A stretch of 34,500 nt of DNA from a virus. The notes below the pieces were generated by a model that did no database searches, was not told the DNA's origin, and saw only the letters and a program-made list of their open reading frames with translations. Location: IMG/VR virus record IMGVR_UViG_3300032240_002346, positions 1 to 34,500 of that record. One strand, written 5' to 3'. This document shows positions 1-34,500 of the stretch, one piece after another. Positions within the stretch are counted from its first letter, which is position 1, and each line of letters opens with the position of its first letter. Position numbers and translations under genes: made by a program.

Positions 1-1
1 A

Positions 2-451
2 AATGACCCTGATGTTGAAAAAGTTGGTGATGATGGTGAATCTTCAGAAACTGAAGAATTAGAAATTACTGATTTAGTAAAATCGCAACAAAATATTGAA
101 ACAAAACAAGAAGAATATTTTAATAACTTATTTAATCAATTAACTGATTTAGAAAGTAAATTAAGTAATATGGAAAATATTTTTACTAAATTAAATGATA
201 TTGAAGCAAAGATTGAAAAATACAGAGAAAAAACTCCACAAGAAAAACTTGAATTAAGAAGTTTAGATTCTGGACCGTTTAATCAAAAACTTACAGATTT
301 TTTTGTTGACAAAGAACAAGATATTGAAAAATCAGGAAAAAATGAATATGTTTTAACTACTGATGAAGTTGAAGATTTTACACCTTCAGAAATTAAAACA
401 ACCTTTAACGACTTTGGAGAAGAATCACAATACAAACCTTTGAAATTCTAA
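2..451 (+). CDS. Acidic coiled-coil protein, 5' partial, unknown function
   Basis: The reading frame is open from base 2 and runs without a stop to TAA at 449-451, so 149 residues are visible and the true start lies left of the window; the ATG at 170 is in frame but the same acidic composition continues upstream of it, so I treat it as internal. The visible part is rich in Glu, Asp and Lys, with a heptad-like stretch around visible residues 25-75 (QLTDLESKLSNMENIF, KLNDIEAKIEKY) that suggests a coiled coil. No catalytic motif, signal peptide or membrane segment is seen. It lies directly upstream of the ssDNA-binding protein gene, separated by a promoter-like region. I do not recognise the family. 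A scaffold or replication-accessory role would be a guess. Confidence 0.7.
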   Translation, partial: NDPDVEKVGDDGESSETEELEITDLVKSQQNIETKQEEYFNNLFNQLTDLESKLSNMENIFTKLNDIEAKIEKYREKTPQEKLELRSLDSGPFNQKLTDFFVDKEQDIEKSGKNEYVLTTDEVEDFTPSEIKTTFNDFGEESQYKPLKF

Positions 452-460
452 ATTTCAAAT

Positions 461-489
461 TTGACTATCACGGCTGACACACTTATACT
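461..489 (+). promoter_or_regulatory. Candidate sigma70-type promoter for the gp32-like gene
   Basis: TTGACT at 461-466 and TATACT at 484-489 are separated by exactly 17 bases; each hexamer matches the bacterial sigma70 consensus at 5 of 6 positions. Transcription would start near 496, giving a leader of about 25 bases before the ATG at 521. It sits in one of the larger gaps of the left half, before a gene whose product is normally needed in large amounts. The caveat is that Bacteroidota housekeeping promoters usually read TTTG/TAnnTTTG rather than the E. coli consensus, so use in the inferred host is uncertain. Confidence 0.45.
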
Positions 490-520
490 TGAATATTAAC
501 TAATAAATTATACAAACAAA

Positions 521-1360
521 ATGGCGACAAATTCTCTAGACGCTGTACTCGCTCAGTACGAAAAAGCGAAAAGCGGAGGTAACTCTGCAAACAAAATGTC
601 TCAAGAAGACAGAATGAAAAAATATTTTGCGGCAATCTTAACGCAAAATGAAAACTCAGGACAGAAACGTCTTCGTATTCTACCAACACCTGACGGGTCA
701 TCACCTTTCAAGGAAGTATGGTACCATGAAGTACAAGTTGAGGGTAAATGGAATAAAATCTATGACCCAGGAAAGAACGACAACGAGCGTTCACCTTTGA
801 CTGAAATTCATGACGAATTAATGTCAACAGGTAAAGAATCAGATAAAGAACTTGCAAAGGCGTACAAACCACGTAAATTCTATATCGTTAAAGTTGTTGA
901 CCGTGATAACGAGGCGGACGGAGTTAAGTTCTGGCGTTTTAAACATAACTACAAGAACGAAGGTATCCTTGACAAAATCATTCCAATTTGGAAAGCTAAG
1001 GGTGATATCACTGACCCTGTTAATGGACGTGATTTAATCATTGAGTTGGCTAAAGCAAAAACTCCTAAAGGTGCGACTTATACAGTTATTCAGACTGTTA
1101 TGCATGACGACCCATCACCTGTTCATACAGATGCTGAGACGGCTAAAGCTTGGACTGAAGACCCACTTACTTGGGTGGATGTTTACTCTAAAAAACCTGT
1201 TGAGTATTTGGAAGCAATTGCTCGTGGAGAAACTCCAAGATGGTCATCTGATTTAGGCAAATACGTTTATGGTGATAGTTCATCTGACGAAGGTACTATC
1301 GGTGGTTCATATGTTGACCCACAGGCTGAGTCTGAGCCGGATGGTGATTTACCATTCTAA
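521..1360 (+). CDS. gp32: T4 gp32-like single-stranded DNA-binding protein, no zinc-site cysteines
   Basis: The 279-residue product should coat single-stranded DNA during replication, recombination and repair and organise the UvsX and gp41 machinery. The support is overall similarity to T4-type gp32: a basic N-terminal part for cooperative binding, a core with KRLRILPTPDG (49-59) and GVKFWRFKHNYKNEGILDKI (134-153), and a Ser/Asp/Glu-rich tail from about 252 ending in DGDLPF. T4 gp32 is 301 residues and binds zinc through one His and three Cys; this protein has no Cys at all, and the region that would hold the site (about 69-95) is occupied by polar residues around YDPGKNDNERSP. The DLPF tip resembles the partner-binding tip of bacterial SSB, a convergence I infer. 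There is no Shine-Dalgarno; the leader ends in ACAAACAAA. A strong terminator follows, which fits separate high expression. Confidence 0.9.
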   Translation: MATNSLDAVLAQYEKAKSGGNSANKMSQEDRMKKYFAAILTQNENSGQKRLRILPTPDGSSPFKEVWYHEVQVEGKWNKIYDPGKNDNERSPLTEIHDELMSTGKESDKELAKAYKPRKFYIVKVVDRDNEADGVKFWRFKHNYKNEGILDKIIPIWKAKGDITDPVNGRDLIIELAKAKTPKGATYTVIQTVMHDDPSPVHTDAETAKAWTEDPLTWVDVYSKKPVEYLEAIARGETPRWSSDLGKYVYGDSSSDEGTIGGSYVDPQAESEPDGDLPF

Positions 1361-1366
1361 TTTATA

Positions 1367-1414
1367 AAAGGTTGGACACTAATATACACAAAGTGTCCAA
1401 CCTTTGCTATTTTT
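1367..1414 (+). terminator. Strong intrinsic terminator after the gp32-like gene
   Basis: A perfect 14-bp stem, AAAGGTTGGACACT (1367-1380) paired with AGTGTCCAACCTTT (1392-1405), encloses an 11-base loop and is followed by GCTA and TTTTT (1410-1414). It lies seven bases after the gp32-like stop and would make gp32 mRNA end separately from uvsX, or protect its 3' end while letting some readthrough feed the downstream recombination genes. Confidence 0.88.
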
Positions 1415-1445
1415 AAACTACAAACAAACTAAATCATAGACATTT

Positions 1446-2444
1446 ATGGCAATAAAGAAAAAAGAATTTTCATTAGATGCAATCAAAGACAAATATTCCA
1501 CAAAAACAAAATATAAAGAAACCGAGTTTTATGAAGTCGGTGAAGCTTTCCATAATAGTTGCGGTTTACCTGGTCCTGCTTTGGGTAACATCAACATGTT
1601 CTTGGGTCACTCGAACTCTTCAAAAACGACTGCGCTTGTCAAAGCCGCTGTGTCTGCTCAGCAGAAGGGGCATTTGCCTGTTTTTGTTATCACCGAGAAA
1701 AAATGGAGCTGGAACCACGCAGTAGAACTTGGTCTTAATGCTGAAATGGTTGACGGTGAATGGGATGGTCAGTTTATCTTTAACGATAACTTTGACTATA
1801 TTGAACAAGTTACCGATTACATTAACGAACTATTAGACGAACAAGAAAAAGGTAATATTCCTTATTCTCTTTGTTTCCTTTGGGATTCAGTCGGTTCGGT
1901 TCCTTGTAAGATGACATTTGACGGTAAGGGTGGAAAACAACATAACGCATCTGTATTAGCAGATAAGATTGGTATGGGTATTCAAGCTCGTATTACTAAA
2001 TCTCGTAAGGAAGATTATCCATACACAAATACAATGGTGGTAGTTAATCAACCTTGGGTTGAATTACCTGACAATCCATTTGGACAACCAACAATCAAGG
2101 CAAAAGGTGGTGAGGCTCTTTGGTTAGCGTCGGCTCTTGTATTCTTGTTTGGTAATCAGAAAAACGCTGGCATCAATCACATTACCGCAACTAAAAATGG
2201 TAGAACGGTATCTTACGCCATCAGAACAAAAATATCTGTCCTAAAAAACCATATCAATGGATTAGGATATAAAGATGGTAAGATTATTGCAACGCCACAA
2301 GGATATATTGTTGACGATAAAGATGCTCTTGAAAAATACAAAAAAGAATATTCACAGTATTGGAACGCAATTCTTTCAGGTACTGGAGAAATTACTCTTG
2401 ATGAATCTGAAGAAACTTTTGCAAACGAAAACGAACCATTTTAA
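1446..2444 (+). CDS. uvsX: UvsX-like RecA-family recombinase
   Basis: The 332-residue product should form ATP-dependent filaments on gp32-cleared ssDNA and catalyse strand exchange for recombination-dependent replication. It shows the RecA/UvsX core: a Walker A with the variant sequence GHSNSSKT (54-61), in which Asn-Ser-Ser replaces the usual Gly-rich stretch as is typical of UvsX; a likely catalytic Glu84 in VFVITEKKW; Walker B LCFLWD ending at Asp147; a loop region rich in Gly/Lys (158-175, DGKGGKQHNASVLADK) in the L2 position; and VVVNQPW (198-204), matching the NQ of RecA. The C-terminus is acidic and ends NENEPF. T4 UvsX is 391 residues, so this is shorter at the C-terminus. It follows the gp32 terminator and is nine bases ahead of the nuclease gene, so the two are probably co-transcribed. 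Confidence 0.9.
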   Translation: MAIKKKEFSLDAIKDKYSTKTKYKETEFYEVGEAFHNSCGLPGPALGNINMFLGHSNSSKTTALVKAAVSAQQKGHLPVFVITEKKWSWNHAVELGLNAEMVDGEWDGQFIFNDNFDYIEQVTDYINELLDEQEKGNIPYSLCFLWDSVGSVPCKMTFDGKGGKQHNASVLADKIGMGIQARITKSRKEDYPYTNTMVVVNQPWVELPDNPFGQPTIKAKGGEALWLASALVFLFGNQKNAGINHITATKNGRTVSYAIRTKISVLKNHINGLGYKDGKIIATPQGYIVDDKDALEKYKKEYSQYWNAILSGTGEITLDESEETFANENEPF

Positions 2445-2453
2445 TTTTAGTTC

Positions 2454-3458
2454 GTGAAAAAAACACTACTTGTTGACGGAAACAATCTGATGAAAATTGG
2501 GTTTCATGGTGTGAAGGACTACTTCCACAATGGAGAACACATTGGAGCATTGTATCATTTTATGAATACACTTCGTAAATTCATAAACGAACAAAACTTT
2601 GACAAGGTGGTAGTACTTTGGGATGGTGAAGATTCCACGAGTTTACGTGGAATTCTTTACCCCAAATACAAACAAAACCGACGATTGGTTATGGAGGATG
2701 ATATCTTTATGTCCTACCTAAAACAAAAAAATCGTATCAAACAATATTTGGAAGAGGTCTATATAAGACAATTAGAAATTAGTGGAAGAGAGGCAGATGA
2801 TTTAATTGCTTATTATTGTCAAGTATCTGAAAATGAAGACAAATTAATTTTTTCATCAGACAGAGACTTAACACAACTTATTTCCGAAAAGGTGTCCATA
2901 TACTCACCATCAGTTAAAGCTACGTTTAAACACGGGGATAAGATTAAATTTGATGACTTTGAGTTCCCACACTATAACGTAAAGACATTAAAGATATTAA
3001 CTGGTGATAAATCAGATAATATTGAAGGTATCTATCTTTTGGGTGAAAAAACTTTAGTTAAATTTTTTCCTGAGATACTTGAAAAAGAAGTTTCTTATAA
3101 CGATATTTTAACAAGAGCGGAAGATTTGTTAAAAGAACAAAAAGACAATCAAACTTTAAAAAACCTTTTAACTGGTAAAACAAAATCAGGTATCTTTGAA
3201 AAAGAATTTTTCCAAGTTAATGAACAGATTGTTGACTTATCTAATCCTTTATTGAGGGATGATGACAAAGAAGAGATACTATCAATAGTTACAGAAAAAT
3301 TAGATATTGAGGGTAGAAGTTACAAGAACTTAATTAAGTATATGGTTGAGGACGGGTTGTTCAAATACCTACCAAAAGGGGACGATGCTTGGACATATTT
3401 CATCCAACCATTTATGAAATTAACAAGAAAAGAAAAAACAAAAACAAACAAAAAATAA
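2454..3458 (+). CDS. 5'-3' exonuclease / T4 RNase H-like flap endonuclease
   Basis: The 334-residue product is predicted to remove RNA primers and 5' flaps from lagging-strand fragments. All the metal-binding acidic motifs of the FEN/PolA 5' nuclease family are visible: Asp8 in LLVDGNN, Asp57 in VLWDGED, Glu113-Asp115-Asp116 in GREADD, Asp136/Asp138 in SSDRDL, and Asp185/Asp188 in LTGDKSDNI, which belongs to the helix-hairpin-helix region. Length fits T4 RNase H (305 residues) better than a full PolA, and no polymerase domain follows. The start is GTG at 2454; no in-frame ATG gives the Asp8 motif at the proper N-terminal distance. It lies nine bases after uvsX and three bases before the next gene, in one apparent operon. 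The tail is very Lys-rich. Confidence 0.88.
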   Translation: MKKTLLVDGNNLMKIGFHGVKDYFHNGEHIGALYHFMNTLRKFINEQNFDKVVVLWDGEDSTSLRGILYPKYKQNRRLVMEDDIFMSYLKQKNRIKQYLEEVYIRQLEISGREADDLIAYYCQVSENEDKLIFSSDRDLTQLISEKVSIYSPSVKATFKHGDKIKFDDFEFPHYNVKTLKILTGDKSDNIEGIYLLGEKTLVKFFPEILEKEVSYNDILTRAEDLLKEQKDNQTLKNLLTGKTKSGIFEKEFFQVNEQIVDLSNPLLRDDDKEEILSIVTEKLDIEGRSYKNLIKYMVEDGLFKYLPKGDDAWTYFIQPFMKLTRKEKTKTNKK

Positions 3459-3461
3459 ATT

Positions 3462-3914
3462 ATGAAAGAACAAGACATTACCAAACTGGAATTCTTGATG
3501 ACGGTAAACAACAATTTTATCGTACAACGTTTTTTTAACGTTAAGGGGTATAACCCAAAGGCTCACAACTCGGCTGAGTTGATTGACATTATGGATGGTT
3601 TCATATCAGAGTTGAAAGAAAATTTCAAAATGAAAACTGTAAATTACATGTTGGACAATCAATATCAGATTAGTGAAGACCCTGAGGTTTTAAACACATC
3701 ATTCACTGATGGGCCTGAGTCGTTTAACATCTATATCAAAAATGGTGATACGACAATGTGTCATTATACGTTTGATGCTAAACTTTATCCACCAAAGATA
3801 AGATACACCGTAGACATACGTCCGTTCCTAAAAGGTATCCTTTTTGGTCTTACTGACATATTGTCGGCAAGAAATTTAACACACGAATACATGGGTTATC
3901 AGCTGGCTCGTTGA
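3462..3914 (+). CDS. Conserved-looking phage protein of unknown function, 150 residues
   Basis: This compact mixed alpha/beta protein begins MKEQDITKLEFLM and ends YMGYQLAR. It has no Cys pair, Walker motif, signal peptide or membrane segment; a single Cys lies in TTMCHYTF. The frame is supported by tight packing (three bases after the nuclease stop) and by normal codon use. Its position, between RNase H and the gp41-like helicase, is where T4-like phages keep small replication or transcription accessory proteins (UvsY, gp33, DsbA, gp59), but I see no sequence resemblance strong enough to name any of them. It is the last gene before a TATTTATT motif. Confidence 0.72.
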   Translation: MKEQDITKLEFLMTVNNNFIVQRFFNVKGYNPKAHNSAELIDIMDGFISELKENFKMKTVNYMLDNQYQISEDPEVLNTSFTDGPESFNIYIKNGDTTMCHYTFDAKLYPPKIRYTVDIRPFLKGILFGLTDILSARNLTHEYMGYQLAR

Positions 3915-3922
3915 TATTTATT
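3915..3922 (+). promoter_or_regulatory. TATTTATT motif upstream of the helicase gene
   Basis: TATTTATT in the context ttgaTATTTATTcta lies immediately after the preceding stop codon and 17 bases before the gp41-like ATG at 3940. It is one of seven similar motifs placed before leading genes of apparent transcription blocks in this window. A promoter role is inferred from position and recurrence only. Confidence 0.35.
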
Positions 3923-3939
3923 CTAAAAACAAACATAAT

Positions 3940-5310
3940 ATGGCTGACAAAAATTTTGACTATTTGGGAGAGACCTTCCAATTACAACTTCTTAACCAAA
4001 TGATACTTGATAAGGATTTTTCACACTCAATTATTGAGGTGATGGAATCTACTTATTTTGAAAACAAATACTTTAGATTATTTGTTCAGATGGTAAAAGA
4101 ATACTATTCAAAGTTTGAACACAGTCCTAGTTTTGAGACAATTCAACAAAAAGCTAAGAGTGAAATTAGTCAGGAGTTATTATTAAAGATAACTCTTGAC
4201 ACTATTTCTGATATACAAAATGTTACCGAAGAAGGTACTCAGTTTGTTCAGGAAAAGGCATTGAAGTTTTGTAAACAACAAGAACTTCAAAAAGTTATGG
4301 ATAAAGCTAAGAAAATCATTGACCACGGTGAGTTTGAAAACTACGACACTTTGGAAGAAATGGTTAGAGGAGCTTTACAGGTTGGAAACGTGGATAGAGG
4401 AACGGGAGATGTGTTTCAAGACTTAGATGAAGTATTAGCGGATGATTATAGACATCCAATCCCTATGGGAATACCGGGTATTGATAATCTTTTGAAAGGT
4501 GGTTTGGCGAAAGGAGAAATTGGTGTTATATTAGCACCCACTGGTGTTGGTAAGTCAACACTGACAACAAAGATTGCTAATCACGCTTTTAATTTAGGTT
4601 TTAATGTATTACAAATTTTCTTTGAGGATAACTATAAAATCATTCAGAGAAAACATTTTACGTGTTGGACGGGTATAGCACCTGACGAACTTGGTAATCA
4701 TAAAGAAAAAGTTATGGCTAAAATCGCGGAGATTAAAGAAACGATGCCAAACAAGTTGATTATGAAAAAGTTACCTTCGGATACACTAACGATGAATCAG
4801 ATTAAGAATCAGATTAGAAAGTTGATTGCCGATGGTACAAGGATTGATGTGGTTATTTTAGATTATATTGATTGTGTAACACCTGAAAAGATGATGGACG
4901 ATGAATGGAAATCTGAGGGTTCAGTTATGAGAGCATTTGAATCAATGTGTCATGAATTGGATATTGCTGGTTGGACGGCAACACAGGGTAATAGAAGTTC
5001 TATTTCATCTGATGTGGTAACAACTGACCAAATGGGTGGTTCTATTAAAAAGGCTCAGGTAGGACACGTTATCATTACGGTAGCTAAGTCACTACAACAA
5101 AAAGAATTAAATCTTGCGACTATTGCTATTACAAAGTCAAGAATTGGTAAAGACGGAGTGGTATTTGAAAACTGTAAGTTTAATAACGAAATGTTAGAAA
5201 TTGATACAGAAAGTACTACAACATTCTTAGGACTTGAGGAACAGAAGGAAGAAAAGAACCGAAACAGGATTAAAGAAATTATGGAAAAAAGAAAACAACA
5301 ACAGGTATAA
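3940..5310 (+). CDS. gp41: T4 gp41-like (DnaB-family) replicative DNA helicase
   Basis: The 456-residue product should be the hexameric 5'-3' helicase that unwinds DNA at the phage fork and works with a primase. The N-terminal 150 residues resemble the helical DnaB/gp41 N-terminal domain. The RecA-like motor domain begins near 165: Walker A APTGVGKST (199-207), likely catalytic Glu229 in QIFFEDN, Walker B VVILDYID with Asp308, Gln349 in TATQGN as motif H3, and KSRIGKDG (399-406) near the arginine finger position. T4 gp41 is 475 residues, so length is close. The tail is basic (KNRNRIKEIMEKRKQQQ), suited to partner or DNA contacts. No primase partner is seen in this window. A TATTTATT motif precedes it. 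Confidence 0.92.
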   Translation: MADKNFDYLGETFQLQLLNQMILDKDFSHSIIEVMESTYFENKYFRLFVQMVKEYYSKFEHSPSFETIQQKAKSEISQELLLKITLDTISDIQNVTEEGTQFVQEKALKFCKQQELQKVMDKAKKIIDHGEFENYDTLEEMVRGALQVGNVDRGTGDVFQDLDEVLADDYRHPIPMGIPGIDNLLKGGLAKGEIGVILAPTGVGKSTLTTKIANHAFNLGFNVLQIFFEDNYKIIQRKHFTCWTGIAPDELGNHKEKVMAKIAEIKETMPNKLIMKKLPSDTLTMNQIKNQIRKLIADGTRIDVVILDYIDCVTPEKMMDDEWKSEGSVMRAFESMCHELDIAGWTATQGNRSSISSDVVTTDQMGGSIKKAQVGHVIITVAKSLQQKELNLATIAITKSRIGKDGVVFENCKFNNEMLEIDTESTTTFLGLEEQKEEKNRNRIKEIMEKRKQQQV

Positions 5311-5350
5311 AGAAAACTTAAATAAATTAGTAATATTAAAAATATTGAGA

Positions 5351-5358
5351 TATTTATT
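5351..5358 (+). promoter_or_regulatory. TATTTATT motif directly before the homing endonuclease gene
   Basis: TATTTATT, preceded by GAGA, is only three bases upstream of the ATG at 5362. If it acts as a -10 element, transcription would begin at or just inside the start codon, so the message would be leaderless or initiation would use another site. The arrangement matches the one before the flavodoxin-like gene (9560-9567) almost exactly. Confidence 0.35.
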
Positions 5359-5361
5359 AAT

Positions 5362-6090
5362 ATGGAAACAATTGTAATTTATGGAATTTTTCATCCGGAC
5401 AAACCTGAGATAATAAGGTATGTTGGAAAAACAAAAAAAGATATAAAAGAACGGTTACGACAACACATTTATTTAAGTAAAAAAAATATTAAAAGACCTT
5501 TATATTTGTGGATAAAAAAAATGTTGAAAGAAAATAAAATTCCTGAAATAAAAGTAATTGAAGAAACTAATGATAAAGAATGGGTTGAAAAAGAAATATA
5601 TTGGATAAAAAATTATAAAGAAACTAATAAATTACTTAATCTGACCGACGGTGGTGAGTCAAATCTTAATTATGTTCCGAGCGAGGAAACTAGAAAAAAA
5701 ATATCAAAAAGTAATAAAGGAAAACATAATTATTGGAAAGGTAAAAAATTGTCAGACGAACATAAAGAAAAAATTGGAAAATCAGGTAAAGGGAAAAAAA
5801 GAACCCAAGAGACTAAAAAAAATATTAGTAATTCTTTAATTGGAAAAAAATTATCAAAAGAACATAAATTAAAACTTAGTCAAAATAGTTACTTAAAAGG
5901 GAAACCTGCAAAAAATGTTAGAAAAGTAAAAAAAATATGTTTAAAAACAAAAAAAATTTTAGAAATATATCCATCATTAGAAATTGCTTGTAAAAAAAAT
6001 AATATTAAAAATAAAGGTAATATTGTTTTAGTTTGTAAGGGGGTTAGAAATTCGTGTGGTGGTTTTTTTTGGGAATACGTAAATAATTAA
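5362..6090 (+). CDS. GIY-YIG homing endonuclease with NUMOD3 repeats
   Basis: This 242-residue protein is predicted to make a site-specific DNA break that promotes copying of its own gene into phages lacking it. The GIY-YIG nuclease domain fills residues 1-95: YGI (7-9), RYVGKT (19-24), Arg31/Arg33 in KERLRQH as the catalytic Arg candidates, Glu78 in EKEIYWIK as the metal ligand candidate, and LLNLTDGG closing the domain. About 107-180 holds NUMOD3-type DNA-binding repeats (SKSNKGK, LSDEHKEKIGKSGKGK, LSKEHKLKLS), and 185-242 resembles the NUMOD1/helix-turn-helix module with GGFFWEY at the end. The gene is extremely A/Lys-rich compared with its neighbours and stands free between the helicase and nrdB genes, as expected for a mobile intergenic insertion. 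No intron borders are seen. Confidence 0.9.
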   Translation: METIVIYGIFHPDKPEIIRYVGKTKKDIKERLRQHIYLSKKNIKRPLYLWIKKMLKENKIPEIKVIEETNDKEWVEKEIYWIKNYKETNKLLNLTDGGESNLNYVPSEETRKKISKSNKGKHNYWKGKKLSDEHKEKIGKSGKGKKRTQETKKNISNSLIGKKLSKEHKLKLSQNSYLKGKPAKNVRKVKKICLKTKKILEIYPSLEIACKKNNIKNKGNIVLVCKGVRNSCGGFFWEYVNN

Positions 6091-6104
6091 ATAAAAATAA
6101 AAAA

Positions 6105-7055
6105 ATGAAAGAAAAAATTTTAGAAATTAATCCGAACCGATTTGTAATATTTCCTATCCATCACAATGATATTTGGGAATATTATAAGATGCATCAAGCG
6201 GCGTTTTGGACGGCAGAAGAAATTGATTTAAGCGGTGACCTAAGAGATTGGGAAAACTTATCAGAGAATGAACAGTATTTTGTAAAAAATATTTTATCGT
6301 TTTTCGCAGCGTCAGATGGTATCGTAAATGAAAACTTAGCGGAGAATTTCTATAGGGAAGTACAATACCCTGAGGCTAAATTTTTCTATGGTATGCAACT
6401 TGCTATGGAGAATATTCATAGTCTAATGTACTCACTTCTTATTGATACTTACGTGTCAAATGAAGACGAGAAGAACAAATGTTTTACGGCCTTAGATAAC
6501 CTACCAGCAGTTCAAAAGAAAGCTAAATGGGCTTTAGATTGGATTGAAAACGCATCGTTTCAAGAAAGATTAGTTGCTTTTGCAGCAGTTGAGGGTATCT
6601 TCTTTTCAGGTTCATTCTGTTCTATCTTTTGGTTGAAATCAAGAGGTATTATGCAAGGATTATGTAATGCTAACGCTTTGATTTTCAAAGACGAAAACTT
6701 ACACTGTGACTTTGCAATTCATTTATTGAACAATCATATTGAAAATAAACCAAGTGAAAAAAGAATTAAAGAAATTCTATTGTCTGCATTAGAGATTGAA
6801 AAAGAGTTCATCACTGAATCACTACCAGTTTCACTTATCGGTATGAATTCAAATTTGATGAAACAATATCTTGAGTTTGTTGTTGATGGATTATTAGTGA
6901 AATTTGGATGTAAAAAACAATTTAATGTTGAACAACCATTCAAATTTATGGAACAAATCGCAGTTGAAACAAAAGGTAATTTCTTTGAGTCACGTACCGT
7001 TGAATATCAAAAGGCCAAGTTAAATGAGACCATCTCCTTTACTGACGATTTTTAA
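6105..7055 (+). CDS. nrdB: Ribonucleotide reductase small subunit (class I beta, eukaryote-like R2)
   Basis: The 316-residue product should house the diiron-tyrosyl radical cofactor that lets NrdA reduce ribonucleotides to deoxyribonucleotides. All expected residues are present: iron ligands Asp41 (FWTAEEIDLS), Glu102 and His105 (AMENIHSLMYS), Glu163 (AAVEGIFF), Glu197 and His200 (FKDENLHCDF), and radical Tyr109. The text around them, including FFAASDGIVNENL (66-78) and LLIDTY, resembles eukaryotic R2 and many Bacteroidota NrdB more than the E. coli Ia type. The C-terminus, NFFESRTVEYQKA followed by TISFTDDF, is the peptide that docks on NrdA. It sits 14 bases after the homing endonuclease and 19 bases before nrdA, presumably as an operon. 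Confidence 0.95.
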   Translation: MKEKILEINPNRFVIFPIHHNDIWEYYKMHQAAFWTAEEIDLSGDLRDWENLSENEQYFVKNILSFFAASDGIVNENLAENFYREVQYPEAKFFYGMQLAMENIHSLMYSLLIDTYVSNEDEKNKCFTALDNLPAVQKKAKWALDWIENASFQERLVAFAAVEGIFFSGSFCSIFWLKSRGIMQGLCNANALIFKDENLHCDFAIHLLNNHIENKPSEKRIKEILLSALEIEKEFITESLPVSLIGMNSNLMKQYLEFVVDGLLVKFGCKKQFNVEQPFKFMEQIAVETKGNFFESRTVEYQKAKLNETISFTDDF

Positions 7056-7074
7056 TTTACTATCTTTTTAAACT

Positions 7075-9507
7075 ATGATGTCACTTAAAATTAAAAAAAG
7101 AAGTGGAGATGATTCGTCATTTAATCCACAAAAAATTTATAACCGTATCAAAAGAGCTTCAAAGGGGTTGAGTGTCAACTCCGATGAAATCTTTATTAAG
7201 GTTATCACTTCAGTTCCAACTGAAGGTATTATTACAACAAAAGAATTAGATAAGTTAATCTATGAAATCGCCGCGGCGTTTACAGGTAGTCATCACGATT
7301 ACTCAAGATTAGCTTCGTCAGTTGCTATTTCATCTTACCATAAGGAAACTGACCCAAGTTTTTCAAATACTATGAATTTGTTAAACAGTGAAGGTATCAT
7401 TAATGAAAAATTAATGAAAATTATTGAGGATTATGGGCCAAGTAATATTGATGCGATTATTAATCATGATAATGATTATAATTTTGATTATTTTGCTTGG
7501 AGGTCACTTGCAGAAATGTATCTTTTGAAGTTGTCAGAAGGTAAAGTAGTTGAACGTCCACAACACATGTATATGAGAGTTGCTCTTTGGGTAACTAATA
7601 CATTTGAGGAGGCGGTTGAGTACTACCAAGCGTTATCGACACAAAGAATATCACCGGCAACACCAATCATGATTAATGCTGGTACTAAAGTTCCACAACT
7701 TGCTTCTTGTGTTCTTCATTACAATGATTCGGATTCTCGTGAAGGTTTGTTAAACACCATGAGAGATATCTCAACCTATTCATCTGACGCTGCGGGTATC
7801 GGACTGTCAATGTCTAACATTCGTAGTAAGGAGAGTCGTATTTCATCTTCAGGTGGATATGCTGGTGGACTATTAAAGTATTTGAAGATTGTAAACGAGT
7901 CACTTCGTTTCTTTAACCAACAAGGACGTAGACCTGGTTCGGCAGCAATTTACTTGGAGCCTTGGCATAAAGATATCTTTGACCTATTGGAAATTAAAAA
8001 GAATACAGGCGCCGAAGAATTAAGAGCTCGTGATTTATTTACCGCACTTTGGATTCCAGACAACTTTATGAATGCAGTTAAGAACAACGACGATTGGTAT
8101 TTGTTCTGTCCTAATGATATTATTAAAGCGGGTATCAAACCATTACAAGAAAGTTATGGTGATGAATATGAAGAGAATTATAAATTAGCGGTAAGTATGG
8201 GTCTTGGTAAGAAAGTTAAGGCTCAGGAGATTTGGAATAAGATTATTGAATCACAAGTTGAAACGGGTGTTCCATATCTATGTTCTAAAGATAGTGCTAA
8301 CAGAAAGACAAACCATCAGAATATTGGTGTAATCAAACAATCAAATCTTTGTAATGAGATTTACCAGTATACTGACGAAAAAACTACCGCAATTTGCACT
8401 TTATCATCTATGGTGTTAAAGAACTATGTAAAAGATGGTGAGTTTGATTTTAAAGGTTTGTATGAAGAAACTCGTAAAGTTGTAAGCGCATTAAACAAAG
8501 TTGTTAACATCAACAATTACTCAACTGAAAAAGGTCGTAAGGGTGGATTGGAACAAAGAGCAATTGCTATTGGAACACAAGGACTTGCGGATGTATTCTA
8601 CTTGATGGACTACATCTTCACATCTGAAGAAGCTCGTAAATTGAATAAAGAGATTTTTGAAACAATCTATTTTGCAGCAATCACTGAAAGTAACAGATTG
8701 TGTATAGATGGTGAGTATGAACCATATGCTCACTTTGAAGGGTCACCAATGTCACAAGGAGTATTCCAATTTGATATGTGGGGATTGAAAGAAGATGAGT
8801 TATCAGGAAGATGGCCTTGGGGAATTTTAAAACATAATGTTAGTAAGTACGGAGTTTGTAATTCTTTATTCACAGCTCAAATGCCTGTAGCATCTTCAGC
8901 TAAGATTACAGGTTCATATGAAATGACAGAACCCGCTCACTCAGCAATCTTTAACAGACGTGTAGTTGGTGGAGAGATTATGATTGTTAACAAGTATTTG
9001 ATTAGTGATTTTGAGAAGATTGGAATTTGGTCTGAAGATTTAAAGAATGAAATTATCATGAACGAAGGCTCAATTCAAAACATTAATTTCAATAACTACC
9101 TTGACCAAGAAGATAAGAGATATAACTTCAAAGTTAAAAGAACTGAACACTTAATTAAAAAATACAAAACAATTTGGGAGATTTCACAAAAAGAATTGAT
9201 TGAGATGGCAGCTGATAGAGCACCATTTATTGACCAATCACAATCAATGAATATCTATATGTCAAACCCAACATTGTCAAAGATTTCATCATCACATTTC
9301 TACGGATGGGAAAAAGGGTTGAAGACACTTTGTTATTACGTTAGAACAAGAGCAATCTCAACAGGAGCAAAACACTTGGCTATGGATGTATCAAAAATTA
9401 ACAAACCAAAAGCAACTCCTGAACCACCAAAGGTTGATTACAGTTATATGAATCTACCCGACAAACCTGAAAACAGTGAATTTGATTGTTTTGGATGTTC
9501 TTCTTAA
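7075..9507 (+). CDS. nrdA: Ribonucleotide reductase large subunit (class I alpha)
   Basis: The 810-residue catalytic subunit reduces ribonucleoside diphosphates with NrdB. Residues about 3-92 form an ATP-cone (KKRSGDDSSFNPQKIYNRI), suggesting allosteric activity control. Catalytic residues are visible: Cys212 in QLASCVL and Cys441 in AICTLSS as the redox pair, NLCNEI (424-429) with Asn, thiyl-radical Cys426 and Glu428, Tyr754-Tyr755 in CYYVRTR for radical transfer, and a C-terminal CFGC (805-808) for re-reduction by thioredoxin or glutaredoxin. The start could be either of two adjacent ATG codons (7075 or 7078). The full set of motifs argues for an active enzyme. A terminator follows closely. 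Confidence 0.95.
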   Translation: MMSLKIKKRSGDDSSFNPQKIYNRIKRASKGLSVNSDEIFIKVITSVPTEGIITTKELDKLIYEIAAAFTGSHHDYSRLASSVAISSYHKETDPSFSNTMNLLNSEGIINEKLMKIIEDYGPSNIDAIINHDNDYNFDYFAWRSLAEMYLLKLSEGKVVERPQHMYMRVALWVTNTFEEAVEYYQALSTQRISPATPIMINAGTKVPQLASCVLHYNDSDSREGLLNTMRDISTYSSDAAGIGLSMSNIRSKESRISSSGGYAGGLLKYLKIVNESLRFFNQQGRRPGSAAIYLEPWHKDIFDLLEIKKNTGAEELRARDLFTALWIPDNFMNAVKNNDDWYLFCPNDIIKAGIKPLQESYGDEYEENYKLAVSMGLGKKVKAQEIWNKIIESQVETGVPYLCSKDSANRKTNHQNIGVIKQSNLCNEIYQYTDEKTTAICTLSSMVLKNYVKDGEFDFKGLYEETRKVVSALNKVVNINNYSTEKGRKGGLEQRAIAIGTQGLADVFYLMDYIFTSEEARKLNKEIFETIYFAAITESNRLCIDGEYEPYAHFEGSPMSQGVFQFDMWGLKEDELSGRWPWGILKHNVSKYGVCNSLFTAQMPVASSAKITGSYEMTEPAHSAIFNRRVVGGEIMIVNKYLISDFEKIGIWSEDLKNEIIMNEGSIQNINFNNYLDQEDKRYNFKVKRTEHLIKKYKTIWEISQKELIEMAADRAPFIDQSQSMNIYMSNPTLSKISSSHFYGWEKGLKTLCYYVRTRAISTGAKHLAMDVSKINKPKATPEPPKVDYSYMNLPDKPENSEFDCFGCSS

Positions 9508-9523
9508 AAAAATCCGATGTGTT

Positions 9524-9548
9524 ATCCCGAGCTAGGTCGGGATTTTTT
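9524..9548 (+). terminator. Intrinsic terminator after nrdA
   Basis: The 7-bp stem ATCCCGA (9524-9530) / TCGGGAT (9537-9543) with a six-base loop runs into six T residues (9543-9548). It ends the nrdB-nrdA unit. It also shows that the next gene does not start at the in-frame ATG at 9517, which lies just ahead of this hairpin. Confidence 0.85.
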
Positions 9549-9559
9549 ATTTAAAGAGG

Positions 9560-9567
9560 TATTTATT
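9560..9567 (+). promoter_or_regulatory. TATTTATT motif between terminator and flavodoxin-like gene
   Basis: TATTTATT, preceded by GAG-G, lies 12 bases after the nrdA terminator and three bases before the ATG at 9571. Its position right after a terminator suggests a new transcription start, although the very short spacing to the ATG would imply a leaderless message. Confidence 0.4.
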
Positions 9568-9570
9568 ATT

Positions 9571-10338
9571 ATGTCTAATATTATACAAGAAGAAATTCAA
9601 AAAATAAGAAAAATGATGCTCTCAGAGAACATGGTTCAAGAGGGTGGTGAAAAAAAGTTAAAACAAACGTTAGACATTCTAAAAAAGAAAAAGAAAGTTT
9701 TATTATTAAGTTGTTCAAATAGATATAATTGGGATGATAAAAATATTGATGTTCCTAAATCAAAAATCTTAGCAATGTATTTGAATGAGGAACTTGGTGA
9801 CAAATCAGTTTTCATAGATGTTTCCGAGTTAAAAATATTTCCTTGTGAAGGAAACGTATCAAGAGAAGATGGTAATAGTTGTGGACTTTTAAAGGCTTTA
9901 CTTAAAGATGATAAAAAAAATCCTTCAGGATATCACAGATGTTGGGCTAGTTTAAATAATAAAACAGATGAACTTTGGAAAATTTCTAAAGAACTTTTTG
10001 AGGCAGATGCTGTAATATTTTTTAGTTCAGTAAGATGGGGACAAGCAAATATGTTTTATCAAAAGTTAATTGAAAGATTAACTTGGATTGAAAATAGACA
10101 CAACACTTTAGGTGAAAAAAATATAGTTGAAGGTATTGAAACAGGGTTTATTTGCGTTGGGCAAAACTGGAATGGTGAGGATGTTACTAAAACTCAAATG
10201 AAAGTTCATGAGTTTTATGGATTTGAACCCAATAAGAAACTATATTGGAATTGGCAATACACAACAGACGTTTATGACGAAAGTAAATCTTCTTACAAAA
10301 AATCACATAAAAAATTTATTGACGATATGGGATTATAA
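9571..10338 (+). CDS. Flavodoxin-fold NAD(P)H/FMN oxidoreductase-like protein
   Basis: The 255-residue protein resembles the flavodoxin-like NAD(P)H-dependent FMN reductase/quinone reductase superfamily: a first strand and phosphate-binding loop KKVLLLSCSNR (41-51), a strand KSVFIDVSELKIFPCEG (78-94), and ADAVIFFSSVRWGQANMFYQ (145-164), which matches the family's second FMN-binding loop, followed by LIERLTW. The substrate is unknown. I chose ATG 9571 because the in-frame ATG at 9517 is ahead of the nrdA terminator and the 18 extra residues would be encoded by the hairpin. Residues 1-25 form a separate amphipathic leader (MSNIIQEEIQKIRKMMLSEN) ending VQE-GG, which looks like a leader and prohead-protease type site (inferred). 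The gene stands alone between two terminators. Confidence 0.75.
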   Translation: MSNIIQEEIQKIRKMMLSENMVQEGGEKKLKQTLDILKKKKKVLLLSCSNRYNWDDKNIDVPKSKILAMYLNEELGDKSVFIDVSELKIFPCEGNVSREDGNSCGLLKALLKDDKKNPSGYHRCWASLNNKTDELWKISKELFEADAVIFFSSVRWGQANMFYQKLIERLTWIENRHNTLGEKNIVEGIETGFICVGQNWNGEDVTKTQMKVHEFYGFEPNKKLYWNWQYTTDVYDESKSSYKKSHKKFIDDMGL

Positions 10339-10362
10339 ATTAGATATTAATACCTTAATAAT

Positions 10363-10389
10363 AAAATCCGGACTAAGTTCGGATTTTTT
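10363..10389 (+). terminator. Intrinsic terminator after the flavodoxin-like gene
   Basis: AAAATCCG (10363-10370) pairs with CGGATTTT (10380-10387); a G-T and an A-T pair extend the stem to 10 bp with a five-base loop. The right arm merges into six T residues (10384-10389). It separates the metabolic genes from the baseplate block. Confidence 0.82.
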
Positions 10390-10398
10390 ATTTCAGAG

Positions 10399-10406
10399 TA
10401 TTTATT
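10399..10406 (+). promoter_or_regulatory. TATTTATT motif at the head of the baseplate block
   Basis: TATTTATT (context cagagTATTTATTTaat) is nine bases after the terminator and four bases before the gp25-like ATG. The layout terminator, motif, ATG repeats that at 9524-9571. As the first gene of a long late-gene run follows, this copy is the best candidate late promoter in the window. Confidence 0.42.
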
Positions 10407-10410
10407 TAAT

Positions 10411-10863
10411 ATGGCAAATGGTGTAACATACGGTATTACTTTTCCTTTTAAAGATTCATTGAATGGTAAGTTTTTGGATTTATCAGATACGACAGAACAA
10501 GAAATTAGAAGTAGTTTAATACATTTATTACTTACAAGAAAGGGTAGTAGATACTTTATGCCAAACTTTGGAACAAGATTATACGAGTTTATTTTTGAAC
10601 CACTTGATAGTCCAACTTTTGACCAAATAGAAACAGAAATAAAAGAAGCGGTTGAAACTTATATACCAGGATTGACAATTACTTCAATTAAAATTGAACC
10701 CGCAGTTGTTGCTCAAGATAGTTTACAAATGAATAATGAGTCGGCGAATGAATTTAATTTTACTAATACTCCTGAACTTGAGTATACCGCTAAAGTAAGA
10801 ATAAATTATAATATTACAAATAATGTATTTAATACACCAGGGTTTGTAATTATTAATATATAA
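10411..10863 (+). CDS. gp25: Baseplate wedge protein, T4 gp25-like
   Basis: The 150-residue product is predicted to be the small wedge subunit that helps link the baseplate to sheath assembly; the family includes T4 gp25 and its relatives in phages, type VI secretion and contractile injection systems. Support comes from the family's core: a helix EIRSSLIHLLLTRKGSRYFM (31-50) followed by PNFGTRLYEFIFEPLD (51-66), then an amphipathic helix (69-84) and YIPGLTITSIKIEP. T4 gp25 is 132 residues; the extra length here lies in the C-terminal part. It is followed after four bases by the gp6-like gene, the same pairing as in many contractile tails. Confidence 0.92.
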   Translation: MANGVTYGITFPFKDSLNGKFLDLSDTTEQEIRSSLIHLLLTRKGSRYFMPNFGTRLYEFIFEPLDSPTFDQIETEIKEAVETYIPGLTITSIKIEPAVVAQDSLQMNNESANEFNFTNTPELEYTAKVRINYNITNNVFNTPGFVIINI

Positions 10864-10867
10864 AACT

Positions 10868-12739
10868 ATGATATCATATACTACAAGAGATTTTCAGGCA
10901 ATTAGATTAGAATTAATAAACTATGTTAGAACTTATTATCCTGATTTAATTCAAAACGTAAATGATGCGTCGGTTTTTTCTGTTTTACTTGATTTAAACG
11001 CTGCGGTTACTGACAACTTAAATTATCATATTGATAGAAGTTTACAAGAAACTGTTCTACAATTTGCACAACAACCAAGTTCACTTTATAACATTGCAAG
11101 AACTTATGGGTTAAAAATACCTGGAATGAGACCTTCAATTTCATTAGTTGATTTTTCAGTGCAAGTCCCTCCTTTTGGAGACAAACCGGCAATACAGACA
11201 AATACAGGTACATTACAACCACCTGATTCATCTTACTTTGGTATTTTGGCTAAAGGTAGTCAGGTGATTGGTGCTGGACAAACTTTTGAAACTTTGTATG
11301 ATGTCGATTTTGGTAATGACTTTAATAGTGAAGGAATTGTTAATAGAACCGTAATTCCTAACTTTGATGCTAACAATATCTTAATTAATTATACAATTAC
11401 AAAGAGAGAAGTTGTTATTAATGGTATAACAAAAGTATTCAAACGAATTATCAATACTCCTGAAACAAGACCATTTTTTGAATTTTTCTTACCTGAGAAA
11501 AACGTATTAGGTGTAACTGGAGTAATTTTAAAAGACGGTACAAATTACAACAACGTTCCTTCACCTCAAGAGTTCATGGATACTACAAACTTAACTAATA
11601 AATGGTTTGAAGTTGAAGCGTTAGCTCAAGACAGTATTTTTATTGAAGACCCAACAAAACCACAAGATGAAACAGGTATTAAAGTTGGTCGTTATTATAA
11701 AACAAATAAAAAATTTATTACTGAATATACACCACAAGGATTTTTAAAACTAACTTTTGGTGGAGGAAATACATCCTCAGATGAACTGTTAAGACAATTT
11801 ACTACTAACGGTACTCCTTTGGATATTTCAAAATATCAGAATAACTATTCTTTAGGTTCAACACTTAAGGCAAATTCAACATTGTTTGTTCAATACCGTG
11901 TTGGAGGTGGATTAGTAAGTAATCTTGGGCCTGGTTCAATTACTCAACTTGGAACTGTAAACTTTAATGTATATGGTAGTGACCAAAATAAAGTTACTGC
12001 AGTAATTAATTCTTTATCTTGTAATAATATATTACCGTCAATTGGAGGTGCAAATTATCCAAGTACTGAAGAGATTAGAAATTTAATAACATTTAATTTT
12101 GCGGCACAAAACAGAGCTGTAACTATTAATGACTATGAGGCGATTATTAGAAAAATGCCTTCAAGATTTGGTGCTCCCGCAAAAGTTGCGATTACTGAAG
12201 TTGATAATAAAATAAATGTTCAGATTTTATCCTATGATTCAAACGGGGCATTAACTGAAACTATTTCTAATACATTAAAAAGTAATATTGCAACTTATTT
12301 ATCAAATTACAGAATGATGAATGATTATATTCAAGTTCTTCCGGCACAAGTTATTGATTTGGCCTTTGATATTTTTATTGTTCTTAATAGTTCGCAAAAT
12401 CAGGGTGTGGTAATTTCAAATATTATATCAAAGATTAACACCTATATGAGTCCAAGTAATCGAGGTATGGGTCAAAATCTTTATATATCACAGTTAAGAG
12501 CTTTGATACAAAGTGAGGAAGGTGTTATTACTGTTGCTTCAATAAATGTGTATAACAGAGTTGGTGGACTATATTCTTCATCACAGGCTTCTCAATCATA
12601 TTCTAATACAACTACAAAAGAAATTAAAGTAATTGAAGATACAGTTTATGCTGAACCAAATCAAATTTTTAATATTAGATTTCCTGATAAAGACATTAAA
12701 GTGTCGATTAAAAATCTAACAACGGTTAATTTCAGTTAA
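10868..12739 (+). CDS. gp6: Baseplate wedge protein, T4 gp6-like (baseplate J family)
   Basis: The 623-residue protein should form the dimeric wedge ring around the tail hub. The N-terminus ISYTTRDFQAIRLELINYVR, then YPDLIQNVNDASVFSVLLDL and an early TDNLNYHIDRSLQE, is typical of gp6/baseplate J proteins. A middle segment with YPSTEEIRNLITFNFAAQNR and TINDYEAIIRKMP (about 400-430) matches the conserved J-domain, and the C-terminal part shows the long helix-strand pattern that contacts neighbouring wedges. T4 gp6 is 660 residues. Adjacency to the gp25-like gene supports the call strongly. Confidence 0.9.
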   Translation: MISYTTRDFQAIRLELINYVRTYYPDLIQNVNDASVFSVLLDLNAAVTDNLNYHIDRSLQETVLQFAQQPSSLYNIARTYGLKIPGMRPSISLVDFSVQVPPFGDKPAIQTNTGTLQPPDSSYFGILAKGSQVIGAGQTFETLYDVDFGNDFNSEGIVNRTVIPNFDANNILINYTITKREVVINGITKVFKRIINTPETRPFFEFFLPEKNVLGVTGVILKDGTNYNNVPSPQEFMDTTNLTNKWFEVEALAQDSIFIEDPTKPQDETGIKVGRYYKTNKKFITEYTPQGFLKLTFGGGNTSSDELLRQFTTNGTPLDISKYQNNYSLGSTLKANSTLFVQYRVGGGLVSNLGPGSITQLGTVNFNVYGSDQNKVTAVINSLSCNNILPSIGGANYPSTEEIRNLITFNFAAQNRAVTINDYEAIIRKMPSRFGAPAKVAITEVDNKINVQILSYDSNGALTETISNTLKSNIATYLSNYRMMNDYIQVLPAQVIDLAFDIFIVLNSSQNQGVVISNIISKINTYMSPSNRGMGQNLYISQLRALIQSEEGVITVASINVYNRVGGLYSSSQASQSYSNTTTKEIKVIEDTVYAEPNQIFNIRFPDKDIKVSIKNLTTVNFS

Positions 12740-12771
12740 CATCATTTATTTTTTGAAAATCGTGTGTAAAC

Positions 12772-12779
12772 TATTTATT
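12772..12779 (+). promoter_or_regulatory. TATTTATT motif in a hairpin loop before the giant baseplate-region gene
   Basis: TATTTATT is 11 bases before the ATG at 12791 and lies in the loop between GTGTGT (12762-12767) and ACACAC (12785-12790), which could pair and place the ATG directly at the foot of the stem. It is in a 51-base gap, one of the few gaps in the tail region. Confidence 0.35.
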
Positions 12780-12790
12780 AAAAAACACAC

Positions 12791-15700
12791 ATGTCTTCAT
12801 CTTACAGAATTAGAACAGAGTTAGGGATTGATAAGGTTGTTCAGGTTAAACTTGAACAGAACTTTGATACGCTTGAGTTACTATCATTATCAATTAACCC
12901 AAACGACGTATACACAAGAGCTTGTGCGGATTATGGTGTTATAGTTGGTAGAGTTTTCTGTAACAACGGATTTGGTCTACCTAACGCTAAAATATCTATT
13001 TTTATTGCTTTAGACGATGCTGACATCAATGATACTGTAATTAGTACATTATACCCATACAAAACAATTAATGACGTTAATGAAGATGGTTACAAATACA
13101 ATTTATTACCTTACACACCCTCTTACACTGGACACGTTCCTGTTGGGACATTCCCTGATAGAAACGATGCTTTAACTAATAAGTCAGTAATTCAAGTTTA
13201 CGACAAGTATTTTAAGTTTGTTGTTACTACAAATGGTTCGGGTGACTTTATGATTTTAGGTGTGCCGCCAGGACAACACACTTTATTCATGCAAGTTGAC
13301 TTGTCTGATATTGGTGAGTTTTCATTTACACCGGCGGATTTAATTAGAATTGGCCGAGCAACAGAATCACAAGTTAACGGAGCTCAATTTAAGTTTTCCG
13401 AAAATTATAGTGAATTACCACAAATTGTAACAATATCAAAAACAGTACAAGTCGCACCATTTTACGGTGAACAAGAAACTTGTGATTATTACATTGCAAG
13501 GACTGACTTTGACTTAACCGCTGAAGCTCAAGTTACTATTCGACCAACGGCAGTTTTTATGGGTTCGTTACTATCAACAGTTGATGAAACTAAGTTAGGA
13601 TATAATAATATCTATAACAGATGTAAGATACCTAAAACAATGGGTGACTTGTGTGATTTAACATCAGGTCCGGGACAAATACTTGCGATAAGACAAAGTT
13701 ATAAAACGGATAGTAATGGATTACCAATTTTAGAAAAAGTTGAGTTAGAAAATGGGGGTAAAGTAATTGATGAAAATGGAGCTTGGTTATTAGAAGTTCC
13801 AATGAATCTTGATTATGTATATACCGATGAGGAAGGTAATCAACAAATTACTCAAAATCCTGATGTTGGTATTCCAACAAAAGGTAAATATAGATTTAAA
13901 GTAAAATGGGAACAAGGCCCTGAATTATCTGAAACTACTAAAAGAGCATATTTTTTAGTTCCAAATGTTAAAGAATATGGTTGGACGGATTCAAACGACC
14001 CTTATTTAGATTATCAATTTAATGAATTACTTGGCACTCCCGTGTCTATTTATATCCCATCAAATTCTCCAAATGAGAATGGTGAGTATGTTTATTTATC
14101 TGATACTGGTTTAAATCCTAATGAAACTAATCGAGTATACAGATTAACAGGTACATTAAATGTTGAAAATTTACAAATATTTTATTCTGATGGTACACAG
14201 TATACATCACAAAATATATATCCTCAAGATTTTACATCATTATATTTTGTTTATGATAGGATAGATAATGGTTCAGATGCGATTATTAACTTTTTAAAAA
14301 TTGATGAAGATAGATTTTTACTTGAACAGTCATATGCTTTTAGTTTAGATTGGACAGATTATGCTAATGTATCATCGGCGATTAATTGTGAAGATACGTT
14401 TATGGAGCTTCAGTATAATAAAGTTTATACTGTTAGTCAGTTGATGGATAGATATGTGAGTGAAAAAAGAGCATGGAATGTAACAGGTATTAAAAATATT
14501 TTAGATGATAAATGTACGGGTGAGTATAACAAATTCCCAACTAACGATGCGTTTTTTAGAGTTAATTTTAATTATATTGTATATAATATATTCTTTGAAA
14601 TTTTTACACTTTTAAGTATAATTTTACTTATTGTCGTCCACGTTTTAGGATTTTTATGGGTTCTATTATTACCACTTATTATAGGGATAATAACTTTTAT
14701 ACAATTAATGATTATTGGTCTTTGTAATTTCAGAAATTGGGTAAGAGGTATTTTTAATAGACCTGATTTACCTTGTCCTGAACTTTTGGATTTAACACAA
14801 TTAGCAAATTCAAACCCTTTTAAAAATATTGGATTACCTCTTTTATTATATACTGAAGATGGTTGTGAAAGATGTAAGTGTCGATTAGACGATGCGAGTG
14901 GTGAAAGTTTAGGACAAGCCCAACTTACAACGGTTACACAAAGTTCCATTTTAATTAACAGTACTGATTTTGAACTTTATAGAAATGTTGCGGATGACCA
15001 ACAATATTTGGCAGGATTGTATGCTGGAAATCTTGCAAATAGCATTAATGGATTTCCTCAAAACAGATGTCCGATTGTTAATGTGGGGAATATTACAGTA
15101 ACAAGTATTGATGATGATGATTATACTTTTCAAAACTGGCATTTTTCATCTCAAATACCTTATTCAGAATATCTAAACACTTGGTGGTCTAAAGGTAGAT
15201 ATTTTGAACCGTCAAGTGATGAAATAGCTCATAGACCAAGATATTTTTACGGAAGTACCAGAATGAGAGTGACTATTGAACCTGATTTAAATAATCCTGA
15301 TACTATATATCATATGGATAATTTTCAGATTTTAGTTTTAGACCAACAAACTCAAATACCTGTCGCTGGTAGTATAATATCTTTTCAGGATAAAAATTTA
15401 TCTAATGATTTAAATTATTATGATGCTGAAAATAATAATCCATTTACTAGTGGTAGTACTAATAATTTAAATAACGTAACATACAAATGGACTAATCCTA
15501 ATAATGCTCAACCTATGTATACTACTTATAATATGAGTGGATTTACAGAATTTAAAAAAACAAGCGGTTTTCCGGCGGACATTGAATATTTCCAAATTAT
15601 CACAGGATTTACTATTGGTGAATATAGAAATTTAATCACAAATGAAACATTTGGTCCGGTTGATTATTTTGATACAAGTTTAGTACAAACTGTAAACTCA

Positions 15701-18457
15701 ACATTAAATCAATTATGGAATTATAAATTGCAACAATATGAATATTCTGAAGGGCAGTATGGTAATAACGGTACTGATTTAAACTGTTATGATGGTAGGT
15801 TTAGAGAAAGTAATTATAGTTTTGATACTATTAAGGAAGTAATTCCAAATATTAATAATTATGTTGTGTTAATATTGATGCGTGGTGTTGACGTTCATTC
15901 ACCAAGAGTTAAACAAAGAATTGATATTACGCAAGTTCTTAAATCTCGATATTCGTCAATATTGAATGTGAATTCTAATGGTTCTTTACCTAACATACCT
16001 TATACAAATAATACAGTATATGTTGAAGGTTATTATAAAATGAACGTACCGTTACAACCGAATAATTATACAAATAAAGCTTGTGTACGTCACAATCAAA
16101 TTCAAAATAATAATAGTAGTGACCAATTTGGTGGTAATATATTTTTTAATAGTTACGCTTTTTCATATTTACCACAACCATCACAAGGAAATGTTGTATA
16201 TATTGGACGTTATAAACAATTTAATACAACATTACCGTATTATTATTCTTCACTTGATATTTTAACTTTTGGACCAAATCAAAATAATGTTCCTCCAGGA
16301 TATGTAAATTCAGGATATACTCCACAATATTCATTTGATACATCTCAGGGTGTTTTAAGAAAAAGTTCTTTAAATTTAATGGGGGTTACTTTAAATAATA
16401 ATTTTAGTTGTGGTGGAGGAGGTAATCAACCTGGTTTGGGTAATGGAGCTGGAGCCTCAGCAGGATTTTGCCCAAAAAATCAAGTAACGACATTAAATGG
16501 TTACCAACCATCAGAAACTGCTGGACAAGGGTCCGCTCAATTTGATGGATATAGAACTAAACAATACTTGGAGGGAGGTGCTTTTTATCAATGGTATTTT
16601 AGTCATGAGCCGGCAAATGAAAGTTGTGAAATATCTGGAGGTTGGAAAATGTTTAGTTATGGTAATGCTCTTGGAAGAATGAGATTTTTCTCACCAACAT
16701 ATAGAACAACAGGTTCATATCAAAATGGTGGATATAATGGTCAAACATATGACCAAATTGTAATGTCAGATAATTCAAAAATTGTTATGAGAACTGATAG
16801 ATTACCATCATCAACAAGTGAATCATTATATGGTTCAAACAGTTATATGGTACATCAAAATCCTGTTTTTGCATTTTATACTTTAACAGATACTGGAGAC
16901 CCACAGGAGTTAACAAACGTAAACCAACAAAACTTTTCAATAAACGATAGTACAAATCAATTTATTCCATATGCCGAAGTTTCTGATTCATTGGCAACAT
17001 GTGAAAAGTCAGTTATGTTAAATTGTTATGAATTAGTTAATGGTGTACCAACAATCAAACCTAATTGTGACCAAATTATGAATCCTCAAGGACCTGAAAA
17101 ATATTTTAATTATGGTACAGGATGTTATAATTTAGTATCAAGATTTTTTATAACATTCCCACAAGATGTAAAATCAATTATTGAATGGTCACAAAGAACT
17201 AAAATAAATAATGCGGTATGTTTTAATGTATTTTCACATTCATTTTCAAATCAATGGATAAATGGTACTTTATACGCTTATCCATTCAATAATAAAAGAG
17301 TATTTACAGGAGCCAATAATAGACCTTACAGTATCTTCTGTAAAGATACAATATATTTCCATGAAACTAGTAATAATTTTTATTATAGAAGTTCTCCTTG
17401 GTCAGTAACCGATGGTTTTATTGGTAAAAATAATGAATCTTCTATTACTAATACGTCTTATGGTAATTATAAATTTTTACAGTCACCGACAACAATTTTA
17501 GATTTAGGCCCTAAAGCTTACTTCATCCAAGAATTAGTTAATAATGATGATTATGACGGATATATTGTTTCTAAAATTAAATCTACAAGTTATAATAATG
17601 TTTCTGAAATTCTTAATTTATTTATTTTAAGTCGTCTGATTAACCCAAACTTTTTAAGATTTTTAATACCTGCAACTCCGGGTGTAAATGAAGGGGCAAG
17701 TGACCCAACACTTAGAGGATTTTTCAAAAATAGACGATGGGAAAATGATAATACTGCGACATTACCGTCTTTAGTTGATGCGGATTATGCTCAAATGATA
17801 TCAATCAATTCAGAATTTGGTATTATACCATTTAGTGTTTCTAATTATGCTCAAACTGTTGGTTCAGTTTACCAGCCAGTTATTTTAGGTGATGAAAATA
17901 ATTTTCCGTTCTTTGGATTATTATTGACTGGTATTACCCAAGACAGAGATTATATATCTCCAAGACGAACTATATGGAATCCGCAGGCAACTATTGATAC
18001 TCCACAACAATATAATTTTACTGAAATTCCTGTTAAGTCACAAGAAGTACCATTTTATTTATGGAAACTTATAAAAATTAATAATGAAAATACAGGACAA
18101 CCTATGGATTATGGGACTATTTTTGGTTCTCAAAATAATAACTGGGTAACAAATTATCCGGACTCAACGGGTCAGTTTAATAATTCATTCTTCCAATACA
18201 AGTATCAAAAATTAGATAGATTCAATAACGCTAGTAGATATTTCCAAGTGGATGGAAACTTAGCGGCTAATTATAGAGGGACTTTAATAAACTTTGATTC
18301 AAATAATGTACCAACAGATGCAATACCGACTCAAAACTTTAATCCTCAATTTTTAGTAGGAGCTCCAAACCATTTTTATTTTGGATTAAAAAGAGGTGGA
18401 AGTGCTTTAGACAGATTTTTAATAAAATACGTAAATACAGAAGAAGTAATTGAATGA
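12791..18457 (+). CDS. Giant baseplate-region structural protein with internal membrane-type hairpin
   Basis: This 1888-residue protein is the largest product here and lies after gp25- and gp6-like genes, where T4 has gp7. No full-length family is recognised. Residues about 40-160 resemble a carboxypeptidase-regulatory/transthyretin-like beta-sandwich (DYGVIVGRVFCNNG, LPNAKISIF, then NGSGDFMILGVPPGQHTLF). Residues 596-645 are almost wholly hydrophobic, in two segments around Pro628, and look like two transmembrane helices; the basic FRNWVRGIFNR follows. A CERCKCR cluster (692-698) could bind metal or form disulfides. The rest is Asn/Tyr/Thr-rich beta-type sequence, with a Gly-rich loop from Cys1207 (CGGGG). 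The frame is unbroken and stops at TGA overlapping the next gene. A baseplate wedge or tail-tip role is inferred from position; the membrane segment is unusual for one. Confidence 0.8.
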   Translation: MSSSYRIRTELGIDKVVQVKLEQNFDTLELLSLSINPNDVYTRACADYGVIVGRVFCNNGFGLPNAKISIFIALDDADINDTVISTLYPYKTINDVNEDGYKYNLLPYTPSYTGHVPVGTFPDRNDALTNKSVIQVYDKYFKFVVTTNGSGDFMILGVPPGQHTLFMQVDLSDIGEFSFTPADLIRIGRATESQVNGAQFKFSENYSELPQIVTISKTVQVAPFYGEQETCDYYIARTDFDLTAEAQVTIRPTAVFMGSLLSTVDETKLGYNNIYNRCKIPKTMGDLCDLTSGPGQILAIRQSYKTDSNGLPILEKVELENGGKVIDENGAWLLEVPMNLDYVYTDEEGNQQITQNPDVGIPTKGKYRFKVKWEQGPELSETTKRAYFLVPNVKEYGWTDSNDPYLDYQFNELLGTPVSIYIPSNSPNENGEYVYLSDTGLNPNETNRVYRLTGTLNVENLQIFYSDGTQYTSQNIYPQDFTSLYFVYDRIDNGSDAIINFLKIDEDRFLLEQSYAFSLDWTDYANVSSAINCEDTFMELQYNKVYTVSQLMDRYVSEKRAWNVTGIKNILDDKCTGEYNKFPTNDAFFRVNFNYIVYNIFFEIFTLLSIILLIVVHVLGFLWVLLLPLIIGIITFIQLMIIGLCNFRNWVRGIFNRPDLPCPELLDLTQLANSNPFKNIGLPLLLYTEDGCERCKCRLDDASGESLGQAQLTTVTQSSILINSTDFELYRNVADDQQYLAGLYAGNLANSINGFPQNRCPIVNVGNITVTSIDDDDYTFQNWHFSSQIPYSEYLNTWWSKGRYFEPSSDEIAHRPRYFYGSTRMRVTIEPDLNNPDTIYHMDNFQILVLDQQTQIPVAGSIISFQDKNLSNDLNYYDAENNNPFTSGSTNNLNNVTYKWTNPNNAQPMYTTYNMSGFTEFKKTSGFPADIEYFQIITGFTIGEYRNLITNETFGPVDYFDTSLVQTVNSTLNQLWNYKLQQYEYSEGQYGNNGTDLNCYDGRFRESNYSFDTIKEVIPNINNYVVLILMRGVDVHSPRVKQRIDITQVLKSRYSSILNVNSNGSLPNIPYTNNTVYVEGYYKMNVPLQPNNYTNKACVRHNQIQNNNSSDQFGGNIFFNSYAFSYLPQPSQGNVVYIGRYKQFNTTLPYYYSSLDILTFGPNQNNVPPGYVNSGYTPQYSFDTSQGVLRKSSLNLMGVTLNNNFSCGGGGNQPGLGNGAGASAGFCPKNQVTTLNGYQPSETAGQGSAQFDGYRTKQYLEGGAFYQWYFSHEPANESCEISGGWKMFSYGNALGRMRFFSPTYRTTGSYQNGGYNGQTYDQIVMSDNSKIVMRTDRLPSSTSESLYGSNSYMVHQNPVFAFYTLTDTGDPQELTNVNQQNFSINDSTNQFIPYAEVSDSLATCEKSVMLNCYELVNGVPTIKPNCDQIMNPQGPEKYFNYGTGCYNLVSRFFITFPQDVKSIIEWSQRTKINNAVCFNVFSHSFSNQWINGTLYAYPFNNKRVFTGANNRPYSIFCKDTIYFHETSNNFYYRSSPWSVTDGFIGKNNESSITNTSYGNYKFLQSPTTILDLGPKAYFIQELVNNDDYDGYIVSKIKSTSYNNVSEILNLFILSRLINPNFLRFLIPATPGVNEGASDPTLRGFFKNRRWENDNTATLPSLVDADYAQMISINSEFGIIPFSVSNYAQTVGSVYQPVILGDENNFPFFGLLLTGITQDRDYISPRRTIWNPQATIDTPQQYNFTEIPVKSQEVPFYLWKLIKINNENTGQPMDYGTIFGSQNNNWVTNYPDSTGQFNNSFFQYKYQKLDRFNNASRYFQVDGNLAANYRGTLINFDSNNVPTDAIPTQNFNPQFLVGAPNHFYFGLKRGGSALDRFLIKYVNTEEVIE

Positions 18458-20252
18458 TAATTTTCAAATATTAAAAGGTACTGCTAGATACGCAAGTGCT
18501 CCAAACATTGATACTAAAATTAATGTTACTTTAGATAATACTCTCAAAGAACTTACGGAGTATGATAGAAATTTAGGTATTGACTTGGCTTTTAGATTTG
18601 ATACCGAAAGACAACAGTCAACAATTTTTAATTTTACTTGTAAGTTTACTCTTCTTTTTGAAAATGCTTATTCAGGTTTAACACAACCAATTACAAATCC
18701 GTATTCACCAATTAATAGAAATTTATATTATATAAGTCCTGAGACATATAGGATTTTACAAAACAGTAGTCCTGACCCTAGTTTTGAAATTGCTTGGGCT
18801 GGATTACCACAATATCATGAGTTTGAGTTTATAAGAACTGATTATAATGTATCGGGTTATACAACAAGTCAAAATAATCAATCACCACATGTACCATTTA
18901 ATACGTTACAAGCTCCGTTTTATAATTGGTTTTTTTATCTGACTTATCCTTTTGAAAATGATTATAAAAAACAATTACAAATTTTATTAGACAATGGTAA
19001 TACTTTTGATTGGATTGTTGGGAATGGAATTCCATTTGTGGTTAGTAATACATTTATAAATGGTAAACCCGTAATTCAATTTAACTGTCCATTTAATCAT
19101 AATTTAAATGAAGGTGATAGTGTTGAGTTAACAATTTCTTGTAATACTAATAATATTTTTGACATATATACTTTAGGTGATTTATATGCTAATAATCGAG
19201 ATAGGATATTCACAATATATGATTTAGGTTATAGCGATTGTGGTAATTTTTACGACGGTGCAATTGGTTTAATGAAAAGACTTACAACCAAAAGTAATCC
19301 TGAATCAAAATCAAAATACTATGTAAAACGACATAAAGTTATTACAAGTTATAATGATATACAATTAACAAAAACAGGATTTGAAAATAATCCATTTGGT
19401 ACAAATACAAAATATGAAACAAAGGCTTTAACACCAAATTTAAGTCCAAGAATATCAGTTAAAGAAGGTTCACAAAGTTACAATTTATCATTTAAAAATG
19501 ACATTGATATAAATAATCTTTTAGATAATTTAAATAGACCTGTTACTGAATTTTACACTACGGTTGTGAATAGAGGGTATTTTGGGTTTTTTAATGCTCC
19601 TGTTGCTAATGGGATTGGATTAAAACAAGGTTGGGAATTTAATCTTGGCCCAATTTTAAATCCGTGGTGGAGTGATACCAATATTTTATCGTTAACAAAT
19701 GTTCAAACTAATTATTATGGTAAAACATCACCTGATGGTACACAATTAAGATTTTATTATAATTTACCATATAATGTTGGAGATACTCTTGATGGTGATA
19801 TTTGTGAGTGGAATGACATGACACAAACTGAAACCGTTTTATCAGAATACTACCAAAAAATAAATTTTAATCAAAAAATATTTAGAACATCACCTATTGG
19901 TCAGTCAAATTCAAATACTGAAGGTTATTATTATAAACCGCATTATAAATTCCAAATAAGAGTTTTTTCAGGTTATGTTGAACAAAGTAATCAAAATAAC
20001 CCTCAAAATTTCCGTTTAGTTAATTTACCAACGTATGCATTCTTCTCAAGTTATAACAATAATTTTATATGGAGAGATATATATCCTTATGGTTTTATTG
20101 ATGACATTGGAAAGGGAGTGGATAGACCTTTTTTGAATAACAAACATTATACACATGATAATTTTATTTTCAGATTAATACCTGAAGGAAGTAATGTGAA
20201 TAATATAAACACTACACAAGTTAACGACCCAATTGCTGATGGTTGTGAATAA
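18450..20252 (+). CDS. Baseplate-region structural protein, 600 residues, TTG start
   Basis: I do not recognise the family. The product is Asn/Tyr/Phe-rich and beta-like, with no membrane segment or enzyme motif, consistent with a virion structural component. The frame has a TAA at 18447-18449, so TTG at 18450 is the first possible codon and gives MNDNFQILKGTARYA; no in-frame ATG appears in the next 50 or more codons. The ATG at 18454 is in another frame. The start overlaps the previous stop by eight bases, suggesting translational coupling. Its N-terminus matches that of the next gene (NNFKILK), with the same overlap, so both were probably shaped by the same arrangement. Confidence 0.75.
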   Translation: MNDNFQILKGTARYASAPNIDTKINVTLDNTLKELTEYDRNLGIDLAFRFDTERQQSTIFNFTCKFTLLFENAYSGLTQPITNPYSPINRNLYYISPETYRILQNSSPDPSFEIAWAGLPQYHEFEFIRTDYNVSGYTTSQNNQSPHVPFNTLQAPFYNWFFYLTYPFENDYKKQLQILLDNGNTFDWIVGNGIPFVVSNTFINGKPVIQFNCPFNHNLNEGDSVELTISCNTNNIFDIYTLGDLYANNRDRIFTIYDLGYSDCGNFYDGAIGLMKRLTTKSNPESKSKYYVKRHKVITSYNDIQLTKTGFENNPFGTNTKYETKALTPNLSPRISVKEGSQSYNLSFKNDIDINNLLDNLNRPVTEFYTTVVNRGYFGFFNAPVANGIGLKQGWEFNLGPILNPWWSDTNILSLTNVQTNYYGKTSPDGTQLRFYYNLPYNVGDTLDGDICEWNDMTQTETVLSEYYQKINFNQKIFRTSPIGQSNSNTEGYYYKPHYKFQIRVFSGYVEQSNQNNPQNFRLVNLPTYAFFSSYNNNFIWRDIYPYGFIDDIGKGVDRPFLNNKHYTHDNFIFRLIPEGSNVNNINTTQVNDPIADGCE

Positions 20253-20994
20253 TTTTAAAATATTAAAAACAAATATTGATAAGGGAATTAATATTCCAAT
20301 CAATATGAATTGGGATTTCTTGGATAGAGAAGATGCTCTTAATTTATATGAGGAACAAATTATTACTGAAATAATTGGTCACCCTGAAAATTACGAGACC
20401 GCAAGATTTTCATATCCATATCCTTTTAATTATGTTTTTAATTTTAAAAACAGTGGTAATACTGGTTGGGTAAATAGTTATGTCGAATCTGGTAGATTTA
20501 CTCAAACACAAGTTTTAAATAAATCTACCGCATTTATGAAATCATTTTTTAAAATTGATTTCTATGATAGTACAAATACTTTAAGAAGAAGAAATTTTTT
20601 AACAGTTATATTAAATAAAAAGAATGATACCGTAAATGTTGATTTGGGAAACAATCAAGGTACAGGTAAACTATCAATACCTAAATATAGTTTGAACCCA
20701 TTAACTAACCCTGAAGGTTTTTATCTTTATTGGTTTGAAAATCCTGATATACTAAACTTAAAAAAATTGTATATGACTGTTAAATTTTTTGATGGTTCAG
20801 ATGGGACATTTACAACATTTACAACAAAAAAACAAACTGATTCTACAACACCTTATCGTTTGACTACTGACTATTTTATGAGAGAGGTTAATTTTAATTT
20901 TACTCAAAAAACATATACAATTAATAATATCAATTCACAAAGTCCAATATCAATTAATAATTGGTATGAGTATAAAAATCCACCTACAGTATAA
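20245..20994 (+). CDS. Baseplate-region structural protein, 249 residues, GTG start
   Basis: Unrecognised beta-rich protein with many Asn, Phe and Tyr residues. The longest frame opens at TTG 20233 and also contains ATG 20239, but I prefer GTG 20245: it gives MNNFKILKTNIDKG, which lines up with MNDNFQILK of the upstream gene, and it overlaps the upstream stop by eight bases exactly as that gene does with its own neighbour. The product has FLTVILNKKNDTVNV and a C-terminal NNWYEYKNPPTV. It is followed after two bases by the next gene, so it is part of the same late unit. A wedge or fibre-connector role is possible but not shown by sequence. Confidence 0.72.
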   Translation: MNNFKILKTNIDKGINIPINMNWDFLDREDALNLYEEQIITEIIGHPENYETARFSYPYPFNYVFNFKNSGNTGWVNSYVESGRFTQTQVLNKSTAFMKSFFKIDFYDSTNTLRRRNFLTVILNKKNDTVNVDLGNNQGTGKLSIPKYSLNPLTNPEGFYLYWFENPDILNLKKLYMTVKFFDGSDGTFTTFTTKKQTDSTTPYRLTTDYFMREVNFNFTQKTYTINNINSQSPISINNWYEYKNPPTV

Positions 20995-20996
20995 AA

Positions 20997-22082
20997 ATGG
21001 AAATAATTAAAATTAAAATATCTCCTGAATTTTTAGAATCAGATATTATACAAGTGACATCTAGTGGGTATACTTTTGGGGTATACACCGGATTAACAAG
21101 TTTATTACAGGGTAATGTTGGTGGAACCTCATTACTTACAGGACTTACATTTCCTATTTTATTAAAACAAAAGTATCAAGATATTGGTTATTATGATGGA
21201 TTTGATGAGAATATAACACAACAAGTTATTTCTTCAAACTTCTCATTTACCTCATCAACTGAAAGTCCTTATACTTTTAGTTTATTTAATAATTCAAGTG
21301 AGGGGGCGGTTTATTTAATTGACTCGACATATACAATAGATTGGGGTGACGGAACTTCACAAGTTATAAATTCTTTTTACCCTAATTTCATAAATCATAC
21401 TTACGCAAATCCTTTACCTAACCCAACAAGTTATACTATTACATTAAGACAAGAAAACATGTGGGGAATTGTTACCACAAAAAAAACTGTTAATGTACCA
21501 TATACATCTGTTAATAATTCAAATCCATATGGTACTGTGACTTTTGCTAACACAAGTGGTAGTTGGAGTGCTAGTCCTCAGACATACAATTTTATTTATA
21601 CTGCGGATTCATATAATGAAATTGCATATCAAATAGGTTCTTACTATGGGCAAGTACCTTATTTTATAACAGGTGTTACAATATCAAGATTGGAAGACCT
21701 TTCTTTATATGGTGCGGTTCAGTATCAGGTAGGACAGACGGTTAATTTACCTGGCGGCGGATACGGTGTAGTAAATTATTTAACATCACAACAAACAGGA
21801 TATACTATAAATAATACTGATTACATTGATTTTTCAGGTGGAACGTCAATATTCGTGGTAGCATCTTCAGGATTAACTTCAAGTATGTTAGTTCAGAGTG
21901 CGATTACAAAGAATGAAGTTCTTATGAATGTAATTGACCAACCTCAATTATTTTCAAGTGTTTTTGTTGAAAGAGGTAAAAACTCGGCGTTGGAAAACTT
22001 TAGAAGAATTGGTGAGGTTTCAACAATGTCTAATTTGGTAAATTACGGATATAATTTTTTCAACATACAAATCAGTCAATAA
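20997..22082 (+). CDS. Structural protein with PKD-like domain
   Basis: The 361-residue product contains a PKD-type Ig-like beta-sandwich at about 82-170: STYTIDWGDGTSQ with WGDGT at 116-120, then INHTYANP (HTY 134-136) and SYTITLRQEN, the order seen in PKD domains of surface proteins. The C-terminal third (KNEVLMNVIDQPQLFSSVFV, ERGKNSALENFRRIGEVS, YGYNFFNIQIS) looks like a separate conserved module, probably the virion-anchoring end. PKD-like domains in tail proteins usually serve as spacers or weak glycan-binding units. The gene is two bases after its upstream neighbour and 36 bases before the next, a gap that holds a TATTTAT motif. Confidence 0.78.
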   Translation: MEIIKIKISPEFLESDIIQVTSSGYTFGVYTGLTSLLQGNVGGTSLLTGLTFPILLKQKYQDIGYYDGFDENITQQVISSNFSFTSSTESPYTFSLFNNSSEGAVYLIDSTYTIDWGDGTSQVINSFYPNFINHTYANPLPNPTSYTITLRQENMWGIVTTKKTVNVPYTSVNNSNPYGTVTFANTSGSWSASPQTYNFIYTADSYNEIAYQIGSYYGQVPYFITGVTISRLEDLSLYGAVQYQVGQTVNLPGGGYGVVNYLTSQQTGYTINNTDYIDFSGGTSIFVVASSGLTSSMLVQSAITKNEVLMNVIDQPQLFSSVFVERGKNSALENFRRIGEVSTMSNLVNYGYNFFNIQISQ

Positions 22083-22095
22083 AATTAAAAATTAA

Positions 22096-22103
22096 TATTT
22101 ATA
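22096..22103 (+). promoter_or_regulatory. TATTTATA motif before the 301-residue structural gene
   Basis: TATTTATA lies 15 bases before the ATG at 22119 in a 36-base gap. Read on the other strand it is TATAAATA, the exact T4 late-promoter element, but no minus-strand gene is present, so the + strand reading fits the other six motifs better. An AAGG (22109-22112) six bases before the ATG is one of the few Shine-Dalgarno-like sequences in the window. Confidence 0.35.
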
Positions 22104-22118
22104 ATAATAAGGTAAAAA

Positions 22119-23024
22119 ATGGCAACAGGTAATTATGGAACAGTAAGATTGGCGGATGTGAGTCCAGCTGACGTGGAAATAATAATGAATTATACACCAT
22201 CAAGAGATTTCACTAATAATTTCATCTTGAAAAAATTAGACGCTCTTGAGTTGTTACAACCTTATTTTAGTAACCCGGCTATTGGTGGACAAACAAACGA
22301 AATTTTAGGTGGTATGTATAATCTAAAATTACCATCTACAGAATTTACTAATCTTGGGATTTATAATCTACTAATTAGACCAGTTCAAATTAGAACTCAA
22401 ATCCTTGATTGTGGTGTGTTACAATCATTACCAAATATTAAAGGGATTATTATTGATTTAACAAATGTACCTCAAGAATTTTTGAATAGGTTTGTACCAC
22501 AAGGATTAGTGGGTTATCGAATAGAATATTTAAACAATGATGGTACAAAAAATACTAACTTTTTTAGAATAATCACATCTTCATTTTATTGTGAGGCGGT
22601 AGTTGCTAATACTAATAATACATCAGATAAAGCTCAGAGATGGATTTATAGTGATGGTGAAACTAATTTATTATTTTGTACAGTTTCACCAAGCTCATCA
22701 CCATCAAACAAACCAAATGCTACACCTTATATTGGTGCTGCGGGACAAAGTATTATTTTAACAAATACTTTTTTTGACCCAATCATGATTGAGGTTGAAA
22801 TTGTTGAAAATGATATCTCAACATTGGCAATTGCTCTTTATGGTAATCAAACTAAATCTATTGAGGATGGTATATACACCATTTATGATACTAATAACAA
22901 CATTTACAAGCAATACAACTTGTATGAAATCAGAAGTCAATTTAATGAGTTGTTATATGAGGTTAGACAGAGCAGAGGAAGTAATATTGATACCACTAAA
23001 AACTTTGATAATATCACAGCTTAA
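22119..23024 (+). CDS. Tail/baseplate structural protein, 301 residues
   Basis: Unrecognised protein beginning MATGNYGTVRLADVSPADVE and containing the segment NFILKKLDALELLQPYF (about 35-51). It is mixed alpha/beta with a Ser/Pro-rich linker (SPSSSPSNKPNATPY) about two thirds along and a C-terminal helix YEIRSQFNELLYEVRQSRG. The last base of its TAA stop is the first base of the next ATG (TAATG), so the two proteins are probably translated in coupled fashion and made in linked amounts, which suits adjacent parts of one baseplate substructure. Nothing indicates an enzyme. Confidence 0.75.
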   Translation: MATGNYGTVRLADVSPADVEIIMNYTPSRDFTNNFILKKLDALELLQPYFSNPAIGGQTNEILGGMYNLKLPSTEFTNLGIYNLLIRPVQIRTQILDCGVLQSLPNIKGIIIDLTNVPQEFLNRFVPQGLVGYRIEYLNNDGTKNTNFFRIITSSFYCEAVVANTNNTSDKAQRWIYSDGETNLLFCTVSPSSSPSNKPNATPYIGAAGQSIILTNTFFDPIMIEVEIVENDISTLAIALYGNQTKSIEDGIYTIYDTNNNIYKQYNLYEIRSQFNELLYEVRQSRGSNIDTTKNFDNITA

Positions 23025-25987
23025 TGGCGACTTATAAATGTCCACCACAGAATAGAAATTTTTCAGATAATCTGGTTGGTTTACAACTAACCGATGGTGG
23101 AGGACTTACGCTTGGTACGTTTGAATTTTCAACAAGTGTAACAGAAAAGGTTAATAGAAATTTTGAATCAGGTACATTTTCATCATTATTTAGTAATAAC
23201 GATTTAAATTTAACTCCTGAATTAGCAGCATCGGTTTATAATAATAATTTCAGATTATATCCAAACTTTGATGAAACAGATGTAACCAATTTTGTATCTT
23301 ATGGTTCATTAAGTAAAAGATTGGAAGTTGCAATTAATAATGTTTTAAATTATTTCCCAGGTGCTTTAGAAATAAGAAGTTACACATCAGGGTCAACAAC
23401 CGCTAATACTGCAATTAACATTAGTTATAATAGTAATTCAGATGAGACTGTTTTAACTATTCCTTGGCAAACGATAAGTAATCCTTTTAATATTGATTAT
23501 AGAAATAATGCCACAGTTTATATTAGTAGTTTAGGATTTCCCGTTTCAAAGTATAGAAATCTAACAAATAAATTTAGAAGTTATTCATTATTCCTTAGTG
23601 GTCAAAGTTATGAGTTAAATTATATTAATAGTACTCCTGATTTTTCAACTAATTTTACAATATATGTTAAAGGTAATCCATTTAGTGGATTAACAACATT
23701 TTCTCAAAATTTTGTTGTTAGACCAAATGACACAATAGTAAACGAAGTATTTAACCTTGAATTAGGTGAAGTTGAAGAGGTATTATTAAATAGATATTCT
23801 AATCCAATATATACGTATCAATATCAAACTCCATCCGAATCAGATGATGGATATATTTCAAATGTTATACGTTCAATAACTTGGCCATTAAGTGGTATAT
23901 GGAATATAGATATAACTTCATTTGGTTATGAAAATTACATATCTGAATTACAAATATTAGGTGCTAGTTATGATGAGAATAAAACAAATTTAGTATCTAG
24001 ATTTTATACAACAAATGCATTAAAGGAATTTGATACTTTAGATGAAAAGGTTGATAAGACTTTAAAAATTTATGGTAGAAGTTTTGATGAGACGAAAAAA
24101 TATATTGATGGAATTCAGTATGTTAATTCTGTTAATTACAATATTGGAAATGATATACCTTCAGGTTTAGTTACTAATTTAGCACAAACACTTGGTTGGT
24201 CAATCAGAATGTCCCCGATTGCAAATGCTGACTTTTTAGAGTCAGTTTATGGGACAACTGACAATGCGTTTCCTGCTTACTCTACAAGTCAAACAAAACA
24301 AGATTTAAATAACCAATATTTTAGAAATTTAATTCTTAATTCTTCTTATTTGTATAGGTCAAAAGGAACAAGGAAAGCAATAGAATTTTTATTAAATTTT
24401 ATTGGTGCGCCTGACGCTCTTGTTGAGTTTAATGAGAATGTTTATTTGGCAGATACTAACATTAATATTGAAAGGTTTAATTTATTATACTCACAAATTT
24501 CAGGTGGAACTTATTCACCTCAGTTCACTGTTTTGAACAGTAGTAACTCCTATAATTTCCAAGGGGTTACATACACAGCTTACACACAATCAGGGGTTAC
24601 AATCCCAACAAATACAACGTTAGCTGATTATCCTGTTGATAGTGAAGGTTATCCTGTAAATCCTGTGTTTACACAAGGTACAACAAGTAAACCAAGTTTT
24701 TATTTCCAAAAAGGTAGTGGTTGGATTGAGTCTACAGTACAACATAGAACACCTGAACAGGTAAATTATACTACAAGTGTTTTCACAGGTCAAAATGCTA
24801 ATATCCAAACTAGTTTAGAACCATTTACATATGGACAAAAATTCTTGGATAGATTTAGAAATTTCCCATTCATGGATATGGGATTTAATCTTAAAAAAGT
24901 ACAAGATAATAAAAAAAGTTGGACTAACAACGATATTGGATTGAGAAAAAATATTGATAATTTATTTAACGCTTATTACCCAATATCAACAGATAGGTTA
25001 TTACTTAATGTTAAAAATGTTGAGATATTTTTAAATCCGGCTCAAGCATTGGCATACGATGTTTGGTATGTTTCAAGTACACAGAATTATCCAATACCAT
25101 TTACAGGATTGTCTTCACCTTATCCGCAAACTGGTGGTACCGATTGGACATTTATTAGTCCCCAACCCCAAAACAAAACTTTTTATGAATTCTATAAAAC
25201 TTTTTGGACTAATATGATTAATGTTAGAAATAGACAATTTTCATCTGATGGGAAAACAAGTGGATATCCAACATTACAATCATTGTTTTGGAAATATCTA
25301 ACAATGTACCAAGATACTGGATTAAGTAATGATAATTTTAGTTATCAAAATATGATTGAGTATATTAATGGATTAGGTGATTTTTGGATTAAATTAATTG
25401 AACAGTTTGTACCGGCAACAACAATTTGGAATACGGGAACTAAATTTGAAAATTCAATTTTTCACAGACAAAAATTTATATATAGAAGACAAAGAGGTTG
25501 TCAATTAGTTTTACAAGAAATTGTTGGCCCTGTAACAACAGGAACAATAAAAACAAACGCAAGTAATTCATTCATAGATAATATTAATACACCATCTATT
25601 CAAGATATTGGTAATGGTTTAAGTCAAGTATCACAAAATTTGGCAACACAACAAGGGTTTATTGGTAATTTTACAACGGTTAGTGCAAAATATGGATTTA
25701 GTTTCCAATTAATTCATACGGACACTAATGAAACTTTTACATTTGAATATAACAATGGGCCAACGTATTACTATCCTGTAATATTACCAACTGAAACACA
25801 ATGGGTTAATACAATAAACCAAGGATTAGTTTATTTTGCCAACAGTGGAATTAATAATGAGGCAGGTGTTCAAATAATCTATGATAGTAACACAGGTAAT
25901 TTACAGGTTGTTTCTGTTATAGGGGGATTTCAAGATGTTGTTATTACAGACATAAGTATTTTATATGATATACAAATTCAAGGATAA
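23024..25987 (+). CDS. Baseplate wedge protein with P2 gpI/T4 gp7-like core
   Basis: This 987-residue protein has a middle region (about 340-470) resembling the tail protein I family of P2-like phages and gp7-type wedge proteins: a helical stretch TLDEKVDKTLKIYGRSFDET, a NLAQTLGWSI segment, then YFRNLILNSSYLYRSKGTRK with the family's hallmark Lys-Gly-Thr at 447-449 and AIEFLLNFIGAPDALVEF. In such proteins this core clamps gp6 dimers in the wedge, and a gpI follows J in P2. The N-terminal 330 residues are beta-rich; the C-terminal 120 residues form another module (SFQLIHTDTNETFTF ... NTGNLQVVSV) that might serve as a fibre-docking part. If correct, this, not the 1888-residue protein, is the gp7 equivalent. 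It overlaps the previous gene by one base. Confidence 0.72.
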   Translation: MATYKCPPQNRNFSDNLVGLQLTDGGGLTLGTFEFSTSVTEKVNRNFESGTFSSLFSNNDLNLTPELAASVYNNNFRLYPNFDETDVTNFVSYGSLSKRLEVAINNVLNYFPGALEIRSYTSGSTTANTAINISYNSNSDETVLTIPWQTISNPFNIDYRNNATVYISSLGFPVSKYRNLTNKFRSYSLFLSGQSYELNYINSTPDFSTNFTIYVKGNPFSGLTTFSQNFVVRPNDTIVNEVFNLELGEVEEVLLNRYSNPIYTYQYQTPSESDDGYISNVIRSITWPLSGIWNIDITSFGYENYISELQILGASYDENKTNLVSRFYTTNALKEFDTLDEKVDKTLKIYGRSFDETKKYIDGIQYVNSVNYNIGNDIPSGLVTNLAQTLGWSIRMSPIANADFLESVYGTTDNAFPAYSTSQTKQDLNNQYFRNLILNSSYLYRSKGTRKAIEFLLNFIGAPDALVEFNENVYLADTNINIERFNLLYSQISGGTYSPQFTVLNSSNSYNFQGVTYTAYTQSGVTIPTNTTLADYPVDSEGYPVNPVFTQGTTSKPSFYFQKGSGWIESTVQHRTPEQVNYTTSVFTGQNANIQTSLEPFTYGQKFLDRFRNFPFMDMGFNLKKVQDNKKSWTNNDIGLRKNIDNLFNAYYPISTDRLLLNVKNVEIFLNPAQALAYDVWYVSSTQNYPIPFTGLSSPYPQTGGTDWTFISPQPQNKTFYEFYKTFWTNMINVRNRQFSSDGKTSGYPTLQSLFWKYLTMYQDTGLSNDNFSYQNMIEYINGLGDFWIKLIEQFVPATTIWNTGTKFENSIFHRQKFIYRRQRGCQLVLQEIVGPVTTGTIKTNASNSFIDNINTPSIQDIGNGLSQVSQNLATQQGFIGNFTTVSAKYGFSFQLIHTDTNETFTFEYNNGPTYYYPVILPTETQWVNTINQGLVYFANSGINNEAGVQIIYDSNTGNLQVVSVIGGFQDVVITDISILYDIQIQG

Positions 25988-25989
25988 AA

Positions 25990-28170
25990 ATGGCTAATAC
26001 TACATATACAATAAGTTTAACAGGTGATTGTACAAACAGTTCATTAGGCTCTGCGAAAATTAATTTAATTGGGTCAAGTCCTTACACGATAAGTTGGGTA
26101 AATAATGTATTACCACCATCAACTTTTTCAACGAGTTCTTATTCGGTTACAGGATTAAGTGCTGGTACTTATGGTTTTAATATTACTGCATCAACAATCC
26201 CAATAAATGAAGTTATTGGCCCAATATATTTTAATATAGTTTCTGCTAGCACCGCCTATATTAATACTTATTCACTTGCGGGTTGTGGATTAAATAATTC
26301 ATATCTTGATATAATTGTTACGGGGGTTACTAATGGAGTAGTTAATACTGGAGGAGGAAGTTTTCAAGGTGCAACGGTAAATCTATTTAAAGATTATGTT
26401 TTTTATAGTTCGGCAACTTCTATTTCTGAAATTACATCGTTTGTAAATTTAGGTAAAGGTATGTATTATGCTGAAATTACTGGACAAGGTAATTGTCCTT
26501 GTAAGACTGAATCTGTTGTAATACATGAAAATCCTAATACATTAGATTTTGATTTTTATGTTATTGATAATCCATCATGTTCACAATCAAGTGGTAAAAT
26601 TTATATTACAGGATTAACTGGTACACCACCATATTATTTTCAGTGGTCGCCAGCAGTTGGTGGTACTGGAGACACTTTTGTCACAGGATTAACACAAGGT
26701 TCGTATAATGTTAGTGTGACAGATGCTAATAATTGCCGATTGAACAAAGTTACATATGTTAGTGGTGCAACTCCAATATCTTTAATGTCATATACTTTAA
26801 CACCTCCGTCATGTTTTAATTCTGATGGTAGTTTAACATTTAGTATTACAGGAGGAACGGCTCCTTATTTTTACTTATTAAGTAATGGGGATTCAGTTAC
26901 AACTTATAGTACTTCGGTTACCTTTAATAATATTGGTGCGGGTAGTTATACATTAACGGCAACAGATGTTTCATTATGTAGTTTTTCAACAACCGCAGAT
27001 GTGTTTGTACCTAAAAGTTTTTCATTAGTTTCTGAAAATGTGACTAACTCACAATGTTCGTACAATAGTGGTTCTATTCAAGTTAGATTATTAGGAGGAA
27101 CACCTCCTTTTATATATTCTTTAACTAATAATAGCGGAAATACAGTAACTAATACGTCAACGTTACAAACAAACACATTTAATCAATTAGAGTCAGGTAC
27201 TTATACTCTAACAATAAATGATAGTAGTAGTGCTTGTACTTATACTAATAATATTACAATATTAAATGACACTTCATTTAATTTTACAATTACAGGGAAC
27301 AGTACTTATTGTGGATTAAATGATGGTTCAATAAATATAAATGTAACACCAAATTATACAGGTTCAACATTTTATACTTATTCACTATCAAACGGAGCGA
27401 GTTCATACCCGACAACATCTACCACATACACTTTTAATAATTTACCTGCTAACAATTATGATGTTACAGTAATAAATCTATCAGGTTGTTCACAAACAAA
27501 ATCAACAACTGTTGATTATCTATCACCTTATCAGTTTGCACTTTATGGAACAGATTGTATCACAGGGAGTGGAGGTACTATCAGTGTTTTATTAAACGAA
27601 AGTACTGGACCTTTTAATTTTATTTGGAGTGATAATGTAAATGGACAAATGGGTTCATATATTACAGGATTAACCGCAGGAACTTATGTTTTAACTGTGA
27701 GTGGTACGAGTAATTGTCAGACAACTAAATCGATTGATATTACTTGTAATCCATTACGACAGGTTAGCTCAAGTTATGTTTATACAATTGGCAATAAAAC
27801 TTATTTACCGTCAACAGTATTTAATTTTTTAAAAATGTTAAATGAAGGTTATGTTTCATTAACTAATGGACATCAGGATTGTAAATTAAAATATGCTAAG
27901 TTTAATTGTGATATTGAATTAAATGGAATTGTATATTCAGGAACTTTCTACACAACAACTTCATTATCTACGGCACCTCCTGATACTTCTTTTGTGACAG
28001 CAATTGAAACTTTAATTAATACTATTCCTAATATTAAAAGTTATAATGTTGATTTAACTACAAATACTATCAGTATTGAATCTAATGTTGTTGGTGGCGT
28101 TGAGGTTTATAAAGATGATGTATTAACAATATCTGTAAAAATAGATTATAGTATATCTTGTCGTACTTAA
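25990..28170 (+). CDS. Tail adhesin-like protein made of SprB-type repeats
   Basis: The 726-residue product has about seven tandem repeats of 75-90 residues at roughly 5-85, 90-182, 184-260, 262-341, 343-425, 428-509 and 511-586. The clearer units read: Cys, Gly-Ser-(Ile/Leu), GGT-(P/A)-P-(Y/F) then an aromatic strand, G-(S/T)-Y-x-(V/L)-(S/T)-(V/A)-(T/N)-D, and a second Cys. This is the pattern of SprB repeats, known from the gliding-motility adhesin of Flavobacterium and relatives. Residues about 590-726 form a different C-terminal domain (FNCDIELNGIVYSGTF, FVTAIETLINTIPN) that could be a virion-binding or trimerising end. No signal peptide is present, so it is a virion part rather than a secreted protein. 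Position between the wedge gene and the fibre genes points to host recognition. Confidence 0.82.
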   Translation: MANTTYTISLTGDCTNSSLGSAKINLIGSSPYTISWVNNVLPPSTFSTSSYSVTGLSAGTYGFNITASTIPINEVIGPIYFNIVSASTAYINTYSLAGCGLNNSYLDIIVTGVTNGVVNTGGGSFQGATVNLFKDYVFYSSATSISEITSFVNLGKGMYYAEITGQGNCPCKTESVVIHENPNTLDFDFYVIDNPSCSQSSGKIYITGLTGTPPYYFQWSPAVGGTGDTFVTGLTQGSYNVSVTDANNCRLNKVTYVSGATPISLMSYTLTPPSCFNSDGSLTFSITGGTAPYFYLLSNGDSVTTYSTSVTFNNIGAGSYTLTATDVSLCSFSTTADVFVPKSFSLVSENVTNSQCSYNSGSIQVRLLGGTPPFIYSLTNNSGNTVTNTSTLQTNTFNQLESGTYTLTINDSSSACTYTNNITILNDTSFNFTITGNSTYCGLNDGSININVTPNYTGSTFYTYSLSNGASSYPTTSTTYTFNNLPANNYDVTVINLSGCSQTKSTTVDYLSPYQFALYGTDCITGSGGTISVLLNESTGPFNFIWSDNVNGQMGSYITGLTAGTYVLTVSGTSNCQTTKSIDITCNPLRQVSSSYVYTIGNKTYLPSTVFNFLKMLNEGYVSLTNGHQDCKLKYAKFNCDIELNGIVYSGTFYTTTSLSTAPPDTSFVTAIETLINTIPNIKSYNVDLTTNTISIESNVVGGVEVYKDDVLTISVKIDYSISCRT
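26002..27747 (+). repeat. Seven diverged SprB-like protein repeats
   Basis: The segment codes for seven tandem units of about 75-90 codons. They are conserved as protein (paired Cys, GGTPPY-type turn, GTYTLTVTD-type strand) but little conserved as DNA, so the array is old rather than a recent amplification. Units 3 to 5 are the most regular; units 1 and 2 are the most diverged, and unit 6 lacks the GGTPP turn. Confidence 0.7.
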
Positions 28171-28184
28171 AATAGTTAAAAAAC

Positions 28185-28192
28185 TATTTATC
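28185..28192 (+). promoter_or_regulatory. TATTTATC motif before the Thr/Pro-stalk gene
   Basis: TATTTATC in the context aaacTATTTATCatt, matching the aaacTATTTATT of 12772-12779, lies five bases before the ATG at 28198 in a 27-base gap. It would start a block containing the fibre genes. Confidence 0.32.
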
Positions 28193-28197
28193 ATTAA

Positions 28198-29199
28198 ATG
28201 AGTTTAGTAACAATTAATAGTTTGGGAGGAACACCTCCTTATGTTGTTTCAGTTTGTGATATATTTCAGTATTCTTGTCAAACTTTGACAACTATATATA
28301 ATTATATTCCACCATCTGTTAGTTTTAATTTACCAAGCCCATATTCTTCTGCGCCAAAAGTTTTAATTAAAATTATTGATTCAACAGGATGTGTATTCAC
28401 ACAGGAATACACATGTACAACACCGACACCAACACCAAGTATAACGCCGAGTATTACTCCGACTATTTCTTTAACACCGTCACATACGCCAACACCAAGT
28501 ATTACACCATCACATACTCCGACACCAAGTATTACTCCAAGTATTACACCAACTCAAACAGTTACACCGTCACATACACCAACACAAACAATTACTCCGA
28601 CGGTTACAAATACACCAACACCAAGTGTCACATCTGAAGTGCCTTACGCATACCTCTTTATCGAACCATATTCAGGTTCTTCAAGTATTGGTTCTTATAT
28701 GAATTCACTTGGGTCAAGTTTTTATGGGTTTACAAATACTACACAACCAAGTAGTTCAGCAAATACGTTTAATTCTGATATGAATAAATATGTTAATTTT
28801 TCAGGATGGACTAACGGACAGTTTCCAGTGATAATAAAACAAAATGTTGTTTTTTCTGCGAATGGATTGGATTCTTATGGCAACCCAAAAATTCTATGGA
28901 ATTTTTCAACAACAAAAGTCCCTGAAAATACTGTGGAATGTAAAGCATGGTATACATGGATAATACCTTCAATTTATACCAATAACAAATATCAAACAGA
29001 AATTGATTTAGGAATTGTTAATCCAAATGTCTTTACAAGTATTAAAATGGAACCAACAATTTACGCCAATACATTCACTTACACAGGTAGTACTATTGCT
29101 AGAACAACATATAGAGTTTACACCACATACCCATCAAATACGTTTGAATTGGATAATACTTATGACCTTTATTTTAGAGGAAGTAAGGTTGATATATAA
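28198..29199 (+). CDS. Fibre-region protein: SprB-like fragment, Thr/Pro stalk, C-terminal domain
   Basis: The 333-residue product has three parts. Residues 1-73 look like most of one SprB-type repeat ([14 protein letters not shown] ... [14 protein letters not shown]) related to those of the preceding protein. Residues 74-145 are a low-complexity stalk of Thr, Pro and Ser with Ile/Val/His (units such as TPSITPS and TPSHTP), likely an extended rigid spacer. Residues about 148-333 form a globular beta-type domain ([16 protein letters not shown] ... [12 protein letters not shown]) that I do not recognise and that may be the binding head. It looks like a modular receptor-binding accessory protein. 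The start ATG is in the context AAATGAGTTT, the same as the next gene. Confidence 0.75.
28417..28632 (+). repeat. Imperfect tandem repeat coding for a Thr/Pro/Ser stalk
   Basis: About 216 bases consist of short imperfect repeats built from ACACCAAGTATTACTCC-like and CCGTCACATACACCA-like units, all in frame. Copies differ mostly at third codon positions (CCA/CCG/CCT, ACA/ACG/ACT), so the protein is kept while DNA identity is reduced. Slippage or recombination here could change stalk length. Confidence 0.85.
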
Positions 29200-29208
29200 T
29201 TATAATAA

Positions 29209-32200
29209 ATGAGTTTCCCATATAAAAATCCAATATCGTCCATCCAACTAAATGGGACACAGAGTGTACCAAGAAATAATACGTATGGTACTACTTTTAG
29301 TGTTAACAATACTGGTGGTTACATGGAAGTTTATAGTTTATCTGACCTCTATTATACTATACCATCAGGAACAACAGGGAGTATTGAGTATTCGGGTAAC
29401 ACTATCCCTATTGAGTTTACAAAAGGAACGGGAGCGGTTTGGTCTCCTGATGTTTTAACATTGGCCTCAGATAACATTTCCTCAGGTAGAAGACGACTTG
29501 GTATGTTGGTATATGTTTATGAACAAGACCAAGTTTATCAATATTATATTAACAATTACGAAACATTATTTAATGCTGCAACTGCTAGTACGGGGTGTGT
29601 TCGTATATCAGATTTCGGAACTACAATAAATAATAAGACCGCTGCGGGACAATCGTTTATTAACGCTTGGACGGGTAATACAATTGAAGATGTAAGTGGA
29701 GCAACTCATGCTACTGCGGTATGGAGAAAGTTTTCGTCAGGTGCAAGTTCAGGTGGAACATCAGGGACTAGTTTATATATTGTTGGTGCAGGTGTTAACT
29801 CAACCGTGAGATGTGGGGTAAATAATACCGCTAAGGGTGATTATGGGGCTTCTTTGGGAGGTTCGGGTAATACTGCGTTAGGTAAATATTCATTTGTTGG
29901 TGGAGGACGTGGTAACACCGCAAGTAACGCTTACTCAACCGTAGGTGGAGGATATTCAAACACCGCAATAGGCGATGATTCAACCGTAAGTGGAGGACAA
30001 AGTAACAACTCAAGTGGATGTAGGTCAACCGTAAGTGGTGGATATCTTAACACCTCAAGTAATTATTACTCAACCGTAAGTGGAGGACGAAATAACACCT
30101 CAAGTGGTAATGGTTCAACCGTAAGCGGAGGGTATTGTAATACCTCAAGTGGTACCACGTCAACGATAAGTGGGGGATATTGTAATATTAATGGAGGTGA
30201 CTCAGCATTTATTGGGGCAGGTAGATGTAATACTATGGTTGGAATTACTGGAGGAATTATTGGAGGAGGTTCAACTAACACTGTTAGTAACAATTATTCA
30301 GTTATTGGAGGAGGTGCAGGTAACACTGTAAGTGGTTATATTTCATTTGTTGGTGGTGGGTCAAGTAATACCGTAAGTGGTGATTATTCAAACGTAGGCG
30401 GGGGAAGATTTAATACCGCGAGTGGATACAAGTCAACAATAAGTGGTGGATATTGTAACAGTGCAAGTGGTAATTATTCATTTATTGGTGGTGGGAGTAC
30501 AAATACATCATCGGGTTATTATTCATTTATAGGTGGGGGATATCAAAATACTATTTCTAGTTATCCATCAACTGGGCCATCATTTTCTTCAATCCTTAAT
30601 GGTAGTTTAAATACTATTTCAGGTACTAGTAAAATTGGGTCTTATTCGGTAATAATCGGAGGTTCTAATAATTTTGTATCCGATTCATTTATTGGTGTGT
30701 TTGGGTGTAATATTGTTGCATCTTGTCCCAATACATTTTATACAAATAATTTTTGTTCTTGTGGGTCAATCTACTCAAGTACATTATCTTCAGGACAAGC
30801 GGTTTGCACAGGTACTAACGGGTTATTAACAAATTATACACCTGTAAGTTCCGTTATTATTCAGGGTACGTGTACAACATCATCAGTTAGATGTGGGGTA
30901 TCTAATAATGCTACTGCTGATTTTTCAGCATCGTTGGCTGGTACAGGTAATACCGCATCAGGATTAGCGTCGGTAGTTGTTGGTGGTGCATTAAATAATA
31001 CTTATAGTACCTATTCTTTTGTGGGTGGTGGTGTAGGTAATAAATCGTGTGGAAGTTCCGCTAGTGTTGTTGGAGGTGGTTTAAATACTTCTTGTTGCTC
31101 TTATTCATTTATTGGAGGGGGACTTCAAAATATTACTAGCGGTTCAACATCGTCAGTTGTTGGTGGATGTAAAAATACTGCGGGTGGTAACTGTTCATTT
31201 ATTGGAGGTGGTACTTTAAATATTATTACATCAGGTGGTTCTTCTAGTTTTATTGGAACAGGTAGAGGTAATACTGTTAGTGGTAACTACAGTATGGTAC
31301 TTGGAGGTAGTGGTAATACAGTTACAGGTAGTTTCTCATCGGCAATTGGTTGTGGATTAAATGCTACGGATAACTGTACTTTATACACTAATAATATAAT
31401 AACAGGTACAATATCTGCGACAACATATAACAACTTACCTTCATTTAGTGGGGGAAGTATTACAGGTTTAACAATTAACGGTAATCTAACGGTTACGGGT
31501 AATACTTCATTACAAGCTTTAACGGCGACGACAATATCTGCAACAACTTATTCTAACCTACCAACAGATATTAGAACGACAGGGGGAACTTATTCTAACA
31601 ATACTTTTACATTTACTAACAATACAGGTGGAACTTATTCAGTATTATTCAATACAGTTACAGGGTTAACTATCAACGGTAATTTAACTGTAACAGGCAA
31701 TACTTCATTACAAGCTTTAACGGCGACGACAATATCTGCAACAACATATAATAACCTTCCATCATTTAGTGGAGGGACTATTACAGGATTAACCATCAAC
31801 GGTAATTTAACTGTAACGGGTAATACTTCATTACAAGCTTTAACTGCAACAACAATATCTGCAACAACCATATCATCACCATTTACAACAGGTTCGGTTA
31901 TATTTCAGGGTAGTGGTGGAACATTAACTCAAAGTAATTCCCAATTATTTTGGGATAATACGAATAATAGATTAGCTATCGGTAATAACGCACCTAATTA
32001 CCCGATTACAATAACAAGAAATACTACAAATAATTACATTGAACTTATAGGTAATACAAATAAGGGATTATTTGCAAATGGCAGTGGATTAATTGCATTT
32101 GATACAACAGGTAATTTTAATATTTACACAGGTGGGGTTAACTACAGAGCAATGTTTTCCTCAACAGGTAATCTTTTATTGAATACCCCTACTGACGCAG

Positions 32201-33246
32201 GTTACTTGTTGGATGTTAATGGAACAAGTCGTTTAAATGGATTATCTTCAATAAACGGTACAGGTATTACGAATACCGCATTAGCAATATATGCAAATGG
32301 TGTAGGTGCTGGTAATTATATTTTCCAAGGACTTGACTCTTCATCAGTTCAAAGGTCGTATTTAACAGCAACAGGTAATTTTAGACTAAATGCTGCAACG
32401 GACACAGGGACTTCAGGTACTGATGAAAAGATAAGGTCACTATATAACTTTTCACCGACAAGTGGAAATCGTGAACATTATGGGTTCTATATGACCCAAA
32501 CTATCAACCAAACAAGTGGGGCTAGCGGTATTACAAGGGCAATTTACATTGTCCCAACATTAACATCCGCATATGATTACAGAACGATTGAATGGACTAA
32601 TACGACAGGTTATGGTTTATACGGTTCAGGCTCAGCTCCTAACTACCTTCAAGGTAACACACTTATTGGCACAACTGCAAATACAGGAACTTATAAATTA
32701 GATGTTCGTGGAGCCACAAGATTATCTGCAACAACAGGAACAAGTTTAACTGTAATTAGTTCAGGTAATAGTACATCTGTACCTGTCTTTTCAGTTCAAG
32801 GTTCACAAGGTGAATTGTTCAGTGTTACAGATAGTTTAACAGGTTCGTTATTCTCTGTTAGTGATATTTCAGGTTTACCAATAATGGAAGTGTTTTCTGA
32901 TAGTACAACAGTAATTGGTGACTATCAAGCTCCATCTCTTTATACTACAAAACGTGTTTCATCAATTACCGCATCAACAGGAACAACAATATATTCATTT
33001 CCAACAAGTGCGTACACTTCTTCATATGTTGATTATAATGTATCAGGTAGTACAGGATTAAGAGCAGGTAATATTATGGCAATATGGAGTGGTACTTCAG
33101 TTAACTTTACTGAAACATCAACTAATGATATTGGTGTTACAACTCCATTAACATTCGGTTATGTGATGTCAGGTTCAAATGCGGTTTTACAAGCGTCAGC
33201 TTCAACATCTACTTGGATAGTAAAAACAATAGTTAGAGGATTATAA
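29209..33246 (+). CDS. Long tail fibre with YadA/Hep-Hag-type head repeats
   Basis: The 1345-residue protein is a probable trimeric tail fibre. Residues 1-190 form an N-terminal attachment domain. Residues 198-520 and 558-735 carry 14-residue beta-roll repeats of the trimeric-autotransporter head type (units like GNTASGNYSTVSGGY and SFIGGGSTNTSSG). Residues about 733-890 are shaft repeats containing LTINGNLTVTGNTSLQALTA three times. The rest (about 900-1345) is a Gly/Thr/Ser/Asn-rich distal part with motifs such as AGYLLDVNGTSRLN and TYKLDVRGATRLS, a style common in environmental phage fibres, ending TWIVKTIVRGL. No signal peptide, autotransporter anchor or chaperone-type peptidase motif (S74) is seen. 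Several Cys in turns of the head repeats are unusual for this fold. It probably reaches the host surface and determines host range. Confidence 0.85.
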   Translation: MSFPYKNPISSIQLNGTQSVPRNNTYGTTFSVNNTGGYMEVYSLSDLYYTIPSGTTGSIEYSGNTIPIEFTKGTGAVWSPDVLTLASDNISSGRRRLGMLVYVYEQDQVYQYYINNYETLFNAATASTGCVRISDFGTTINNKTAAGQSFINAWTGNTIEDVSGATHATAVWRKFSSGASSGGTSGTSLYIVGAGVNSTVRCGVNNTAKGDYGASLGGSGNTALGKYSFVGGGRGNTASNAYSTVGGGYSNTAIGDDSTVSGGQSNNSSGCRSTVSGGYLNTSSNYYSTVSGGRNNTSSGNGSTVSGGYCNTSSGTTSTISGGYCNINGGDSAFIGAGRCNTMVGITGGIIGGGSTNTVSNNYSVIGGGAGNTVSGYISFVGGGSSNTVSGDYSNVGGGRFNTASGYKSTISGGYCNSASGNYSFIGGGSTNTSSGYYSFIGGGYQNTISSYPSTGPSFSSILNGSLNTISGTSKIGSYSVIIGGSNNFVSDSFIGVFGCNIVASCPNTFYTNNFCSCGSIYSSTLSSGQAVCTGTNGLLTNYTPVSSVIIQGTCTTSSVRCGVSNNATADFSASLAGTGNTASGLASVVVGGALNNTYSTYSFVGGGVGNKSCGSSASVVGGGLNTSCCSYSFIGGGLQNITSGSTSSVVGGCKNTAGGNCSFIGGGTLNIITSGGSSSFIGTGRGNTVSGNYSMVLGGSGNTVTGSFSSAIGCGLNATDNCTLYTNNIITGTISATTYNNLPSFSGGSITGLTINGNLTVTGNTSLQALTATTISATTYSNLPTDIRTTGGTYSNNTFTFTNNTGGTYSVLFNTVTGLTINGNLTVTGNTSLQALTATTISATTYNNLPSFSGGTITGLTINGNLTVTGNTSLQALTATTISATTISSPFTTGSVIFQGSGGTLTQSNSQLFWDNTNNRLAIGNNAPNYPITITRNTTNNYIELIGNTNKGLFANGSGLIAFDTTGNFNIYTGGVNYRAMFSSTGNLLLNTPTDAGYLLDVNGTSRLNGLSSINGTGITNTALAIYANGVGAGNYIFQGLDSSSVQRSYLTATGNFRLNAATDTGTSGTDEKIRSLYNFSPTSGNREHYGFYMTQTINQTSGASGITRAIYIVPTLTSAYDYRTIEWTNTTGYGLYGSGSAPNYLQGNTLIGTTANTGTYKLDVRGATRLSATTGTSLTVISSGNSTSVPVFSVQGSQGELFSVTDSLTGSLFSVSDISGLPIMEVFSDSTTVIGDYQAPSLYTTKRVSSITASTGTTIYSFPTSAYTSSYVDYNVSGSTGLRAGNIMAIWSGTSVNFTETSTNDIGVTTPLTFGYVMSGSNAVLQASASTSTWIVKTIVRGL
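29800..31383 (+). repeat. Two blocks of Hep-Hag/YadA-like 42-base repeats
   Basis: Units of about 42 bases (14 codons) run from 29800 to about 30708 and again from 30880 to 31383. Both blocks open with related text (STVRCGVNNTAKGDYGASL and SSVRCGVSNNATADFSASL) and both close with a Cys-Asn/Thr-YTNN segment, so the second block appears to be a duplicated, shortened copy of the first. Adjacent units share DNA stretches such as TCAACCGTAAGTGGAGGA, particularly between 29935 and 30180, which indicates recent expansion there. Confidence 0.82.
31405..31880 (+). repeat. Shaft repeats with high DNA identity in the fibre gene
   Basis: Three copies of a roughly 100-base unit begin near 31462, 31660 and 31783 and share long nearly identical runs, for example AATACTTCATTACAAGCTTT at 31501, 31699 and 31822. 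Spacing is 198 then 123 bases, both multiples of three, so gain or loss of units keeps the frame. A 75-base segment coding for GGTYSNNTFTFTNNTGG interrupts the first interval. Confidence 0.88.
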
Positions 33247-33247
33247 T

Positions 33248-33937
33248 ATGGCTTTTAGATATTCACCTAAAATAGTAACAGACGGACTTGTTTTGTACTT
33301 GGATGCGGCTAACCCTAAATCATATGTTAGTGGTTCAACACTATGGAATGATTTAACAATCAATTCAAATAATGGAGTATTAACTAATGGTCCGACTTTC
33401 TCATCTTCAAACGCAGGTTATTTAGTATTTGACGGGACAAATGATTATGTTGACACTAACGTTAATATGTCAGGTTACACTGATTTCACATTATCAATGT
33501 ATGCAAAAACATTAGATACTTGGCCAACAACAGGAACAACATTTAGAGCGTTGTGTGGAAATTTAGCAGGAGGGTCTTATGTCAGAATGAATATTACATC
33601 AGCGTCCACAACTGCTTTATTTTTTGCAAATGGTCCCGGTACTTTTATGCAAATAGAAGTATTCAATACATCAAATAACATTAATGACTGGTACCACTAT
33701 ACCTTTACTAGAAGTACAACTTTCCAAAGAATTTATCTTAATGGGGTGTTAAAATCTGAAGTAACTTTTTCTAATGCTACATCTCTTACTAATTACTACC
33801 GTACACTCGGACAATATGGTTCTAGTTATTTTTGGAATGGTTACATCTCCGATTATAGAATATACAACAGAGCGTTATCTTCAACAGAAGTACTACAAAA
33901 CTATAACGCCACTAAATCAAGATTTGGATTAACATAA
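33248..33937 (+). CDS. LamG-like (concanavalin A-fold) lectin-type tail protein
   Basis: The 229-residue product is one LamG/laminin-G-like jelly-roll domain: GLVLYLDAANPKSY (13-26), a GYLVFDGTNDYVDT strand (57-70), FTLSMYAK (80-87), WYHYTFTRST, RIYLNGVLKSE and the closing ISDYRIYNRALSSTEVLQNY, which is the standard C-terminal end of this family. Such domains bind glycans or other surface ligands; no catalytic Glu pair of a glycanase is evident. There is no signal peptide. It starts one base after the fibre stop (TAATATGGC) and is followed by a paralogue with the identical junction, which suggests both are interchangeable fibre-tip or accessory adhesins made with the fibre. Confidence 0.85.
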   Translation: MAFRYSPKIVTDGLVLYLDAANPKSYVSGSTLWNDLTINSNNGVLTNGPTFSSSNAGYLVFDGTNDYVDTNVNMSGYTDFTLSMYAKTLDTWPTTGTTFRALCGNLAGGSYVRMNITSASTTALFFANGPGTFMQIEVFNTSNNINDWYHYTFTRSTTFQRIYLNGVLKSEVTFSNATSLTNYYRTLGQYGSSYFWNGYISDYRIYNRALSSTEVLQNYNATKSRFGLT

Positions 33938-33938
33938 T

Positions 33939-34500
33939 ATGGCAGGAAGAATTAATTACTTTGGGAATATTGTTTCAAATGGTTTGATTATGGATTTGGA
34001 TGCCGCAAAATTTGACTCCTATCCTAAAACAGGTACTATTTGGCGTGATATAACTTGGTCAACATCAGGGGGGACTTTAACAAACGGACCAGTTTTCAAT
34101 TCAAGTAACGGAGGTTTCTTTTCATTTGATGGTGTTGATGATTTGGTCAATTTAGGTAATCAATCTTTTAATACTGTTACATTTGACTTGTGGGTTAATA
34201 TACAAACTTTTACAGGTAATAGAGCAATACTATCTAAAGGTAGTCAGGCTCTTGGTTCAGGTGCAACTTTTGCGGCTTGGATTGTAACTGCAACTAATAC
34301 CGTTAGAAACAGATTTTATAATTTTAGTGGAGGTTCAGGGTTTGTAACTACCGCTAATTTATCTGCAAATACTTGGTATAATTTAACTTGGACTTATGAT
34401 AACTCTAATATTAGATTGTATACTAATTCATCATTAACTGAAACTGCGGCATTAGTCGGACCTTTAATAGTTACTATCAATACAAATTTGTTAATCGCTT
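33939..34500 (+). CDS. Second LamG-like lectin-type protein, 3' partial
   Basis: The frame opens at ATG 33939 (MAGRINYFGNIVSNGLIMDL) and remains open to the window edge, giving 187 whole codons. It is a clear paralogue of the preceding gene: LDAAKFDSY against LDAANPKSY, TLTNGPVFNSSNGGFFSFDG against the same segment there (residues 44-63), then WYNLTWTYDNSNIRLYTNSS matching the WYH...RIYLNG strands. The C-terminal RIYNRALS-type end would lie past the window. The shared junction TAATATGGC points to gene duplication followed by strong divergence of the ligand-facing loops. Confidence 0.87.
   Translation, partial: MAGRINYFGNIVSNGLIMDLDAAKFDSYPKTGTIWRDITWSTSGGTLTNGPVFNSSNGGFFSFDGVDDLVNLGNQSFNTVTFDLWVNIQTFTGNRAILSKGSQALGSGATFAAWIVTATNTVRNRFYNFSGGSGFVTTANLSANTWYNLTWTYDNSNIRLYTNSSLTETAALVGPLIVTINTNLLIA

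Follow-up and report, generated by a model that had tools for sequence, protein, structure and literature searches.

Do phages carry in their tails the repeat modules of SprB, the gliding adhesin of Bacteroidota, and if so, how were these modules acquired and what might they do there? The question was raised by an open reading frame (ORF) at 25990-28170 (plus strand, 726 aa) in a 34.5-kb stretch of viral DNA, referred to here as the window. The original prediction, borne out as to the ORF itself, was that it encodes a tail protein with seven SprB-type repeats. The window (GC 32%) is a fragment of a T4-like myophage, and its genes, all on the plus strand, encode an ssDNA-binding protein, UvsX, an exonuclease, DnaB, RNR, gp25, and gp6, followed by tail proteins and fibers.

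The 726-aa protein scored 70.6 bits (8.4e-20) with Pfam family PF13573 (SprB repeat), whose curated cut-off is 28 bits, and 4 repeats were counted. With a profile restricted to 135 bacterial SprB repeats, seven domains were reported, six significant and one weak, with a total of 210 bits (E = 1e-64); none of 200 shuffled copies of the protein matched this profile. In the other direction, a profile of the phage modules matched bacterial arrays, down to E 1e-227. Phage and bacterial modules were alike in length (approximately 75 aa, at a spacing of approximately 75-85 aa), in consensus, and in both cysteines, which flank a GGTxPY...GxYxVxVxDxxGC core. Cysteines occupied both columns in 96-97% of phage repeats (93-97% of phage and bacterial repeats together) and 93% of bacterial repeats. 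Judged by these sequence comparisons, the phage modules are homologous to Bacteroidota SprB repeats along their entire length, and both the predicted repeat type and the predicted number were upheld.

All seven modules were located on the plus strand. Module 1 (25990-26265, residues 1-92) contains the first cysteine only and matched the profile at residues 13-66 (i-E 2.7e-5), whereas modules 2-7 each contain the cysteine pair. Module 2 (26266-26535, residues 93-182, Cys99/Cys169) was the weak one (match 135-180, i-E 1.4), with a conserved position and an invariant cysteine pair. Clear matches were obtained for module 3 (26557-26775, residues 190-262, Cys197/Cys249; match 192-253, i-E 9.5e-14), module 4, the best Pfam repeat (26791-27015, residues 268-342, Cys275/Cys330; match 269-340, i-E 1.3e-17), module 5 (27025-27270, residues 346-427, Cys356/Cys416; match 349-425, i-E 7e-13), module 6 (27286-27516, residues 433-509, Cys441/Cys500; match 434-509, i-E 5e-10), and module 7 (27529-27747, residues 514-586, Cys523/Cys576; match 521-586, i-E 1.3e-10). 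The modules are followed by a phage-specific C-terminal alpha/beta domain (27757-28167, plus strand, residues 590-726), which was kept in all orthologs. It was absent from the sampled bacterial SprB-repeat ORF stretches and had no known homolog. Our guess is that this domain anchors the protein to the virion.

AlphaFold2 with a 26-sequence alignment predicted seven beta-sandwich beads and the alpha/beta C-terminal domain (pLDDT 77 overall, compared to 38.6 for the full-length protein from five close sequences, and 72-88 in the C-terminal domain from residue 611). The pTM of 0.32 means that the single modules are predicted and their relative arrangement is not. By Foldseek, the best solved relatives were segments of GhpA of Aureispira (PDB 9flp, 9fly, and others; E 3.7e-18), in which related modules are strung as a bead-on-string rope and to which there was also a weak profile match (5.6e-4). 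GhpA differs, however, in being a 5898-aa grappling-hook protein of a predatory bacterium, with 15-19% identity over the aligned segments. The best viral relative was UniProt A0A6J5LD72, a 714-aa protein of an uncultured Caudovirales phage that was 47% identical over its full length and is, on this sequence evidence, almost certainly an ortholog. Its name, 'SprB repeat', is an automatic label already present in UniProt. No description of SprB-repeat proteins in phages was found in a search of open-access full texts.

The gene lies in a tail block in the order gp25/gp6 baseplate, large proteins, a 987-aa protein, the SprB-repeat gene, and fibers. The block is anchored by gp25-like and gp6-like baseplate wedge genes (10411-12739, plus strand; PHROG 7e-19 and 4e-20). 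Directly upstream of the SprB-repeat gene is the conserved 987-aa tail protein (23024-25987, plus strand), which was 39-54% identical across the clade. It had no named match in Pfam, PHROGs, NCBIfam, or PDB profiles and resembled P2 gpI-type proteins by eye only; it is possibly a baseplate-to-fiber connector. Downstream are a 333-aa protein (28198-29199, plus strand), composed of a 74-aa small domain, a Thr/Pro-rich linker, and a variable distal domain, and a 1345-aa tail fiber (29209-33246, plus strand). The fiber has a conserved N-terminal 175 aa, YadA-like GG-N-T repeats (SxxGGGxxNTxSG), and a variable end; past the N-terminal 175 aa, its sequence is not conserved between phages but replaced. 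The same block was found in a 242-kb relative, G010 (the same record as L014), whose core-gene proteins are 94-97% identical to those of the window and in which the tail sheath gene is approximately 42 kb away from the block. Two other features of the window were noted. A 1888-aa tail protein (12791-18457) is only 70% identical in the relative with core genes at 94-97% and very different in length in other phages, making it a second fast-evolving large tail protein. A GIY-YIG homing endonuclease gene between the DnaB and RNR genes (5362-6090) is missing from the collinear 242-kb relative and is a mobile insertion.

Fourteen close relatives (78-85% identity) all had 726-residue versions of the protein, one of them frameshifted, and a search by short conserved peptides returned the same 14 only. 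A motif scan of viral contigs yielded PF13573 in 50 of 50 records, a sample picked by that motif; in all 20 of these that were examined, 7-9 tail genes were in identical order and a full-length ortholog was present at 33-40% identity. For an unbiased test, the bait was the 301-aa protein encoded two genes upstream, which recovered at least 587 contigs. The 80 best of these included 65 that extended beyond the 987-aa gene, and the SprB-repeat ortholog came next in 64. The remaining contig ended 154 residues into the ORF, and those residues matched, at 77%, the beginning of the protein in a relative that has the SprB repeats. Complete orthologs from this test formed 40 clusters at 90% identity. 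The bacterial profile counted 7 modules in 36 orthologs, 6 in 19, and 4 in one, the counts of 6 reflecting a weak module under threshold. These data show that the 726-aa protein belongs to the fixed make-up of a large freshwater clade of T4-like jumbo myophages, most of them uncultured, and the conserved place of its gene (20/20 and 64/65 contigs) is that of a tail gene in a baseplate-fiber operon. The predicted tail assignment is thus well supported by gene position, and the protein is presumably part of the virion.

Some orthologs depart from this pattern. In L015/L220 (606 + 82 aa) and L242 (174 + 491 aa), the ortholog is split into two frames in phages that are otherwise intact, through either sequencing error or real decay. 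In some other lineages, large extra domains are joined to either end of the protein by Thr/Pro-rich linkers. A 718-aa protein of Microcystis phage Mel-JY01, similar in length and position, was considered and found not to be homologous. More distantly related tail genes were seen in a single cell of Prochlorococcus and in a metagenome-assembled genome of a rumen Paludibacteraceae, and the proteins encoded after them had no SprB match.

The original prediction named capture of an adhesin module from the host as one possibility and held the module to be spreading within the fiber cluster, citing a partial repeat in the neighboring gene at 28198-29199. Two observations could be read in this way: relatives encode a further SprB-repeat protein (676 aa), and the neighbor shows a short sequence resemblance. 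However, the bacterial SprB profile reported nothing in the neighbor, whose homologs scored only E 0.0015 to 1.4, and its N-terminal part is a separate, orthologous ORF of 102-125 aa in six relatives (L195, L199, L203, L208, L211, and L214). The number of modules was constant. Moreover, in comparisons among 16 diverse orthologs, the best match of a module in another phage was the module at the same position in 1600 of 1680 cases (95%). Because the modules are positional orthologs and their number and order have been kept, the array predates the clade and had diversified before it. Identity of phage modules to sampled bacterial repeats was 38-46%, compared to 40-55% to those of other phages, so no sampled bacterial repeat was closer than other phages. 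Recent capture followed by spread is already contradicted by these data, and we give it almost no credence. Rather, the modules would trace back to a single ancient acquisition from among the surface proteins of Bacteroidota, with later evolution inside the phage.

Divergence from the 242-kb relative was also compared between genes. The SprB-repeat protein had a dN of 0.149 and a dS of 0.72 (dN/dS approximately 0.21), whereas UvsX, DnaB, gp6, and the 301-aa protein had dN values of 0.014-0.017 and dS values of 0.29-0.41; dN was thus approximately tenfold that of core genes. The 987-aa protein was intermediate (dN 0.056). The ratio indicates purifying selection on the SprB-repeat protein overall, and its higher dS suggests some allele exchange. 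A dN and a dN/dS of this size are as expected of an exposed yet constrained surface protein. Variation among close relatives was highest in module 2 (57-58% identity to the G010 group) and lowest in module 7 (92-93%). Ig-like spacers are common in tails, and the protein could be purely structural, an Ig-like rod that supports the baseplate or determines how far the fibers reach, with no binding to the cell. Such a part would be expected to occur throughout the clade, with a constant count of modules and an unchanged gene position, as seen here. Yet the protein changes much faster than the baseplate and neighboring tail proteins, and the lineage-specific end domains likewise suggest outward contact. 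We therefore regard a purely structural part as unlikely, though deserving of consideration.

Another possibility is that the protein decorates the head or neck, as Hoc of T4 and pb10 of T5 do with Ig-like beads and a virion-binding domain. PHROG 2973, a Hoc-like decoration family, matched at 1.1e-5, a T5-type phage match labeled 'neck whiskers' adjoins portal and protease genes, and PDB profiles of neck whiskers gp24 (9occ, 2e-4) and a decoration protein (5lxk, 0.004) were also retrieved. These matches span just one or two modules, however, and the single modules are only weakly similar in sequence; the similarity to head decoration proteins arises because the Ig-like module is common to both. 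The phage protein, in contrast to Hoc and pb10, has seven SprB-type modules and an unrelated C-terminal domain that is missing from those proteins, and its gene was within the baseplate-fiber block in every contig. Neither a capsid-binding domain nor a head-gene location was found. A place on the head or neck is accordingly improbable.

We consider it probable, with some reserve, that the protein is a constitutive tail part whose seven-module rod serves as a baseplate-proximal, weak, multivalent adhesive arm in a jumbo clade that probably infects Bacteroidota. The seven Ig-like modules would form a beaded rod, each held by probably one disulfide once the particle is extracellular, after lysis. 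The phage-specific C-terminal domain would probably dock the rod on the baseplate or on the adjacent 987-aa connector. The rod could then act as both spacer and arm, keeping the particle on a host surface covered with glycans and adhesins, and this contact would precede irreversible binding by the fibers. In some relatives, the protein carries additional lineage-specific domains at either end, joined through the Thr/Pro-rich linkers.

The closest precedent for such an arm is found in crAss-like phages, whose tail-associated proteins carry BACON arrays (PMC6949934). These also are arrays of an Ig-like, Bacteroidota-type module, stable in number (eight in the prototypical crAssphage lineage; PMC6949934) and distinct from the bacterial copies. 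Adhesion to epithelia has been shown for Ig-like proteins of phages, many of which contain BACON domains (PMC13370021). The arrays differ in that ours consists of seven modules of the SprB family (PF13573) in the baseplate block of myoviruses, namely freshwater jumbo phages, and ends in a phage-specific domain; no BACON domain (PF13004) was matched in the 726-aa protein in the Pfam scan. Beside the crAssphage arrays, the clade is a second independent case of phages fixing an Ig-like module array typical of the surface proteins of their likely hosts. The 726-aa protein is a universally present marker and a candidate adhesion protein of a large freshwater jumbo clade. Together, the marker and the second case make it testable, on a defined protein, whether phages adhere via the host's own adhesin modules.

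Mimicry of the gliding adhesin itself, with an arm that joins the moving SprB, binds it, or competes with it, was the other possibility in the original prediction; on this reading, the moving adhesin would transport the particle over the cell. The repeat is held in common, gliding adhesins have been proposed as phage receptors in flavobacteria (PMC7345892; PMC13288928), and gliding swarms carry phage particles (PMC10434198), although for lambda phages this transport was via fluid flow. In Bacteroidota, however, we counted up to 58 PF13573 matches per genome, in ORFs of approximately 400 to 4800 aa; because the repeat occurs in so many different, unrelated surface proteins, an SprB repeat is not equivalent to a gliding adhesin. 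The T9SS sorting domain attaches SprB-type adhesins. No NCBIfam match to such a domain (type A or B) was found in the window protein or in one relative, whereas the positive control, an SprB-repeat protein from a bacterium, matched TIGR04131 at 2e-13. By eye only, the N-terminus (MANTTYTISLTGDC...) has neither the basic start nor the hydrophobic stretch of a secretion signal, and module 1 follows directly. The phage protein thus shares with SprB and other Bacteroidota SprB-repeat proteins (PF13573, TIGR04131) the approximately 75-aa module, the cysteine pair, and the tandem arrangement, but differs in its missing sorting domain, its lack of a long or near-identical array, and its phage gene context. 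Bacterial ORFs of approximately 700 aa with six repeats were considered as phage copies and rejected, as they carry a type B sorting domain and are surface proteins of bacteria. The phage repeats were only 38-46% identical to the bacterial ones sampled, and nothing tied the phage protein to gliding; we rate mimicry as highly improbable. A broader idea, that the whole freshwater jumbo clade needs the seven-module arm for attachment, with module-to-module contact with Bacteroidota SprB-repeat proteins, possibly the gliding adhesin, as primary receptor, is in our view a long shot. Of the original interpretation, homology to Bacteroidota SprB repeats and a Bacteroidota host were retained, and recent capture, spread, and gliding mimicry were not.

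As predicted, the repeats do serve as a pointer to the host, being homologous to those of Bacteroidota. PF13573 exceeded the cut-off in 25 of 118 Bacteroidota genomes sampled and in 0 of 59 Cyanobacteria, and the closest matches of the RNR large subunit came from phages of Cellulophaga and Tenacibaculum and from LR756502 (38-41%; next group, 30%); a Bacteroidota host is therefore likely for the clade. A gp6 relative was present in a Flavobacterium phage. The host evidence is mixed, however: gp6 and sheath relatives also include a Microcystis phage, RNR was found at similar identity in a few Cyanobacteria genomes, and a Prochlorococcus single-cell assembly has a distant relative of the tail block that lacks SprB. 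No CRISPR spacer link was found among 395 Bacteroidota genomes; spacer-like DNA matches there were attributed to chance or shared motifs, and the three stretches checked were without a CRISPR array. Bacteroidetes hosts have been predicted for all huge-phage genomes above 634 kb (PMC7162821), and LR756502, at 642 kb, also encodes an SprB array. Microcystis phage Mel-JY01 (L034) has gp25, gp6, and sheath in common with the clade and lacks the SprB protein. In L295 (QCKH01000004.1, 83.8 kb, from a Prochlorococcus single-cell assembly), a relative of the 301-aa tail protein (52% identity) is followed by a 2711-aa protein that replaces the 987-aa and SprB genes; L295 is either a cyanobacterial or a contaminating relative of the clade.

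Other SprB-repeat proteins were seen in related phages. The 676-aa protein (G010:C1:64602-66632, or L024:4602-6632; also in L155-L164) is different from the first, lies approximately 32 kb from it, adjoins glycine-rich tail-fiber genes, and has three modules by the bacterial profile. The 642-kb phage LR756502.1 encodes a 1670-aa protein (514378-519390, or L020:13474-18486) that differs in architecture and matches the SprB array approximately nine times. In L025 (G010:85949-90968), glycosyltransferase-like genes adjoin the fiber cluster, and one of them shares 47% identity with a gene from the Xanthomonas jumbo phage XacN1.
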